From: Propionibacteriales bacterium
Lineage (GTDB): Bacteria > Actinomycetota > Actinomycetes > Propionibacteriales > Nocardioidaceae
Length of the DNA stretch: 64,000 nt
Direction: 5' to 3'
Assembly: GCA_026392455.1 (NCBI GenBank)
Contig: JAPLCB010000002.1
Location: 124,001-188,000, forward strand
Shown here: piece after piece, positions 1-64,000 of the stretch
How positions within the stretch are numbered: position 1 is the first letter of the stretch
Layout of the letters: each line of letters opens with the position of its first letter
The notes under the pieces: model-generated
What the model saw: the letters and a program-made list of their open reading frames with translations, nothing else
Database searches by the model: none
What the model was told of the DNA's origin: nothing
Position numbers and translations under genes: made by a program

Positions 1-1249
1 CCGCGGACTGATCGGCGGCCTGGAGGCCAGCCAGAACGACTACCTCACCGGCGAGGCACCCGAGCTGTTCGTGAACCGGCTCGGCGACCTGCTCACCAAC
101 AAGCCCCCGGCCGGCGGCAACGTCGTCCTGACCCTGAACGCCAAGGCCCAGAAGGCGGCGTACCAGGCGCTCGGCGAGCTCGGCAAGAACGTCCGCGCAG
201 CCGCGGTGGCGATCGAGCCGAAGACGGGCAAGATCCTGGCGATGGTCTCCAACCCCGGGTTCAACCCCGCGGCCCTGGCCTCCCACGACTTCGCCAAGGC
301 CCGCGCGGCGTACGACCGGCTCAAGCCCGACTCGCGCACCAGTCCGTTGAACAACGTCGCGATCGAGGAGGCGCTGCCACCCGGGTCGACCTTCAAGCTG
401 GTGACGGCCGCCGCGGCGCTGTCCAGCGGTGACTACCAGCCCGACACCCTGGTCGACGGCAGCCGGATCCTGGACTTCCGCGACACCACCTCGGACCTCG
501 GCAACCACAACGGCCAGGCTTGCGGGCCCAACAACAAGGTCACCCTGATCCGGGCGCTGGAGATCTCCTGCAACGTCGCGTTCGCCTCGGTGGGGATCAA
601 GGTCGGCCAGGACGCGCTGCGCCAGCAGGCCGAGAAGTTCGGCTTCAACGCGGCTGACCCCTACTTCACCGACCTGGACGACTCGCTGACCAAGCAGTCG
701 ACCAGCGTCTTCCCCAGCGACATCGCCGCGGTCTCCAGCCTCGGCTACTCCTCGATCGGCCAGTTCAGCGTCGCGGCCACCCCGCTGCAGATGGCGATGG
801 TCGCCGCCGGGATCGCGAACGACGGCAAGGTGATGAAGCCCTACCTGGTCAACGAGATCCGCTCCGCCGACCTCGACGTGGTGAAGTCGTTCGACAAGGA
901 GCTCTACTCGCAGGCGGTCTCGCCGTCGGTCGCCGACCAGCTGACCTCGATGATGGTCTCGGTCGTCGACAACGGCACCGGCAGCAACGCCCAGATCCCC
1001 GGCGTCCAGGTCGCTGGCAAGACCGGCACCGCCCAGACCGGCGTCAGCGGTCAGAAGCCGTACGCCTGGTTCGTCTCGTTCGCACCGGCCGACGACCCCG
1101 AGGTCGCGGTCGCCGTCGTCGTCATGGACACCGCCGCCGCGGCCCGCCGCGGCTGCGGTGCGGACGTCGACTGCGAGGGCGGGATCTCCGGCAACGAGAT
1201 GGCAGCACCGATCGCCCGGGCTGTCATGGAGGCGGTGGTCAACCAGTGA
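1..1249 (+). CDS. pbpA: Class B penicillin-binding protein (PbpA-type transpeptidase), 5' end outside window
   Basis: The C-terminal part of a peptidoglycan D,D-transpeptidase that cross-links stem peptides outside the membrane. The reading frame is open from base 2, so the gene begins upstream of the window. The three active-site motifs are in order: STFK (near 390), SCN (near 568) and KTGTAQT (near 1018), followed by the usual C-terminal beta strands. It ends 96 bases before pknB on the same strand, the standard actinobacterial order for this cell-shape cluster. The transpeptidase family is certain; the PbpA subtype rests on the neighbour. Confidence 0.93.
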   Translation, partial: RGLIGGLEASQNDYLTGEAPELFVNRLGDLLTNKPPAGGNVVLTLNAKAQKAAYQALGELGKNVRAAAVAIEPKTGKILAMVSNPGFNPAALASHDFAKARAAYDRLKPDSRTSPLNNVAIEEALPPGSTFKLVTAAAALSSGDYQPDTLVDGSRILDFRDTTSDLGNHNGQACGPNNKVTLIRALEISCNVAFASVGIKVGQDALRQQAEKFGFNAADPYFTDLDDSLTKQSTSVFPSDIAAVSSLGYSSIGQFSVAATPLQMAMVAAGIANDGKVMKPYLVNEIRSADLDVVKSFDKELYSQAVSPSVADQLTSMMVSVVDNGTGSNAQIPGVQVAGKTGTAQTGVSGQKPYAWFVSFAPADDPEVAVAVVVMDTAAAARRGCGADVDCEGGISGNEMAAPIARAVMEAVVNQ

Positions 1250-1345
1250 CCCCGACCTCGATCCACCAGACCGCTCCACCCGTGACGGACCGAGCACGGC
1301 TCCGTGATGATCTGTACGCACCAGAACGAATGAGGGGACACCTCG

Positions 1346-3112
1346 ATGGCTGAGCCAACGTCCGGACCGCACCGCATCGGCGGGCGCTACGAGATCGGCG
1401 AACTCCTCGGCAGGGGAGGGATGGCCGACGTCCGCAAGGGCACCGACATCCGGCTCGGCCGCACCGTCGCGATCAAGCGGCTGCGGACCGACCTCGCCAG
1501 TGACGCCGTCTTCCAGGCGCGCTTCCGACGCGAGGCCCAGTCCGCGGCGTCGTTGAACCACCCGTCGATCGTGTCGGTCTACGACACCGGCGAAGAGCTC
1601 GCCGACGACGCCGGATCGGGCCAGCCGGTCGCCCAGCCGTACATCGTGATGGAGTACGTCGCCGGCCGGACGCTGCGCGACATCCTCCGCGAGGGTCGCA
1701 AGATCCTGCCCGAGCGAGCCCTGGAGATCACCTCGGGCACGCTCGCCGCCCTCGACTACAGCCACCGCGCCGGAATCATCCACCGCGACATCAAGCCCGC
1801 CAACGTGATGCTCACGCCGGCCGGCGACGTGAAGGTGATGGACTTCGGCATCGCCCGGGCCGTCGCGGATGCACAGAACACGATGACCCAGACCGCCGCC
1901 GTGGTCGGCACCGCGCAGTACCTCTCGCCGGAGCAGGCCCGCGGCGAGACCGTGGACTCGCGGTCCGACGTCTACTCCACCGGCTGCCTGCTCTACGAGC
2001 TGCTCACCGGTCGGCCGCCCTTCGTCGGGGACTCCCCGGTCGCCGTCGCCTACCAGCACGTCCGCGAGCAGGCCCAGCCGCCGTCGACGTTCGACGCCGA
2101 CCTGACCTCGGAGATCGACGCCATCGTGATGAAGGCGCTCGCCAAGCGGGTCGAGGACCGCTACCAGAGCGCTGCCGCGATGAAGGAGGACATCGACCGC
2201 TACCTGGCCGGCCGTCCGGTGCAGGCCCCGGCCGTGGCCGCCGTACCGATGCCGCCGCTGGTGCCGCAGCTCGACCCGGCCGCCACCTCGGTCGTCCCGA
2301 CGACCACCACCTGGACCGAGGAGCCCGAGCGCCGCCGGATCGCGCCGTACGTGCTGATCGGCCTGATCGTGCTCGCCCTGCTGATCGGCGGCGGGCTGAT
2401 GCTGCGCGACCTGAACAAGGACGGCCCGAACGACGTCTCGTTGCCGTCCGTGACCGGGTTGACCCTGGAGGCCGCCCGGACCGCGATCACCGGCGCCGGC
2501 CTGGTCGTCGGCGAGCCGGTGGCCGAGGAGTTCAGCGACACCGTCAAGGCCGGCACGGTCATCTCCCAGGACCCGAGCACCGCCACCGACAGCTTCGTCG
2601 CGCCGGGCTCCACGGTGAACCTGGTCGTCTCCAAGGGCAAGGAACCACCGGTCAAGGCGACCATCCCCACCGGGCTGATCGGGTCGAACAAGGACGACGT
2701 GGCCCAGCAGCTCAAAGCGCTCAAGTTCGAGGTCAAGCTGGTCTCGGCCAAGCAGACCACCGACGAGGAGCTCGACGAGGTCACCAAGCTGAGCGTGAAG
2801 GAGGGTGCCGAGTACGCCATCGGCACCAAGATCACGGTGACGTACTCCCAGGGCCCGCCGACCGTGCCGGACGTCGAGGGACGCACTCTCGAGCAGGCCC
2901 GTCAGCTGCTGAAGGACGCCGGCTTCACCAACGTCACCGAGCGCGACGACCCCGGTTCACCGACGCAGCCGGCCGGCACGATCGTCTACCAGACGCTGCC
3001 CGCCGGGACGAAGCAGAACGTCAACACCCCGTTCACCATCGGCGTCTCGACGTACACCGACCCGGTGCCGCCGACGGAGAGTCCGACGACGGATCCGACC
3101 CTGCTGCCGTAG
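1346..3112 (+). CDS. pknB: Membrane Ser/Thr protein kinase with PASTA domains
   Basis: A eukaryotic-type kinase that senses muropeptides and controls wall synthesis and division. The cytoplasmic kinase domain occupies about residues 10-270: glycine loop GRGGMADV, catalytic Lys in AIKRL, HRDIKPANVM, and DFG at about residue 165. A Pro-rich juxtamembrane linker, one membrane helix (about 333-353) and three extracellular PASTA repeats follow; many homologues have four. The C-terminal tail is Pro/Thr-rich. The ATG at 1346 has a GAGGGG ribosome site 7 bases upstream. Family assignment is certain; pknB rather than pknA rests on the PASTA repeats. Confidence 0.95.
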   Translation: MAEPTSGPHRIGGRYEIGELLGRGGMADVRKGTDIRLGRTVAIKRLRTDLASDAVFQARFRREAQSAASLNHPSIVSVYDTGEELADDAGSGQPVAQPYIVMEYVAGRTLRDILREGRKILPERALEITSGTLAALDYSHRAGIIHRDIKPANVMLTPAGDVKVMDFGIARAVADAQNTMTQTAAVVGTAQYLSPEQARGETVDSRSDVYSTGCLLYELLTGRPPFVGDSPVAVAYQHVREQAQPPSTFDADLTSEIDAIVMKALAKRVEDRYQSAAAMKEDIDRYLAGRPVQAPAVAAVPMPPLVPQLDPAATSVVPTTTTWTEEPERRRIAPYVLIGLIVLALLIGGGLMLRDLNKDGPNDVSLPSVTGLTLEAARTAITGAGLVVGEPVAEEFSDTVKAGTVISQDPSTATDSFVAPGSTVNLVVSKGKEPPVKATIPTGLIGSNKDDVAQQLKALKFEVKLVSAKQTTDEELDEVTKLSVKEGAEYAIGTKITVTYSQGPPTVPDVEGRTLEQARQLLKDAGFTNVTERDDPGSPTQPAGTIVYQTLPAGTKQNVNTPFTIGVSTYTDPVPPTESPTTDPTLLP

Positions 3113-3117
3113 AGCAA

Positions 3118-3149
3118 GCCGGTTTCACTCCAGTTGGCGTGAAACCGGC
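3118..3149 (+). terminator. Hairpin terminator after pknB
   Basis: A perfect 11-bp inverted repeat (GCCGGTTTCAC / GTGAAACCGGC) separated by 10 bases, starting 6 bases after the pknB stop. There is no U-tract on either side. It lies between convergent genes and may serve both. A second near-perfect palindrome follows at 3154-3173, just beyond the stop of the minus-strand YibE/F gene. Confidence 0.7.
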
Positions 3150-3178
3150 ACTCCAGCATGTTGCAACGTGCTGAAGCG

Positions 3179-4417
3179 TCAGGAACGTGCTGGAACCGAA
3201 CGCCCGCCCACCGTCGCCACCGCGATCGCGGTCGTGATCGGCACGGCCAGGACCAGACCGATCCCGCTGGCCAGGGTCCTGACGATCTCCTCCGCGATGG
3301 TCTCGCTGGTGAGTACGTCGAACACCGGCCGGTCGTACAGCGACAGCAGCATCAGGATCGCCAGCGCACTGCCGGCGTACGCGAACACGATCGTGTAGAT
3401 CGTCGAGGCGATGTGGTCGCGGCCGATCCGCATCCCGCTGCTGAAGAGCTGCCGACGAGTCAGGCCCGGCCCGGCCTCACGGAGCTCCCAGACCGCGGAC
3501 GCCTGGGTGATCGTCACGTCGTTGAGAACGCCGAGCCCGGCCACCACCAGCGCACAGGTGTAGATCCCCTGGAACGACAGCGACCCCGCGAAGGCCGAGA
3601 GCATCGCCGCGTCCTCGTCACCGAACCCCGACAGGCTGGCGCCGTTGATCGCGAGCTGGCCCACCAGCGCCGTCACCCCGACGCCGAGCAGGGTGCCGGC
3701 CAGCGCGGCACTGGTCCGTGCTGACGGCCCGTGCGCCAGGTAGAGCACCACGAACATGATCGCCGCCGACCCCACCAGCGACACCGCCATCCCCGACGAC
3801 CCGGACAGCAGGGCCGGAAGCATGAACTTCAGCAGCACGAACCCGGCGAAACCGAGGCTGACCAGCGCCAGGATCCCGCGCAGCCGGGCCACCGCCGCGA
3901 CGACCACCACGAAACCGATCCACAGGATCCACAGCGGCTTGCCCCGGATGACGTCGTCGAACGAGTACGCCGCTTCCGCGTCGGCGTTCGCGGGCGGAAG
4001 ACGGACGAGCCGCACCTGGTCCCCGGCAGCGAGCCCGGACTGGGCGACCGCGGTGGGAACGCCGACCGTCTGCTCCCGCCCCCGTTCGGGCCCCTCGTCG
4101 AGGACGGCGACGATGCTGCCGCAGGAAGGCCGGTCAGCTGCCCCCGGGACCGCACCAGGCTGGTCCGGTTGAGCGGCCTGCTCGGGACAGGTCGTCTCCA
4201 GCGAGCGCACCGTCGCGTCCAGGAACTGCACCCCCGGCGCGCTGAACTGAGCCTTCTCCCGGAGGGCATCGACCTTGCCGGCGTCCGGCCACAGCGCCAC
4301 CACACCGACGACGGTGGCGATCGCGCACAGCACCAGGAAACCCAGCAGGACGCCGATCGAGCCGCGCGCTAGCGGGACCCGGACGGGACCCGAACGGTGG
4401 GAGTGCCCATGACCCAT
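3179..4417 (-). CDS. YibE/F family integral membrane protein
   Basis: A 412-residue polytopic membrane protein. The His/Gly-rich N terminus (MGHGHSH) leads to one helix, an extracellular domain of about 100 residues, then about seven further helices. The helix pattern and the mid-protein segment around GKPLWILWIGFVVVVAAVARLR match the YibE/F-like family, whose function is unproven; transport has been suggested. It lies 6 bases downstream of the DUF881 gene, so the two are probably co-transcribed. Its presence between pknB and crgA is not the most common order. Confidence 0.85.
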   Translation of the reverse strand: MGHGHSHRSGPVRVPLARGSIGVLLGFLVLCAIATVVGVVALWPDAGKVDALREKAQFSAPGVQFLDATVRSLETTCPEQAAQPDQPGAVPGAADRPSCGSIVAVLDEGPERGREQTVGVPTAVAQSGLAAGDQVRLVRLPPANADAEAAYSFDDVIRGKPLWILWIGFVVVVAAVARLRGILALVSLGFAGFVLLKFMLPALLSGSSGMAVSLVGSAAIMFVVLYLAHGPSARTSAALAGTLLGVGVTALVGQLAINGASLSGFGDEDAAMLSAFAGSLSFQGIYTCALVVAGLGVLNDVTITQASAVWELREAGPGLTRRQLFSSGMRIGRDHIASTIYTIVFAYAGSALAILMLLSLYDRPVFDVLTSETIAEEIVRTLASGIGLVLAVPITTAIAVATVGGRSVPARS

Positions 4418-4423
4418 CGGTGC

Positions 4424-5290
4424 TCAGTCCCGGGTCGGTCGCTCGGGGTTGCCAGCGACGGCGTACTTCAGGGTCGAGATGCCTTCGTAACCGGGGAAGT
4501 CCAGGCTGCCCTCGGGCTGGACCTGGTACCCGAGCTGGTAGTTCTCGACGAAGGTCAGGTACGCGTCGACGTACTCGCTGTCGTCCAGGCTGGTCTGCAG
4601 GGCACCGACGTCACCGATCGCCGAGATCACGTAAGGCGGTGAGTACGGGACGCCGTGCAGCATCACCGTGTTGCCGACGCACTTGATGCCGGTCGTGGAG
4701 ATCACCCGCTGGCCCTGGATGGTCATCGCCCTGGCGCCGCCGAGCCAGAGCGCGTTCACCACCGCCTGGATGTCCTGCTGGTGGACGACGAGCTCGTTCG
4801 GGTCGAGGCCGCCGGGTGTCGCCCGGGCTGCGTCGATCGCCGACTTCGGCGCATCGGTCAGGGTGACGGTCAGGCCGGCCCCGGTCACCGGGGTGAACCC
4901 GGCTGGACGGCGGAGCTTGTCGATCTGGGCCTGCAGGTTCTTGACCTCGACGTCGCTGACCTGCCGGCTCAGCGCGCTCACCTCGCGGGTCAGCCCGGTG
5001 ACCTGGTCCTGCTGGTCGGTGACGTGGTCGCGTTCCCCGCGGACGACGTGGTTGAGGTCGGTGATGCTCGACTCGCGCAGGTCCAGGCCCTTGGAGTTGA
5101 TCGAGGTGGTCACGAACAGGGCACCGGCGAAGACGAACATCGCGGCCGCTGCCGGCCGCCACCGGCCGCGGAGCCGGAAACGGAAGAGGTCGCGCCACCG
5201 CTCCAGGGAAGCCCGTCGATCTGCCCGCACAGACCTTCCTTCCGCTGACTGATGAATCGCCGAATCGATGGGCACCCGTCCGTTGCGCAC
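4424..5290 (-). CDS. DUF881 family protein, single-pass membrane
   Basis: A 288-residue protein with a basic cytoplasmic N terminus, one membrane helix (about residues 46-65), a heptad-like segment (about 75-125) rich in Asp, Gln and Val that could form a coiled coil, and a C-terminal DUF881 domain with the typical LVVHQQDIQAVVNALWLGGA signature. Members occur across actinomycetes beside crgA and the pbp-pkn cluster, suggesting a division or wall role; no biochemical function is known to me. It is divergent from crgA with about 60 bases between the start codons. Confidence 0.85.
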   Translation of the reverse strand: MRNGRVPIDSAIHQSAEGRSVRADRRASLERWRDLFRFRLRGRWRPAAAAMFVFAGALFVTTSINSKGLDLRESSITDLNHVVRGERDHVTDQQDQVTGLTREVSALSRQVSDVEVKNLQAQIDKLRRPAGFTPVTGAGLTVTLTDAPKSAIDAARATPGGLDPNELVVHQQDIQAVVNALWLGGARAMTIQGQRVISTTGIKCVGNTVMLHGVPYSPPYVISAIGDVGALQTSLDDSEYVDAYLTFVENYQLGYQVQPEGSLDFPGYEGISTLKYAVAGNPERPTRD

Positions 5291-5350
5291 CCGCGGTGAC
5301 TACGCTAACCGACGTGTCCGCATCACTCGTCCCGATCCTGGAGCCTTGCC

Positions 5351-5827
5351 GTGTCCAAGCCCACCGCCCGTAACCCCACGCAGTCCATCAGCGGTTACGA
5401 GACCTCACTGGTGCGTTGCGCCGTCGCCCTCCTCCTGATCGCGGTCGGGATCGCGTGGATCGTGGTCTACACGAACGTCGCCATGGACCGGGCACTCTTC
5501 GAGCGCAACCTGCTCGGCGGGACCGAGGGCGACCCGATCCCGTGGATGTCGAACCTGTACAAGTGGAACTACCTGATCGGCTTCGGCGTCGCGTTCCTCG
5601 GCCTGATCATCGGCGCACACCCGAAGACTCCGCTCGGCCGTGGCCAGGGCGTCGTGGTCGGGATGCTTGCCTGCTTCCTGCTCGGGCTGGCGTGGATCGT
5701 CGTCTACTACTTCATCGCCCAGAGCACGACCCAGGTCCCGGTGATGACCCAGCTCGGACAGCTCAACCTGGTGGTCGGCGTGGCGTTCATGGCAGTCGGT
5801 TTCACGTTCGCCACCAAGTGGGAGTAG
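5351..5827 (+). CDS. crgA: Cell division protein CrgA, tandem duplicated form
   Basis: CrgA is a small two-helix membrane protein that regulates FtsZ-ring assembly and interacts with division proteins in actinomycetes. Ordinary members have about 80-95 residues; this one has 158 and contains the CrgA fold twice. Repeat A (about 22-88) has GIAWIVVYTNVA and YLIGFGVAFLGLIIGA. Repeat B (about 96-158) has GLAWIVVYYFIAQ and LNLVVGVAFMAVGFTFATKW. Four membrane helices result. Repeat B is closer to canonical CrgA than A. The start is GTG. Confidence 0.9.
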   Translation: MSKPTARNPTQSISGYETSLVRCAVALLLIAVGIAWIVVYTNVAMDRALFERNLLGGTEGDPIPWMSNLYKWNYLIGFGVAFLGLIIGAHPKTPLGRGQGVVVGMLACFLLGLAWIVVYYFIAQSTTQVPVMTQLGQLNLVVGVAFMAVGFTFATKWE

Positions 5828-5903
5828 CTCACCGAGTTACACGCGTGTAGTTCTCCACAGAGTTGTCCCCAGGATGGGGAAAACCTGCGCAACCCCTCTG
5901 AGC

Positions 5904-6110
5904 GGGCGCAGATGTCCCGCAGAACCACCCCGACCGGGCTCAGATGTCCCGGTCGGCGTGCCTGCGCGGGACATCCGTGCCCGGTCGGCGTGCCTGCGCG
6001 GGACATCCGTGCCCGGTCGGCGTACGTGCGCGGGACATCCGTGCCCGGTCGGCGTGCCTGCGCGGGACATCTGTGCCCGGTCGGCGTGACTGCGCGGGTC
6101 AGGTGAGGGC
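5904..6110. repeat. 32-bp tandem repeat array with two leading inverted copies
   Basis: Five head-to-tail 32-bp units begin at 5951, 5983, 6015, 6047 and 6079; the last is incomplete. Each carries the core GGGACATCCGTGCCC with one or two changes. Two inverted copies of the core precede them, at 5904-5920 (GGGCGCAGATGTCCCGC) and 5936-5950 (GGGCTCAGATGTCCC), so strong stem-loops are possible between inverted and direct copies. The array fills the space between the convergent crgA and rhomboid genes and includes the last codons of the latter. Confidence 0.9.
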
Positions 6111-7016
6111 GGCGGCCCGTACGACGATCAGCGCAACGGAGACGATCGCGATCGTGCCCAGGCCCGACCACTGCACGAGGCTGCGATTCGCCTTGGGCGC
6201 GTACACGATCAGGGCCGAGATCAGCAGGCCGCCGACCAGGCCGCCGAGGTGGCCCTGCCAGGAGATGTACGAGCTTGCGAAGAACGTGAACGCGACGTTG
6301 ATCCCCAGCCAGACCAGGATCTGCTGGGTGTCCGCGCCGACCTTGTGGGCGACCACCAGCAGGGCCCCCATCAGGCCGAACCCGGCACCGGACGCACCGA
6401 GGGTGCCGCCGTGCGGGTCGGAGAGGAGCATCACCGCGACGCTGCCGGTCAGGCCGGAGAGCAGGTACAGCGACAGGAACCGGCTCCGGCCGAGGATCGC
6501 CTCGAGCTGCGGGCCGAGGAAGTACAGCACCATCATGTTCAGCAGCAGGTGCACCGGCTGCTGGTGGGCGAAGATCGACGTGACGATCTGCCAGGGCGCA
6601 CCGTTGGCCACGCCGGCCACCCAGCTCGCGCCGCCCTGGGCGTTGCAGACCGACTCACTGACGATGCCGGGGTAGAACGTCCGGCCACCGATCGCCTCGC
6701 AGCGACCGGCCGGCGTCAGCGACAGGACGTCGACCAGGTGCTCGCGCGCCTGGATCATCACCCAGACCGCGACGTTCATCGCGATCAGGACGAACGAGGT
6801 CAGCGCCGGGTTCGTGCTGCGGGTCCCGCCGTACGGGGCCACCCCGGTCCGGGTCTGCTTGGCACCCTCCTTCACGCAGGAGGGGCACTGGAAACCGACC
6901 GCCGCGGAGTTCATGCAGTCCGGGCAGATCGGTCGCTCGCACCGCTGGCACCGGATCCAGGTCTCGCGGTCGGTGTGGCGGTAGCAGACCGGGGCGGCCT
7001 CCGTTGGCTGGCTCAC
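6099..7016 (-). CDS. Rhomboid family intramembrane serine protease with N-terminal zinc-binding domain
   Basis: A 305-residue protein predicted to cleave membrane-spanning substrates. Residues about 10-45 form a treble-clef/B-box-like zinc module (CYRHTD, CQRCERPICPDC, CPSC). About six membrane helices follow, with the catalytic serine in GASGAGFGLMGA and the catalytic histidine in WQGHLGGLVGG. The helix-loop segment with PVHLLLNMM is also typical. It starts with GTG, 11 bases after the cyclophilin stop, consistent with an operon. Its stop lies within the last unit of the tandem repeat. Substrates cannot be inferred. Confidence 0.93.
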   Translation of the reverse strand: MSQPTEAAPVCYRHTDRETWIRCQRCERPICPDCMNSAAVGFQCPSCVKEGAKQTRTGVAPYGGTRSTNPALTSFVLIAMNVAVWVMIQAREHLVDVLSLTPAGRCEAIGGRTFYPGIVSESVCNAQGGASWVAGVANGAPWQIVTSIFAHQQPVHLLLNMMVLYFLGPQLEAILGRSRFLSLYLLSGLTGSVAVMLLSDPHGGTLGASGAGFGLMGALLVVAHKVGADTQQILVWLGINVAFTFFASSYISWQGHLGGLVGGLLISALIVYAPKANRSLVQWSGLGTIAIVSVALIVVRAAALT

Positions 7017-7027
7017 AAGAGGTCAGA

Positions 7028-7540
7028 TCAGCCGCGGGTGATTTCCACCGAGTCGATGATGACCGGTTCGAGCGGACGGTCACCCGGGCCGGTGGCCGTG
7101 GTGCCGATCGCGTCGATGACGTCGCGGCTCGCCTGGTCGGCAGCCTCACCGAAGATGGTGTGCTTGTTGTTCAGCCAGGTGGTCGCAGCGGTGGTGATGA
7201 AGAACTGCGAACCGTTGGTGCCCGGGCCGGCGTTCGCCATCGCCAGGATGTACGGCGTGTTGAAGGTCCGGCCGGAGAAGAACTCGTCCTTGAACGTGTA
7301 CCCGGGGCCGCCGGTGCCGGTGCCAAGCGGGCAGCCGCCCTGGATCATGAAGTTCTCGATGACGCGGTGGAAACCGAGACCGTCGTAGAACTTGCCGGTC
7401 TTGCCACCGTCGGCCTTGTACTCCTTGGTGCCCTCGGCCAGACCGACGAAGTTCGCCACCGTCTCGGGGGCGTCGGTCTCGAACAGGTTCAGCACGATGT
7501 CGCCACGGTTGGTGTGCAGGGTGGCCTTCAGGTCCGACAT
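7028..7540 (-). CDS. ppiA: Peptidyl-prolyl cis-trans isomerase, cyclophilin type
   Basis: A 170-residue cytoplasmic cyclophilin that catalyses proline isomerisation. It has no signal peptide. The core motifs are present: FHRVIENFMIQGG (catalytic Arg), GPGTNGSQFFITT and LNNKHTIFGEA, where Trp or Leu normally decides cyclosporin affinity. A ribosome site (GGAAGG) precedes the ATG. It heads a two-gene unit with the rhomboid protease, an arrangement common in actinomycetes. Confidence 0.94.
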   Translation of the reverse strand: MSDLKATLHTNRGDIVLNLFETDAPETVANFVGLAEGTKEYKADGGKTGKFYDGLGFHRVIENFMIQGGCPLGTGTGGPGYTFKDEFFSGRTFNTPYILAMANAGPGTNGSQFFITTAATTWLNNKHTIFGEAADQASRDVIDAIGTTATGPGDRPLEPVIIDSVEITRG

Positions 7541-7680
7541 GGGTCGCCTTCCAAAATATTGTTCAGAGATGAGTACAACTTCGGTGATTCAGGTGGAATC
7601 CTCCCACGTACCCCAAGGTTTCCATCCGCTGCACCTCGGGGCATGATCTTCCTGGAGGAAGCGAGTCATTGGAGGGAACC

Positions 7681-8331
7681 ATGGGGAGCAGGAACAAGAA
7701 GTCCACGAGTCTGGCGAGCACGGCGGCCGAGATCGTCAGCGGGGTTGTCACCCCGGCACCGAAGCGTCGTCGGCGAGGCCGCATGCTGCTGGTCCTGGGC
7801 CTGATCGGGCTCGGAGCTGCGGCGTTCAAGGCCCTTCGCGGATCGTCTTCCGCGGCTCCCGCGGTGGCCCCACCGCCGGCCCCCCGCTCCGCCCCCGCAC
7901 CGACGCCCGCGCCCACCCCGGCACCCGAGCCGGTCACGGTCGTCGCCCCGGAACCGGTGACGAACTCCCTGACCGACTCCCTGGCTGACCCGTTGACCGA
8001 CCCGCTCCCCGAGCCGGTCGCCGAGCCGGTGGACGAGACCATCGCCGAGCCCGTCGCTGAGATCGTCGCTGAGCCGGTCGCCGAGCCACTGGCAGAAGCC
8101 ATCGTTGAGCCCGAGCCCGAGCCCGAGCCCGTGGTCGAGCCCGAGCCGGTCGTCGAGCAGACCGTCGTCGAGCCGCCTACTGCGGCCAGCGAGCTTCACG
8201 ACATCGTGGAGGAGCCCTGGGCCGACGCCGAGGTCACCCCGGTCGTCGAGCCGCCCGCCGACTCCCTGACGTCGTTCTTCGACGAAGTCATGACCGACAC
8301 CGCGGAACGAAAGCTGCGCAAGGGCCGCTGA
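7681..8331 (+). CDS. Hypothetical single-pass protein with Glu-Pro-Val repeats
   Basis: A 216-residue protein not recognised by family. It has a basic N terminus, one hydrophobic helix (RMLLVLGLIGLGAAAF, about residues 36-52), an Ala/Pro linker, and a long acidic stretch of imperfect EPV/AEPVAE/EPEPEP repeats (about residues 80-170), then a short Ser/Asp-rich end. I chose the ATG at 7681 because GGAGGG lies 5-9 bases upstream; the frame is open from a TTG at 7669, but that would overlap the ribosome site. The extended acidic repeats suggest a disordered spacer or binding arm. Confidence 0.7.
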   Translation: MGSRNKKSTSLASTAAEIVSGVVTPAPKRRRRGRMLLVLGLIGLGAAAFKALRGSSSAAPAVAPPPAPRSAPAPTPAPTPAPEPVTVVAPEPVTNSLTDSLADPLTDPLPEPVAEPVDETIAEPVAEIVAEPVAEPLAEAIVEPEPEPEPVVEPEPVVEQTVVEPPTAASELHDIVEEPWADAEVTPVVEPPADSLTSFFDEVMTDTAERKLRKGR

Positions 8332-8342
8332 GCCGCACTCCC

Positions 8343-8522
8343 TGCCGCTGCTGGTCGAGGTACGCGCGCGGCCGAGCCTCGAGACGAGGTCGGGCGAGTC
8401 ACGGGTTTCGAGGCAGGCCTAGCGGCCTGCACCTCAACCAGCAGGCCCCACGCAGGCCCAGCGCCTGCACCTCAACCAGCAGGCCCCAGGCAGGCCCAGC
8501 GGCCTGCACCTCACGCAACCAG
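8343..8522. repeat. Intergenic 38-39-bp repeats and REP-like element
   Basis: A segment beginning with a diverged element ending in GGTTTCGAGGC (about 8405) continues with three copies of a 38-39-bp unit whose CCTGCACCTCA cores begin at 8426, 8464 and 8503. The words GGTTTCGAGGC and CACCTCAACCAGCAGG also occur at 38341-38462 and, changed, at 46104-46145, defining a dispersed family. No gene is visible in this 222-base interval. Confidence 0.85.
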
Positions 8523-8553
8523 ACGTCAGCCAGGCGGCGTACTACGATCCGGC

Positions 8554-8925
8554 ATGACTGATTTCGCCGCACTCACCGCGGGCAGCATCCGTTTCGTCTC
8601 CGGGGTCTCGTTCCTGGTCGCGCCCGAGAAGGCCAACAGGTTCTGGGGCGACCCCGAGCCGGTCGCCAAGCCGACGGCGTTCCTGCTGCTGCACTCGATG
8701 GGGTACCGGGACGCGCTGATCGGCGGACTGCTGATCCACAGCGCGCTGACCGGTCGCGACACCCGCCCCTGGTTCCTCGCGTCCGGTGGCGCGGATGCTG
8801 CTGACCTGCTCGGCGGCACCCGGGTGCACGACGTGATGTCGAGCTCCGGGAAGCTCGTCGGCCTCGGCGGTGCGGTCGTCGGGATCGGCGTGGGGCTCTG
8901 GGGCGGCCTGCTGCGCAAGCGCTAG
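8554..8925 (+). CDS. Small membrane protein, DUF4267-like
   Basis: A 123-residue protein with three to four hydrophobic segments (SIRFVSGVSFLVAP, YRDALIGGLLIHSAL, WFLASGGADAADLL and a C-terminal VGLGGAVVGIGVGLWGGLL), ending in LRKR. The pattern around GYRDALIGG and ADAADL resembles DUF4267 membrane proteins, an assignment made by eye. Function unknown. It converges on and overlaps the next gene by 4 bases. Confidence 0.7.
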   Translation: MTDFAALTAGSIRFVSGVSFLVAPEKANRFWGDPEPVAKPTAFLLLHSMGYRDALIGGLLIHSALTGRDTRPWFLASGGADAADLLGGTRVHDVMSSSGKLVGLGGAVVGIGVGLWGGLLRKR

Positions 8926-9260
8926 CTGCTGGCGAGCTCCGGGAACTGCTCGCGCAGCTTGACGATGACGTTGCGCTCGACCCAGAAGATCAGCAGCGGG
9001 ACGAGGCCGGCGACCAGGACCAGGACCGAGTACTGCGGGGTCCACCGGGCCTGCCGGGAGATCAGGAACGCCACCAGGAAATAGATCATGTAGACCCACC
9101 CGTGGGCGACCCAGAGGATCGACGCGTCCTCGCCGAACTTCTGGAGCCCGGAGCCGTCCGTCGCCAGGTACTTGGCGGGCAGAACCACCAGCGAGCAGAA
9201 CGCGAGCAGAACACCCACCACGGGCGACAGAACGCGGTAGGCAGAGAAGAGCTTGGTCAC
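8922..9260 (-). CDS. DUF3817 domain membrane protein
   Basis: A 112-residue protein with three membrane helices. The motifs VAHGWVYMIYFLVAFLI, RWTPQYSVLVLVAGLVPLL and FWVERNV are characteristic of DUF3817, found widely in actinomycetes with no assigned function. It starts with GTG at 9260. It overlaps the convergent gene by 4 bases, so the two transcripts are complementary at their 3' ends. Confidence 0.88.
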   Translation of the reverse strand: MTKLFSAYRVLSPVVGVLLAFCSLVVLPAKYLATDGSGLQKFGEDASILWVAHGWVYMIYFLVAFLISRQARWTPQYSVLVLVAGLVPLLIFWVERNVIVKLREQFPELASS

Positions 9261-9395
9261 CGCGTCACCGTACCCGTGCGGTCCTCATGCCCGCCCCAGC
9301 AGGTCGGCGTCCGTCACCCAGCCAGCAGCGTCCTCGACCGCCGTACGACGGCGGCGCCGTACGTCGCCGCCACCACCAGACCGGCTTCACCGCTC

Positions 9396-9432
9396 CGGAA
9401 CCGTCCCGGAACCGCTCCGGAACCGCCCCGGA
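9396..9432. repeat. 11-bp tandem repeat
   Basis: About 3.4 copies of CGGAACCGYYC in direct orientation (starts at 9396, 9407, 9418 and 9429). It lies in the 213-base gap between DUF3817 and an acetyltransferase gene. No gene is supported there; a 76-codon minus-strand frame across it has no recognisable content. Confidence 0.8.
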
Positions 9433-9473
9433 GTCGAGCCCGTTCGCGTTCCACACGAACCAGAGCAGCACCG

Positions 9474-10049
9474 TCAACGCGGTCGCGCGGCCCACTCCTC
9501 GGCGAGCAACGCGTAGGCCAGGCCGTCGACCCAGCCGCGGTCGCGGTGCAACGAGTCGCGGACGTAGTGACCCTCGCGGCGCATCCCGAGTCGTTCCATC
9601 AGCCGCCAGGACGGCTCGTTGTCGGCGAAGCAGAGCGCGGTGACCCGGTGCAGGCCCAGCTCGTCGAAGGCGATCCGGACCAGCTCGGCGGCGGCCTCGG
9701 TCGCGTAGCCCTGGCCGCCCTCGGCCGGGTCGAGCGACCAGCCGATCTCCGCCGAGGCCCGCACCGCCCGGTCCTTGACCTCGCCCTGGGCGTACAGGTC
9801 CTCGCGCCGGAGCATCAGGTCACCGATCACCTGCCCGTCGCGCTCCACGGTGATCGTCACGGCGAGCTTGTCGGGCTCGCGCAGCCGGGCCGCGAAGTCG
9901 TCGAAGTCGGTGGACAGGTCGGTCATCCAGAGGCCGACCTGCTCGAGGCGGCGGATCTGCCAGAGTGCCGGGAGATCCACCTCGACCGTCGGACGCAGGG
10001 TCAGGCGCGCGGTCCGCTTGGGCCAGGTCAGGTCGGCGAGCTCGGGCAT
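9474..10049 (-). CDS. GNAT family N-acetyltransferase (RimJ/RimL type)
   Basis: A 191-residue acetyl-CoA-dependent transferase. The early motif RLTLRPTVEVDLPALWQIRR is typical of the RimJ/RimL branch (acetyltransf_3). The acetyl-CoA site appears as GWSLDPAEGGQGYATEAAAE, followed by HRVTALCFADNEPSWRLMER and LGMRREGHYVRD. The substrate is not predictable. It stands alone on its strand, with the gene start bordering a probable gene remnant. Confidence 0.9.
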   Translation of the reverse strand: MPELADLTWPKRTARLTLRPTVEVDLPALWQIRRLEQVGLWMTDLSTDFDDFAARLREPDKLAVTITVERDGQVIGDLMLRREDLYAQGEVKDRAVRASAEIGWSLDPAEGGQGYATEAAAELVRIAFDELGLHRVTALCFADNEPSWRLMERLGMRREGHYVRDSLHRDRGWVDGLAYALLAEEWAARPR

Positions 10050-10062
10050 GGTCCGATCCTGG

Positions 10063-10300
10063 ACGACGCCACCGGTCCTCCGCCACCGGGTTCCCGCCGC
10101 CGAGGTGCTGCTCCACGATCTGCTCGGCAGCCGCGGCGTCCATACCGCCGGGCCCGACGTCGTCGGGGCGGACGGTCATCAGCGGGGCCTGGTTGCACGG
10201 GAACTGGCACCCCGGCGCCGGTTTCACCCGCTCGACCACGAGCGCGGGCGCCCACACCGTCGGGCGAATGTGACCGACAAGTTGCCCGATGATCGTCGGA
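10063..10300 (-). pseudogene. Remnant resembling the C-terminal half of a NuoE-like [2Fe-2S] thioredoxin-fold protein
   Basis: On the minus strand the frame reads WAPALVVERVKPAPGCQF then PCNQAPLMTVRPDDV and an AEQIVEQHL helix, ending near DRWRR. The CxxxC followed by N-Q-A-P-x-M-x-V recalls the second cysteine pair and flank in NuoE-type [2Fe-2S] proteins. The N-terminal half with the first cysteine pair is absent, and no start with a ribosome site is visible. The frame also runs on into the acetyltransferase gene without a stop. I therefore read it as a decayed fragment. It largely fills the 342-base gap before the next gene. Confidence 0.4.
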
Positions 10301-10391
10301 AAGCACCAGTTTTGGGGTCTCGACGCGGGAAGATCGTCCATGGCCGGCTGTTCTGGGGTCGCCGGCAACTACCGACATGCAAAGGGATCCG

Positions 10392-12731
10392 ATGAAGCGA
10401 GCGCTCGCAGGCGCCACCCTCGCCGTACTGGTCGGGCTGGTGGCGCTGGGCCTGCCCACGCCCGCTCAGGCCGATGGCGGCCTGGTGATCAGCGGATCGG
10501 TCTCCACCAGCTACGCCGGCCAGTCCGGGTACACGGTCAACGTGTTCAACCCGGTCGAGGGCACCGTCCGCGCCACCGTCTCCAACTCCGGGGTCGGCAC
10601 CACCTCGCTGTCGTGCACCCGGCTCAGCCCGGACGGCCTGGGCGCCTGGCGCTGCCGTCTGGGCAGCGGCCGGCTCGCGCCCGGCGCGATCACCGTGAAC
10701 GCCAGCTCGACCCCGAAGTCCGGCGGCAAGGTGCTGCGGACCTCCAAGTCCGGCACGGTCTCGGTCAAGGCCCTGACCGTCAGCGGCCCCGGCACGGTCG
10801 CCGAGGGCGAGACCTTCACGGTCTCCGGCACCAGCGACCTCACCGTCACCGCGACGGTCTCCGGAGGGGGCAGCTCGCTGGGCTGCTCGAAGTCCGGCTC
10901 CCGCTACACCTGCAGCATCCGGGCCACCGCGAGCGTCACCGGCACCTCGGCCACGAACACCGTCACCGTGACCGAGCGCGGCCCGGGGAGCTACTCCAAG
11001 AGCCGGTCGACGACGGTCACCGTGCTCGGTCCCGGGGTCCCGTCCGCGCCCTCGTTCTTCACCCCGAGCACCGTCAGCAACGACAAGCAGCCGCTCACGA
11101 TCAAGGGCTCCACCAACGGCAGCTTCACCGTCCAGGTGCTCGTCGACCCTGCCGCCGCCCGCAACTGGGGTGGCGCCATCTCCTGCTCCTCGACCGGCTC
11201 CTGGTCGTGCCCGTTGACCCAGAACCTCTCGGTCGGCAAGCACACGATCGTGGCCCGGGCCGTCGACGCCGCCGACCCGACCCGGGTCTCCGGCGAGGCC
11301 GTGCTCCGGCTGACGATCAAGGCCGTCAAGGCGCCGACCCCGAAGCCGACACCAACCCCCACCCCGACCCCGATCCCGCTGCCCCCGGTCGAGGTTCCGC
11401 CGGTGGTCGCGCCCGCGCCGCCGACCACCGAGGACCAGGACGTCGCCGGCGGACTCAGCAACATCCTCGAGCTGCTGGTCCTCGGCCTGGCGCTGGTCAC
11501 CCTGGCTCGGCCCGGCGCGCTGACGCGGCCACGAACGTCGTCCTCGGCGTCCTTCACCGGCCGCAACCCCGACGAGGTGTCCGAGCTGGAGCCGGTCGGC
11601 TGGGGCGACCAGTCCCCGACCTGGGCCGCCTTCGGGACCGACGCGACCGACTACTGGAGCCGTACGGCGCCGGTGGTGATCGCCCCGTTCAGCCCGTTCC
11701 TGACCCGGCTGTCGACCGACGGTGTCGGCTTCCGGGCGATGTTCGGCAGCCTGTGGTGGCTGCTTCAGGCCGGCGGCATCACCCTCGGCGTGATGGCGGC
11801 GGCCGACACCGGGTTCGCTGCGGCACCACCGTCGTTCGGGCTGCTCGCGGGCATCGTGGTGCTGTCCTGCTTCGACGCCCTGGCCGGTTTCCTGGCCAGC
11901 ATCACGTTCGCGATCCTGGTCAGCGGCGACCTCGGGGACGGCGGCCTCGCCGTCGTCGTCGTGCTCGGCCTGCTGTGGACCGCGCTGCCGCTGGTCGCCG
12001 ACCTGATCCGCCCGCTGCGACGGATCGGTCAGGGCTGGACCTACCGCTGGGACCGGCTCGCTGACGCCGTCATCGCGGCGCTGGTCTGCGGTTGGCTCGC
12101 CCAGCGCCTGGCCGACGGCATCGACGCGTTCGCCGGCACCTCGACCGGCCTGGCCGCGGACGCCGACAGCCTCGCGGTCATCGCCGGTGCCGCCATCGTC
12201 GGCCGGGTCCTGCTCGGCACCGTGGTCGACCTCGGCTACCCCGAACGCCTCCGTGCGACCGAGGTCTTCGAGGACCTCCCCGAACCGCGCATCGGCGCGG
12301 TCGTGGCCGGCTTCGTGATCCGGATGGCGCTGTTCACCATCCTCGGTCACGCGCTGATCGGCTCCTGCTGGCAGCTCTGGGTCGGCCTGCTGCTGTTCGC
12401 GCTGCCCGACCTGTTGGTGGCCCAGCGCACCCGGAGCGCGCTGGCTCCGACGCTGCGGACCGGTCTGCCGGCCGGGATCACCGAGATCCTGGCCCTGGTC
12501 GTCTGGTGCAGCCTGCTGATCACGCTGGTGATCGCGCAGGCCGACGGGGACCTCGACAAGCTCAAGTACGCCTTCGTCGTCGCCGGGTTGCTGCCGGCTG
12601 CCTTCGGCATCGCCCAGGTGATGGCTGATCCCGACGCGGTCCGGCCGCAGACCAGCTGGCGCCTGCAGCTCGTCGGGGCCGGCATCGTCGCCGCGACCGC
12701 GGCGCTGGCCCTGCACGGGTGGAACTACTGA
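10392..12731 (+). CDS. Secreted-ectodomain, polytopic membrane protein of unknown function
   Basis: A 779-residue protein I do not recognise. A signal peptide (residues 1 to about 27, ending PTPAQA) precedes a Ser/Thr/Gly-rich ectodomain of about 280 residues that looks like two or three beta-sandwich (Ig-like) units, each with Cys pairs (for example SLSCTR/WRCRLG and LGCSKSG/YTCSIR). A Pro-Thr linker (PTPKPTPTPTPTPIPLP) follows, then about ten hydrophobic helices to the C terminus. I chose the ATG at 10392 (AAGGGA upstream) rather than an in-frame ATG-like start five codons earlier. An envelope protein linking an outside domain to a membrane core is inferred. Confidence 0.8.
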   Translation: MKRALAGATLAVLVGLVALGLPTPAQADGGLVISGSVSTSYAGQSGYTVNVFNPVEGTVRATVSNSGVGTTSLSCTRLSPDGLGAWRCRLGSGRLAPGAITVNASSTPKSGGKVLRTSKSGTVSVKALTVSGPGTVAEGETFTVSGTSDLTVTATVSGGGSSLGCSKSGSRYTCSIRATASVTGTSATNTVTVTERGPGSYSKSRSTTVTVLGPGVPSAPSFFTPSTVSNDKQPLTIKGSTNGSFTVQVLVDPAAARNWGGAISCSSTGSWSCPLTQNLSVGKHTIVARAVDAADPTRVSGEAVLRLTIKAVKAPTPKPTPTPTPTPIPLPPVEVPPVVAPAPPTTEDQDVAGGLSNILELLVLGLALVTLARPGALTRPRTSSSASFTGRNPDEVSELEPVGWGDQSPTWAAFGTDATDYWSRTAPVVIAPFSPFLTRLSTDGVGFRAMFGSLWWLLQAGGITLGVMAAADTGFAAAPPSFGLLAGIVVLSCFDALAGFLASITFAILVSGDLGDGGLAVVVVLGLLWTALPLVADLIRPLRRIGQGWTYRWDRLADAVIAALVCGWLAQRLADGIDAFAGTSTGLAADADSLAVIAGAAIVGRVLLGTVVDLGYPERLRATEVFEDLPEPRIGAVVAGFVIRMALFTILGHALIGSCWQLWVGLLLFALPDLLVAQRTRSALAPTLRTGLPAGITEILALVVWCSLLITLVIAQADGDLDKLKYAFVVAGLLPAAFGIAQVMADPDAVRPQTSWRLQLVGAGIVAATAALALHGWNY

Positions 12732-12846
12732 ACAAGGCCGGCGCCTCACGCGACCGCTGGCACCCGATCGATCAACTCTGGGTCGGCTGACGCCGCTGCC
12801 CTCGGGGCCGACCGCGAGCCGGTACTCACCGTCAGCGAACTGCCCA

Positions 12847-12894
12847 ACTGCCCGATCACCCGACTGCCCGATCACCCGATTGCCCGATCACCTA
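12847..12894. repeat. 16-bp tandem repeat upstream of cobT
   Basis: Three direct copies of ACTGCCCGATCACCCG starting at 12847, 12863 and 12879 (the last with two changes), preceded by a partial copy at about 12839. They end 34 bases before the cobT start, in its likely leader or promoter region. No cobalamin riboswitch motif was seen in the 197-base gap. Confidence 0.85.
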
Positions 12895-12928
12895 GCCTGT
12901 CGGGGATTCATGCACCCGAGGAGCGCCG

Positions 12929-13999
12929 ATGTCCAGCCTGCCCACACCGGCCGGGAACCCCGCAGGCGGGAAGCCCGTGATCACCCCGCCGTCCGCCGCC
13001 GTACGCAGCGAAGCCGCCGACCGGCTCGCCGGACTCGCCACCCCGGCCGGGGCGCTCGGTCGCCTCGGCGAGCTCGGGGTGTGGCTGGCCGCGGTCCAGG
13101 GTCAGTGCCCGCCGTCCCCGCCGAGCAACGTCCGGGCGGTGATCTTCGCGGGCGACCACGGCGTCACGTCGTACGGGGTCTCGGCGTACCCGGCGGCTGT
13201 CACCCCGGCGATGGTGCGCACCTTCGTCGCCGGCCGCGCAGGGGTTTCGGCGCTCGCCGCAGCCCACGGGGTCAGTGTCCGGGTCCTCGACCTCGCTGTC
13301 GACGACGACCTCGACGGACTGGACCCTGCGGTGAGTCGGTTCAAGGTCCGTCGCAGCAGCGAGCCCTTGCACCTGCGCGACGCGCTCACCGAGCAGGAAA
13401 CCCGGCAGGCCCTGGAGGCAGGCGCCGCGATCGCCGCGGAGGAGATCGCGGCTGGTGCCGACCTGTTGATCAGCGGCGACATGGGGATCGGCAACACCAC
13501 CCCGGCCACTGCCCTGATCGCGGCGGTCCTCGGGCTGCCGGCGGTCGAGCTGACCGGGCGGGGGACCGGGATCGACGACGGCGCCCTGGTCGCCAAGCAG
13601 GACCTGATCCAGGCGGCGCTGGACCGCACCAAGGACAGCGGACTGACGCCGACCCAGACGTTGGCGGCGCTAGGTGGTGCCGACCTGGCCGCGTCGGTGG
13701 GGTTCCTGGTCGCCGCCGCCCGCGCGGGGGTGCCGGTGCTCCTCGACGGAGTGATCGCGGTGGCCTGCGCCCTGGTGGCCGAGGAGATCGAGCCCGGTGT
13801 CGCCGCCTGGTTCGCCGCGGGCCACCGGTCGACCGAGCCTGCGCAATCGCTGGCGCTGGACAAGCTCGGCCTGGTGCCGCTGCTCGACCTCGGCATGCGG
13901 CTGGGCGAGGGGAGTGGCGCGGTGGCTGCGGTTCCGGTGGTCCGGTCCGCTGCCGCGGTGCTGCGGGACGTCGCCCTGTTGAGCGAGCTCGGGATCTGA
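12929..13999 (+). CDS. cobT: Nicotinate-nucleotide-dimethylbenzimidazole phosphoribosyltransferase
   Basis: CobT makes alpha-ribazole phosphate, the precursor of the lower ligand of cobalamin, from nicotinate mononucleotide and dimethylbenzimidazole. At 356 residues it has normal length. Family motifs are clear: VIFAGDHGVTSYGVSAYP, GDMGIGNTTPATALIAA, FDxG-type substrate segments, and the C-terminal LLDLGMRLGEGSGA that carries the catalytic glutamate. The next gene in the expected order, cobU, is present only as a fragment that overlaps the cobT stop. Confidence 0.95.
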   Translation: MSSLPTPAGNPAGGKPVITPPSAAVRSEAADRLAGLATPAGALGRLGELGVWLAAVQGQCPPSPPSNVRAVIFAGDHGVTSYGVSAYPAAVTPAMVRTFVAGRAGVSALAAAHGVSVRVLDLAVDDDLDGLDPAVSRFKVRRSSEPLHLRDALTEQETRQALEAGAAIAAEEIAAGADLLISGDMGIGNTTPATALIAAVLGLPAVELTGRGTGIDDGALVAKQDLIQAALDRTKDSGLTPTQTLAALGGADLAASVGFLVAAARAGVPVLLDGVIAVACALVAEEIEPGVAAWFAAGHRSTEPAQSLALDKLGLVPLLDLGMRLGEGSGAVAAVPVVRSAAAVLRDVALLSELGI

Positions 14000-14076
14000 T
14001 GCCGGTCCTGGTCACCGGCGAGGTTCGGTCGGGGACTTCGGCGCAGAGCCCGTGCTGGCCAGCCGGAACCCGCTGA
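13999..14076 (+). pseudogene. cobU: N-terminal remnant of cobU (adenosylcobinamide kinase/guanylyltransferase)
   Basis: An ATG overlapping the cobT stop (TGATG) opens a 25-codon frame, MPVLVTGEVRSGTS..., ending at a TGA. CobU proteins begin with a P-loop of the form LVTGGxRSGKS; here Gly is Glu and the catalytic Lys is Thr. Beyond this point no CobU sequence (such as the RRxxRPxxW region) can be found in any frame. It looks like a 5' fragment left after deletion or insertion, with further decay. Confidence 0.6.
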
Positions 14077-14393
14077 CCTAGGTCGACGAGCTCGACAGAT
14101 TGACCCGATCTACCGCGCGGATCTGCCGATGAGCGGCCACCGGTCCTCGTCACAGATTCCGTCGGTCCAGCTCGTTGTGCGACGTCGACTGCGGACACGG
14201 GTTCTAAGACAGTCTCGCACCTAAAAGCGTGAGCCCACGGGTTCTGCGACACAACGGGCCGTGTCGAACAGGCGCCGCACCATCCGTGTGCGGCGCTGGA
14301 TCCGCCCATCCATTCCAGACACCCTTCTGCGGGCTCGCGAGAATCCCGGGAATCTCAGCGAGAGCCGTCCGTGGGACGCTGAAGACGTCGAGG
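14077..14393. other. Non-coding interval at the left edge of an accessory segment
   Basis: No supported gene. It contains a direct repeat CACGGGTTCT (14198-14207 and 14236-14245) and a short hairpin CGACAC/GTGTCG (14247-14266). The sequence joins the broken cobU to the Crp-family gene and may include a recombination scar. Confidence 0.5.
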
Positions 14394-15074
14394 TCAATCC
14401 AAGAAAGCCTCGATCGCAAGGCGATCCGAAATTGTCACCTTGTTGCGCGAGATCGAAAGCCAACCATGGCGCTGAAACTGTGCGAGCGCCCTGTTGACAG
14501 AGGCGCGGGAGGCGCCGACCTGCTGAGCGATCTCCGTCTGCGACGTGGCGAAGACATCGCCGACTGCACCGGCGAGCAGCGCCTTTGCCACCCGTCGCGG
14601 AACATCGAGGAATACGATGTCGGCCGCGGATCCGGTGAGGTTGCGCAGGCGCGCGGCCAGTTCCTCAGCTGCCGCGAAGCTCACAGCGGCCGAGGACATC
14701 ATCAGATCGCGACATGCGCTCGCTGGTACGCACACCACTTCGGTCGGCTCGGTGGCCTCGACGCTCGCCGAGCGAGCCCCGCCATCGATCAGGCCGACTT
14801 CTCCAAGCGACTCCCCAGGCTGGATGAAGGCGAGAACGAGCGACTCGCCGTCGGGCGACCCGATCGTGACTTTCAGGCGACCTTTGATCACGACGAACAG
14901 GAAATCTGAAGGTTGGCCCTCGACAACCAGGACTTGCCCAGGCCGCAGTCGCCGACTGTTGCTCGCGACTGCGAGGGTCTTGAGCTCAGCGGCGTTAGCC
15001 GATTGGAGGAGCGGAACGCGCGCGAGCAGATCGTGAATGTCGGACACGAGTAGCAGGCTAGTTTCATGTGCCAA
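14394..15074 (-). CDS. Crp/Fnr family transcriptional regulator
   Basis: A 226-residue regulator with an N-terminal cyclic-nucleotide-binding domain (about 15-130) and a C-terminal winged helix (about 150-222). The phosphate-binding cassette reads LGEVGLIDGGARSASVEA, with the Glu and the Arg-Ser-Ala that contact cyclic nucleotide in Crp, so ligand binding is plausible. The recognition helix region is QTEIAQQVGASRASVNRAL. No FNR-type cysteine cluster is seen. A nucleotide cyclase gene lies 3.3 kb away in the same accessory segment. Confidence 0.9.
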   Translation of the reverse strand: MAHETSLLLVSDIHDLLARVPLLQSANAAELKTLAVASNSRRLRPGQVLVVEGQPSDFLFVVIKGRLKVTIGSPDGESLVLAFIQPGESLGEVGLIDGGARSASVEATEPTEVVCVPASACRDLMMSSAAVSFAAAEELAARLRNLTGSAADIVFLDVPRRVAKALLAGAVGDVFATSQTEIAQQVGASRASVNRALAQFQRHGWLSISRNKVTISDRLAIEAFLD

Positions 15075-15152
15075 TGTGGCGAGGCCTGACGTGACGATGT
15101 GGCAATGAGGTGGTCGGTCCCGGTCGCGGCGGAGGGGAAGCGGTCTGCTCAG

Positions 15153-15198
15153 GAAGTTGTTTGCCCTCGGGACTCACGTCCCGAGGGCAAGCAACTTC
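15153..15198 (-). terminator. Long hairpin terminator after the MBG-repeat gene
   Basis: A 13-bp perfect stem (TTGCCCTCGGGAC / GTCCCGAGGGCAA, loop TCAC) extends through one G-T pair to about 21 bp (GAAGTTGT / GCAACTTC). It starts 9 bases after the stop of the minus-strand gene at 15207. It is the most stable simple hairpin noticed in the window. Confidence 0.8.
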
Positions 15199-15206
15199 AG
15201 ATTTGT

Positions 15207-16991
15207 CTACTTCAGTGAGACGTTCACGCTGTAGCTTGCGCCGTTGTCCAGAGTGATCGTGAGTCGATACGTTCCTGACGTCAGACCCTTCGTCGACCAG
15301 TTGTACTGATACTGGCCGCTGGAGACCAGGAACACGTTGCCAGTCGTAGGGGTCGTGGTCGCAAGAGTTTCCAGGTCGTCCCCGGTAATCGTTGAGGTCA
15401 GCTTCTTGTACGACAGGTACGCCGTGGGGGTGGTGGTCGCGATTCCGTTCGCCTTGAGGGTGAACTTCACGGGAACCGTGGCATTGCCCTTGACGACAGA
15501 TGACCCATCGGCGTTCAGCGGCTGCTGAAGCGTGAAGGCGTAGGTCACAGCTGGCGTGATCGTGAGCACGCCGGGGACATAGCGCACGTCATAATTGCCC
15601 GAGGAGATCGTGCCGGCCTCGATGGTGATCGGGTACTGTCCCGGCCCCGACGTACTTGTTGCCGTGGTGGTCACGCTGGGGGCCCCGGAATACGCGACCG
15701 CTGCCGTGTCTCCGTTCACCAGGCCCGAGACGGTGACAGTGAGAGCTGGGTTGGCCTCTGCCGTGGTGCGCGACTTGTCGTCCGCAGTGAGCGTGAGCGG
15801 TGCCTTTCCCACTGTGGCCGAGCCTGCCAGGTAGTCGAAGGTGTAGTCGCTATCGCTCGCGCCGCTGCACGACGTGGCTTCGTTGTAGTAGCCAGCGGGG
15901 GTGCTTGCGGAGATCGACGCACTGCATGTCGGCGCGGTGTCGATGTCGGCGGCGCTGTCATCTCCGATGAACCCGGTGTAGGACGCCGTCACGGTCGGAA
16001 CCGCGGATCCGTAGATCGTGTTGATGTTGCCTGCTTGAACGGTCACGGTTCCTTTGTCGACCGTGTAGGTCACAGACTTGACGGTCGACTGTCCCAGGCT
16101 GTCCACCCCCGTGACTGTGAGAGTCCTGCTGCCCGCGGCGAAGGTGTCGAGCGAGCCGCCGGAAACGATGGTGTCGCCCTTGTCGTCAACGGCGGAGCAG
16201 GTCACCAGGTCGCTGTCGAGGCAGCCGAAGGTCGCGGTGGCCGCCGCTCCGAGCGCGAAGGTGGCGCCGTCGACCGGAGCAGCGATGGTAACTCGGGGTG
16301 CGGGGCAGACGTTGCCGACAGCGAAGCGCGCGAGGAATCCGCTCGGGTCGCCACCACTGATGACCTTGACGACCATCGAGTTTGCTCCGCCCTGCCATCC
16401 CTGAGCGAGCAGACTCTGCGCTCGGTTGCTCTGGATGAATCCCTCGTACAAGCCGTTGAGAGACTGCGGGATCCCTGAGCCGGCGTATGCGCTCTGGGCA
16501 ACGCCGTTGATCCAGACTTCACTCACGGCGTTGTCGGCGTAGAAGTCCATGCTCAGCGCGAACGTGCTCGGATCAATGGTTGTCGGGAGGGTGATCGCCC
16601 GCTTGAAGTACATGGTGCGGTTGACGAGCGCGCTCCCGGTCCCGCTGCTGCTGCGGCTGATCCAGCGAGCATTCGTCCCGGGGTCGGCCCAGGCGGGGTT
16701 GGCGCCGGGTACGCGGGCAGGGGCGTAGGTACCGTCGGACGGCCCGGTGGCGTTGTCGCTGAACGACCACGAGGGGTCGGTAGTGAACGGACCGGGTGTC
16801 AGGGCTGCACCTGTCGTGCTCACCCCGGTGTTGTACTGCTGGCCATCGACGGAGCAGCCAGCCGGTGTGTCGGCATTGGCAGCGAGCGGTGACGCCGCAG
16901 TGACGGCGATCAGTGCGGTCGCGCCGGTGATGGTGGCCATCCACCGCGCCAGGCCGCGTCGAGGACTGCGGGAGGGGAGTCTGGGATGCAC
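15207..16991 (-). CDS. Secreted MBG-domain repeat protein
   Basis: A 594-residue exported protein. I chose the GTG at 16991 because AAGGAG lies 6 bases upstream; the open frame extends 37 codons further without support. A twin-basic signal peptide (SPRRGLARWMATITG...) ends near PLAANA. A lectin-like or jelly-roll N-terminal region (about 45-230) is followed by a beta-sandwich segment, one or two MBG-type repeats (for example GNINTIYGSAVPTVTASYTG and PLTLTADDKSRTTAEANPAL), and a C-terminal domain with VPVKFTLKANG seen in many actinobacterial surface proteins. Adhesion or glycan binding is an inference. There is no LPXTG anchor. Confidence 0.8.
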   Translation of the reverse strand: MHPRLPSRSPRRGLARWMATITGATALIAVTAASPLAANADTPAGCSVDGQQYNTGVSTTGAALTPGPFTTDPSWSFSDNATGPSDGTYAPARVPGANPAWADPGTNARWISRSSSGTGSALVNRTMYFKRAITLPTTIDPSTFALSMDFYADNAVSEVWINGVAQSAYAGSGIPQSLNGLYEGFIQSNRAQSLLAQGWQGGANSMVVKVISGGDPSGFLARFAVGNVCPAPRVTIAAPVDGATFALGAAATATFGCLDSDLVTCSAVDDKGDTIVSGGSLDTFAAGSRTLTVTGVDSLGQSTVKSVTYTVDKGTVTVQAGNINTIYGSAVPTVTASYTGFIGDDSAADIDTAPTCSASISASTPAGYYNEATSCSGASDSDYTFDYLAGSATVGKAPLTLTADDKSRTTAEANPALTVTVSGLVNGDTAAVAYSGAPSVTTTATSTSGPGQYPITIEAGTISSGNYDVRYVPGVLTITPAVTYAFTLQQPLNADGSSVVKGNATVPVKFTLKANGIATTTPTAYLSYKKLTSTITGDDLETLATTTPTTGNVFLVSSGQYQYNWSTKGLTSGTYRLTITLDNGASYSVNVSLK

Positions 16992-17212
16992 TTGATGCTC
17001 CTTCGTTGCGCAGGGAAGTCCGGTCACTGGCACGATCTTCAGCGTCGACGCCGACGTTGGTCTGTGCCACGCGTCTCGCTCCGGATGTGACGGGGACCAC
17101 ATTCCTCGTGTCCGCGGACACTCACAGTTCTCAGTGTGGTGCGCAAGAGTGCTGGGAAACCCGTCTCCCTGGCGGTCAATCCAGCGGCCCTTTCGCCCGG
17201 CCGTTCGGAGGC

Positions 17213-18210
17213 CTAGGTGTGATGTCCAGGCAGGTTGTTGAGCCTGCTGTAGGGAACGCCACCGATGGCGGAGTGGATCCGGTGTTGATTGTAGAAGTGG
17301 ATCCAGTGGGGAAGGTCAGCTCTGCGTTCAGTCTCTGAGGTGTAGAACCGTGCGTAGGCCCAGTCGTCAGCGAGGGTTCGGTGGAACCGCTCGATCTTCC
17401 CGTTGGTCTGGGGTCGGTAGGGCCGGGTTCGTTTGTGCTTGATCCCTAGTGCTTCGCACGCATCGCGCCAGGCGAAAGAGCGGTAGCAACTGCCGTTGTC
17501 GGAGAGCACACGCTCGACAACGACTCCGCGGTCGGCGAACCAAGCAACAGCGCGTTCGAGCACTCCGATTGCTGTCTCGGCCTTCTCGTCAGCACAGATC
17601 TCGACGTAGGCGATGCGTGAGTAGCATCGACCACTGTGTACAGGAAAGCTGTTCCGAGCAGCGGGTTTCGGTGCGCGTTGCTGCGCTGGCCAGTTCGGTG
17701 GGCAGTGATGGTTCGATTCCGTTTGCCCGCTGCTCGACCGAGATAGCGATGGCCACCGCCGTCAGGGACGTTGCCGAATTTCGTGATGTCGACGTGGATC
17801 AACGAGCCCGGGTGCGGGTGCTCGTAGCGACGTATCGGTTCGCCGGTGACCCGGTCGATCCGCGAGAGCCTGTTGACCCTTACTCGGACCAGAACGGCGT
17901 GGACCGTCGAGGGCGGGACCCCGAGCCTGCCTCCGATCTGAACCGGGCCGAGACGGCGACGCCACCTCAGCTCAAGGATCGCTCGCCGTACTGGTGCTGG
18001 AGTGATGTTCGGGCACGTGCGCGGCCGGCTTGATCGATCCTTCATCCCGGTCGGACCTTCAGCGCGAAACCTCGCTGCCCACTTCCGGGCCGTCACGGTC
18101 GAGACCACGAACATCTTGGCCGCCTCGGACGGCTTCCAGCCGTCCTCGACGACCAGTCGAGCAAGGCGTAGTCGAGCTTTCGGGGTCAGTGCAGCGTTAG
18201 CGTGGGACAC
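17213..18210 (-). pseudogene. IS481-family transposase, frameshifted
   Basis: The start is a GTG at 18210 with a perfect AGGAGG five bases upstream. The N-terminal helix-turn-helix part (TPKARLRLARLVVEDGW, MKDRSSRP) and the first catalytic Asp (LIHVDITKFGNVPDGGG) are in one frame. Near 17618-17624 the frame changes by one base inside what should read VVDxHSRIAYVEI. The remainder (LSDNGSCYRSFAW with the second Asp, RPYRPQTNGKIERFHRTLADDW with the Glu) continues in another frame to a TAG. One missing base explains it. The stop codon lies in the target-site duplication, outside the element proper. Confidence 0.85.
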
Positions 18211-18323
18211 GAAGGCCTCCTGGTGGCGAAGCGGTTCCTTAGACAGCTCCACTTCACATCCGGAGGCCTTCGCCTTCCAGCAACTCAGGGCCGTGTCACG
18301 AAACAACGTCCCTGGACATCACA
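17218..18323 (-). mobile_element. IS481-family insertion sequence, about 1106 bp
   Basis: The ends are 22-bp inverted repeats with two mismatches: TGTGATGTCCAGGCAGGTTGTT (17218-17239) and its partner at 18302-18323. They are flanked by CCTAGG on both sides (17212-17217 and 18324-18329), which I read as a 6-bp target duplication (or the 4-bp CTAG inside it). The element sits exactly at the stop codon of the cyclase gene, whose TAG lies in the right-hand copy, so that gene is not shortened. Confidence 0.9.
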
Positions 18324-18324
18324 C

Positions 18325-19569
18325 CTAGGACCCGCTTGTTCCCCGCATGGCTCCGAGCGGGGCGTAGAGCTTGACGGGGAAGTGCACACCCTTGACCATC
18401 GCCTCACCGCGCTCTTCGCAGGGGACGCGGTCCTTGACCAAGTGCCAACTAGCCTGGGACAGCAGGATCTCGCCAGGCTCGCACTCGGCCTGGATCCGGG
18501 CCGCGATGTTCGTCTGGAGCCCGATCCCGGTGTAGGTGGCGCGGCCACCCGATCCGAACGTTCCTACAGACACGAAACCGGTGTTGATCCCGACCCGAGT
18601 CCGGAGCTCGTGATCAAGACCGATCCGAAACCAGCGCTCGTTCAACACGGGCAAGCTGGCCTGGATCTCGCCGGCGGCGGCCACGGCTGCGGCGACCTGA
18701 TCCTCTGGAGCGAGTTCAGCCGGCGCCCCGAAGATCGCCATGACGCCGTCCCCGGCGAACTCGTTGAGGGTCCCACCGTGGTTTTCGATGATCGTAGCCA
18801 TCGTGGCCAAGTACTCCTGGACAATCTGCGCCAAGGATTCAGGATCCAATGAATCCGCCGTCTGGGTGAACCCAACGACATCGGAGAACAGCACCGTCAC
18901 GCGGCGTCGGTGCGGCACTTCGATCAGCTCCGCCTGGCCAGTCTCGATCGCGTCGGCGACCGACGGCGGCGCGAAGCGCCGGATCATCCGCTGCTGGAGG
19001 AACGCGCGGCGGGATCCCCTCTCCAGCAGGTAGGCGGTCAGCAGCGCAAGGGAGTAGAAGTTGGCAAGGTAGGCGAAGGTGAGCACCCATGTCTCGGTGC
19101 TGGCGTCCATGGCGGCGAACGTCGCCGCCAACGCAGGGAGCATGAATAGCGAACCGATTCCGGTCCGAAGCGGGCCGACACGGAAGAGCGTGGCCAACCA
19201 GACCATTAATAACGGGACGGCTAAGGCCATGTACAAGGTCGGGAAGCCGCCCACCACCGACATCAACGACCAGGTCCAGGCTGTTCCCACGACGATTGCG
19301 GTCAGGCCGGTGCGCTGCACCGACAGCCACCACGGTCGATAGGTCGCCCACACCAGCCCGACAATCGTCACCATGTGGGCCGCATGGATCGACTCGGCCT
19401 GGAGCAGTCGATGCTCAGCGACGAGTGCGTCGATCGCGACGAAGGCGAACGTCAGGCCCAGCGCTGCGAGCAGCCCGAGTCGTACTGAGGGCAAGACATC
19501 GCGGCTCTCCTTCGCCAGGAACGAACACTCGACGTCGGAATCGTCGAACCGCAGGCGAAGTCGACGCAT
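18325..19569 (-). CDS. Membrane-bound class III adenylate/guanylate cyclase
   Basis: A 414-residue protein. Five or six N-terminal membrane helices (about 28-180) precede a class III cyclase domain (about 215-390). Metal-binding aspartates occur in VTVLFSDVVGFTQTAD and NEFAGDGVMAIFG; the transition-state Asn and Arg are in GIGLQTNIAARIQ. The lysine that usually selects adenine, four residues before GD, is Glu here (NEFAGD), as in guanylyl cyclases and some bacterial enzymes, so the product is uncertain. An IS481 element is inserted at the stop codon. Confidence 0.9.
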   Translation of the reverse strand: MRRLRLRFDDSDVECSFLAKESRDVLPSVRLGLLAALGLTFAFVAIDALVAEHRLLQAESIHAAHMVTIVGLVWATYRPWWLSVQRTGLTAIVVGTAWTWSLMSVVGGFPTLYMALAVPLLMVWLATLFRVGPLRTGIGSLFMLPALAATFAAMDASTETWVLTFAYLANFYSLALLTAYLLERGSRRAFLQQRMIRRFAPPSVADAIETGQAELIEVPHRRRVTVLFSDVVGFTQTADSLDPESLAQIVQEYLATMATIIENHGGTLNEFAGDGVMAIFGAPAELAPEDQVAAAVAAAGEIQASLPVLNERWFRIGLDHELRTRVGINTGFVSVGTFGSGGRATYTGIGLQTNIAARIQAECEPGEILLSQASWHLVKDRVPCEERGEAMVKGVHFPVKLYAPLGAMRGTSGS

Positions 19570-19994
19570 GAAAGGAGGATAGAACCACGACCTTGACGCC
19601 GTTAGAACAACGTTCAGTTCCGAAAGTCAGAACTCAAACTCGAGTACCTCCACGGGCTCGGCCGCGATGGAGCGCCTTGCCATTGAGTGCTGGGGCAGCC
19701 GGAACGCGGTGAAAGGGATGCATCTCCTCGGTCCGGATCTCGTCAGCTCCGGAATGTATCTCACAACCCTCCGTTCGTGAGACTAGGCCTGCGATTCCCG
19801 TCCATCCGGATCTGCCGCGACCCGTGCGCTCATGCCGAGATCCGGTTGCGGCCCTCGCTGCTGTCTCGAAGGCGAAGCAAACGACTAGCTCGATCCCTAC
19901 GCCTTCTCCGCCGCCATACCGTTCGCGTTCTCAGAAGCTGCCCCGGGCGAGCCGATCAAATCGGACGGATCGCATGCGGCGGTACGGTCCCTCT
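19570..19994. other. Intergenic region with left copy of a direct repeat
   Basis: A 425-base gap between the divergent cyclase and VOC genes. No coding potential is convincing. It includes the left copy of an imperfect direct repeat and presumably both promoters. Confidence 0.6.
19804..19873 (+). repeat. Imperfect direct repeat flanking the VOC gene, left copy
   Basis: ATCCGGATCTGCCGCGACCC and onward through GCGCTCATGCCG to GTTGCG, then GCCCT...CTCGAAGG. The right copy is at 20474-20551. About four in five bases agree over the first 48 positions, with a small indel afterwards. Confidence 0.7.
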
Positions 19995-20432
19995 ATGCCC
20001 ATCAAACTCGAGAACGTCGGCATCGCCGTCCGCGACCTGGAGACCACAATTGCCTTCTTCACCGACCTTGGACTCACCGTCCTTGGCCGTGACACGGTCA
20101 GCGGAGAATGGACCGACACCGCCGTAGGGCTCGACGGAAACCACGCCAACATCGCCGTACTCCAGACACCTGACGGCAACGGCACCCTCGAGCTCTTCGA
20201 ATACATCCACCCCGACGCGATCGAGACGGAGCCCACCCAGCCCAACGAGATCGGCATGCACCGAGTCGCCTTCTCGGTCGATGACATCGACGAAGCGCTC
20301 GAGATCGCCGCGAGGCACGGCTGCCACCCACTGCGTGGCGTGGCTACCTACCAAGACATCTACAAGCTCTCCTACATTCGGGGCCCCAGCGGCATCATCG
20401 TGATGCTCGCTGAAGAGCTCAACAAGCAGTGA
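19995..20432 (+). CDS. VOC (glyoxalase/bleomycin-resistance fold) family protein
   Basis: A 145-residue protein of one VOC unit: KLENVGIAVRDLETTIAFF at the N terminus, MHRVAFSVDDIDEALEIA in the middle, and YIRGPSGIIVMLAEEL at the end. The metal-ligand positions normally filled by His/Glu are partly replaced (Asn at the first position, His in MHRV, a Glu near the C terminus), so the activity is unclear. The ATG at 19995 starts the conserved fold; the frame is open further upstream without homology. It lies between imperfect direct repeats. Confidence 0.85.
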   Translation: MPIKLENVGIAVRDLETTIAFFTDLGLTVLGRDTVSGEWTDTAVGLDGNHANIAVLQTPDGNGTLELFEYIHPDAIETEPTQPNEIGMHRVAFSVDDIDEALEIAARHGCHPLRGVATYQDIYKLSYIRGPSGIIVMLAEELNKQ

Positions 20433-20473
20433 GCGCTGACTGACCTCGCTGCGCCGGTGGCGACGTACTAGCA

Positions 20474-20551
20474 ATCCGGATTCGTCGCGAACCGTACGCG
20501 CTCATGCCGCGACCCGGGTGCGTCATTCCGCGCCCTGAGCGAGCTCGAAGG
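20474..20551 (+). repeat. Imperfect direct repeat flanking the VOC gene, right copy
   Basis: ATCCGGATTCGTCGCGAACC and onward through GCGCTCATGCCG to GGGTGCG, then GCCCTGAGCGAGCTCGAAGG. It matches the copy at 19804. It lies between the VOC stop and the stop of the next, convergent gene. Confidence 0.7.
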
Positions 20552-20553
20552 AA

Positions 20554-20964
20554 CTACTGCTCGGGCAACTCGTCCGCTCCGCTCGAATCCCGCGCCTTGC
20601 GCGCCTGCCCTTGGTAACGGTTCCCCAGGATGCGCGTCACGCCGATGCTCGCGATGATCCCGACCAGGACCGTGACTGCTGCTAGACCGCTCATCAGCAT
20701 CACGTGCTTGGCGCTGTCGGCCACCAGGCCGACCAACGAGAAGACGAGTCCGACGGTCAGAAGGACGAACCCGACCCGCTTCTCCGCCAAGAGGGTCGCA
20801 TGGGTCGCAACAGCGTCTGGCTCGCCCAGCGCGGTTCCTTCCGCACCGATCTCCTCCCTCAGCGCGACGATCGACTCCGCGTTGTGGGCATGGGCAAGGA
20901 CGCCGGCGCCAACCAGCTCGAGAGCGACGCCTCCGATCAGAAAGCTGTCGACCACCAGGGACAT
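20554..20964 (-). CDS. Hypothetical membrane protein, three helices
   Basis: A 136-residue protein with an N-terminal helix (SFLIGGVALELVGAGVLA), a polar Glu/Ala segment, and two adjacent helices (VGFVLLTVGLVFSLVGLVA and LMSGLAAVTVLVGIIASIG), then a charged tail. No family recognised. It stands alone in the accessory segment. The reading frame is clean and ends next to the right direct repeat. Confidence 0.6.
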   Translation of the reverse strand: MSLVVDSFLIGGVALELVGAGVLAHAHNAESIVALREEIGAEGTALGEPDAVATHATLLAEKRVGFVLLTVGLVFSLVGLVADSAKHVMLMSGLAAVTVLVGIIASIGVTRILGNRYQGQARKARDSSGADELPEQ

Positions 20965-21187
20965 GGAGACATCGTGCCCTGACGGTTGAGTTCGAAACGA
21001 GTTCCAGTTGCCAACACGGCGTCCCTTCCGCTGCTAGACGGACACACTCATCTGCCGACGAGGGCGCGGCTGCGATCTCCTACGGTCGAAGTCCTGGACA
21101 TCCGCGAAGGCCGCAGGCCTCCACGGTGCTTCAGTCGGTACTGGGGTCATGGTGCGACCCCAGGGTGAGGAACCCGCGGCTCGGCGG

Positions 21188-22219
21188 TCAGCCTGCTACG
21201 TCGGGATCGCCCTTGGGGAGCGTGATCACCACGGTCGTCCCGACGCCGACCTCGCTCTCAATCCCCATGGTCCCGCCGAGCCTCTGCACGAGCTCGCGGG
21301 CGCTCGCCAGGCCGAGCCCGGTGCCGCCGTCGGATCGAGCCAGGCGACCTCGCTGGAACTCGAGGAACACGGTCTCGAGGTCATCCGGGTCGATCCCACG
21401 CCCGCGGTCGGTGACGCGAAGGGTGCCCTCGGTCTCCGTTTCGTCCGTCGTCAAGGAGATCAACGAGCCGGGATCTGAGTACTTCAGGGCGTTCGTGAGC
21501 ACGTTCGCGATGACGCGGTGCAGCGACGAGGTCTCAGCCATCACCACGACCCGGTCGGAGGTGACCTTGATGCGGGCGGTGTCAGCGACCGGGCCCGCGG
21601 CCACGTGGCGGGCCAGGTCCGCCAGGTCGATTGCTTCGAGCATGATCGTCAGTTGGTCAGAGTCGTCACGGGCATGCTCCACGAGGTCCTCGGCCATGAC
21701 CAGCATCCGGTCCGCGTTGTCGTCGACGCGGTCCAGGAAGTGATCCTGATCCTTGGGTTCGGCTCCGTGCACGAGCTCGGTGAAGCCCTTGATGGCGGCA
21801 ACGGGGAGCCGGAAGTCGTGCATGAACGTGCTGTAGAAGGTCGCCTGCGCGGCGTCGTTGCGCCTGCTCTCGGTGAGGTCGCGCATCACCTTGGCGTACC
21901 CGATCAGGGTGCCGGACTTCGCGTAGAGCGCCGTGATCCGGATATCGCCCCAGAACTGGCTGCCGTCCTTCCGGATCCGCCAACCCGAGTGGACTTCGAC
22001 CTTCTCGACCCGGGCCTTGCGCAGGTAGTACTCCGGCTGGCCGATGCGTCGGTCCTCGGCTGTGTAGAACATCGAGAAGTGTTGGCCGATCGCTTCCTCC
22101 CGGCTGTACCCGGTGAGGCGTTCGGCACCACCGCTCCAGGACTCGATGACACCATCCGGGGTCAGGCCAACCAGCCCGAGCTCCGTGCCTTCTTCGATGT
22201 CCCGAGAACCACGCGTCAT
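21188..22219 (-). CDS. PAS-domain sensor histidine kinase
   Basis: A 343-residue soluble kinase: PAS plus PAC domain (about 10-130; GLTPDGVIESWSGGAERLTG, MRDLTESRR), a dimerisation/phosphoacceptor helix with His in FMHDFRLPVAAIKGF (about 145-160), and a HATPase domain with the N-box NVLTNALKYSDPGS, G1 DRGRGIDPDDL and G2 GGTGLGLASAREL. The H-box has Asp where Glu is usual. No response regulator is adjacent in the same operon, so it is an orphan kinase here. No membrane segment, so it senses a cytoplasmic signal. Confidence 0.92.
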   Translation of the reverse strand: MTRGSRDIEEGTELGLVGLTPDGVIESWSGGAERLTGYSREEAIGQHFSMFYTAEDRRIGQPEYYLRKARVEKVEVHSGWRIRKDGSQFWGDIRITALYAKSGTLIGYAKVMRDLTESRRNDAAQATFYSTFMHDFRLPVAAIKGFTELVHGAEPKDQDHFLDRVDDNADRMLVMAEDLVEHARDDSDQLTIMLEAIDLADLARHVAAGPVADTARIKVTSDRVVVMAETSSLHRVIANVLTNALKYSDPGSLISLTTDETETEGTLRVTDRGRGIDPDDLETVFLEFQRGRLARSDGGTGLGLASARELVQRLGGTMGIESEVGVGTTVVITLPKGDPDVAG

Positions 22220-22306
22220 GGCGAATGCCCACTTCCGTCACCCCCAACGTACGCGCTCGAGGCGGTTGCGCGGGTCCTGCGGCTGATTCCCGCGTCCAGA
22301 CCGGGG

Positions 22307-22963
22307 CTAAGCCTGGACGCGCCCGGTCTCGTAGGCCCACATCGCCACCTCCACCCGGTTACGGGCACCGATCTTGTTCATCAGTGCGGCGACATGGGTC
22401 TTCACCGTGCTCAGGGTGATGTGCAGCTCGGCGGCGATCTCGATGTTGGTGCGGCCGCGGGCGACGGTCAGGAGCACCTCTTCCTCGCGTTCGGTGAGCG
22501 GCTCGATCGGCTGGGCCGGCGGGGCGGCTCGTTCCAGGCCGGCCAGCGTGGTGAGCAGGCGGCGGGTGATGTCGGGTGAGATCAGCGCGTCGCCGTTCGC
22601 GGCGGCCTTGATCGCCTGGACCAGCAGCTCGGGCCCAGCGTCCTTGAGGAGGAAACCTCGGGCACCGGCCTTCAAGGCTCCGTGCACGTACTCGTCGAGG
22701 TCGAACGTCGTGATGACCACGATGGCGAGCGGGTTCTCGACGCCGGGGCCGGCCAGCTGGCGGGTCGCCTCGACGCCGTCGATACCGGGCATCCGGATGT
22801 CGAAGAGGCAGACGTCGGGCCGCAGCTCACGGGCGATGGCCACCGCCTCGAGACCGTCCGTTGCCTCGCCGACGACCTCGATCCCGGGCTGCGCGTTGAG
22901 GATCATGGTGAGCCCGGTGCGGACCAGGACCTGGTCGTCGGCCACCACCACCCGGATGGTCAT
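22307..22963 (-). CDS. NarL/LuxR-family response regulator
   Basis: 218 residues: receiver domain (about 1-120; phosphoacceptor Asp in CLFDIRMPGIDG, Lys in FLLKDAG) and a LuxR-type helix-turn-helix (PLTEREEEVLLTVARGRTNI, ELHITLSTVKTHV). I start it at the ATG at 22963, which overlaps the kinase stop as ATGA; the frame could extend 13 codons upstream. Translational coupling with the kinase at 22960-24108 makes them a pair. Confidence 0.93.
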   Translation of the reverse strand: MTIRVVVADDQVLVRTGLTMILNAQPGIEVVGEATDGLEAVAIARELRPDVCLFDIRMPGIDGVEATRQLAGPGVENPLAIVVITTFDLDEYVHGALKAGARGFLLKDAGPELLVQAIKAAANGDALISPDITRRLLTTLAGLERAAPPAQPIEPLTEREEEVLLTVARGRTNIEIAAELHITLSTVKTHVAALMNKIGARNRVEVAMWAYETGRVQA

Positions 22964-24108
22964 CGCTGAACCCCCCAGGGGAGTGTCGCCTCGACGGTCC
23001 AACCGCCGGCCGGGTCCGGCCCGGCCTGGCAGGCGCCGCCGAACAGCTTGGCGCGCTCCTCCATCCCGAGCAGGCCGTAGCCCACACCTGCTGCGGGGCG
23101 GGCAGCGTCTCCGTCGTCGTGCACACGCAACCGTACGACGCCGACGTCGCCGGTGACCTCCACCGTGACCGCCGTGGCGTTCACCGAGTGCCGGATCGCA
23201 TTGGTGACCGACTCCTGAGCGATCCGGTAGATCGCCACCTCCACCGGTTGCGGCAGGCCAGCGAGCTCGCCGTGGCGGTCCACCTGGACCAGGGTGCTCA
23301 TCCGGGTCAGCTCGTCCAGGTCGCTGATGCCCCGCTGCGGTCCGTAGTCAACGGGCACGGCGTCGACCGCGTCGCCGTTACGGAGTACCCGGACCATCGT
23401 GCGCATCTCGTACAAGGTCCGCGACGCCTCCGCCTCGATCACCGCCAGCGCCTCCACCGCCAGCGCCGGGTTGGTCGCGGCCACCGCCCTGCCAGCCTGG
23501 GCCTGGATCGCAATGGCCGACACGTGGTGCGCGACGGTGTCGTGCAGCTCACGGGCCAGCTCACCGCGCTCGAACGACCGGACCTGCTGCACCTCGCGCT
23601 GGCGGGCCACCGCGCGGTAGCGCATCGCAGCCCCGAGGGCGAACGACGCGACCAGCACCGTGACGCCGCCGAGCACCTCGCCGACCGGGGTCTCGGTGCT
23701 CACGAAGGCCAGACCCGCCGGCACGGCGATGATCCCGGTACCGATCAGCGCCTCGCGGCCCGAAGCCCAGCGGTACAAGGCGTACGGCAGCAGCAGCACG
23801 CAGGCCATCACGTTGAGTCCCACGTCGGCGATGCCGTCGAGCAACGTCGGGACGTACAGCACCATCGAGCCGCCGAAGCCGATCGCGGTCGCCAGGAGCG
23901 GATGGGTACGCCGCCAGAGCAGGACCGGGATCACCAGGAGCGCGACAACTCCTGCCAGGGGACGCGCCGGTACGTCGGAGCGGAAGATCGCCTCACCCGC
24001 AGCCGTGACCAGCAGGGCGCCGACGACAACCCAGTCCCACCACACTCGCGCTGGCGGGTCCGGGGCTCGGGGCTCGGCGAGGACCGAGCGGAAGAAGGCG
24101 GTGACCAT
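22960..24108 (-). CDS. DesK/NarX-type sensor histidine kinase
   Basis: 382 residues: five to six membrane helices in the first 160 residues, a HisKA_3 phosphoacceptor region (GELARELHDTVAHHVSAIAI), and a HATPase domain (YRIAQESVTNAIRHSVNA, VRLRVHDDGD, GVGYGLLGMEERAKLFGG). It is the partner of the overlapping LuxR-type regulator. A 132-base divergent promoter region separates it from an MMPL transporter gene, so the pair may control that transporter. Confidence 0.93.
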   Translation of the reverse strand: MVTAFFRSVLAEPRAPDPPARVWWDWVVVGALLVTAAGEAIFRSDVPARPLAGVVALLVIPVLLWRRTHPLLATAIGFGGSMVLYVPTLLDGIADVGLNVMACVLLLPYALYRWASGREALIGTGIIAVPAGLAFVSTETPVGEVLGGVTVLVASFALGAAMRYRAVARQREVQQVRSFERGELARELHDTVAHHVSAIAIQAQAGRAVAATNPALAVEALAVIEAEASRTLYEMRTMVRVLRNGDAVDAVPVDYGPQRGISDLDELTRMSTLVQVDRHGELAGLPQPVEVAIYRIAQESVTNAIRHSVNATAVTVEVTGDVGVVRLRVHDDGDAARPAAGVGYGLLGMEERAKLFGGACQAGPDPAGGWTVEATLPWGVQR

Positions 24109-24240
24109 CGCTCCAGCCTAGAGAGCGACCAGCCTCCTCGTACGGGGCACAAGGACGACCCAGCAGTCGTTCTTTTGACCGAGGACAGCACCGGTCCTTG
24201 GCCCGATGTGAAGCGTTCGACGCCAGGCCACCGTAGAGAC

Positions 24241-26400
24241 ATGTCCGATCTCCTCTACCGGCTCGGCCGGTCTGCTGCCACTCGTCCCTGGGCCGCCATC
24301 GGCGCCTGGATCGTCCTCGCGCTCGTCGTCATCGCCTCCTCCGTTGCCTTCGGGCGCGATCTGGAGGAGAGCTTCGAGGCACCGGGTCTCGACTCCTACC
24401 AAGCCGGGGAGCTGCTCGCCGCGGCCCGGTCCGACGAGAGCGGGATCGCCGCCCACGTCGTCCTGGAAGCCCGGGACGCTGCGGCGAAGCTGCCGCCGGT
24501 GCAGGCCGCTCTCGAAGCACTGCCGCGGGTGCTCGGAACGACCAGCGACATCTCCCCGGACGGCACCACCGCCCTCGTCCGGGTCCAGTACCCAGCGGTC
24601 GCGCAGCTCGATGCCTCCGACCTGGACAACCTCAAGGAGGCCGTCGCCGACCTGCGGGCCGAGTCCCTGACGGTGGAGGCCGGCGGCGATCTGTTCTTCG
24701 CGTTCGAGGAGGCGCCCACCGGGATCGGCGAGGTCGCGGGGATCGTCGTCGCGATGCTGGTCCTGCTGATCGCCTTCGGCTCCTTCGTCGCGATGGGGCT
24801 GCCGATCGGGATGGCGCTGTTCGGGCTGGCCATCGGCGCCACCTCGATGAAGCTGGTGACCTACCTGATCGACATCCCGGCGTGGGCGCCGCAGCTTGCG
24901 GCCATGGTCGGGGTCGGCGTCGGGATCGACTACGCGCTCTTCCTGGTCACCCGGCACCGCGAGCACCTGGCTACCGGGATGCCGGTCGCCGAAGCGGTCG
25001 GCCGAGCCCTGGCAACAGCAGGCCAGGCGGTGATCTTCGCCGGCGGCACGGTGGTCGTGGCGATCCTCGGGTTGCTCGTCGCGGGGATCCCGTTCGTGAC
25101 CGGTGGCGGGGTCGCCATCGCCGCCATGGTGCTGGTGATGGTGCTCGCCTCGATCACCCTGCTGCCGGCCCTTCTCGGACTCGCGGGACAGCGGATCAAC
25201 GGACGCCGGCGACGGGCCGAGGACGGGGCCCACCAGCCCAGTGACGGACCCAGCACCGGCTGGTACCGGTGGGGCGCTCACGTGACCCGCAACGCGACGG
25301 CGTACCTGGTCGGAGGAGCAGTCCTGATGGTCGCCCTGGCCGCGCCCGTCCTCGCGCTCAACCTCGGCTTCCCCGACGACGGGACCAAGCCCGAGTCGAG
25401 GACCGAACGCCGGGCCTACGACCTGATCGCCGACGGGTTCGGCCCCGGGGCCAACGGGCCGCTGGTGATCGCGGTCGACCTCTCGCAGGGCGCCGGAACC
25501 TCGGACCAGCAGAGCGTCGTGGCGCCGCTCGCCGCGGCGGTGGCAGCCGACCGGGGCATCGCCTCGGTCAGCGACCCGATCGTCGACGCAGCCGCAGGCG
25601 TGGCGACCCTGGTGGCGCAGCCGACCACGTCGCCCCAGGACGTCGCCACCCGGGAGACCGTCGCGAGGCTCCGCAGCGAGGTCTTCCCGGCGGTGCTCGA
25701 CGGCACCGGGACGACCGCCCACGTCGGCGGTCAGACAGCCACCTTCGCCGACCTCGGCGACCGGGTGCAGGAGCGGATGCCACGTTTCGTGGCGGCTGTC
25801 CTGCTGCTGTCCTTCCTCCTGCTCACGGCGCTGTTCCGGTCGGTCCTGGTGCCGCTGAAGGCAGTGCTGATGAACCTGCTGAGCGTCGGCGCGGCGTACG
25901 GCGTGCTGGTCATGGTCTTCCAGTGGGGCTGGGCGGCCGGCCTGATCGGCGTGGAGTCGACGGTGCCGATCGTGTCGTTCATCCCGCTGTTCATGTTCGC
26001 GATCCTGTTCGGCCTCTCCATGGACTACGAGGTGTTCCTGCTCTCGCGGGTGCGCGAGGAGTACCGCCGCTGCGGCGACAACACCCGCGCGGTCATCGCG
26101 GGGATCGCCGGCACCGGGCGCACCATCACCGCAGCCGCGCTGATCATGGTGGCCGTCTTCTCCGGCTTCATCCTGGGCAGCGATCCCGCGATCAAGATGA
26201 TGGGAGTCGGACTGGCGACGGCGATCTTCCTCGACGCGACGGTCGTGCGCCTGGTGCTGGTCCCGGCCACCATGAAGCTGCTGGGCGGCGCGAACTGGTG
26301 GCTGCCCGGGTGGCTGGACCGGCTGCTGCCGGAGCTGGACCCGGAGCCGGTGAAGGAGCCGGGGGCGGTCGCGGTGGGCGCACCGCCACTGGCTCCGTAG
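24241..26400 (+). CDS. MMPL/RND-family membrane transporter
   Basis: A 719-residue transporter of the MMPL type, which exports lipids or hydrophobic compounds using the proton gradient. Two homologous halves each have one helix, an outside loop and five helices; IDYALFLVTRHREHLATG and LSMDYEVFLLSRVREEYR mark the paired helix-4 segments with the proton-relay Asp-Tyr pairs. The real start is the ATG at 24241; the frame is open upstream antisense to the kinase. It has no large cytoplasmic C-terminal domain. The substrate is unknown. Confidence 0.93.
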   Translation: MSDLLYRLGRSAATRPWAAIGAWIVLALVVIASSVAFGRDLEESFEAPGLDSYQAGELLAAARSDESGIAAHVVLEARDAAAKLPPVQAALEALPRVLGTTSDISPDGTTALVRVQYPAVAQLDASDLDNLKEAVADLRAESLTVEAGGDLFFAFEEAPTGIGEVAGIVVAMLVLLIAFGSFVAMGLPIGMALFGLAIGATSMKLVTYLIDIPAWAPQLAAMVGVGVGIDYALFLVTRHREHLATGMPVAEAVGRALATAGQAVIFAGGTVVVAILGLLVAGIPFVTGGGVAIAAMVLVMVLASITLLPALLGLAGQRINGRRRRAEDGAHQPSDGPSTGWYRWGAHVTRNATAYLVGGAVLMVALAAPVLALNLGFPDDGTKPESRTERRAYDLIADGFGPGANGPLVIAVDLSQGAGTSDQQSVVAPLAAAVAADRGIASVSDPIVDAAAGVATLVAQPTTSPQDVATRETVARLRSEVFPAVLDGTGTTAHVGGQTATFADLGDRVQERMPRFVAAVLLLSFLLLTALFRSVLVPLKAVLMNLLSVGAAYGVLVMVFQWGWAAGLIGVESTVPIVSFIPLFMFAILFGLSMDYEVFLLSRVREEYRRCGDNTRAVIAGIAGTGRTITAAALIMVAVFSGFILGSDPAIKMMGVGLATAIFLDATVVRLVLVPATMKLLGGANWWLPGWLDRLLPELDPEPVKEPGAVAVGAPPLAP

Positions 26401-26418
26401 GGCAGACGGGTGCTGGGG

Positions 26419-26814
26419 TCAGGGCCTGCGGCGCCCCAGCACCTGGCCGCCGTACAGCGCCCAGAGCACCAGCACCGGCTGGAAGAAGAGCCGCGCGAAT
26501 CGCTTGGTGTCGGTGTCCAGCCCGAAGGCATCGGTGTGCTGGACGTACTGGGCGATGTTGCCGGGGAAGATCACCACGAAGAACCCGGCCAGCAGAGCCC
26601 CGATCGTGCGCCGGTGCTTCGGCAGCGCAACGAACGACGCGCCCAGGGCCACCTCCACGACGCCGGAGACCAGGACCACCACGTCCGGGTCGACGGGAAA
26701 CCAGTCAGGCACCTGCGCCCGAAACTCCTGACGGGCCACGGTCAGGTGGGTGATTCCAGCGCCGGTCATCGCTGCGCCGAGGGCGACGCGGGCCACAGTT
26801 CGGAGGATGCTCAT
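26419..26814 (-). CDS. DoxX family membrane protein
   Basis: 131 residues with four hydrophobic segments. ILRTVARVALGAAMTGAGIT, FFVVIFPGNIAQYVQH and RLFFQPVLVLWALYGG are typical of DoxX-like proteins. The function is unknown; some members act with thiol redox systems. It converges on the MMPL gene with 18 bases between stops. Confidence 0.85.
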   Translation of the reverse strand: MSILRTVARVALGAAMTGAGITHLTVARQEFRAQVPDWFPVDPDVVVLVSGVVEVALGASFVALPKHRRTIGALLAGFFVVIFPGNIAQYVQHTDAFGLDTDTKRFARLFFQPVLVLWALYGGQVLGRRRP

Positions 26815-26904
26815 CCTCGCAGCCTAGACATCGCGGCCCCCGCCGAGCTGGTGCGTCATTGCGCCGGGGCACACCGACCACGGCGCCGCCTCTAGGATCT
26901 GCAG

Positions 26905-28548
26905 GTGAGCGCGAACCTCGTCACCAAGGATCTTGCTGGTGGCCATGCACATCGCACCCTCTTCGAATCCCTCGACCTGACGGTCGCACCCGGCGACGTG
27001 GTCGGTGTCGTCGGTGCCAACGGCGCGGGGAAGTCGACCTTGCTGCGGATCCTCGCCGGCGATCTGGAGCCGCTCGGTGGCGTGGTCACGACTGCACCCA
27101 GGGACGCCTTCGTCGGGTGGCTTCCCCAGGAGCACGAACGGATCGCCGGTGAGACCGTCGGCGACTACGTGGCTCGCCGCACCGGCTCGGCCCAGGCAAC
27201 CGCGGCGATGGAGCTGGCAGCAGCGGCACTCGGTGAGGACGATCCCTCCGGAGCAGCTGGGGACGCCTACACCCACGCCTTCGACCACTGGTTGGCCAGC
27301 GGTGCGGCGGACCTGGACGAGCGCCTCGCGCCGATGCTCGCCGACCTCGGCCTGGACGTGGGCGCTGACGCCCTGATGACGTCGCTGTCCGGCGGTCAGG
27401 CCGCGCGAGCAGCGTTGGCCGCTCTGCTGCTCAGCCGCTTCGACCTGGTCCTGCTCGACGAGCCGACCAACGACCTCGACCTCGCCGGGCTGGAACGCCT
27501 GGAGACCTTCGTACGAGGACTCCGCTCGGGTGTCGTCCTGGTCTCCCACGACCGCGAGTTCCTCTCCCGCGTGGTGACCCGGATCGTCGAGCTCGACCTC
27601 GCCCAGAACCAGACAACGGTCTACGACGGCGGCTACGACTCGTTCCTGGAGGAGCGGGCCATCGCCCGCAAGCACGCCCGGGACGCCTACGACGAGTTCG
27701 CCGACAAGAAGGCAGACCTGGTCTCCCGCGCCCGTACCCAGCGCGAGTGGAGCTCCCAAGGTGTCCGCAACGCCATGAAGAAGGCCCCCGACAACGACAA
27801 GATCCGCCGCAAGGCGCAAGGCGAGTCGTCGGAGAAGCAGGCCCAGAAGGTCCGCCAGATGGAGTCCCGCATCGCGCGGCTCGACGAGGTCGACGAACCC
27901 CGCAAGGAGTGGGCACTGCAGTTCACGATCGCCCATGCCCCCCGTTCCAGCTCCGTGGTCGCCACCCTCGACGAGGCGACGGCGGCCCTGGGCGACTTCA
28001 CCTTCGGGCCGGCCTCGCTCCAGGTCAGCGCGGGTGATCGGATCGGCGTCACCGGGCCCAACGGCGCCGGCAAGACCACCCTGCTGCGGCTCCTCCTCGG
28101 CCGGCTCGAACCGACGACCGGGAGGTCCAGCCTGGGTGCCTCGGTCGCGGTCGGCGAGATCGACCAGTCCCGGACCGGGTTGGCCGAGGACCAGGCGCTG
28201 GGCACCGCGTTCGAGCTGGCCATGACGGAGATGTCACCGGCCGACGTACGGACGCTGCTGGCGAAGTTCGGGCTCAAGTCCGACCAGGTCACCAGCCTGG
28301 TCGGGAAACTCTCCCCGGGCGAGCGGACCCGAGCCGCGATGGCCTTGCTGCAGGCGCGCGGAGTCAACCTTCTCGTCCTCGACGAGCCCACCAACCACCT
28401 CGACCTCCCTGCGATCGAGCAGCTCGAGGAAGCCCTCGATTCGTACGAGGGGGCGTTGTTGCTGGTCTCGCACGACCGACGACTGCTGGACAACGTTCGG
28501 CTCGACCAGCGCTGGCACGTCCAGGACGGTCAGGTCAGCACCTTCTGA
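26905..28548 (+). CDS. ABC-F family ATPase
   Basis: A 547-residue soluble protein with two ABC ATPase domains joined by a charged linker (about 230-320), as in ABC-F proteins that act on the ribosome in translation or antibiotic protection. Both Walker A motifs (GANGAGKST, GPNGAGKTT), signatures (LSGGQAARAALA, LSPGERTRAAMA) and Walker B motifs (LLDEPTNDLD, VLDEPTNHLD) are present. The start is GTG. There is no transmembrane partner gene. Whether it gives antibiotic resistance or serves housekeeping cannot be told. Confidence 0.94.
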   Translation: MSANLVTKDLAGGHAHRTLFESLDLTVAPGDVVGVVGANGAGKSTLLRILAGDLEPLGGVVTTAPRDAFVGWLPQEHERIAGETVGDYVARRTGSAQATAAMELAAAALGEDDPSGAAGDAYTHAFDHWLASGAADLDERLAPMLADLGLDVGADALMTSLSGGQAARAALAALLLSRFDLVLLDEPTNDLDLAGLERLETFVRGLRSGVVLVSHDREFLSRVVTRIVELDLAQNQTTVYDGGYDSFLEERAIARKHARDAYDEFADKKADLVSRARTQREWSSQGVRNAMKKAPDNDKIRRKAQGESSEKQAQKVRQMESRIARLDEVDEPRKEWALQFTIAHAPRSSSVVATLDEATAALGDFTFGPASLQVSAGDRIGVTGPNGAGKTTLLRLLLGRLEPTTGRSSLGASVAVGEIDQSRTGLAEDQALGTAFELAMTEMSPADVRTLLAKFGLKSDQVTSLVGKLSPGERTRAAMALLQARGVNLLVLDEPTNHLDLPAIEQLEEALDSYEGALLLVSHDRRLLDNVRLDQRWHVQDGQVSTF

Positions 28549-28633
28549 GGCTCACCCTCCGGGGGGGCTGGTGAGGATCTTCAGGTTCGGACGCCGGACG
28601 GAGTCATCGTTCGAGACTGCCACGCCGATCGAG

Positions 28634-29554
28634 CTAGGCCCGCACCTGCGCGACCAGCTGCCCGGCCAGCTCCACCGACGCCTCAATCTCCTCGCGCCGA
28701 ATCGACACGCTCTCCACGTTGAGGCCGAACGGCACGCCCAGCCGCCGGCAGTAGTCGATCAGCTCGGTCGCCGTGGACACCGCCTGCTCCAGCGAGGCCG
28801 CCAGCGGGTTCGTCGCGTGCCGCAGATCGTTCTCGATCCACCGCGGTACGTCGACCCCGAGCCAGCGCAGGAACTCCAAGGTCTTCATCGAGCCGCACAC
28901 CGAGAACGTGAACACGATCGGGACCGGGGTGAGTCCGCGCGCGTCGCACTCGTAGCGGTAGTCGGACACCAGGTTCTTGGCAGCGTTGAGGTCGTAGACG
29001 ACCTGGGTCACGAAGAAGCGGCAGCCCGCTTCCTGCTTGGCGATCAGGCGCAGGTGCTCGTTCTCGCGCCGACTGTGCCGCTCGGGGATCGCCACACCGC
29101 CCAGCAGCAACGAGGGGTTGACCTCGGCCCGCAGCGCCTGGGCGTCGGCGAGCGAGACCGCAGGCGTCGTACCGCTCGACGCTGCGCCGACCATCACGGT
29201 CAGGGTGTCCCTGGGGTCCTGATCGGCCAGCCAGGTCCGCAGTGCGTCGGACCGGTACTTGCCGACCGCGCGGTAGACGATCACCGGAGTCCGCCACGAC
29301 CGAAGGTGGTCCGCCCGGTACGTCGCCGGGTCGACCGTCGGGCTGAACGGGAACGGCCGCTCAGCCGGGTTGCGGGAGCTCTCGTCGTCGATGTCGTAGA
29401 GGACCAGTCCGTCGAGGTCGAGGTGCGTCAGCCGGTCGACCATGGCCTCGGCGATCGCCGGGAGCCGTTCGACCGGCGTCGACCGACGAGGCGGCGTGAT
29501 CGCGAAGAGCACGAACTCTCCCTGACCAGTGCTGATGCGAGCGGCGAGGTCCAC
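28634..29554 (-). CDS. Methylenetetrahydrofolate reductase family protein
   Basis: 306 residues with a TIM-barrel MTHFR fold: LFAITPPRR at the first strand, RRENEHLRLIAKQEAGCRFF and VTQVVYDLNAAKNLV in the middle, and PVPIVFTFSVCG near the end. In canonical MetF the N-terminal strand carries a catalytic Glu (EFFPP); here the corresponding segment reads FAITPP. It could be a divergent methylenetetrahydrofolate reductase or another methyl-folate-linked enzyme. It stands alone, convergent with the ABC-F gene. Confidence 0.8.
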   Translation of the reverse strand: MDLAARISTGQGEFVLFAITPPRRSTPVERLPAIAEAMVDRLTHLDLDGLVLYDIDDESSRNPAERPFPFSPTVDPATYRADHLRSWRTPVIVYRAVGKYRSDALRTWLADQDPRDTLTVMVGAASSGTTPAVSLADAQALRAEVNPSLLLGGVAIPERHSRRENEHLRLIAKQEAGCRFFVTQVVYDLNAAKNLVSDYRYECDARGLTPVPIVFTFSVCGSMKTLEFLRWLGVDVPRWIENDLRHATNPLAASLEQAVSTATELIDYCRRLGVPFGLNVESVSIRREEIEASVELAGQLVAQVRA

Positions 29555-29634
29555 CCCCGGACCGTATCCGGGTCACCGACCTCACCGCTGCGCGAGGCCC
29601 ACCTTACCCCGGGCAGGACGCCTCGGCGGCCTGC

Positions 29635-30129
29635 TCAGTTGCTGCTGACCTGGTCACCCCACGCAGCCCGAGCACCCGAGTCCCCGACCCGGTAGACCTG
29701 GACGCCGGCGGCGAGCGAGACGAGCACGGCCAGGGCGGCAACGACCACGGTCAGGCGCGCACGGCCCGCTGTGCCGGCCCGGTGAAGGTCGTCGACACCC
29801 GCCGGGACGACCGGTGTCCGCCGGTCGAGCACCACGAGCACGGTGCTGAGGACGAGCAGGGGCAGCGCGAACCAGATCAGCTGGTCGCCGAGCTGGGCGT
29901 GCTTGCCGGGGTCGCCGACGTGCTTCTCGAGCGCTTCGCCGCTGGAGGTGGCGATCGGGATCAGCGCCGTGGCGACGGCAGCAGCCCCGACGACCAGGGG
30001 GCCGTACCGGCGGCGCCACGGCGTGCGGACCGCGATCGCGATGGTGCCGAGGATCGCCAGCGGGAGCAGGACGACGACGCCGTGGACGACGAGCGGGTGG
30101 ATGGGCAGGCCGTTGATCAGGTCGAACAT
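29635..30129 (-). CDS. DUF2231 domain membrane protein
   Basis: 164 residues with four helices. The opening INGLPIHPLVVHGVVVLLPL is the DUF2231 hallmark, with two conserved His on the first helix; KHVGDPGKHAQLGDQLIWF contains a further pair. The His pattern suggests heme or metal binding (inference). It lies 42 bases after the DUF347 gene on the same strand and is probably co-transcribed with it. Confidence 0.85.
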   Translation of the reverse strand: MFDLINGLPIHPLVVHGVVVLLPLAILGTIAIAVRTPWRRRYGPLVVGAAAVATALIPIATSSGEALEKHVGDPGKHAQLGDQLIWFALPLLVLSTVLVVLDRRTPVVPAGVDDLHRAGTAGRARLTVVVAALAVLVSLAAGVQVYRVGDSGARAAWGDQVSSN

Positions 30130-30171
30130 GAGGTTCCTTCGTTGGGTGGTGGAGGTCCGGGCGGACCGACG

Positions 30172-31002
30172 TCAGGGCTGGGTCACGGGCTCGGGGTCGC
30201 CGGCCGGCTCGGCGCGGCGGGACCCGAGGGTGAACCAGGTGACGATCGCGACGATCGCCACCAGGAAGAGGGCGCTGGTGCCGTTGGTGCCGAGGTTCAG
30301 GCCTCCGTCGGTGCGGTCGGCGGTGAGCAGGTCCCCGATCGAGGCGCCGAACGGTCGCGTCATCACGTAGGCCGCCCAGAAGGCCCCGACCGCGTTCACG
30401 TGGAGGCCGTAGTGCACGACCGTGATCAGCGCGATGACCGCTCCGAAGATGAGGGCAGCTGCGACGTACCCGAGAGCGAGCTTCTCCGAGAGCAGGTCGC
30501 CGGCCGACGTACCGAGGGCGAAGGTGAACAAGATGGCAGCCCAGTAGAAGGCCTCCCGCTTGCGGGTCACGATGGTGTGGATCGACAGCGTCCCTTCACT
30601 GCGGTGCCAGACCGAGAAGGCGATCGCCAGAGCGACGGCGAAGATGCCGGTGGAGACGTAGAGGCTGACACCGAGGTTGTCGACGAGGTTGTCGGAGAAC
30701 AAGGTGCCCACGATGCTGACCAGCACCACCGTGAGCCAGTAGGCGCCCGGCACGTACCGCGTGGTCGAGACCTGCCAGATCAGGACCGCGACGAACAGCA
30801 GGCTCATCACCGCCGTGGTGGCCGGCAGGCCGAGGCCGAGGTTGTCGTTGAGGTAGTCGGCGGCCGTCTCCCCGACCGTGGTCGAGAGGATCTTGACGAT
30901 CCAGAACAGGACGGCGACCTCGGGGACCTTGTTCAGGATGGTCCGGACCCAGGGGCTCGCAGCGGCCGCAGCGACGGTCTCGGGCGCAGAGGAACGGTTC
31001 AT
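30172..31002 (-). CDS. DUF347/COG4705 membrane protein
   Basis: 276 residues, about eight helices, made of four repeats each centred on a G-x-x-x-x-D motif: VGETAADYLNDNLGLG, VGTLFSDNLVDNLGVS, LGTSAGDLLSEKLALG and FGASIGDLLTADRTDG. The conserved membrane-embedded Asp/Asn suggest ion or proton handling. The family has no firm function. It is followed by the DUF2231 gene and preceded (56 bases) by a two-component pair on the same strand, which may regulate it. Confidence 0.85.
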   Translation of the reverse strand: MNRSSAPETVAAAAASPWVRTILNKVPEVAVLFWIVKILSTTVGETAADYLNDNLGLGLPATTAVMSLLFVAVLIWQVSTTRYVPGAYWLTVVLVSIVGTLFSDNLVDNLGVSLYVSTGIFAVALAIAFSVWHRSEGTLSIHTIVTRKREAFYWAAILFTFALGTSAGDLLSEKLALGYVAAALIFGAVIALITVVHYGLHVNAVGAFWAAYVMTRPFGASIGDLLTADRTDGGLNLGTNGTSALFLVAIVAIVTWFTLGSRRAEPAGDPEPVTQP

Positions 31003-31058
31003 GGCGGTGAGTCTGCGTGGCTCCGCCTGCCAACAACCTGACCAGCGACCGTGCTGGC

Positions 31059-32378
31059 TCAGCGCAGCGGAAGGCTGAGCACGAACGTCGTCGGGTGCCG
31101 TTGGCTCTCGACGGTCACGTCGCCGCCGAGGGTGCGGGCCACCCGACGGGCCAGCGCCAGACCGAGACCAGCGCCAGCGCTGGCGCTGTCCCGGGTCCCG
31201 GGCTCGAAGACCGCGTCCGGATCGACCGACGGACCCAGGCCGGGCCCGTCATCGCTGACGTCGATCCTCGCGTTCCGGCCGGCCCGGCGCGCACTCACCG
31301 TCACGACGCTCTGCGCGTAGCGGATCGCGTTGTCGAGCAGCGGCGAGAGTGCCCGGGAGACGGTCTCCACACTCCCGGTCACGACGAGCCCGCCGGGAAC
31401 CTGGATCGAGATCGCGGCACCGTCGGTACTCCGCCCGTGCAGCGCGGCCCGCACCACCTCGGCGACGTCGGTCCCGTGCCCGGGTCCGCGCTCGCCGCGC
31501 GCGATGGCGAGGAGCGTGGTGATGGTGGTTCCCATCTGATCGGCCGACGAGATCATCCGTTCGAGCCGTTCGCGCAGGACCGGATCCGTGGTCTCGGCGA
31601 CGGCCAGCTCGGCTTCACCGCGGACACCGCTCAACGGGGTCCGCAGCTCGTGGGCGAGCTCCGCGGTCAGTCGCTGCTCGCTCCTCAGGGCACCAGCGAC
31701 CCGGTCGAGCAGGACGTTCAGGGTCCGGCCCAGGTGCCCGATCTCGTTCTGCACGTCGGGGCCGTCGAACCGGGTGTCCAGCTCGTGCTCGCTCCAGTCC
31801 TCGGCCTGCTCGGCCATGGACACGACCGGCGCCAGCGTTCGCGCCATCGTCCAGGCGGCGATGGCGGTGGCCCCACCGGTCACCGCCAGGCCGAGCGCCA
31901 CCAGGACGAAGAGCACCTCGGTCCTCGTCGACTCGTACGGCTCCAGGCTCTCGGAGACCACCAGGACCCCTCGCGGAGAGGTCTCCCCACGCACGGTGAG
32001 CGGACCTGCCAGGTAGACCCGTTCGTTCCGGGTGATCTCGGTCCTCACCGACACCGCAGCGAGTCCGTCGGCCACGGCCTGGACCGCTGCGCCGGCCTTC
32101 GGACCTTCGAGGAGGGTTCCGTCGGCGGCGTAGAGCCAGGTGCTGCTGTCCACGCTGTCGTCGGGGACCCTCAGCGCGGTGGTCGGGCGGTCCGGGTCGC
32201 TGGCGACTGCCGCGCTGATCAGGGACAACCGGTCGTCGAGCTTGGAATCGACGTCGTTCTGGATCACGGCGTTGAGAACCAGGACGACGGTGCCGATCAT
32301 CGCGGCCATGCCGAGCGCAGCGACCAGCGCCGTGGTCCAGATGATCCGGGTCCGCAGGCCCCGCTTGGAGGCGCTCAC
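31059..32378 (-). CDS. HAMP-domain sensor histidine kinase
   Basis: 439 residues: one N-terminal helix, an extracellular sensor of about 130 residues, a second helix (about 155-180), a HAMP domain, a phosphoacceptor helix (AELAHELRTPLSGVRGEAEL) and a HATPase domain (LLDNAIRYAQSV, DVSDDGPGLGPSVD, AGAGLGLALARRVARTLGG). The GTG start overlaps the stop of the response regulator gene, so the two are coupled. The signal is unknown. Confidence 0.94.
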   Translation of the reverse strand: MSASKRGLRTRIIWTTALVAALGMAAMIGTVVLVLNAVIQNDVDSKLDDRLSLISAAVASDPDRPTTALRVPDDSVDSSTWLYAADGTLLEGPKAGAAVQAVADGLAAVSVRTEITRNERVYLAGPLTVRGETSPRGVLVVSESLEPYESTRTEVLFVLVALGLAVTGGATAIAAWTMARTLAPVVSMAEQAEDWSEHELDTRFDGPDVQNEIGHLGRTLNVLLDRVAGALRSEQRLTAELAHELRTPLSGVRGEAELAVAETTDPVLRERLERMISSADQMGTTITTLLAIARGERGPGHGTDVAEVVRAALHGRSTDGAAISIQVPGGLVVTGSVETVSRALSPLLDNAIRYAQSVVTVSARRAGRNARIDVSDDGPGLGPSVDPDAVFEPGTRDSASAGAGLGLALARRVARTLGGDVTVESQRHPTTFVLSLPLR

Positions 32379-33037
32379 CGGAGCACGAACCCGACTCCGC
32401 GCACCGTCTCCAGCGCGACCGGCGACGCCACGGCCTGGAGCTTGACCCGCAGGCGGCGGATGAACGAGTCGATCGTGTTCTCCGAGACGATGGCGCCGTC
32501 GGGCCAGGCGGCGGCCACAGCCGTACGCCGACGCACGACCGTCCCCGGTTCGGCAGCCAGGGCTGCGAGCAACCGGAACTCGGTGGGGGTGAGCCGTTCC
32601 TCGCGGTCGCCGAACCTGATCGCGAAGGTGTCCGGGTCCAGGTGCAGGCCGGTCACCGTCTGCGGCAGCGGTCGGCTCCGCTTGTGCAGCGCCGCGATCC
32701 GGACCAGCACCTCCGCGAGGGCGAAGGGTTTCGGGACGTAGTCATCCCCACCGGCGTTGAAGCCGGCGACCCGGTCGTGGACGGCGTCGAGCGCGGTGAG
32801 GAAGAGCACCGGCGCATGCACCCCGGCCGTCCGCAGGGCCTGGCAGACGTCGCGGCCGTCGGAGTCCGGCAGGCCGATGTCGATGACCAGGACGTCGAGC
32901 GCACCGTCGGCGACGAAGTTCCGCAGCGCCTCGCCGCCGTTGCGGGCGATCACCACCTCGTGGCCCTCACGCCGGAAGGCCTCGGCGAGGACGCGGCGGA
33001 CCGCCTCGTCGTCCTCGCACACACCGATCCGGGTCAC
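32375..33037 (-). CDS. OmpR/PhoB-family response regulator
   Basis: About 220 residues: receiver domain with acidic pocket GVCEDDEAVRR, phosphoacceptor in VLVIDIGLPDSDGRDV and Lys in YVPKPFALAEV, then a winged-helix DNA-binding domain (RLTPTEFRLLAALAAEPGTV, ENTIDSFIRRLRVKL). I place the start at the GTG at 33037, directly before the conserved fold; the frame extends to a GTG at 33073. No strong ribosome site decides. It pairs with the overlapping HAMP kinase. Confidence 0.92.
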   Translation of the reverse strand: MTRIGVCEDDEAVRRVLAEAFRREGHEVVIARNGGEALRNFVADGALDVLVIDIGLPDSDGRDVCQALRTAGVHAPVLFLTALDAVHDRVAGFNAGGDDYVPKPFALAEVLVRIAALHKRSRPLPQTVTGLHLDPDTFAIRFGDREERLTPTEFRLLAALAAEPGTVVRRRTAVAAAWPDGAIVSENTIDSFIRRLRVKLQAVASPVALETVRGVGFVLR

Positions 33038-33145
33038 GGGTTCATGGTGCCGCACCGGAACCTGCTCCGGCACCGCGGTGGCCTGGTCGTTGGCGGGCCG
33101 GCCTCGTTCGCTGCGGCGATCGGCCCGTGCCTGCCGCCTGCGACG

Positions 33146-33167
33146 TCGACCTCGGCTTCGAGGTCGA
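33146..33167 (-). terminator. Hairpin terminator between lipoprotein and response regulator genes
   Basis: A perfect 9-bp stem (TCGACCTCG / CGAGGTCGA) with a 4-base loop, 15 bases after the stop of the minus-strand lipoprotein gene. No T-tract. Confidence 0.65.
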
Positions 33168-33181
33168 GGTCTGAGCGGGCC

Positions 33182-34414
33182 CTAGCGATCCGCGAAGGCC
33201 AGCAGCTTCCCGCCGGCCGTCCCGATCACCAGGGCACCGTCCCCGGTGAGCGCCGGGTAGGAGTCGACCGTCGACCCCGCGTGGTAGCTCCACAGCTCGG
33301 TGCCGTCGCTGGCCACGGCGTACACGCGTCCTTGCCGGGTGCCGGCGTAGGTGGTGTGGTCCCGGTCCACGGCGATCGCGGTCCAGATCGCGATGTCGCC
33401 CGGGCTCTCCTCCGTGGTCGGGCCCTGGTGCCGGAAGCGGACCTCCCCGGTGTCCGCGTCGACCCCGACGATGCGGTTGCCGTGGTCACCGAAGTAGGCG
33501 ATCCCGTCCCCGGTGACCCCGGGGGACGAGTACGTCCAGGCGTCGCGGCGGTAGCGCCACCGGACCGACCCGTCACCGGGGTCGAGGCCGTACTGGTACG
33601 GGTCGTTGGTGCCGATGACGACGGTCCCCGACGGCGCCACGGCCGGACTGACCTCGACGATCTCGCTGGGGACCTGCCACCGCCACACCACCGACCCGTC
33701 CCGGACGGCGACGACGCCGGAGAGCACCGACTGGTAGGCGGTCGTTCCGTCGGGCGAGATCACCGGTGAGCCGTAGGACTGCTCGGCGAGATCCAGGCGC
33801 CACACCTCGCCCGGGCCCGTGGACGTCGGCTCCAGCCCGAGCAGCAGGCCCCGGTTGTTGCCGACCACGACGGTGCCGTCGGCCCGGACGGCGGGCGACG
33901 TCACCTGTCCACCGACCGCGAGCCGCCACAGGACGGTTCCCGAGGGACTGACCGCCACGAGGTTGCCGTTCGGGCCGGGCCAGAGGATCTCGCCGCCGGT
34001 CAGGACGGCCGGGCTGGTCGACTGGTCGATGCCGTAGCTGCCGTGCTCGTCGACGGTCCACCGGTCCCGACCGTCCTTCGGGTCGAGCGCGTGCAGGACG
34101 CCGGCGTTGCTCGCGGCATAGATCGTGCCGTCGCGGCCGATCACCGGGCCCGGGGTCACGTTCCCCTCCAAGGTCCGCTGCCACCGCAGGCGCCCGGTTC
34201 GCGGTCCCACCGACGTGCTCGTGCCGGAGTGCTGGGCATCGTGCAACGCCTGCGGCCACGGGGTCCAGGCGGGAGCAGGAGCAGCGCTGGTCGTCGCCAC
34301 GAGGCCTTGGTCCTCCAGCGGGCTCGACCCGGACGGCGAACCGCAGGCAACGAGGCCGAGGGCGAGGGCGGCGACGCCGAGGACCGGGGACGCCGAGCGA
34401 CGTGATCGTGCCAT
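33182..34414 (-). CDS. PQQ-type beta-propeller lipoprotein
   Basis: About 410 residues. A lipoprotein signal (ALALGLVACGS, modified Cys near residue 25) precedes repeated beta-propeller blades with the Trp-containing pattern LRWQRTLEGN, GRDRWTVDE, VLWRLAVGG, EVWRLDLAEQ, VVWRWQVPS, VRWRYRRDAW, VRFRHQGPT, ELWSYHAGS, so seven or eight blades. It resembles BamB/PQQ-binding-like repeat proteins without dehydrogenase catalytic residues. It probably acts as an extracytoplasmic scaffold or binding protein. The start at 34414 is preferred for the signal peptide; an ATG eight codons upstream is also possible. Confidence 0.88.
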   Translation of the reverse strand: MARSRRSASPVLGVAALALGLVACGSPSGSSPLEDQGLVATTSAAPAPAWTPWPQALHDAQHSGTSTSVGPRTGRLRWQRTLEGNVTPGPVIGRDGTIYAASNAGVLHALDPKDGRDRWTVDEHGSYGIDQSTSPAVLTGGEILWPGPNGNLVAVSPSGTVLWRLAVGGQVTSPAVRADGTVVVGNNRGLLLGLEPTSTGPGEVWRLDLAEQSYGSPVISPDGTTAYQSVLSGVVAVRDGSVVWRWQVPSEIVEVSPAVAPSGTVVIGTNDPYQYGLDPGDGSVRWRYRRDAWTYSSPGVTGDGIAYFGDHGNRIVGVDADTGEVRFRHQGPTTEESPGDIAIWTAIAVDRDHTTYAGTRQGRVYAVASDGTELWSYHAGSTVDSYPALTGDGALVIGTAGGKLLAFADR

Positions 34415-34459
34415 GCCTCGAGCCTGACCCAGGGACATCGGCAGAACCAGCGGAAGAAC

Positions 34460-35218
34460 TTACGGTTCGGTGGTGCCGGCGGCAGCACGATCCAGGTGCT
34501 GACCCAACCACGCCAGTACCTCGGCCGGTTCGGGCACCGTCTCCACGCCCGCCGGCGCCGCCGTCCGCCGTACGACGACCACCGGCAGCCCGAGCTCACC
34601 GGCGGCCGCCATCTTCGGCCAGGTCCAGGTCCCGCCGGAGTCCTTGGTCACCAGCACGTCCGCCCGGTGACCTGCCATCAGCTCGCGCTCGCGTTCGTAC
34701 GGCCCCCGGTCCAGCCGGACCACCCAGGCGTCCGGCAGCGGGATCTCCGGTTCGTCGACGACCCGGACCAGCGCGGCCGCGTCCGCGAGCGGCCCGACGT
34801 AGGAGCCCAGGTGCTGCCGCCCGATGGTCAGGAAGGGACGGGTGCCGAGACCCGCGGTGAGCACTGCGGCCTCGTCGTGGCCGTCGACCCAGTGCCACCC
34901 CTCGGCGCCGGGTGCCGCGGACCAGCCCGGCCGTTCGAGCCGGATCAGCGGGGTGCCGGTCCGGGCACAGGCAGCCGCCGCGTTCGCCGACATGCCGGTC
35001 GCGAACGGGTGCGTCGCATCGACGACGGCCTCGACGCCCGCCAGGTACTCCACCAGGCCGTCGACGCCACCGAAACCACCGGACCGCACCTCGCCCACCG
35101 GGAGCCGGTGCCGGGCGACCCGACCGGCCAGCGAGGACACGAAGGCGACCCCGGCGTCGGCCAGCAGGACGGCGAGCTCGCGGGCCTCGCCGGTCCCACC
35201 GAGCAGCAGGACCGTCAT
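34460..35218 (-). CDS. cobK: Precorrin-6A reductase
   Basis: 252 residues. CobK/CbiJ reduces the corrin precursor precorrin-6A with NADPH. Seen: MTVLLLGGTGEARELAVLLA at the N terminus, EAVVDATHPFATGMSANAAA, PFLTIGRQHLG and VLVTKDSGG, all family signatures. The ATG overlaps the cobQ stop (ATGA). No other ring-contraction or methylation genes are in the window, so the remaining pathway must be elsewhere. Confidence 0.95.
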   Translation of the reverse strand: MTVLLLGGTGEARELAVLLADAGVAFVSSLAGRVARHRLPVGEVRSGGFGGVDGLVEYLAGVEAVVDATHPFATGMSANAAAACARTGTPLIRLERPGWSAAPGAEGWHWVDGHDEAAVLTAGLGTRPFLTIGRQHLGSYVGPLADAAALVRVVDEPEIPLPDAWVVRLDRGPYERERELMAGHRADVLVTKDSGGTWTWPKMAAAGELGLPVVVVRRTAAPAGVETVPEPAEVLAWLGQHLDRAAAGTTEP

Positions 35219-36711
35219 CGCCCGGCACCCGGTGGCAGCACCGGCAGCCCGGCGGGGACACCGGTCAGCGCGAGTCCCAGCAGGGCGTCAACATCCAGGT
35301 GCTCCTCGACCAGGTCGCCGAGCAGGTCGAGCCGGGCCTCGCGGCGGTCCGCGAAGTCGACGTCGGAACCAGGGCGGGTCCGACCGGCAGCCGACGACAC
35401 CTCGGCCAGGAAGGCCTGGCGGAAGGCGTCGCTCTCCAGGCTGCCGTGCCACATCGTGGCGAAGACGTTCCCGGCGCGGACTCCGCCGGGGAACGCGTCA
35501 CCGGCTCCGACGGCGTACCGGCCGTGGTGGATCTCGTAGCCGTTGACCGGGTGACCGAACCCTTCACCGACCGGCAGCGTCAGCACCTTCTCGGCGCCGA
35601 AGGTGGTCCGGGCGTCGACGAGTCCGAGCCCCGGAACGACAGCACCGGCGTCCCCCTCGATCCCGGTCGGGTCGGCGATCTGGGTCCCGAGCATCTGAGC
35701 ACCGCCACAGATCCCGAGCACGGCCCGACCGGACCGGGCGTGCTCGACGATCGCGGTGTCCAGAGCGCGTGACCGCAGCCAGCCGAGGTCCGCGATCGTG
35801 GCCCGCGTCCCCGGCAGCACCACCAGGTCGACACCGATCAGGTCACGGGGCGAGGCCGCGAAGAAGACGTCCAGGTCGGCCTCGACACCGAGTGCATCGA
35901 CGTCGGTGAAGTTGCTGATCCGGGGCAGCCGGACCACCGCGACCCGGAGAGCCTCGCCGGTGCGGGAGCGGCGACCGTCGAGGTCGAGGGCGTCCTCGGA
36001 GTCGAGCCAGAGGTCCGGGTGCCACGGCAGCACCCCGTACGTCGGGCGTCCGGTGAGGCGGGTCAGCTCGTCGGTCCCCGGTGTCAGCAGGGAGAGGTCA
36101 CCGCGAAACTTGTTCGCCACGAAGCCGGCGATCAACCGCTGGTCGTCAGGTTCGAGCAGCGCCACCGTCCCGAACAGCGCCGCGAAGAGACCGCCGCGGT
36201 CGATGTCCCCGACGACCACCGTCGGCAGGTCCGCATGCCGGGCCAGCCCCATGTTGACGTAGTCGCCGGCGCGCAGGTTGATCTCGGTCGGGCTGCCGGC
36301 ACCTTCCGCGACGATCACGTCGTACCGGCTGGCGAGGTCGTCGTACGCCGCGTACGCAGCCTCGGCGAGGTGCCGTCGGCCGTCGGTCCAGTCAGCCGAG
36401 GAGACCGAGCCACCGGGACGCCCCATCACCACGACGTGGCTGCGGGTGTCACCGCCGGGCTTGAGCAGCACCGGGTTCATCGCGACCTCGGGCTCGGCCT
36501 TTGCCGCCCGGGCCTGCACCCACTGGGCGCGACCGATCTCGCCGAACGATCCTGCGTCGGCGCCTGCGCAGACCATCGAGTTGTTCGACATGTTCTGCGC
36601 CTTGTACGGCGCCACCGAGATCCCGCGCCGGTGCAGGGCCCGGCAGAGACCGGTGGTGACGATGCTCTTGCCGGCGTCCGACGTGGTGCCTGCGATCAGC
36701 AGGCCGCTCAT
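35215..36711 (-). CDS. cobQ: Cobyric acid synthase
   Basis: 498 residues. CobQ amidates four side chains of adenosylcobyrinic a,c-diamide using glutamine and ATP. The N-terminal dethiobiotin-synthetase-like ATPase has GTTSDAGKSIVTTGLCRAL and KAQNMSNNSMV; the C-terminal glutamine amidotransferase has the nucleophile in VLGICGGAQMLG and the His in GYEIHHG. Its ends overlap SURF1 upstream and cobK downstream, giving a tightly coupled three-gene unit. Confidence 0.96.
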   Translation of the reverse strand: MSGLLIAGTTSDAGKSIVTTGLCRALHRRGISVAPYKAQNMSNNSMVCAGADAGSFGEIGRAQWVQARAAKAEPEVAMNPVLLKPGGDTRSHVVVMGRPGGSVSSADWTDGRRHLAEAAYAAYDDLASRYDVIVAEGAGSPTEINLRAGDYVNMGLARHADLPTVVVGDIDRGGLFAALFGTVALLEPDDQRLIAGFVANKFRGDLSLLTPGTDELTRLTGRPTYGVLPWHPDLWLDSEDALDLDGRRSRTGEALRVAVVRLPRISNFTDVDALGVEADLDVFFAASPRDLIGVDLVVLPGTRATIADLGWLRSRALDTAIVEHARSGRAVLGICGGAQMLGTQIADPTGIEGDAGAVVPGLGLVDARTTFGAEKVLTLPVGEGFGHPVNGYEIHHGRYAVGAGDAFPGGVRAGNVFATMWHGSLESDAFRQAFLAEVSSAAGRTRPGSDVDFADRREARLDLLGDLVEEHLDVDALLGLALTGVPAGLPVLPPGAGR

Positions 36712-37466
36712 ACCTCAGCGACCTCAGCCACGCCGTCGGCATCGAGCAGCTCGACGGTGTCCTTGCACCACCGGGCCCACACGAACAGCGCGAACCCGCC
36801 GAAGACCCACCACTCGACGGCGTACAGGAAGTTGCGCAGGGCGGTGAACCCGGAGACCTCGGGGACGGCCCCGGCCGAGACGCTCCGCAACGCCGTGCCG
36901 TCCGCGGCGCCGGAGCCGGTGACGTCACGGGCCACCACGTACCCGCTGTAGAGGTCGGCCTCGACGTGCTCGACCATGCTGGCCAGCCGCATCCCGGTGA
37001 GGACCTTGTCCTGCGGGTCCTCGTCGAGCGGTCCGCTGCCCTCGGTGGCCTGGAGCCACCCGGTGACCTGGACCGTGCCGGTCGGATCCGTCGAGGTGGG
37101 CGTCGCGGACCAGCCCCGGACCACCGGGATGGCGGACGCGGACCCTTGCACCTGGACCGGGGTCACCACCCAGTAACCCTCGACCTTGTCCAGCGTCCGG
37201 CCGGCGACGTACAGGGTGGAGGCGCCCAGCCAGGTGCCCGAGAAGGTGACCGGTCGACCCAGCGACCGACCCGGGAAGGTGCTGTCCCCGGTCATCACCG
37301 AGTCCAGCGGCACGGGGGCGGTGTTCGAGATGTCGACGGCGGCGTCGGCACGTCGGGTCTGCCAGGCGTCGAGCTGCCACAGACCGAGCCCGACGGCGAA
37401 GGAGACGCAGAGGATCATCGCCACGTGCCCGGGCCAGTACTTCGGCCGAAGCAGGGTCACGAACAC
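36708..37466 (-). CDS. SURF1 family cytochrome oxidase assembly protein
   Basis: 252 residues with an N-terminal helix (HVAMILCVSFAVGLGLWQLD) and a C-terminal helix (NFLYAVEWWVFGGFALFVWA) around an extracytoplasmic domain; GLWQLDAWQTRR and RPVTFSGTW are SURF1 hallmarks. SURF1 helps insert heme into cytochrome c oxidase. The gene starts the cobQ-cobK unit with an ATGA overlap, linking heme-oxidase assembly with corrin synthesis in one transcript. Confidence 0.92.
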   Translation of the reverse strand: MFVTLLRPKYWPGHVAMILCVSFAVGLGLWQLDAWQTRRADAAVDISNTAPVPLDSVMTGDSTFPGRSLGRPVTFSGTWLGASTLYVAGRTLDKVEGYWVVTPVQVQGSASAIPVVRGWSATPTSTDPTGTVQVTGWLQATEGSGPLDEDPQDKVLTGMRLASMVEHVEADLYSGYVVARDVTGSGAADGTALRSVSAGAVPEVSGFTALRNFLYAVEWWVFGGFALFVWARWCKDTVELLDADGVAEVAEV

Positions 37467-37502
37467 TCGACCAGCCTACGGGTGGGGTGCGACGATCTCC
37501 GG

Positions 37503-38330
37503 ATGACCTCCCTGATCCGGCACCTGAACTGCGCGACCATGTCCCCGCGAGGAACGATGGGCGGCCGGATCACCCCCACCCGGATGGTCTGCCACAGCCT
37601 GCTGGTCGAGGGTCCGAACAGCCTGACCCTGGTCGACACCGGCTTCGGCACGGTCGACCTCGAGCAGAAGCGGATGGGGAAGGCCTTCGTCGGGTTGATG
37701 GGTCCGGCACTGGACCAGGCCGAGACGGCTGCCTCGCAGGTGACGGCACTGGGGTACTCGATCGACGACGTCACCGACATCGCCGTCACCCACCTGGACC
37801 TCGACCACGCCGGTGGGCTCGGCGACTTCCCGAACGCGAAGGTGCACGTCTTCGCCGACGAGCTGGCCGCGGCCAAGCACCCGCAGGGACCCAAGGAGAA
37901 GAACCGGTACATCCAGGCCCAGTGGGCGCACAACCCGCTCTGGGTCGAGCACCGGGTCCAGGGCGACAGCTGGCTCGGGTTCGAGTCGGTCGCCCGGGTC
38001 AGTGACGACGTGCTGCTGGTCCCGACCCGCGGCCACACCCGCGGCCACGTCGCGGTCGCCGTACGACGTCCGTCAGGTGGCTGGTTCCTGCACGCCGGCG
38101 ACGCGTACTTCAGCGCCGGGGAGAAGGAGAACCCTCCGACCTGCCCGACCGGGTTGTCGGTCTTCCAGACCCTGGTCCAGGTGGACAAGAAGGCCCGGCT
38201 CGCCAACCAGGACCGGCTGCGATCGCTGCACGCCGAGCACGGCCCCGCTGCCGGCACCGCCGAACCGGTGACGATGTTCTGTGCCCACGACGCCACCGAG
38301 TTCGACGCGTTGGTGGACGTCACCGACTAG
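37503..38330 (+). CDS. MBL-fold metallo-hydrolase (lactonase-like)
   Basis: 275 residues. Metal-binding motif VTHLDLDHAGGL, a downstream His in TRGHTRGHVAV, Asp in HAGDAYF, and a C-terminal His in MFCAHDATEF. The order and spacing resemble AttM/AiiA-type N-acyl-homoserine lactonases, but many family members have other substrates. The ATG at 37503 fits the fold; the frame is open much further upstream antisense to SURF1. It is divergent from SURF1 by 36 bases. Confidence 0.88.
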   Translation: MTSLIRHLNCATMSPRGTMGGRITPTRMVCHSLLVEGPNSLTLVDTGFGTVDLEQKRMGKAFVGLMGPALDQAETAASQVTALGYSIDDVTDIAVTHLDLDHAGGLGDFPNAKVHVFADELAAAKHPQGPKEKNRYIQAQWAHNPLWVEHRVQGDSWLGFESVARVSDDVLLVPTRGHTRGHVAVAVRRPSGGWFLHAGDAYFSAGEKENPPTCPTGLSVFQTLVQVDKKARLANQDRLRSLHAEHGPAAGTAEPVTMFCAHDATEFDALVDVTD

Positions 38331-38340
38331 GTCGACCACC

Positions 38341-38462
38341 GGGTTTCGAGGCTCGCTGCGCTCGCACCTCAACCAGCAACAGCTGCTCCAGGTCCGCCCG
38401 CGCTGGCAACGGAAGCACCTGCTGGTTGAGGTGCGGCAGCGCTAGCGGTCGCCTCGAAACCT
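38341..38462. repeat. Paired inverted REP-like elements
   Basis: A forward copy (GGGTTTCGAGGC...CACCTCAACCAGCA, 38341-38377) faces an inverted copy (about 38419-38462, reading GGTTTCGAGGCGACC...CACCTCAACCAGCAGG on the minus strand). Together they can form a long cruciform or bidirectional terminator between the convergent MBL and SDR genes. The same words occur at 8343-8522 and, diverged, at 46104-46145. Confidence 0.85.
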
Positions 38463-38476
38463 CGCGACCGACCCGC

Positions 38477-39217
38477 TCAGCTCATCCCGCCGTCGTGGGC
38501 CAGCACGCAGCCGGTGATCATCCGGGCAGCCGGGCTGGCCAGGTAGACGATCGAGGCAGCCAGCTCGTGCGGTGAGATCGCGCGTCCTGGCAGCATCATC
38601 ATCAGCCGGTCGGAGACCCGCGGGTCGAGGTCGTCGGGGTACTTCGCAGCAACCTCGGTGACGATCGGGGTGTCGACCGTGCCGGGGCAGATCGCGTTGA
38701 CCCGGATCCGCTCCGGGGCGAGCTCGAGGGCCAGCGAGCGGGTCATCTGGGTCAGTCCGCCCTTGGCGGCGGAGTACCCGACGGTGTAGCCCTGCGGGAC
38801 CCGGCCGGCGACCGAGGAGACGTTGACGATGTTGGCGTTGCGGGTGGCGCGCAGGTGCGGGAGTGCTTCCTGCATGACCATGAAGGGGCCCTTGAGGTCG
38901 ACCGCGTGGATCCGGTCCCACTCGTCGTCGGTGATGGTGTCGAAGCGACCGAACTGGACGATGCCGGCGACGTTCGCGACGACGTCGATCCGGCCGTGCT
39001 CGGCGCACTTGGCGATGGCGGCCTTCACCGACTCCCGGTTGCCGACGTTGCACTCGACGTACTCGACGCCGTCGGGGACGGTCGGGTGGATGTCGAGCCC
39101 GTAGACGATGTCGCCCAGGTCGCGGAACTGCTCGGCGGCGGCGAACCCGATGCCGGACGCGGCCCCGGTGATGACGACGACGCGGGGGGTACCGGTGCCG
39201 AGGGACGAGACGGTCAT
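38477..39217 (-). CDS. Short-chain dehydrogenase/reductase
   Basis: 246 residues, classical SDR: VVITGAASGIGFAAAEQF (cofactor), NVAGIVQFG, the catalytic Ser in NIVNVSSVAG, Tyr and Lys in GYSAAKGGLTQ. It ends in ITGCVLAHDGGMS. The substrate is a hydroxyl or ketone compound. A KstR-type palindrome lies 52 bases upstream of the start, suggesting a steroid or lipid context. Confidence 0.92.
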   Translation of the reverse strand: MTVSSLGTGTPRVVVITGAASGIGFAAAEQFRDLGDIVYGLDIHPTVPDGVEYVECNVGNRESVKAAIAKCAEHGRIDVVANVAGIVQFGRFDTITDDEWDRIHAVDLKGPFMVMQEALPHLRATRNANIVNVSSVAGRVPQGYTVGYSAAKGGLTQMTRSLALELAPERIRVNAICPGTVDTPIVTEVAAKYPDDLDPRVSDRLMMMLPGRAISPHELAASIVYLASPAARMITGCVLAHDGGMS

Positions 39218-39269
39218 GGGGGTTCTCCTGGAATCGAGGAACGGGCTGATCGGACGGTAGCAGCAGAAC

Positions 39270-39283
39270 TAGAACAGGTTCTA
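39270..39283. promoter_or_regulatory. KstR-like operator upstream of the SDR gene
   Basis: TAGAACAGGTTCTA (extended by one matching pair on each side to CTAG...CTAG). It fits the published KstR consensus TnnAACnnGTTnnA, a 14-bp palindrome bound by the TetR-family steroid-catabolism repressor. No kstR gene is present in the window. Confidence 0.55.
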
Positions 39284-39345
39284 GAGAAGCGGGTGAATCC
39301 ACAGGTCGGTAGAACCCTGTGGACTAAGATGGACTAAGTACCTAG

Positions 39346-40004
<659 letters not shown>

Positions 40005-40014
40005 GAGGAAGCCA

Positions 40015-40437
40015 GTGACCACCCTCCCCGACTGGGCCACCGACCTGGGCCTCCAGCCCCACCCCGAGGGTGGCTGGTACGCCGAGACCTACCGGCACGA
40101 CCGCACCACCGAGACCGCGTCGGGCACCCGGTCCCTGGGCACCGCGATCTACTTCCTGCTGCTCCCCGGCGAGTCCTCGGCGTGGCACCGGGTCGCGTCG
40201 GACGAGCTCTGGTTCCACCACCGTGGCGGCGGACTGCGGCTCTGGATCGGCGACGACCCGAGCACGGCCAGCGAGCAGGTGCTCGGGACCGGCGCTGGCC
40301 AGCGTCCCCAGCTCCTGGTCCCCGGCGGGCAGTGGCAGGCCGCCCGTCCGGTCGACGAGGCGGTCCTGGTCAGCTGTGTGGTCGTCCCCGGCTTCGACTT
40401 CGCCGACTTCGAGCTCGGGGAGCCGGCACCGGACTGA
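40015..40437 (+). CDS. Cupin family protein (DUF985)
   Basis: 140 residues, single cupin barrel: LGLQPHPEGGWYAETYRHD, IYFLLLPGESSAWHRVASDELWFHH, and VSCVVVPGFDFADFEL, the DUF985 pattern. I use the GTG at 40015, with GAGAGGA upstream and directly before the conserved fold; an in-frame ATG lies at 39991 inside the toxin gene. Function is unknown; related proteins bind sugars or metals. It follows the toxin gene by 10 bases and may be read from the same promoter. Confidence 0.85.
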   Translation: MTTLPDWATDLGLQPHPEGGWYAETYRHDRTTETASGTRSLGTAIYFLLLPGESSAWHRVASDELWFHHRGGGLRLWIGDDPSTASEQVLGTGAGQRPQLLVPGGQWQAARPVDEAVLVSCVVVPGFDFADFELGEPAPD

Positions 40438-40441
40438 TCGA

Positions 40442-41560
40442 TCAGCCCCGGCGAACACCCTTGTAGATCCCGCGCCACACGATCAACGGCTGCAGCCGCG
40501 ACCACGCCGGGAGCTTGAAGGAGCTCCCGGTCGGCGTGAACACCTCGAGCTTGTCGTCCTGCACACCGACGACCGATCCCCACCGGCGCGGGGACGGCGT
40601 GAAGGACTTCAGCTTTCGGCCGTCGAGTCCGGCCCGGATGTTGTGCGCCAGCATCCCGTCGGCCCGGCTCCGCGCGGAGTTGCGCAGCGGGTCGGTGGCG
40701 GCGATGTCGCCGATCGCGTAGACGCCCACGTGAGGAAGGCCAGCGGGGTCGACGACCCGGAGGTGCTCGTCGACCTTCACGAAACCCCCGTCGTCGAGGA
40801 CGTCGTCCGGGAGCCAGCTGCTGTTGGGGCGGACCCGACCGATGGTCCAGAGCACGGCGTCCGCGGAGACCGGCTCCTGACCGGTACTCCACGCGACGTC
40901 GCCGGCCGTGATCTCGTCGCACCCGAACCCGTCGGGAACGACGGCCCGGTGTCCTGGGTGCAGACCAACCCCGGCCTCGGTGAGCTGCCGGCCGATCGCG
41001 CTCCAGACCTTCCCGTGGTGCTGGGGCAGCGCCCGCTCACCGGGGAAGTAGAGGTCGACCTGCTTGTCCGGCCAGGTCCGCGCGATGTTCAGGGCACTGC
41101 TGACCGCGGCTGCGCCACCACCGATCACCACCACCTTCGCCGACGACGCGAGCCGGTCGTGGGTCGCACCCAGCGACTCCTCGATCTCGCTGACGCTCTG
41201 CAGCGCCGGCGAACGCCAGAACCCGTTCGACACCCCGGTAGCGATCACCAGGACGTCGTACGGCTCGGTCTGCTCCCGCCCACCGGCGTCGCGCACCGTG
41301 ACGTCCTTGGCCACCAGGTCGACCCCGAGCAGCTCGCCGTGCACCCGACGTACCCGGTCGAGCTTGCGGTACCGGTCGAAGGAGACCCAGTAGTCGCGGA
41401 CCCACTCGCGCGGGCGGGCCAGCCGCTGACCGAGCTCCTGACCGCTGAGCATGCCGGGCTTGCTGGAGATGCCGACGACGTCGGCGTGCTTCGACAGGTG
41501 GATCGCCACCAGCAGGCCGGTGTCGCCGAGCCCGGCGATGACGACGCGGGGACGACTCAC
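40442..41560 (-). CDS. FAD/NAD(P)-dependent oxidoreductase (FSP1/NDH-2-like)
   Basis: 372 residues of the pyridine nucleotide-disulfide oxidoreductase class without the redox disulfide. FAD-binding VVIAGLGDTGLLVAIHL, NAD(P)-binding KVVVIGGGAAAVSSALNIA, and the FAD-contacting GVYAIGDIAATD are present. It resembles AIFM2/FSP1 and type-II NADH dehydrogenases that reduce quinones. The GTG at 41560 overlaps the DUF1295 stop, so the two form one unit. Confidence 0.88.
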   Translation of the reverse strand: MSRPRVVIAGLGDTGLLVAIHLSKHADVVGISSKPGMLSGQELGQRLARPREWVRDYWVSFDRYRKLDRVRRVHGELLGVDLVAKDVTVRDAGGREQTEPYDVLVIATGVSNGFWRSPALQSVSEIEESLGATHDRLASSAKVVVIGGGAAAVSSALNIARTWPDKQVDLYFPGERALPQHHGKVWSAIGRQLTEAGVGLHPGHRAVVPDGFGCDEITAGDVAWSTGQEPVSADAVLWTIGRVRPNSSWLPDDVLDDGGFVKVDEHLRVVDPAGLPHVGVYAIGDIAATDPLRNSARSRADGMLAHNIRAGLDGRKLKSFTPSPRRWGSVVGVQDDKLEVFTPTGSSFKLPAWSRLQPLIVWRGIYKGVRRG

Positions 41561-42453
41561 GCAGACGCCTTCTTCGGCGGGCGCGGGAAGAACCGCGGCA
41601 CCCGGTCGATGACCGCCTGGTACGACGGCCGCCGTTCGAGGCTGCGCTTCTCCATCATCGGGATGCTGGCGCCGGCGAACATGGCGTACATCCCGAGGGC
41701 TCCGACGAAGACCCACCACCAGTCGTCGGGGGAGGCGGCGAGGCCGAAGAGCGCGAGCGAGAACCAGAAGCTGAACTCGCCGAAGTAGTTCGGGTGCCGC
41801 GACCAGCTCCACAGGCCGGAGTCCATCGCCTGTCCGGGCTGCTTGGTCGCCGCGAAACGGTACATCTGCAGGTCGGCCCAGAACTCCAGCACGACCGCGC
41901 CGAGACCAACCACGAGCGCCACGTAGTCGAGCCAGCCGACGTCCTCGCTGGCTCGGGTCAGGACGACGTACACCGGCAGCATCCCGGCGAAGACCTGGAG
42001 CGTCGGGAAGACGTGGATCCCCATCAGGTCGACCGCTGCCTCGGCCTTGCCGGCGCCGTCGCGGAGCATCGGGTAGCGCCAGTCCTCGTGGTGCAGGCCC
42101 GGGAACGCGTACATCCAGTTGCCGGTCAGCCGGATCGCCCAGACAAGGATCACCGTCATCACCAACCAGGCGCGTGGATCGCTCGCCTCCGTCCCGGACT
42201 CGATCCACCAGGCCAGCATCAGCAGCGGCGGCAGCACGCTCCAGTAGGCGTCGTAGAAGCTGGAGTTCCTGTGCAACCGGCTGGCGGCGAAGACGACCAG
42301 GGTTGCGATCAGGTCGGCGATGAGGCCGTCCAACCAGAGGTGCGCGGTGTCAGGCCCCCAGATGAACCAGGCCGCGCCTGCTCCGAACGCGAACACGTAG
42401 GAGAGGAAGACGCGGGTGATCGACTCGGTCTTGCTCATCGTCTGGGTGTCCAT
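41557..42453 (-). CDS. DUF1295 (steroid 5-alpha-reductase-like) membrane protein
   Basis: 298 residues with six to seven helices. FWADLQMYRFAATKQPG and LWSWSRHPNYFGEFSFWFSL are hallmarks of DUF1295, related to the C-terminal NADPH-binding region of 3-oxo-5-alpha-steroid 4-dehydrogenases. A steroid or lipid reductase is plausible. It overlaps the FAD oxidoreductase, which could supply electrons, and a KstR-like palindrome ends 17 bases upstream of its start. Confidence 0.88.
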   Translation of the reverse strand: MDTQTMSKTESITRVFLSYVFAFGAGAAWFIWGPDTAHLWLDGLIADLIATLVVFAASRLHRNSSFYDAYWSVLPPLLMLAWWIESGTEASDPRAWLVMTVILVWAIRLTGNWMYAFPGLHHEDWRYPMLRDGAGKAEAAVDLMGIHVFPTLQVFAGMLPVYVVLTRASEDVGWLDYVALVVGLGAVVLEFWADLQMYRFAATKQPGQAMDSGLWSWSRHPNYFGEFSFWFSLALFGLAASPDDWWWVFVGALGMYAMFAGASIPMMEKRSLERRPSYQAVIDRVPRFFPRPPKKASA

Positions 42454-42469
42454 GGGAGAAGACGGTACC

Positions 42470-42483
42470 TAGAACGTGTTCTA
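42470..42483. promoter_or_regulatory. KstR-like operator upstream of DUF1295
   Basis: TAGAACGTGTTCTA, a perfect 14-bp palindrome matching TnnAACnnGTTnnA, 17 bases before the DUF1295 start codon at a position expected for a repressor site. It shares arms with the site at 39270-39283. Confidence 0.6.
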
Positions 42484-42548
42484 CCTGGCTAGCGGGCCGT
42501 GACGATTGAAGGCGTCTGCAGAATTGCGATGCCCCGCGTGAGAACTGG

Positions 42549-42621
42549 TGGAGCCTAGGGGACTCGAACCCCTAACCCCCTGCTTGCAAAGCAGGTGCGC
42601 TACCAATTGCGCCAAGGCCCC
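42549..42621 (-). tRNA. tRNA-Ala (anticodon TGC)
   Basis: A 73-base cloverleaf without encoded CCA. The acceptor stem GGGGCCT / AGGCTCC shows the G3:U70 pair that identifies alanine tRNAs. The anticodon arm reads CTGCTTTGCAAGCAG with TGC in the loop; the T-arm has GGTTCGAGTCC. Discriminator A. Confidence 0.97.
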
Positions 42622-42652
42622 TCGTCGGCCGGAGCCGACGGGTGGAGGTGGA

Positions 42653-42778
42653 TCAGGCCTTCTCGACCGGGTCGGTGGCCTGCTGCCACAGTGCCTGCTC
42701 GTCGCGACCTTCGTCGATCTTCTTCTTGACGAAGACACCGGCGACGGCGGCAACAGCTACGAACAGCAACTTCTTCAT
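42653..42778 (-). CDS. DLW-39 family micro-protein
   Basis: A 41-residue protein, MKKLLFVAVAAVAGVFVKK then an acidic end with DEQALWQQATDPVEKA. It fits the DLW-39 family of tiny actinobacterial proteins, named for an Asp-Leu-Trp motif and a 39-residue length; here the motif is ALW. GGAGG lies five bases before the ATG. It has one membrane or signal helix. Position between the two tRNA genes downstream of gyrA is typical. No known function. Confidence 0.85.
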   Translation of the reverse strand: MKKLLFVAVAAVAGVFVKKKIDEGRDEQALWQQATDPVEKA

Positions 42779-42800
42779 TCCGACCTCCAGGTGGATTGAG

Positions 42801-42875
42801 TGGGCCCAGGAGGACTTGAACCTCCGACCTCTTCCTTATCAGGGAAGCGCTCTAACCAAGCTGAGCTATGGGCCC
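42801..42875 (-). tRNA. tRNA-Ile (anticodon GAT)
   Basis: A 75-base cloverleaf: acceptor GGGCCCA / TGGGCCC, D-arm GCTCAGCTTGGTTAGAGC, anticodon arm CTTCCCTGATAAGGAAG (GAT), T-arm GGAGGTTCAAGTCCTCC, discriminator A. No encoded CCA. Confidence 0.97.
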
Positions 42876-42968
42876 GTGCAACCAGCAGTTCCCTGCCGAC
42901 CGACAGCGAAGATTACCCCATCCAGATCGGGCCCGACAAAACGAGGTCCGACTGCGGGATCCGTCCGG

Positions 42969-43382
42969 CTACTTGTCCTCCGCGAAGGTCACTTCGACAC
43001 CGCCGACGAGGGTCGCGGCCAGGTTGTAGAGGAAGGCGCCCAAGGTGGCGATGGCCGTGATCAGGACGACGTCCGCGACCGCGACGATCATCGTGAAGCC
43101 GATCACCCGGGACGCGCCGAGGTACGTCTCGATGTCGAACGGGGTCCCGTTGCTGTCGCCGAGCGAGTCCTGCACGATCGAGTTGATCGAGTCCCACAGA
43201 CCAGCCGCCCCCAGGACGCCCCAGACGATCGCGACCGCGACCACGGTGACGATCGCGACCGCCACCGAGAGCAGGAACGACGCCTTCATCACCGACCACG
43301 GCTCCACCTGGACCAACCGGAGCCGGGCCTGGCGCACCTGTCGTACGGACTCGGTCGTGTCCTGCCCCAGGCTGGTGGCCAT
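42969..43382 (-). CDS. DUF3566 domain membrane protein
   Basis: 137 residues. Polar N terminus, then RLRLVQVEPWSVMKASFLLS, a long helix and a second helix (DVVLITAIATLGAFLYNLAA), ending in GGVEVTFAEDK, all DUF3566 hallmarks. Its ATG overlaps the gyrA stop by one base (TGATG). The family is fixed next to gyrA in actinomycetes; function unknown. Confidence 0.93.
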   Translation of the reverse strand: MATSLGQDTTESVRQVRQARLRLVQVEPWSVMKASFLLSVAVAIVTVVAVAIVWGVLGAAGLWDSINSIVQDSLGDSNGTPFDIETYLGASRVIGFTMIVAVADVVLITAIATLGAFLYNLAATLVGGVEVTFAEDK

Positions 43383-46081
43383 CAGGCCTCCTCGGTCTCG
43401 GCTGTGTCGGTCTCACCGTTCTCGGCAGTCGTGGTGCCGGCGGAAGCCTCGATTGTTGCATCCGTCGCCGCGCCGTCCGCCGGCTCGACGTCGCCGAGCT
43501 CGTCCTCGTCGTCCCCGACCTTCTCGACGCTGCGGGCCACCACAGCGACCGAGTCACCCTTCTTCGGGGTCACGAACTTCACGCCCATCGTCGAGCGACC
43601 GGTCGCCCGGAAGTCGGCGTTGATGGGGCTGCGGACGACCTGGCCGCCGGAGGTGATCGACAGGATCTCGTCGCCCTCGACCACGATGAACGCCCCGACG
43701 AGTCCGCCGCGGTCCTCGTTGGCCAACGACATCGCCTTGATACCGATGCCGCCGCGCGACTGGATCCGGTAGTCCGAGATCCGGGTTCGCTTCGCAAAGC
43801 CGCCGTCGGTGATCGTGAAGACGTACTGGACCTTGACCTCCTCGGCACTCTCGGCGCCCTCGGCGGCCACGGCACCTTCGTCGAGCGCCTCCTTGGCGAC
43901 CTCGTCGGCGCGGATCACCGACATCGACAGCACCGAGTCGCCCTCGCGGAACTTCATCCCCTGGACACCCGAGGTGGCCCGGCCCATCGGCCGCAGCTGG
44001 GAGTCGTCGGCCGGGAAGCGGATCGCCTGACCCTTGCGGGAGACCAGCAGGATGTGGTCCGCGGAGTCGACCAGCTCGGCGCCGATCAGCTCGTCGTCGT
44101 CCTCACGGAAGTTGATCGCGATGACACCGGCCTGACGCGGTGAGTTGTAGTCACCCAGGCGGGTCTTCTTGACCAGGCCGTTGCGGGTCGCGAGCACCAG
44201 GTACGGCGACTGCTCGTAGTCACGGATCGCCAGCACCTGGGCGATGTTCTCGTCCGGCTGGAAGCTCAGCAGCCCGGCGACGTGACCGCCCTTGGCGTCG
44301 CGCGACGCCTCCGGGAGGTTGTAGGCCTTGGTCCGGTAGACCCGGCCTGCGGTGGTGAAGAACAACAACCAGTGGTGGTTCGACGTGGAGATGAAGTGGT
44401 CCACCACGTCGTCGCCGCGCAGGGTCGCGCCGCGCACACCCTTGCCGCCCCGCTTCTGGGTCCGGTACTGGTCGGCCCGGGTCCGCTTGGCGTAGCCGCC
44501 GCGGGTGATGGTGACGACCAGCTCCTCGTCGGGGATCAGGTCTTCCATCGACAGGTCGCCGTCGGCCGCGATGATCTGGGTACGACGGTCGTCGCCGTAC
44601 TTGTCGACGATCGCGGCGAGCTCCTCGGAGATGATCGAGCGCTGCCGGGTGATGTTCGCGAGGATGTCGATGTAGTCGGCGATCTCCAGCTCGATCTCGG
44701 CCAGGTCGTCGATGATCCGCTGACGCTGCAGCGCGGCCAGCTGGCGCAGCTGCATGTCGAGGATTGCGTTGGCCTGGAGCTCGTCGATGTCGAGCAGCTC
44801 GATCAGGCCCTGGCGAGCGTCGTTCGCGTCCGGCGAGCTGCGGATGAGCGCGATCACCTCGTCGAGCATGTCGAGCGCCTTGACCAGGCCGCGCAGGATG
44901 TGGGCGCGCTCCTCGGCCTTGCGCAACCGGTACGTCGTCCGGCGCTGGATGACCTCGATCTGGTGGGCGACCCAGTTGGAGATGAACTGGTCGATGGTCA
45001 GCGTGCGCGGGACGCCGTCGACCAGGGCCAGCATGTTCGCGGAGAAGTTGGTCTGCAGCTCGGTGTGCTTGAGCAGGTTGTTCAGCACGACCCGGGCGAC
45101 CGCGTCGCGCTTGAGCACGACGACCAGACGCTGACCGGTCCGACCGGACGAGTCGTCACGGACGTCGGAGATGCCCTGGACCTTGCCGGAGTCCGCGAGC
45201 TCGGCGATCTTCAGCGCCAGGTTGTCCGGGTTCACCATGTACGGGAGCTCGGTGATGGACAGGCAGGTGCGGCCCTTGGCGTCCTCGTCGATCTCGATGA
45301 CCGCGCGCTGGGTCACCGATCCGCGACCGGTGCGGTAGGCCTGCTCGATGCCCTGGCGGCCCACGATCAGCGCGCCGTTGGGGAAGTCGGGTCCCTTGAT
45401 CCGCTCGATCAGCGCGTCCTGGAGCTCCTCGCGGGTGGCGTCCGGGTGCTCCAACGCCCACTGGGCGCCTTCGGCAACTTCGCGCAGGTTGTGCGGCGGG
45501 ATGTTGGTCGCCATCCCGACGGCGATGCCGGCGGAACCGTTGACCAGAAGGTTCGGGTAGCGCGCCGGGAGGACGGTCGGCTCCTCGGAGCGGCCGTCGT
45601 AGTTCGGCTGGAAGTTGACGGTCTCCTCGGTGATGTCGCGGACCATCTCCAGGGCCAGCGGCGCCATCCGGCACTCGGTGTACCGCATCGCCGCGGCGGA
45701 GTCGTTGCCCGGGGAACCGAAGTTGCCCTGCCCGTGGATCAGCGGCGCGCGCATCACCCACGGCTGGGCCAGCCGGACCAAGGTGTCGTAGATCGCGGTG
45801 TCACCGTGCGGGTGGTACTGACCCATCACGTCACCGACGACGCGCGAGCACTTGGAGAACCCGCGGTCGGGGCGGTAGCCGCCGTCGTACATCGCGTAGA
45901 GCACGCGCCGGTGAACCGGCTTCAGCCCGTCGCGTACGTCCGGCAGCGCGCGGCCGACGATGACCGCCATCGCGTAGTCGATGTAGGCGCGCTGCATCGA
46001 GGTCTGCAGCTCGATGGGCTCGATCCGGCCGCCGGGGCCCGGGCCCTCGGAGGCGGTGGCGTCGGTGGGGGTCTCAGTCAT
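43382..46081 (-). CDS. gyrA: DNA gyrase subunit A
   Basis: 899 residues. The breakage-reunion domain carries the catalytic Tyr in [10 protein letters not shown]; the quinolone-resistance region reads [14 protein letters not shown], with Thr at the position of E. coli Ser83 and Asp retained at 87. The C-terminal beta-pinwheel contains the GyrA box QRGGKGVRG and repeated VxxxTxxGxxxR blades. An acidic Glu/Ala/Thr tail of about 60 residues follows the last blade. Gyrase introduces negative supercoils with GyrB. Confidence 0.98.
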
Positions 46082-46103
46082 CAGTTCGTCTTTCGTCGTA
46101 CGA

Positions 46104-46145
46104 GGTTTCGAGACAGGCCGTGCCGGCCTTCCTCAACCAACAGGG
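46104..46145. repeat. REP-like element between gyrB and gyrA
   Basis: GGTTTCGAGACAGGCCGTGC...CCTCAACCAACAGG, a single diverged copy of the family seen at 8343-8522 and 38341-38462. It contains the inverted repeat GGCCGTGCCGGCC. It lies between gyrB and gyrA, so it must be transcribed if the two are one operon. Confidence 0.7.
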
Positions 46146-46148
46146 GGT

Positions 46149-48284
46149 TCAGATGTCGAGGAACCTGACGTCCTTGGCGTTGCGCTGGATGAAGGACCGA
46201 CGCAGCTCGACGTCCTCACCCATCAGCGTGGAGAAGACCTCGTCGGCCTGGGCCGCGTCGTCGAGGGTGACCTGCAGCATCAGACGCTGCTCCGGGTTCA
46301 TGGTGGTCTCCCACAGCTCCTCGGCGTTCATCTCACCGAGACCCTTGTACCGCTGGACCGGGTTCTCCTTGGGCAGCTTCTTGCCGGCGTCGAGACCGTG
46401 CGCCATCATCGCGTCGCGCTCGGAGTCGGAGTAGACGAACTCGTGCTCGGCGGGCTTGTTCCAGCGGAGCCGGTACAGCGGCGGCTGCGCCATGTAGACG
46501 TAGCCGTGCTCGATCAGCGGCTTCATGAACCGGAAGAGCAACGTCAGCAGCAGCGTGTTGATGTGGTGGCCGTCGACGTCGGCGTCGGCCATCAGGACAA
46601 CCTTGTGGTAGCGGAGCTTCTCGAGGTTGAACTCCTCGTGGATGCCGGTGCCGAGGGCCGAGATGATCGCCTGGACCTCGGTGTTGGCCAGCACCTTGTC
46701 GATGCGGGCCTTCTCGACGTTCAGGATCTTGCCGCGGATCGGGAGGATCGCCTGGACGCGAGGGTCGCGTCCCTGCCGCGCAGAACCGCCGGCCGAGTCG
46801 CCCTCGACGATGAAGACCTCGCACTCCTCGGGGTTGGTCGACTGGCAGTCGCTCAGCTTGCCCGGGAGTCCGCCACCGCCGAGCAGACCCTTGCGGTTGC
46901 GAGCGAGGTCACGGGCCTTGCGCGCGGCCATCCGTGCCTGCGCCGCAGCCTGGGACTTGCGGATGATCTCCTTTCCCTCGGCCGGGTTCTCCTCGAGCCA
47001 GGCACCGAGCTGGTCGTTGACGATCCGCTGCACGAAGCCCTTGGCCTCGGTGTTGCCGAGCTTCGTCTTGGTCTGACCCTCGAACTGGGGCTCCCCGAGC
47101 TTGATCGAGATGATCGCGGTCAGGCCCTCGCGGATGTCGTCGCCGGAGACCCGGTCCTCGCGCTTCTTGATCAGTCCCCACTCCTCGCCCCAGCTGTTGA
47201 CCAGGGTGGTGAGCGAGGCCCGGAAACCCTCCTCGTGGGTACCGCCCTCGTGGGTGTTGATCGTGTTCGCGAAGGTGTGCACCGACTCCTGGTACGAGGT
47301 GTTCCACTGCATCGCGAGCTCGAGCGACATGTGGTTCTCGGTGCCCTCGGGGGTCTCTGCCTCGAAGCTGATGATCGTCTGGTTGGCGACGACCTTGCGG
47401 CGGTTCAGGTGCTCGACGTAGTCGACCAGACCGCGGTCGTACTTGAAGCGGCGCTCGAGCACCCCGCTCTTCCCCGCGTCCTCAGCGCCCTCGCCGTTGA
47501 CCCCGGCGTCGTCGGCGTCGTCGGTCATCGGATCGACCTGGGCGTCGATGTCGTCGTCGCTCTGCATCGGGTCGTCGAGGATGTCCTCGAGCCCCTCGAC
47601 CGCCGGACGCTCGTCGCGGACGATGATCTCCAGGCCCTTGTTGAGGAAGGCCATCTCCCGGATCCGGTTGGTGATCGTCTCCAGGTTGTACGTCGTGGTC
47701 TCGAAGATGTCGGGGGACGCGTAGTAGGTGATCGTGGTCCCGGTCCGCTCGCCGGGCTCCATCGGCCTGACCTCGGCCAGGTCGGCATCGGGGACGCCGA
47801 CGGTGAAGGTCTGCCGCCAGAGGTGACCGCGGTTCTTGACCTCGGCGATGACCGTCGTCGACAACGCGTTGACCACCGAGATGCCGACGCCGTGCAGACC
47901 GCCGGAGACCTTGTAGCCGCCACCGCCGAACTTGCCGCCGGCGTGCAGCATCGTGAGCGCCATGGTGAGCGCCGAGATCCCCTCGGTCGGGTGGATGTCG
48001 GTGGGGATGCCGCGCCCGTTGTCCTCGACCCGGATGCCACCGTCGGCCTGGAGGGTCAGGATGATCTTGTCGCAGTGACCGGCCAGGGACTCGTCGACCG
48101 AGTTGTCGACGACCTCCCAGATCAGGTGGTGCAGACCGCGCTCACCGGTCGAGCCGATGTACATCCCGGGACGCTTGCGGACTGCTTCGAGACCTTCGAG
48201 GACCTGGATCGCGCTGGCGTCGTAGTTTCCTGCTTCGACGGCGGATCCGCTGGTTACGGTTTCAGCCTGTTCTGGCTCAGCCAC
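46149..48284 (-). CDS. gyrB: DNA gyrase subunit B
   Basis: About 711 residues. GHKL ATPase ([40 protein letters not shown]), transducer, and TOPRIM domain ([33 protein letters not shown]). An acidic insertion of about 35 residues (Asp/Glu-rich, near residue 245) falls in the transducer domain and is longer than in E. coli. I prefer the GTG at 48284, which follows AGAGG by five bases; the frame is open to a GTG at 48308. Confidence 0.97.
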
Positions 48285-48446
48285 GGTTTCCTCTTCACTT
48301 GGTGTCACGACACGAGAACGGCCGTCGAGCTCAGCGCCTGTTTCGCGCTACGAACTCTCGGACGGCCACACCTCAGCCTACCCGTCAGGGCCCTCAAATC
48401 ACGGGTACCTCGTTCGGAATGGAGGGATCTTGGTCGAAAATTGCCG

Positions 48447-48476
48447 CTCAGAAGCCCCAGAGCGGCCCTTTGGACC
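48447..48476 (-). terminator. Hairpin terminator downstream of dciA
   Basis: Read on the minus strand, a 7-bp stem GCCGCTC/GAGCGGC with a 10-base loop is followed by AATTTT, a short T-run. It is preceded by a second hairpin GGCCCT/AGGGCC (48474-48488). It ends the recF-dciA transcript before the gyrB promoter. Confidence 0.6.
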
Positions 48477-48565
48477 CTTTTCAGGGCCTCAGGTTAGGGA
48501 CGGTACGGCCGCGGAGCCCGCAGATCGGCTCTGACGCAATCCCGACGGTCCGGCGCAGGCGGTGG

Positions 48566-49096
48566 TCAGCCCCAGGTGTCCCGGGGTCCACGGCCCTTGA
48601 CCCGCAACCGTCCCGAGGTCCACTTCGGGACGTGCGGACCGAGTACGTCGATGACCTCGATGGTGCCGTCGCCCAGCTCCTCGTTGAGCCGTCGGACCAC
48701 GTTGGCGGCGAGCATCTTCATCTGGGTCGCCCAGGCAGTCGAGTCGGTGCGGACGACCAGGCGTCCCTCCGAGTACGACTCCGGGGTCACGTGGTCGGCG
48801 ACCTCCCGGCCGACGATGGCACCCCACCGGGTGAAGACCCCGTGCACCCGGAGCTCGGTCTGCCACCCCTGCTCGGTGACGAACCGACCCAGCGACGAGT
48901 CCAGCGTCTGCGGATCACGGTCGTCGGGGTGCGCTGAGCTCGCCTTGGGAAGAATCCTGCGCGCAGGCTTCCCCTTGCGGCGCAGGGGTCCGGTCTTCCC
49001 GGCCAGCCCGCGCGCGATGCTGCGAGCCAGGTCCAGGCCGGTCTCGTCGTGGTTCTCGGCACGGTCGCCGTCCGGTGTCGTCTCCTCGTCAGGCAT
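48566..49096 (-). CDS. DciA/DUF721 family protein
   Basis: 176 residues. A disordered charged N terminus precedes the DUF721 domain ([39 protein letters not shown]). DciA loads or recruits the replicative helicase DnaB in bacteria lacking DnaC; the actinobacterial relation is established by homology. The start overlaps the recF stop by 8 bases. Confidence 0.9.
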
Positions 49097-50216
49097 CGAG
49101 GGTCACCTCGCCCCCGGCCACGATGAATCTCCGCCCCCGCAGCTGGTCGGGGATGTCGTCGGCCACGGCGGCCGTGATCAGGACCTGCTCGGCGTCCGCG
49201 ACCAGCTCAGCGAGCTGGGACCGTCTCCCAGAATCAAGCTCAGCGAAAACGTCGTCCAGGATCAGCACCGGGTCGTCTCCCTCGGCCCTCAAGAGGTCGT
49301 AGGACGCCAGTCTGAGGCCCAGGGCGAACGACCAGGACTCACCGTGGCTCGCGTAGCCCTTGACCGGAAGGTCGCCGAGCGAGAACAGGACGTCGTCCCG
49401 GTGCGGTCCGACCAGGGTGAGCGCTCGCTCGAACTCGTCGGTCCGTCGCCGCAGGAGCTCGGCCAGGATCTGGTCCTCGAGTGCCACGTCACCGCTGAGC
49501 TCGAAGCTCGGTCGGTAGACCAGGACCGCGTCGTCGCGGTTCGCCCCCCGGGCGACTGCCTCGTAGGCCTTGCCGATCAGCGGGGTGAGGTTGTCGATCA
49601 GCTCGATCCGACGGCGGATGATCTCGGCTCCCAGCTCGGCGACGCGGGAGTCCCAGACCGCGAGGGTCGAGACCAGGGTCTCGTCGCTCTCCCGGGCGCG
49701 CCGGTTCCCCCGGGCCGTCTTGAGCAGTGAGTTGCGTTGCTTGAGCACCCGCTCGTAGTCGGCCCTGATCCCCGCGAAGCGGGGCGAGATCTGCACCAGC
49801 AGGTCGTCCATGAAACGACGGCGCTCGGACGGATCACCCTTGACCAGGGACAGGTCCTCGGGGGAGAACACCACGGTGCGGACCAGGCCGAGGAGCTCCT
49901 TGGCCCGCGGCAGCGGGGATTTGTTGATCCGGGCTCGGTTCGACTTCCCCGGATTGATCTCGATCTCCAGGACCGCCCGCCGGTCGTCCCGGACGACCGC
50001 CGCACGGACGATCGCCTGGGTGGCACCCTGGCGGACCATCGGGGCATCCGAGGAGACCCGGTGCGACGACAGGCTCGAGAGGTAGTCGATCGCCTCGACC
50101 AGGTTGGTCTTTCCCTGACCGTTGCGCCCCACGAAGGCCGTCACGCCCGGACCGATCTCGACCTCGACCGACGGATAGGAACGGAAGTCGTGCAGCGACA
50201 GGTGGGCGACGTACAC
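49089..50216 (-). CDS. recF: DNA replication/repair protein RecF
   Basis: 375 residues. An SMC-like ATPase: [20 protein letters not shown] (Walker A), the ABC signature region ending [15 protein letters not shown], and Walker [15 protein letters not shown]. It loads RecA at gaps with RecO and RecR. It follows gnd by two bases and overlaps dciA, forming gnd-recF-dciA in one unit. Confidence 0.97.
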
Positions 50217-50218
50217 GG

Positions 50219-51127
50219 TTAGCTCTCGGGCGTGACGTCCCCGCCCGGAGGCGGCTCGGTATGGAGGGCGTGCCCACCGAACTGGTTGCGCATCGCGGCG
50301 ATCGCCTTCATCGCCGGAGCGTCGTCCTGGCGAGAGACGAACCGCGCGTAGAGCGCGGCAGTGATCGCCGGCGTCGCGACCGCGTTCTCGATCCCCGCCT
50401 CCACCGTCCAGCGGCCCTCGCCGGAGTCGTCGGCGTAACCGCGGATTCCTTCGAGGTTCGGCTTCTCGTCGAGTGCTGCCACCAGCAGGTCCAGCAACCA
50501 GGACCGGATGACGGTCCCTTCCTTCCAGGAACGGAAGACCTCCGTCACGTTCTCGACCAGGTCGACGGTCTCCAGCAGCTCCCAGCCCTCGGCGTACGAC
50601 TGCATGATCGCGTACTCGATGCCGTTGTGAACCATCTTGGAGAAGTGCCCCGAGCCCACCTTGCCGGCGTGGACCCAGCCGTAGTCGCCCTCGGGCTTGA
50701 GGGTGTCGAAGACCGGTTGCACCTTGGCGATGTCGTCGGCAGTGCCGCCGGCCATCAGGGCGTAGCCGTTCTGAAGACCCCAGACCCCACCGGAGACCCC
50801 GCAGTCGACGAAGCCGATGCCTTGGGGGGCGAGCAGCTCAGCGTGCCGGATGTCTTCGGTCCACCGCGAGTTGCCTCCGTCGACGATGAGGTCGCCGTCG
50901 CCCAGGAGCTCGCCGAGAGCGAGTACGGTCTCGTCGGTCGGTACGCCGGCGGGCACCATCACCCAGACGACCTTGGGACTCGGGAGCTGCGCGACCATGT
51001 CCTCGAGGCTGGTCGAGTCACTGATCTCCTGGTTGCGGTCGTAACCGACGACGGTGTGTCCACCGTTGCGCAGCCGGGTGCGCATGTTGCCGCCCATCTT
51101 GCCGAGTCCGACGAGTCCGAGGTGCAT
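50219..51127 (-). CDS. gnd: 6-phosphogluconate dehydrogenase, decarboxylating (short, YqeC/GntZ type)
   Basis: 302 residues, shorter than the 470-residue E. coli form. The NAD(P) site is [19 protein letters not shown], with the substrate motif [13 protein letters not shown] and catalytic Lys/Asn in [15 protein letters not shown]. It oxidises 6-phosphogluconate to ribulose 5-phosphate and CO2. Placement between dnaN and recF is a common actinobacterial arrangement. Confidence 0.95.
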
Positions 51128-51166
51128 GCGCTGGGCCCTTCTTCGAGGATCAGGTCTGCGGAAGGA

Positions 51167-52330
51167 TCAGGACAACAGGCGGCGAGGCATCAACAGGTAC
51201 TTGAAGGTGGCAGCGGTATCCGCGCTGTTCGCGTCGAGCGAGTCCACTCCCGAGAGTACGACCGGCTTCGCCGATGTGGTGAAGGCCAGCTCGACGAACT
51301 TCGTCTCCAGGGCCGACAGTCCGTCGAGCAGGAACTGCGGGTTGAACCCAGTGGTGAGGTCGTCGCCGGTGATGGTGGCCTGGATCGCCTCGCTGGCCAT
51401 CGCCTCCTCGCCGGATCCGGCGTCGAGGGTGAGCGCGCCGTCCTTGAAGGAGAGCTGGACGGCGGTGTTCCGCTCGGCGACCAGGGCGACTCGCTTGACC
51501 GCGTCCATGAACTCCTCGCGGCTGACCACGGCCAGGGTCAGGTGCTCGCTGGGGAACAGCGACCGGACCTTCGGGAACTCGCCGTCGAGGAGGCGGGTCG
51601 TCGTACGACGGATACCGCCGCCGGCCGATCCCTCGAAACCGATGATTCCTTCGCCGTTGCCCGAGCTGGACAGCGCGATCGAGATCTCGCTCCCGCCGGT
51701 CAGTGACTTGGCGGTGTCCGCGAGAACCTTGGCCGGGACCAGGGCGGCCGCCGAGATGTCCGGCGTACCGGGCTGCCACTCGAGCTCGCGCTGGGAGAGC
51801 CGGAACCGGTCGGTCGCGAGCATCGAGATCGACGAACCGTCCAGCTCGAGGCGAACGCCGGTCAGGACCGGGAGCATGTCGTCGCGACCAGCCGCGGTGA
51901 CGGCCTGGGCGACAGCGTCTGCGAAGTCCTTGCTGCTGACCTTGCCCTTGGACTCGGGCATCGCCGGCAGGGACGGGTAGTCCTCGACGGGCATCGTCTG
52001 CAGGCTGAACCTGGCCGAACCACAGGTCAGGGTGACCTTGGCACCGTCGATCTGCATCTCGACCGGCTTGTTCGGCAGGCTGCGGCAGATGTCGGCGAGC
52101 AGGCGGCCGGACACCAGGGCTCGTCCCTCGATGGAGACGTCGGCGTTCAGCGTTGCTCGCGCGGAAGTCTCGTAGTCGAAGGTCGACAGCTGGAGCCCGT
52201 CCGCCCCGTCGATGGCGCCGGCCTCGATGAGGAGGCCGGCCAGCACGGGTGCACTCGGACGCAGGGGGAGAGCGCGGGCCGTCCAGGCGACGGCGTCAGC
52301 GAGAACATCGCGCTCGACACGGAACTTCAC
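51167..52330 (-). CDS. dnaN: DNA polymerase III sliding clamp beta subunit
   Basis: 387 residues, three clamp domains. It opens MKFRVERDVLADAVAWTARAL; DNMLPVLTGVRLE-type (here DDMLPVLTGVRLELDG) and the C-terminal LMPRRLLS variant of the usual LMPMRL tail are visible. It forms a ring that tethers the replicase. It lies directly after the origin gap downstream of dnaA. Confidence 0.97.
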   Translation of the reverse strand: MKFRVERDVLADAVAWTARALPLRPSAPVLAGLLIEAGAIDGADGLQLSTFDYETSARATLNADVSIEGRALVSGRLLADICRSLPNKPVEMQIDGAKVTLTCGSARFSLQTMPVEDYPSLPAMPESKGKVSSKDFADAVAQAVTAAGRDDMLPVLTGVRLELDGSSISMLATDRFRLSQRELEWQPGTPDISAAALVPAKVLADTAKSLTGGSEISIALSSSGNGEGIIGFEGSAGGGIRRTTTRLLDGEFPKVRSLFPSEHLTLAVVSREEFMDAVKRVALVAERNTAVQLSFKDGALTLDAGSGEEAMASEAIQATITGDDLTTGFNPQFLLDGLSALETKFVELAFTTSAKPVVLSGVDSLDANSADTAATFKYLLMPRRLLS

Positions 52331-52688
52331 GGGTGTTTCCTCCTGCGGTTCTGCCTCAGCGTGTTCGAGGCCTCATGCCTTGGGACTGGGCATCCTGCCA
52401 CGCTGCGGTCCGGTCTGGGTGGTTGTCCCCACCCGGGGACGTTTCCGGTTGTTGCGCGGCGAAGGATGAATTACTAGATCTAGTCGTCGTAGTAGGGCCG
52501 GTGGATTCTGTGGAGAACTCATGAAACCGCAGGTCACCGACACAATTTTGTGATTCCGAGGCTGTGGAGCACCGACTCGGAAACAACAGGTTCCTGTGGT
52601 TCGCGATTCGGGTTGTGCACCGAGATGTCTGTTTGTCCACAGTCCTCCCCTGCTTCGTCCACGGGAATTCACCCGGGGAACCACAGGG
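52331..52688. other. Probable replication origin (oriC) between dnaA and dnaN
   Basis: A 358-base non-coding gap. One perfect actinobacterial DnaA box TTGTCCACA lies at 52633-52641. Near matches are TTGTCCCCA (52423-52431) and, on the minus strand, TTCTCCACA (52509-52517) and TGCTCCACA (52563-52571). A lower-GC stretch with the palindrome CTAGATCTAG (near 52473-52482) may be part of the unwinding element. The number of recognisable boxes is low compared with Streptomyces. Confidence 0.8.
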
Positions 52689-54197
52689 TCAGGACTGCTT
52701 GGCCTGCTGCTTGATCCGCATGGTGAGCTCGTTGACGGTCTTGTAGACGGTCTGGCGTTCGGCCATCTCCTTGCGGATCCGTCGGTCAGCGTTCATGACG
52801 GTCGTGTGGTCCCGGCCGCCGAACTGGACGCCGATCTTCGGCAGGGACAGCTCGGTCAGCTCGCGGCAGAGGTACATCGCGATCTGGCGGGCCGTCACCA
52901 GCGCCCGGGTCCGGCTGGGTCCGCAGAGGTCCTCGATGCTGAAGGAGTGGTACGACGCGGTCTGGGCGATGATCAGGCCTGCGGTGACCTGAGGCTCGCC
53001 ACCTTCGGGGATGAGGTCCTTCAGCACGATCTCCGCCAGGGTCATGTCGACCTCCTGGTGGTTGATGCTGGCGAACGCGGTGACACGGATCAGGGCGCCT
53101 TCGAGCTCGCGGATGTTCGTCTGGATCCGACTGGCGATGAACTCCAGCACGTCCGGGGGCGCGTGCAGCCGGTCTGCTGCTGCCTTCTTCCGAAGGATGG
53201 CGATCCGGGTCTCGAGGTCGGGCGGCTGGACGTCGGTGAGCAGGCCCCACTCGAAGCGGTTGCGCAACCGGTCCTCGAGCTGGGTCAGGCGCTTGGGCGG
53301 CCGGTCCGAGCTGATCACGATCTGCTTGTTCGCGTTGTGCAGCGTGTTGAAGGTGTGGAAGAACTCTTCCTGGGTCTGCTGCTTGCCTTCCAAGAACTGG
53401 ATGTCGTCGATCAGCAGCACGTCCACGTCGCGGTACCGGCGCTGGAGAGCCGCGGTGTTGGCGTCCTTGATCGCGTTGATGACGTCGTTGGTGAAGGCCT
53501 CCGACGTGACGTACCTGATCTTCGCCCCGGTGTAGAGGCTTCGTACGTAGTGACCGATCGCGTGCAGCAGGTGGGTCTTGCCGAGTCCCGAGTCGCCGTA
53601 GACCAGGAGCGGGTTGTACGCCTTGCCCGGTGCTTCGGCCACGGCGACCGCGGCGGCGTGGGCGAACCGGTTGGACGAGCCGATGACGAAGGTCTCGAAG
53701 GTGTAGCGCGGGTTCAGCGGGCTGTCCGGGATCCCGGTACTCAGCGAGGTGCTTTGGATATTTGTCGATAAAGCGTTTTGCTGATTAAACGATGTGTCTT
53801 TGTATGGTTGCTGGTTGAGCGCAGTCGGGGGCCCGAAGCCGGCGGGCGCGGTGTTGTCGGTTTCCGCGGTATCGGGGTTCGACAGCGCGTCGGCCAGGGG
53901 GAGGTTCAGCGAGCCGTCGTTGGCCGGCAGGGTCTCGTCGACACTGACCGCGATCCGGATGGGTCGCCCGAGGGTGTCGCTGAGGGCGTCCTCCAGGCGG
54001 GTCCGTAACCGGCCCTCGAGCTGGGTGCGGGTGAACTCGTTGGGAACCGCGATCACCGCGGTCGACTCGGCGAGCATCACCGGCTTGCTGGACGCGAGCC
54101 ACGCACGTTGGTTGGGGGCCAGACTGTCCAAGATTGCCGGCCAGAGTGCGTCCAGCTCCCGACCCGTAGGTCCGTTGCTGCCTGATGCGGAATCCAC
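52689..54197 (-). CDS. dnaA: Chromosomal replication initiator DnaA
   Basis: About 502 residues. Domain I (about 10-90, LAPNQRAWLASSKPVMLAES), a variable Gln/Asn/Thr-rich domain II, AAA+ domain III with Walker A GDSGLGKTHLLHAIG and Walker B VLLIDDIQFLEGK, and domain IV with the DNA-binding signature GGRDHTTVMNADRRI. I prefer the GTG at 54197; the frame is open to 54248, but that stretch overlaps a DnaA box at 54241-54249 and lacks homology. Neither start has an ideal ribosome site. Confidence 0.96.
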   Translation of the reverse strand: MDSASGSNGPTGRELDALWPAILDSLAPNQRAWLASSKPVMLAESTAVIAVPNEFTRTQLEGRLRTRLEDALSDTLGRPIRIAVSVDETLPANDGSLNLPLADALSNPDTAETDNTAPAGFGPPTALNQQPYKDTSFNQQNALSTNIQSTSLSTGIPDSPLNPRYTFETFVIGSSNRFAHAAAVAVAEAPGKAYNPLLVYGDSGLGKTHLLHAIGHYVRSLYTGAKIRYVTSEAFTNDVINAIKDANTAALQRRYRDVDVLLIDDIQFLEGKQQTQEEFFHTFNTLHNANKQIVISSDRPPKRLTQLEDRLRNRFEWGLLTDVQPPDLETRIAILRKKAAADRLHAPPDVLEFIASRIQTNIRELEGALIRVTAFASINHQEVDMTLAEIVLKDLIPEGGEPQVTAGLIIAQTASYHSFSIEDLCGPSRTRALVTARQIAMYLCRELTELSLPKIGVQFGGRDHTTVMNADRRIRKEMAERQTVYKTVNELTMRIKQQAKQS

Positions 54198-54240
54198 GTA
54201 CGTTTCTCGCTCCCTCGTCCTGGTTGTCCGATCCACACCT

Positions 54241-54362
54241 TTGTCCACAGGTTGTGCAGGGTGCGCCAGCGGGAACTCGAGCGGTTGTTTTCGCGTTTCT
54301 CAGGCGGGTCGGAACCAGGACGCTATCCCGGCAGGTCCGGCAGGATCAACCGGTTGTCCACA
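54241..54362. promoter_or_regulatory. DnaA boxes upstream of dnaA
   Basis: Two perfect TTGTCCACA boxes at 54241-54249 and 54354-54362 lie in the 475-base interval between the divergent dnaA and rpmH genes. They probably serve autoregulation of dnaA and may contribute to the origin. The rest of the interval holds the two promoters; no gene is supported. Confidence 0.75.
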
Positions 54363-54672
54363 GGATTCGGAGATTCCACGGCGTGTCGCTGTCGAGATGG
54401 CGACGAGGAGGGGGAGCATCAGTTCTTTTGCCGGTGGGAACCCCGGGGTTCGCAGCGGCGAATTGACCGTGCGTTGAGGTCGCACGTACCGTTGGCAGGT
54501 CGAGACCGGTTCGACCGGTGCCGCATGTCCACGACCGGGCCACCTTCTGGTGGTCCTCGCGCGGGCGAGCGGTGCCAGTTGTTCTTCCTGTATGACTGGC
54601 GACCTCGTGTCGTGCGACCCGGTCTTGGACAGGTCCCACCTGGGACTCCCTACAACGCGCGTGGAGATATTC

Positions 54673-54810
54673 GTGAGCAAGCGTACTTACCAGCCGAACA
54701 ACCGTCGTCGTCACAAGGTGCACGGTTTCCGTCTCCGGATGCGTACCCGTGCGGGTCGCGCCATCCTGTCCGCTCGTCGCCGTAAGGGCCGGAACGACCT
54801 CGCAGTCTGA
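54673..54810 (+). CDS. rpmH: Ribosomal protein bL34
   Basis: 45 residues, highly basic: [19 protein letters not shown] followed by [21 protein letters not shown] start with GGAG upstream. It opens the plus-strand cluster of the origin region. Confidence 0.98.
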
Positions 54811-54825
54811 GGCCCGCGGCCTGAT

Positions 54826-55167
54826 GTGCTTGCCTCAAGCAACCGCCTGACCGACGGGGCTGAATTCCGTCAGGTCGTCAGGCGAGGACGACGATCCGGT
54901 AGCGGGCTGATCGTCCTGCACGTCGTGGCGCCGAATGTCGACAAAGCAACAAGTCTCCCGCCTCGTGTGGGGTTCGTCGTTGCCAAGTCGGTCGGCCCGG
55001 CTGTGATCCGGAATCGTGTGAAGCGACGTCTGCGCCATCTGATGCGGGAGCGGGTTTCCTTGCTTCCCGGCGGGAGCCTGCTCGTGATCAGGGCACTACC
55101 GGCGTCAGCCGGGGCCACGAGCCGGGATCTCGCGGCCGAGCTCGACCGTTGTCTAGGTCGTGGGTGA
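54826..55167 (+). CDS. rnpA: Ribonuclease P protein component
   Basis: 113 residues. The basic protein partner of RNase P RNA in tRNA 5' maturation. The RNR motif region [20 protein letters not shown] is clear, and [16 protein letters not shown] is the usual N-terminal segment. GTG start, 15 bases after rpmH; it overlaps yidD by 8 bases. Confidence 0.96.
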
Positions 55168-55504
55168 GGTGCGGTCGAGGGTGAAGTCTCCGTTGAAGCT
55201 GGTTCTGATCGGGCTCCTGAAGGCGTACCGCTTTGCCATCAGTCCGCTCTACGGCCAGGTCTGCCGGTACCACCCGACCTGCTCCGCCTACGCGCTGGAG
55301 GCAGTCACCGTCCACGGCGGCATCAAGGGCAGCTGGCTCGCGGTACGCCGGATCGGTCGCTGTCACCCGTGGGCGGCCGGCGGTTACGACCCTGTCCCGG
55401 TGGCCAGGTTTGCCTCGGGGGCGAAGACTGAGAGCGCAGCACCGGATCCGAACACCAGTAGCCAGCAGCAGCTGGACCCCGTGAACCTGACTCAAGGAGT
55501 CTGA
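55160..55504 (+). CDS. yidD: Membrane protein insertion efficiency factor YidD
   Basis: 114 residues. [20 protein letters not shown] then [14 protein letters not shown] with three Cys, and [17 protein letters not shown] are the family hallmarks. The C-terminal 30 residues are polar. Starts at 55169 or 55181 are also possible; homologues usually begin closer to the latter. It acts with YidC at the inner membrane. Confidence 0.95.
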
Positions 55505-56503
55505 GTGGAATTCCTCGGCCAAATCGGCAGCTTCATCATGACGCCGCTGTACTACGCGGTGTCGGCGGTCCTGGTTGCCTGGCACGAGCTCTGGGGCTCC
55601 GTCTTCGGTCCCGAGTCCGGGGTCTCCTGGGCGCTCTCGATCATCGGGCTCACCCTGGTCATCCGGGCGCTGCTGATCCCGCTGTTCGTGAAGCAGATCA
55701 AGTCGAGCCGGAACATGCAGCTGCTGCAGCCCAAGGTGAAGGAGCTGCAGAAGAAGTACGGCCACGACCGCGAGCGCCTGACCCAGGAGACGATGGCGCT
55801 CTACAAGGACACCGGCACCAACCCGTTCTCGTCGTGCCTTCCCCTGATCGTCCAGATGCCGATCTTCCTCGCCCTCTTCCGCCTGATCGACCAGGCCGCG
55901 AAGAAGGGCAACGGTCACGGGTTCCTCAGCGACGAGCGAGCGATTCAGCTGAAGGAAGCGAAGCTCTTCGGCGGCAAGATCGCGTCGACGTTCCTCAAGG
56001 CTGACACCACCACGGTGCAGGTGATCGCGATCGTCCTGGTGATCGCCATGACGGCCACGACGTTCCTCACCCAGCGTCAGCTGATGAGCAAGAACATGCC
56101 CGACGACGCGCTGACCGGTCCCTACGCGCAGCAGCAGAAGCTGCTGCTGTACGTGCTGCCGTTGGTGTTCGCCGTCGGCGGCATCGCGTTCCCGATCGGT
56201 GTGCTCCTGTACTGGACCACGTCGAACCTGTGGACGATGGGCCAGCAGTTCTACGTCATCCGCAACAACCCGGCCCCCAACACCGAGGCCTTCCGGGCCA
56301 AGGAGAAGCGCGACGCCGAGAAGGCGAAGGCCAAGGGCCTGCCGACCGCGTCGGGTGTCACGGTCGTGGAGGACGTCGTCGAGGAGCGCCGACCGGCAGC
56401 CCGGCAGCAGCCCAAGAAGCAGACCCGCCAGCAGCGCCGGACCCAGGCGCCCAAGAACCCATCGCCGTCGAGCGATAGCACCGATCAGGGAGAAGTGAAT
56501 TGA
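55505..56503 (+). CDS. yidC: Membrane protein insertase YidC
   Basis: 332 residues. Five helices, with the positively charged groove residue in SWALSIIGLTLVIRALLIPL, the cytoplasmic hairpin (KVKELQKKYGHDRERL), and SSCLPLIVQMPIFLALF. The C-terminal tail (about 265-332) is very basic and low-complexity, as in ribosome-binding YidC of actinomycetes. GTG start directly after the yidD stop. Confidence 0.96.
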   Translation: MEFLGQIGSFIMTPLYYAVSAVLVAWHELWGSVFGPESGVSWALSIIGLTLVIRALLIPLFVKQIKSSRNMQLLQPKVKELQKKYGHDRERLTQETMALYKDTGTNPFSSCLPLIVQMPIFLALFRLIDQAAKKGNGHGFLSDERAIQLKEAKLFGGKIASTFLKADTTTVQVIAIVLVIAMTATTFLTQRQLMSKNMPDDALTGPYAQQQKLLLYVLPLVFAVGGIAFPIGVLLYWTTSNLWTMGQQFYVIRNNPAPNTEAFRAKEKRDAEKAKAKGLPTASGVTVVEDVVEERRPAARQQPKKQTRQQRRTQAPKNPSPSSDSTDQGEVN

Positions 56504-57063
56504 GCGAGACAACCGAGACCGAGACCGTCGTCGACGACGTGATCGAGTCGGACGAGAACAGCACCACCAGCGATCCCGAGACGCAGGGAGCCGAACGTCC
56601 GTCCCGCACCAAGCGGCTCGAGCAGGAGGGCGAGATCGCAGCGGACTACCTCGAGGAACTGCTGGAGATCGCCGATCTCGACGGGGACCTCGACATGGAT
56701 GTGGAGGGCGACCGAGCGACCGTCTCCATCGTCGGTGCGAACCTGCCCCAGCTGGTCGGGGACAACGGTGAGGTGCTCGAGGCGCTCCAGGAGCTGACTC
56801 GTCTTGCTGTCTACCGTGAGACCGGCGAACGCTCTCGTCTGATGCTCGACGTCTCGGGGCACCGGGCCGAGCGGCGGACCGAGCTGGAAGCTCTCGCGGC
56901 AACGGTGGTGGCGCAGGTCCAGGAGTCTGGTGAACCTGTGTCCCTGGACCCGATGTCGCCGTTCGAGCGCAAGGTCGTCCACGACGCTGTCGCTGACGCT
57001 GGCCTGAAGTCGGAGTCGGATGGTGTTGAACCCCGTCGGTTCGTGGTGGTCCTCCCGGCGTGA
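56500..57063 (+). CDS. jag: Jag/KhpB RNA-binding protein (KH-R3H)
   Basis: 187 residues. Acidic N terminus, a KH domain (about 50-110; IVGANLPQLVGDNGEVLEAL) and an R3H domain (SPFERKVVHDAVADAGLKSE). The start is a TTG overlapping the yidC stop (TTGA), with AGGGAGAAG upstream; no ATG or GTG in frame fits. It is an RNA-binding partner linked to wall growth in Gram-positive bacteria. Confidence 0.92.
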   Translation: MSETTETETVVDDVIESDENSTTSDPETQGAERPSRTKRLEQEGEIAADYLEELLEIADLDGDLDMDVEGDRATVSIVGANLPQLVGDNGEVLEALQELTRLAVYRETGERSRLMLDVSGHRAERRTELEALAATVVAQVQESGEPVSLDPMSPFERKVVHDAVADAGLKSESDGVEPRRFVVVLPA

Positions 57064-57704
57064 GTGATTCGGTTTCACGTGAAACACCCTCTGTGCCGGA
57101 TGTGGCACAGAGGGTGTTTTCCGATGCGCTCCCCCTGGCCTCGTCCTACGCAGATCTTCTGGCGACCGACGGAATCGTCCGCGGTCTCATCGGACCGCGC
57201 GAGGTACCCCGCCTGTGGGACCGGCATCTCCTCAACTGTGCGGTTGTGACCGACGCTGTCCCTCAGGGGGCCAGCGTCGCTGACATCGGTTCAGGTGCGG
57301 GTCTGCCGGGACTGGTGATGGCAATCCGCCGGCCGGATGTCCACGTGACCCTGATCGAACCCCTGCTCCGGCGGACCTCGTTCCTGGAGGAAGTCGTCGG
57401 AGTGCTGGAGCTCAAGAATGTCCGGATCAGGCGAGGACGGGCGGAAGAACTCCACGGGGTCGCCACGTTCGACGTCGTCACGTCTCGGGCCGTGGCTCCG
57501 CTGGACAGGCTGTCACGGTGGTCTTTGCCGCTGGTCAGGTCTGGCGGCTTGTTCCTCGCCATGAAAGGCTCGTCCGCAGAGGACGAGGTCCAGGCCGCCC
57601 GAACCGCCATCGTCAAGGGTGGGGGACTGTTTCTCGACGTCCTCGAGCTGGGGGGCGAATTCCTGGACCCGCCCGTCAGGGTCGTCAAGATCGCCAAGAA
57701 GTAG
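57060..57704 (+). CDS. rsmG: 16S rRNA (guanine-N7)-methyltransferase
   Basis: 214 residues. SAM-binding fold with VADIGSGAGLPGLVMAIRRP, and WDRHLLNCA and VTSRAVAPLDRL. It methylates G527 of 16S rRNA (E. coli numbering). The GTG start overlaps the jag stop. A parS site lies inside the first codons, encoding VSRETP. Confidence 0.95.
   Translation: MSDSVSRETPSVPDVAQRVFSDALPLASSYADLLATDGIVRGLIGPREVPRLWDRHLLNCAVVTDAVPQGASVADIGSGAGLPGLVMAIRRPDVHVTLIEPLLRRTSFLEEVVGVLELKNVRIRRGRAEELHGVATFDVVTSRAVAPLDRLSRWSLPLVRSGGLFLAMKGSSAEDEVQAARTAIVKGGGLFLDVLELGGEFLDPPVRVVKIAKK
57071..57086. promoter_or_regulatory. parS centromere site inside rsmG
   Basis: GGTTTCACGTGAAACA, a 16-bp sequence with a perfect 14-bp palindromic core, identical to the conserved bacterial parS bound by ParB except for the first base (G for T). 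Confidence 0.9.
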
Positions 57705-57764
57705 GTCGTCCGCACCCGTCTGGACCCGCAATTCCAGGCACCTGTGTCTCATCGGTCGACGAAG

Positions 57765-57827
57765 TTATCCACCGGCTCTCCAGCACCCCTGAGCGCGGTT
57801 ATCCACAGATTCGCGAAGTTATCCACA
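57765..57827 (+). promoter_or_regulatory. DnaA-box cluster between rsmG and parA
   Basis: TTATCCACC (57765-57773), TTATCCACA (57799-57807) and TTATCCACA (57819-57827), all on the plus strand. The last two are perfect E. coli-type boxes, of a different subtype from the TTGTCCACA found near dnaA. They sit 12 bases before a parS site. Confidence 0.8.
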
Positions 57828-57838
57828 CACAAATGGTC

Positions 57839-57854
57839 TGTTTCACGTGAAACA
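57839..57854. promoter_or_regulatory. parS centromere site upstream of parA
   Basis: TGTTTCACGTGAAACA, the exact 16-bp parS palindrome, 18 bases before the parA start, so ParB binding may also control parAB expression. Confidence 0.95.
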
Positions 57855-57872
57855 AGGTCGTAGGAGCACAGC

Positions 57873-58862
57873 GTGACTGAACACCCCTCCACCCCTGAGG
57901 AGGTCGTCGTCCCCCCGGTTCGCACCGCGGCCGATCTCGTCGCGACCCCTCCGTCGTACAGCGACACGTCCACACCGTTGGCGCGGGCGATCGAGGCAGA
58001 GTTGCGAGCTCGGGAACGCCAGAGCTTCTCGGCGCCCCTCCCGCGTCCGGACCGAACCCGGGTCATGGTGGTGGCGAACCAGAAGGGCGGCGTCGGCAAG
58101 ACGACCTCAACGGTGAACCTGGCGGTCGCCCTGGCCCAAGGTGGGCTCCGAGTTCTCGTGGTGGACCTGGACCCGCAGGGCAACGCCTCCACCGCCCTGG
58201 GAGCGGAGCACCGCCGCGGGACCTTGTCGTCGTACGACGTCCTGGTCGACGGCCTCCCGATAGCCGAGGCGGTCCAGCAGCACCCGGACATCCCCGGGCT
58301 CTTCACCGTCCCGGCCACCATCGACCTCGCTGGCGCGGAGATCGAGCTGGTCAGCGTGGTTGCTCGGGAGAGTCGGCTGAAGAAGGCGCTGGCGGCCTAC
58401 GACCTGATCAGCACCGACGGTGACTCCCGGCTCGACTACGTTCTCATCGACTGCCCGCCGTCGCTCGGGCTGCTGACCTTGAACGCGCTGGTCGCGGGTG
58501 TCGAGATGCTGATCCCGATCCAGGCCGAGTACTACGCCCTCGAGGGGCTCGGCCAGCTGGTCGAGACCGTGGAGATGGTCAAGGCGCACCTGAACAGCGA
58601 CCTGTCGATCTCCACCATCCTGATCACCATGTACGACGGTCGGACGAACCTTGCGTCGGGCGTCGCCGAGGAGGTCCGGAGCCACTTCAAGGACCAGGTC
58701 CTGCGTACGGCGATCCCGCGCTCGGTGCGGGTTTCCGAGGCCCCCAGCTACGGCCAGAGCGTGATCACCTACGATCCAGGCTCCCCGGGTGCGCTGAGCT
58801 ACCTGGAGGCAGCACGTGAGATGGCGATCAAGGGCAGCAGCAACGGAGGCGGACCAGCATGA
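57873..58862 (+). CDS. parA: Chromosome partitioning ATPase ParA
   Basis: 329 residues. An N-terminal extension of about 65 residues precedes the deviant Walker A NQKGGVGKTTSTVNLAVAL, then VVDLDPQGNAST, YVLIDCPPSLGLLTLNAL and a C-terminal nonspecific DNA-binding surface. Its ATP-dependent binding to the nucleoid moves ParB-parS complexes. Start GTG; ATGA overlap with parB. Confidence 0.96.
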   Translation: MTEHPSTPEEVVVPPVRTAADLVATPPSYSDTSTPLARAIEAELRARERQSFSAPLPRPDRTRVMVVANQKGGVGKTTSTVNLAVALAQGGLRVLVVDLDPQGNASTALGAEHRRGTLSSYDVLVDGLPIAEAVQQHPDIPGLFTVPATIDLAGAEIELVSVVARESRLKKALAAYDLISTDGDSRLDYVLIDCPPSLGLLTLNALVAGVEMLIPIQAEYYALEGLGQLVETVEMVKAHLNSDLSISTILITMYDGRTNLASGVAEEVRSHFKDQVLRTAIPRSVRVSEAPSYGQSVITYDPGSPGALSYLEAAREMAIKGSSNGGGPA

Positions 58863-59818
58863 GTGAGAAGCGTCGAGGACTCGGCCGTGGACTCGGCTCG
58901 CTGATTCCTACCCAGCCGGAGCCTGGAGAAGGTGCCGAGACCGGTTCCGATCCCGGGACGCCGTCGACCGCGCCAGCACCGGTCCAGGAGACCGTCGCGG
59001 GTGCGTACTTCGCGGAGCTCCCGATCGGAGCCATCACGCCGAACGCCAAGCAGCCTCGCTCTGTGTTCGACGAGGAGGCGATGGCCGAGCTGGTGCACTC
59101 CATCAAGGAGGTCGGGCTCCTTCAGCCGATCGTCGTGCGCGAGGTCGTCGACGGCCGGTACGAGCTGATCATGGGGGAGCGGCGTTGGCGCGCCACCACC
59201 CAGGCTGGGCTGAGCACGATCCCGGCGATCGTCCGCCAGACCCAGGACGATGACATGCTCCGGGACGCCCTCCTGGAGAACCTGCACCGCTCCCAGCTGA
59301 ACGCCCTGGAGGAGGCGGCCGCGTACCAGCAGCTGCTGGACGACTTCGGCTGCACCCACGAGGAGCTGTCGACCCGGATCGGACGCAGCCGCCCGCAGAT
59401 CAGCAACACGCTACGTCTGCTCAAGCTGTCGCCGGCCGTGCAGCGCCGGGTCGCTGCCGGCGTCCTCTCCGCAGGTCATGCGCGGGCGCTCCTGGGCGTC
59501 ACTGATCCCGGGGCCCAGGACCGGCTCGCAGCCCGAGTCATCGCCGAGGGGATCTCGGTACGCGGCCTGGAGGAGATCGTGGCGGTGGGTGACATCGCCG
59601 AGGACGACGGGGAGACGGTCAGGTTCAAGGTCAACCGTCCGACCGCCCCCGGCCTGGGTGACCTGAACGAGCGTCTCTCGGATCGTCTCGACACCCGGGT
59701 CCGGGTCACCATGGGCAAGGCCAAGGGCAAGATCGCCATCGAGTTCGCCTCGCTCGGCGACCTGGAGCGCATCGTCGGGATCATTGATCCGCGGAACCGT
59801 GACGACAGGCCCATCTAA
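58859..59818 (+). CDS. parB: Chromosome partitioning protein ParB
   Basis: 319 residues. It begins with the ParA-interacting basic segment RRGLGRGLGSLIP, then the CTP-binding ParB fold (NAKQPRSVFDEEAM, MGERRWRAT), the helix-turn-helix parS reader (HEELSTRIGRSRPQISNTLR), and a C-terminal dimerisation domain. It loads at the two parS sites upstream and spreads. Confidence 0.96.
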   Translation: MSEKRRGLGRGLGSLIPTQPEPGEGAETGSDPGTPSTAPAPVQETVAGAYFAELPIGAITPNAKQPRSVFDEEAMAELVHSIKEVGLLQPIVVREVVDGRYELIMGERRWRATTQAGLSTIPAIVRQTQDDDMLRDALLENLHRSQLNALEEAAAYQQLLDDFGCTHEELSTRIGRSRPQISNTLRLLKLSPAVQRRVAAGVLSAGHARALLGVTDPGAQDRLAARVIAEGISVRGLEEIVAVGDIAEDDGETVRFKVNRPTAPGLGDLNERLSDRLDTRVRVTMGKAKGKIAIEFASLGDLERIVGIIDPRNRDDRPI

Positions 59819-59880
59819 AGCTTTAAGCCTTTATCGTTAAGTCGACAAAGAGGTAAATCGACCTAACGTTTAAACGCCTT
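59819..59880. other. AT-rich intergenic segment after parB
   Basis: About 60 bases of markedly lower GC than the surroundings, with TTTAA runs, the palindrome CGTTTAAACG (59867-59876), and a 10-bp inverted repeat with one mismatch (GTTAAGTCGA 59836-59845, TCGACCTAAC 59858-59867). It could act as a bidirectional terminator between convergent parB and plsC, but it is unusual in composition. Confidence 0.6.
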
Positions 59881-59942
59881 GGTTGGGGGCAGGGTCAGCC
59901 GCGACCGGTGCTGAAGCACCTCGGTCTCAGCCAGGCTGCGGG

Positions 59943-60707
59943 TCAGGGCTGCTTCTTGGCCTTGCGCTCAGCGCGCTTGCGGCGCTCCTCGGCGTACATC
60001 GCCGCCGCCTCGGCCGGGGTCGGGGCCGAACCGCCGTACGAGGCCGGCAACCACCAGGAGCCCGGCGGCTGCTCGTCGGCCGGATGAGCCTTGATCAACC
60101 GGTCGAGCATCGCCCGCATCCGCGTCTCCAGCTCCTCGGTCATCGCCGTGGGGTCGTCTGCGGGCGTGGGGAACATCGGGGCCCCGACCTCGATGCCGAT
60201 GGTCTTGTGCCGGCCGAAGTCCCGGGGCTTGCCCTTGGTCAGGAACCGCTGGGTTCCCCAGAGCACGACCGGGATCAGCGGGACGCCAGCATCCGCCGCG
60301 ATCCGGACCGCCCCGGTCTTCAACGGCTGCAGCTCGAAGCTCTGCGAGATGGTGCCTTCGGGGAAGATTCCGACGACCTCGCCCGCGTCCAGGTAACGAC
60401 GGGCCTCGGCCATCCCGGCACCGCCGGACGACCGGTCGATGGCGATGTGGTGGAACGACCGCATCACCGGACCACCGATCTTGTGGTCGAAGATCTCCTG
60501 CTTCGCCATGAACCGGGTCAGCCGCTTGCGTTGCACGGCCGGGTAGCCCGCCATCACGTAGTCGACGAAGGAGAGGTGGTTGACCGCGAGCAGGGCACCG
60601 CCGGTCAGCGGGATGTTCTCCACCCCGGTCATGTTGAACTTGATGTCACCGAGACGGAACCAGGTCTTCGCCGTGGCAACCACAGCCGGGTAGACGATGT
60701 CGCGCAT
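59943..60707 (-). CDS. 1-acyl-sn-glycerol-3-phosphate acyltransferase (PlsC-like)
   Basis: 254 residues. HX4D motif in LLAVNHLSFVDYVM, then FHHIAIDRSSG, the substrate motif GIFPEGTISQSFEL, and PVVLWGTQRFLTKG. It acylates lysophosphatidic acid or a related acceptor at the membrane. The basic Ala/Lys-rich C terminus (RRKRAERKAKKQP) is notable. It converges with parB and is divergent from the aminotransferase. Confidence 0.92.
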   Translation of the reverse strand: MRDIVYPAVVATAKTWFRLGDIKFNMTGVENIPLTGGALLAVNHLSFVDYVMAGYPAVQRKRLTRFMAKQEIFDHKIGGPVMRSFHHIAIDRSSGGAGMAEARRYLDAGEVVGIFPEGTISQSFELQPLKTGAVRIAADAGVPLIPVVLWGTQRFLTKGKPRDFGRHKTIGIEVGAPMFPTPADDPTAMTEELETRMRAMLDRLIKAHPADEQPPGSWWLPASYGGSAPTPAEAAAMYAEERRKRAERKAKKQP

Positions 60708-60770
60708 GATCGAACCCTACGGCCAATAACCACGCGCGGGGCGACCGGCCGTTCTGAGAGACTTGGGTCC

Positions 60771-61988
60771 ATGCGCCGAATCGTTCAGAGCCGAAAGCTG
60801 CAACACGTCCGGTACGACGTACGAGGTCCGATCCTGGTCGAGGCACAGCGGCTCGAGGCCGAGGGCCACAAGATCCTCAAGCTGAACATCGGCAACCCGG
60901 CGCCCTTCGGGTTCGAGGCCCCCGAGGCGATCGTCGCCGACATGGTCCACAACCTGCCCGACGCCCAGGGCTACTCCGATTCCCGTGGGATCTACTCCGC
61001 GCGCACCGCGGTCGCGCAGTACTACCAGCAGCGCGGACTCACCGACACCCAGGTCGACGACGTCTTCATCGGCAACGGGGTCTCCGAGCTGATCTCGCTG
61101 GTGCTCCAGGCCTTCCTCGACGACGGCAACGAGATCTTGATCCCCGCGCCGGACTACCCGCTGTGGACCGGGGCAGTCGCGCTCGGCGGCGGCGTGCCGG
61201 TGCACTACAAGTGCGACGAGGAGAACGGCTGGAACCCGGATCTGGAGGACATCGAGTCCAAGATCACCGAGAACACCCACGCCATCGTCATCATCAACCC
61301 GAACAACCCCACCGGCGCGGTCTACAGCGAGGAGGTCGTCCGGGGCCTCGTGGATATCGCGCGGCGCCACGACCTGGTCGTGCTGTCCGACGAGATCTAC
61401 GAGAAGATCCTGTTCGACGACGCCGTCCACCACCACAGCGCGACCTTCGCCGGCGACGACGTCCTCTGCCTGACCTTCAGCGGGTTGTCCAAGGCGTACC
61501 GGGTCTGCGGCTACCGGGCCGGCTGGGTGATGATCTCCGGGCCGAAGCACCTGGCCGAGGACTTCCTCGAGGGACTGACCCTGCTGGCGAACATGCGGAT
61601 GTGCGCCAACGTGCCTGCGCAGCACGCCATCCAGACGGCCCTGGGCGGGTACCAGTCGATCAACGAGTACATCGGCCCGGGGGGACGCTTCTACGAGCAG
61701 AGCAAGCTTGCCTGGAAGCTGCTCAACGAGATCGAGGGCGTCACCTGCGTCGAGCCGCACGGGGCGCTGTACTGCTTCCCGAAGATCGACACCGAGATGT
61801 TCGGGATCACCAACGACGAGCAGTTCGTGATCGAGCTGCTGCGGGCCAAGAAGATCCTGGTGACCCACGGCACCGGCTTCAACTGGTTCGAGCCCGATCA
61901 CTTCCGGTTGGTGACCCTGCCCGACGTGGACCTGCTCACCGACGGGATCGGGCGGATCGCGGACTTCCTGGCAACGCTGCGCCGCTAG
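60771..61988 (+). CDS. PLP-dependent aminotransferase (AlaA-like, class I/II)
   Basis: 405 residues. NIGNPAPFGFEAPEAI, SRGIYSARTAVAQYY, INPNNPTGAVYS, and the PLP Lys in FSGLSKAYRVCGYRAGW. The length and N terminus (RKLQHVRYDVRGPI) match the AlaA/glutamate-pyruvate transaminase group. The ATG at 60771 is clear; the frame continues upstream antisense to plsC. Confidence 0.93.
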   Translation: MRRIVQSRKLQHVRYDVRGPILVEAQRLEAEGHKILKLNIGNPAPFGFEAPEAIVADMVHNLPDAQGYSDSRGIYSARTAVAQYYQQRGLTDTQVDDVFIGNGVSELISLVLQAFLDDGNEILIPAPDYPLWTGAVALGGGVPVHYKCDEENGWNPDLEDIESKITENTHAIVIINPNNPTGAVYSEEVVRGLVDIARRHDLVVLSDEIYEKILFDDAVHHHSATFAGDDVLCLTFSGLSKAYRVCGYRAGWVMISGPKHLAEDFLEGLTLLANMRMCANVPAQHAIQTALGGYQSINEYIGPGGRFYEQSKLAWKLLNEIEGVTCVEPHGALYCFPKIDTEMFGITNDEQFVIELLRAKKILVTHGTGFNWFEPDHFRLVTLPDVDLLTDGIGRIADFLATLRR

Positions 61989-62046
61989 CCGGTCCGGTCT
62001 CGCCGGAAGGCTCGACTCGACGGACCCGGGGGCGCACCATGGAGGT

Positions 62047-62703
62047 GTGACCCGCGCCGTCGATCGCCTCACCCTCGACAACCTGGCCCAGCTGCCGGGG
62101 CACTGCCCTGGTTGCCTGTTCTGGGAGTACGACCCGGTACGCCGCAGACAGGTCGCCGGCCACGAGGTCGAGGAGAAGGCCGCCTGGGTCTCGATGATGC
62201 TGCGCGAGTGGGGCTCGGTGGGCCGGGTGCTCTCGATCGACGCGGCCCCGGTCGCCCACGTGCTCTGGGCGCCGGCGCGCTACCTCCCGGGCGGAGACTG
62301 CTTCGCGACAGCTCCGGTGAGCACCGACGCGATCTTGCTGGCGGGTTGCTACGTCGACCCGGCCCACCGCGGCCAGGGGCTTGCTCGGGTGCTGGTGCAG
62401 TCGATGGCCAAGGACGTGATCACCCGGGGCGGGATCGGCGCGATCGAGACCTTCGGGGCGCACCGGCCGGGAAGAAGCGAGTGCGTGCTGCCGGTCGAGT
62501 TCCTGCTCGCGGTCGGCTTCCGGACCCACCGACCGCACGCCCGGTACCCCCGGATGCGGATGGACCTGAAGACCACCGTCACCTGGCGCGAGGAGTTCGA
62601 GACCGCGGCCGAACGGATCCTGGGGGTCGTCAAACGACCGGTGAGGCAGACCGCGCCGCAGGTCAGCTCAGTGCTGGAGATCGGAACCCAGAGCAGCCCG
62701 TAG
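62047..62703 (+). CDS. GNAT-fold acetyltransferase
   Basis: 218 residues. The acetyl-CoA motif is CYVDPAHRGQGLARVLVQS. The N-terminal CPGCLFWEYDP with two Cys and the downstream GIGAIETFGAHRPG are typical of the acetyltransferase kept beside parB-cwlM in actinomycetes. The substrate is unknown. Its last 36 bases overlap the convergent cwlM gene. Confidence 0.88.
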   Translation: MTRAVDRLTLDNLAQLPGHCPGCLFWEYDPVRRRQVAGHEVEEKAAWVSMMLREWGSVGRVLSIDAAPVAHVLWAPARYLPGGDCFATAPVSTDAILLAGCYVDPAHRGQGLARVLVQSMAKDVITRGGIGAIETFGAHRPGRSECVLPVEFLLAVGFRTHRPHARYPRMRMDLKTTVTWREEFETAAERILGVVKRPVRQTAPQVSSVLEIGTQSSP

Positions 62704-63831
62704 CTCGCTGAGCTTCAGCACGCCGGTGTGCGGGTCCGCCTCCGGGCTCAGGTAGAACCGCTGCACGGCCACCACCACCGCTTCGGCAAGCACGTCGCGG
62801 AAGCCTGCGTCCGCCAACCGCCGCGCGTCGCCGGCGTTCGAGATGTAGCCGGCGTCGAGCTGGACCGCCGGCATCCGGGTACGTCGAAGGAACTCCCACG
62901 CCTTGGCGTGGCACCGCAGGTCGACCAGGTCGGTGCGCGCCACGATCTCGCGCTGCACCAGGCTGGCGAACCGTTCTCCGGTCGAGGACCAGGTCTTGTG
63001 CTCCTCGGAGCCGAAGAAGTAGGTCGCGACCCCGCAGGCGTCCGGGTTGGCGGACGCGTCGACGGCCAACGAGATCGAGAGGTTGGCGTTCGCCCGGTTC
63101 GCGAACATCGCCCGCTCGGTCTCCTCGGCATGGTGGCCGGCGACCGGGGCCCGGTGCCGCCCGGTGCGGGACGCGGTGAGGAAGGCCTGGACCCCGGTCG
63201 CCACCAACCGACCTTCGATCCGGGCTGCCAGGTCGTGCACGATCTCCTCGGCGCGGGCGGCGTACTCGGGGGGCAGGTGCTGTCCCGGCGAGGGGTCGAT
63301 GACCACGATCTTGCCGCCCAGGTGCGGCCCGGCGTTCCGGATCCGCTCCTGGGCCCGCATCGCGTTCGGGGCGCCGCCGCTGACCATCGGGGCGAGCTGG
63401 GCCAGCATCTTCAGCGTGAACGGGCCGCAGGTGCCGTCGGCCGGGATCCCGACGTTGCGCTGGAACTCGCGCAGACCCGCCTCCGTCTCGGCCCCGAAGT
63501 AGCCGTCGACCCGTCCGACCTTGAAGCCGAGCTCGAGCAGCCGGCGCTGGAGCGCGAAGACGTCGTCGCCGGCGAGCAGGTTGCCCGGAAGGTGCGTCAG
63601 GATCCGGTCGCCCAGCTTCCAGCGCGCCTCGTCGAGGCGCCGGAAGGTGGCCACCCCCACCATGCCGTCCACGTGCAGCCCGCGCTGCTGCTGGAAGGTC
63701 CGGACGGCGGTCTCGACGCGAGCGTCGTACGTCTCGGGGAGGGCACCGTCGAGGAAGCCCAGCTGGGCCAGCAGTCCCACGATCTGCGTAACGGCGGGAC
63801 CGGAGTCACCGTTGCGGAAGATCGTGCTCAT
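62668..63831 (-). CDS. cwlM: CwlM-like N-acetylmuramoyl-L-alanine amidase-fold protein
   Basis: 387 residues. Two peptidoglycan-binding (PG_binding_1) domains (about 10-70 and 85-150; GPAVTQIVGLLAQLGFLDG, QRRLLELGFKVGRVDGYFG) and an Amidase_3 domain (about 170-370). No signal peptide, so it is cytoplasmic. Zinc-ligand motifs are replaced: IDPSPGQ for the usual IDPGHGG, and SISLAVDA where SIHxNA is normal. In mycobacteria CwlM is phosphorylated by PknB and activates MurA; a regulatory role is inferred here. Confidence 0.92.
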   Translation of the reverse strand: MSTIFRNGDSGPAVTQIVGLLAQLGFLDGALPETYDARVETAVRTFQQQRGLHVDGMVGVATFRRLDEARWKLGDRILTHLPGNLLAGDDVFALQRRLLELGFKVGRVDGYFGAETEAGLREFQRNVGIPADGTCGPFTLKMLAQLAPMVSGGAPNAMRAQERIRNAGPHLGGKIVVIDPSPGQHLPPEYAARAEEIVHDLAARIEGRLVATGVQAFLTASRTGRHRAPVAGHHAEETERAMFANRANANLSISLAVDASANPDACGVATYFFGSEEHKTWSSTGERFASLVQREIVARTDLVDLRCHAKAWEFLRRTRMPAVQLDAGYISNAGDARRLADAGFRDVLAEAVVVAVQRFYLSPEADPHTGVLKLSELRAALGSDLQH

Positions 63832-63910
63832 CGGACTCCTGAGATCGGTGAGGGTGTGCGGTACAACTCAAACAGACTGGTGCCCATTACGAAAGCCGGG
63901 AACAGCAACG

Positions 63911-63957
63911 CCGGGGCCCGAAGGCTCCCGGCGCTGCACCAGACCTCGTACCGAGGT
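63911..63957 (-). terminator. Hairpins between trxA and cwlM
   Basis: A stem ACCTCG/CGAGGT with a three-base loop (63943-63957) and a GC-rich imperfect stem (63911-63931) follow the stop of the partial minus-strand gene. No T-tract. They may terminate or attenuate transcription into cwlM. Confidence 0.45.
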
Positions 63958-63963
63958 GGAAGG

Positions 63964-64000
63964 TCACCCGATGATGTCGGCCAGCTCACGCAGCAGCGCG
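63964..64000 (-). CDS. Probable thioredoxin, 3' end only
   Basis: The last eleven codons read ALLRELADIIG then TGA. This resembles the C-terminal helix of thioredoxins, and trxA normally lies directly upstream of cwlM in actinomycetes. The assignment rests mainly on gene order. Confidence 0.5.
   Translation of the reverse strand, partial: ALLRELADIIG

Follow-up and report, generated by a model that had tools for sequence, protein, structure and literature searches.

A DUF1295/flavoprotein gene pair behind a KstR-type operator as a predicted, lineage-dependent member of the sterol regulon

Introduction

The stretch of DNA analysed here, 64 kb in length and henceforth called the window, carries a perfect KstR-type palindrome just in front of a gene for a membrane protein of the DUF1295 family, which in turn overlaps a flavoprotein gene. 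Does this pair belong to the KstR regulon and, if so, what could an uncharacterised membrane protein and its neighbour do there? In mycobacteria, KstR is released by CoA thioesters of sterol side-chain acids, according to the accessible text of PMC1995591 and of the review PMC6678751. In the open-access literature we found no study of a DUF1295 protein in sterol catabolism, nor of such a pair in the KstR regulon; the accessible part of PMC7532137 holds no description of the pair or its regulation, and the string "DUF" does not occur in the accessible main text of two transcriptome papers on Nocardioides simplex (PMC7807495, PMC7593942). Judged by this literature, the regulon is a known one and the pair a newly predicted member of it. 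Its interest lies in the several separate genomic lines that link sterol catabolism in bacteria to an FSP1-like flavoprotein and to a domain family that is uncharacterised; they make the pair a candidate, open to direct testing, for a sterol-reducing activity that is as yet unassigned. Enzymes of this kind would be relevant to the industrial production of steroids from phytosterols and to what becomes of sterols in soil.

Results

The operator and the genes that follow it

The palindrome at 42470-42483 on the minus strand (TAGAACGTGTTCTA; minus-strand reading TAGAACACGTTCTA) is an exact inverted repeat, TAGAAC-N2-GTTCTA, separated by 16 nt from the ATG (42453) of a 298-aa polytopic membrane protein of the DUF1295 family (PF06966; Pfam 1.3e-42), whose gene spans 41557-42453 on the minus strand. 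It is followed on the same strand by a gene with a GTG start (40442-41560) that overlaps the DUF1295 stop by 4 nt and encodes a 372-aa FSP1/NDH-2-like oxidoreductase of the FAD- and NAD(P)H-type. The initial annotation had described both the perfect palindrome directly upstream and the overlap of the two genes, and was right on both counts; only its spacing of 17 bases has to be amended to the 16 measured here. The repeat also exceeds chance expectation: the window has two copies of TAGAACNNGTTCTA, where 200 first-order shuffles average 0.0, and three of TNNAACNNGTTNNA, where 0.10 are expected; genome-wide the latter reaches 52 copies against 15 for a reversed-pattern control. The operator is thus confirmed as a real, non-random feature.

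Orthologous DUF1295 loci were compared in two sets that have about seven genomes in common: a family set (L027-L056), made of the best 30 of 38 orthologues and covering 170 bp upstream to 40 bp into the match, and a named set (L057-L136), made of the best 80 of at least 587 places and covering 250 bp upstream to 60 bp into the match. An operator was called in these footprints at up to two core mismatches. Starting two bases downstream of the window operator, the hexamer TACCGT (42462-42467, minus strand) fits the -10-like pattern TANNNT and is predicted to be the promoter -10 of a near-leaderless mRNA. Of the 20 family loci with a site, 18 have a TANNNT hexamer starting 1-2 nt past the operator, compared to 11 of 6000 random positions; among the named loci with a site the figure is 11 of 26, and none of the 13 mycobacterial loci in this group shows it. 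At the Nocardioidaceae family loci with a site, an ATG or GTG is usually found 13-16 nt past the operator, a geometry consistent with a repressor sitting over a near-leaderless promoter.

Absent from the initial annotation is a second perfect KstR-type operator on the minus strand (39270-39283; TAGAACCTGTTCTA on that strand), which lies between a Phd-type antitoxin gene and a gene for an SDR-family dehydrogenase (38477-39217, minus strand), 52 nt upstream of the latter. This SDR is the second predicted KstR target in the window: of 30 family loci, the window among them, 24 have an operator with at most two core mismatches within 200 bp, and KstR is encoded in 34 of the 35 genomes carrying the SDR. 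A Phd/PIN-type toxin-antitoxin pair, encoded at 39355-40004 on the opposite strand, separates the DUF1295 pair from the SDR gene. On the other side, the translations from 43382 to 59818 resemble what we take to be gyrA, gyrB, recF, dnaN, dnaA and parAB, which would place the DUF1295 pair close to the chromosome origin, with tRNA-Ala and tRNA-Ile next to it. A search of a plasmid collection returned one distant DUF1295 match (39.5%, Persicobacter).

The KstR regulon of the source genome

The source genome (3.55 Mb) encodes within its steroid-gene cluster, at L008:9699-10358, a TetR protein that matches a solved KstR chain (phmmer 2.7e-58), presumably the one from M. tuberculosis, and that scores 269.3 bits on the NCBIfam KstR model, slightly below the curated cut-off of 280. 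No exact-pattern operator was seen upstream of kstR itself in L008. Operators are present upstream of the genes for HsaA (625 bits), FadD8 and an Rv3520c-type LLM protein, and between those for KstD (887 bits) and a 2-keto-4-pentenoate-hydratase-like protein. A further operator falls at the 5' end of the called CYP125 ORF (4.5e-159), at most 38 bases before the stretch that matches solved CYP125, so that the true CYP125 start is probably downstream of the operator. MCE-domain matches number 37, and six of these adjoin the steroid cluster, at C3:559-565 kb. Based on the KstR orthologue, the operators at steroid genes and these MCE matches, the source organism is very probably a sterol degrader, as far as its genome can tell. 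The arrangement is like that of the mycobacterial KstR regulon described in the accessible text of PMC1995591: in both, the operator is TAGAAC-N2-GTTCTA within TnnAACnnGTTnnA and has a promoter-like hexamer beside it, and the source genome likewise has a KstR orthologue and core steroid genes that carry this motif.

Among 50 of the 52 genomic copies, we inspected the sequence around 31 that have a strong half-site; some of these sites lie inside called ORFs, and not all are promoter-like. Four perfect KstR-type sites (L015:7290-7303, L018:6813-6826, L020:6634-6647 and L023:6202-6215) are situated at or before other genes, which are candidates for further regulon members.

Conservation across orthologues

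The operator was found at 20 of the 30 family DUF1295 loci, window included, and at 26 of the 80 named loci (the best 80 of at least 587); in the controls for the named set it turned up in 2 of 1600 Markov windows and in 3 of 1043 windows taken elsewhere from these loci. The 26 comprise Nocardioides (10), Marmoricola, Aeromicrobium, Mycobacterium/Mycolicibacterium (13) and one record named Nocardia jejuensis. The flavoprotein gene adjoins DUF1295 on the same strand, with a gap of at most 111 nt, in 59 of these best 80 named loci, and the operator is present at 25 of 59 paired loci versus one of 21 unpaired; at the single unpaired locus with an operator (L067) the sequence ends right after DUF1295. 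Within the family, the flavoprotein was detected in 36 genomes, 35 of which have the DUF1295 orthologue, and three genomes have the orthologue with no detected flavoprotein.

No operator within two core mismatches precedes the other 54 of the 80 named orthologues, 34 of which are still paired with the flavoprotein gene; the 54 include loci of further mycobacteria and Nocardioides, those of the sampled Gordonia, Dietzia, Rhodococcus and Williamsia, and all the proteobacterial ones. The conservation of the motif before orthologues, which the initial annotation had proposed to check, is therefore upheld for the 20 family and 26 named loci and fails for these 54. Among the 34 paired loci, one (L076) has an exact site 308 bp upstream, two (L112 and L118) have doubtful two-mismatch matches 1.8-2.2 kb upstream, and L131 has a loose pattern only; a search for KstR2-like sites in the 300 bp upstream found none at any of the 34. 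At L089 and L099, both from Gordonia, the gene directly upstream is of the LLM type, like the one that is under the operator in the source genome, and no KstR site with up to two mismatches occurs within 3.2 kb. Three Nocardioides orthologues with no KstR site (L042, L060, L081) carry at the same place a perfect 18-nt palindrome, ACCGGACA-N2-TGTCCGGT, which at L042 is the sole exact copy in that genome (G072), and which may represent an operator swap to another regulator.

Co-occurrence with sterol-degradation genes

The absence of the operator before so many named orthologues suits a reading of the pair as a general lipid or quinone-reducing unit, merely co-regulated by KstR in some lineages and with no direct steroid substrate, and so do the FSP1/NDH-2-like nature of the partner and the control by KstR of other lipid genes as well (PMC1995591, accessible text). 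The distribution of the pair in the family, however, argues for a closer bond with sterols. DUF1295 matches at E 1e-20 were obtained in 74 of 197 family genomes, and we took as orthologues those in the 38 genomes at 178 bits or more, a chosen split, with the 46 genomes having weaker matches (up to 108 bits) forming the paralogue set; paralogues beyond E 1e-20, including the source genome's own, fall outside it. KstR, HsaA and CYP125 are all present in the 38 genomes with an orthologue (38/38), against a background of 82, 63 and 64, respectively, in the 197. Among KstR genomes, the orthologue is found in 38 of 62 with HsaA compared to none of 20 lacking HsaA. The nesting of the orthologue within HsaA/CYP125 genomes is thus strict, with its significance overstated by the relatedness of the genomes. 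Proximity points the same way, as in Aeromicrobium (genus g19) seven genomes have the orthologue and in five of these (L031, L032, L034, L036 and L039) the pair is divergent from hsaA, with two KstR-type sites in the 107-131 bp between them (L070 is the same genome as L032 and was counted once); in the other two (G129 and G135) hsaA is on the same contig about 50-76 kb away. In light of these data we think it rather unlikely that the pair is such a general unit.

That the pair belongs to the KstR sterol regulon, as the initial annotation had put forward, is well supported as a prediction from genome sequences and appears to be lineage-dependent: a KstR orthologue, the same motif at steroid genes, sites before orthologues and complete co-occurrence all bear on it. 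Less of the suggestion that operator and protein family point to steroids independently can be retained; the operator, together with the KstR orthologue and the steroid genes under the same motif, does so, and for the DUF1295 family by itself this is not supported, given that the paralogue of about 30% identity, found at E 1e-20 in 46 genomes of which 17 have KstR, shows no association. The unit is present in 38 of the 63 HsaA-bearing family genomes and is in this sense accessory, which makes it more likely to widen the substrate range or to handle a side product than to perform a core step. That it is accessory among genomes with CYP125 hints at a task connected with the variety of sterols or with redox balance.

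Fold and family of the DUF1295 protein

The model of the DUF1295 protein (pLDDT 92) consists of about eight long helices. Foldseek returned nothing below E 0.001, and the fold is claimed on the basis of VIA-align, where the top match was the delta-14 sterol reductase 4quv, named MaSR1 in the accessible text of PMC7815742 (Z 15.6, rmsd 4.5, 252 residues, 14% identity). After it came PbSRD5A (7c83, Z 12.6), Ma-ICMT (4a2n, Z 12.0), a plant motor-complex subunit (8xku_G, Z 11.9), human SRD5A2 (7bw1, Z 10.7) and ICMT again at 10.6 (5vg9) and 9.8, followed by a gap to 7.7; in helical proteins, Z values below about 13 may reflect no more than a common arrangement of helices. Because reductases and methyltransferases have the same fold, the fold cannot choose between them. 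A PDB search with the DUF1295 sequence alone gave no match, and a profile search of the PDB gave only a weak ICMT stretch (E 0.086). For family comparisons we relied on an alignment of 34 DUF1295 members (A2), made of the window protein plus 33 of 80 chosen for clean starts or diversity; two other alignments built on the same criteria hold the window protein plus 14 of 29 relatives (A1) or 29 of 59 (A3).

The best structural match brings up a sterol reductase of the delta-7, delta-14, delta-22 or delta-24 type, which would convert ergosterol, stigmasterol or sterols of that kind into substrates of the common pathway. Such an enzyme would agree with a match to the delta-14 reductase that is both the best and the longest, and with an accessory distribution confined, in the family, to CYP125 genomes. 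A common fold, however, shows no function, and similarity to the ERG4_ERG24 family (PF01222) touches only six of the 34 members, at best 0.01, the window protein not being among them. We consider this reading less likely than not.

A 5-alpha-reductase, which the initial annotation had in mind when it called the protein related to that family, would use NADPH to reduce the delta-4 bond of cholestenone or androstenedione. The intermediates of the sterol pathway are delta-4 3-ketosteroids, which counts for this activity, as does the fold that the protein has in common with PbSRD5A and human SRD5A2. A profile of bacterial SRD5A proteins (A4) was built from 10 of 20 loci, leaving out weak, partial or broken ones and L188, which lacks the motif sought; these 10 proteins match PbSRD5A at 1.1e-90. 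Against this profile, hhalign gave a probability of 82% over 66 columns that cover TM5-TM6 only, and paired D194 with D163, and N222, Y223 and E226 with N192, Y193 and E196 of PbSRD5A. These four residues of PbSRD5A are NADPH-site contacts (PMC7815742, accessible text), and their DUF1295 counterparts are invariant in 34 of 34 members. The counterparts of SRD5A N159 and R170, on the other hand, are not N and not R; the alignment reached neither TM1-TM4 nor TM7; the M-E-x-P and H-Y-x-x-R segments, which are conserved among the bacterial SRD5A proteins, did not align, and the catalytic Q-E-Y motif was not recovered. An invariant acidic residue, D47, is found in helix 39-60, and its equivalence to the Q-E-Y motif is only a guess. 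R270, R274 and Y278 were also considered by spacing as counterparts of SRD5A TM7 residues, and were dropped since the profile alignment stops short of TM7. Similarity to Steroid_dh (PF02544) is weak and limited to 16 of 34 members (best 1.3e-4), with no match for the window protein at E 1, and the delta-14 sterol reductase fits the model better than PbSRD5A does. A true 3-oxo-steroid 5-alpha-reductase is therefore unlikely, and we do not file the protein under that name.

The remaining superfamily members to weigh are methyltransferases of the ICMT/PEMT type, acting on a lipid or a steroid acid. Similarity to the ICMT Pfam family (PF04140) extends to all 34 members (best 1.4e-5) and to PEMT in 26 of 34 (best 3.7e-4), and is in both cases no worse than that to Steroid_dh; in addition to the fold, a RHPxY stretch is common to DUF1295 and ICMT. 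The window protein nevertheless scores 20.8 bits, below the ICMT cut-off of 24, and N222 and E226, which match SRD5A, are S and W in the single ICMT aligned. We regard a methyltransferase as very unlikely. Judging from the model and these residues, the DUF1295 protein is more probably an NADPH-dependent reductase of the sterol/steroid-reductase superfamily.

The flavoprotein partner

The flavoprotein was modelled (pLDDT 90) as a two-domain FAD/NAD(P)H fold that fits FSP1 best (Z 36.0), with NDH-2 and sulfide:quinone oxidoreductases at Z of about 29-30; a profile search also found FSP1, at 1.5e-25. The model fits FSP1/AIFM2 and the type II NADH dehydrogenases over nearly the full length, identity to FSP1 being 21-23%, and the protein may couple the oxidation of NAD(P)H to a quinone. 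It has a single cysteine, and hence no redox disulfide. The initial annotation saw in it the electron supplier of the reductase. The transfer of electrons to the DUF1295 protein is possible but unsupported, as the partner is of the FSP1/NDH-2 kind and PbSRD5A takes NADPH directly (PMC7815742, accessible text), and we do not maintain this role.

Discussion

We consider it rather probable, taking the computed features as a whole, that the pair is an accessory, sterol-induced membrane reductase and NAD(P)H dehydrogenase under KstR. In such a scheme, KstR would bind the palindrome just upstream of the -10 region and, by inference, block the near-leaderless two-gene mRNA; sterol-derived CoA thioesters, by analogy to mycobacteria, would release it and turn the pair on together with the core pathway. 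The DUF1295 membrane protein would then most likely bind NADPH and reduce a C=C bond of a sterol or steroid intermediate, and the FSP1/NDH-2-like flavoprotein would oxidise NAD(P)H, with either a quinone or the reductase's own substrate pool as the probable electron acceptor.

A bolder version of this scheme can be put forward, in which the clade's DUF1295 proteins make up a new bacterial enzyme class that reduces sterol double bonds, forming with the FSP1-like flavoprotein a two-component membrane system switched by KstR and devoted to sterols with extra double bonds in the ring or side chain. This proposal is speculative and, in our opinion, rather improbable; if it were true, sterol-degrading actinobacteria could use sterols with such extra double bonds.

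Two odd records were met among the named loci. In the one named Nocardia jejuensis (L059) the DUF1295 orthologue has 76% identity with the window protein, and a metagenome-assembled genome named Bifidobacterium breve (L088) holds the DUF1295/flavoprotein pair at 61%; either transfer or mislabelled contigs could account for them. Outside the actinobacteria, the gammaproteobacterium Stenotrophobium (L126, 5001-8090) has a DUF1295 gene 52-53% identical, with no flavoprotein gene, near an SDR-like gene and a gene for a Rieske-type protein related to 3-ketosteroid 9-alpha-hydroxylase (1.2e-34).
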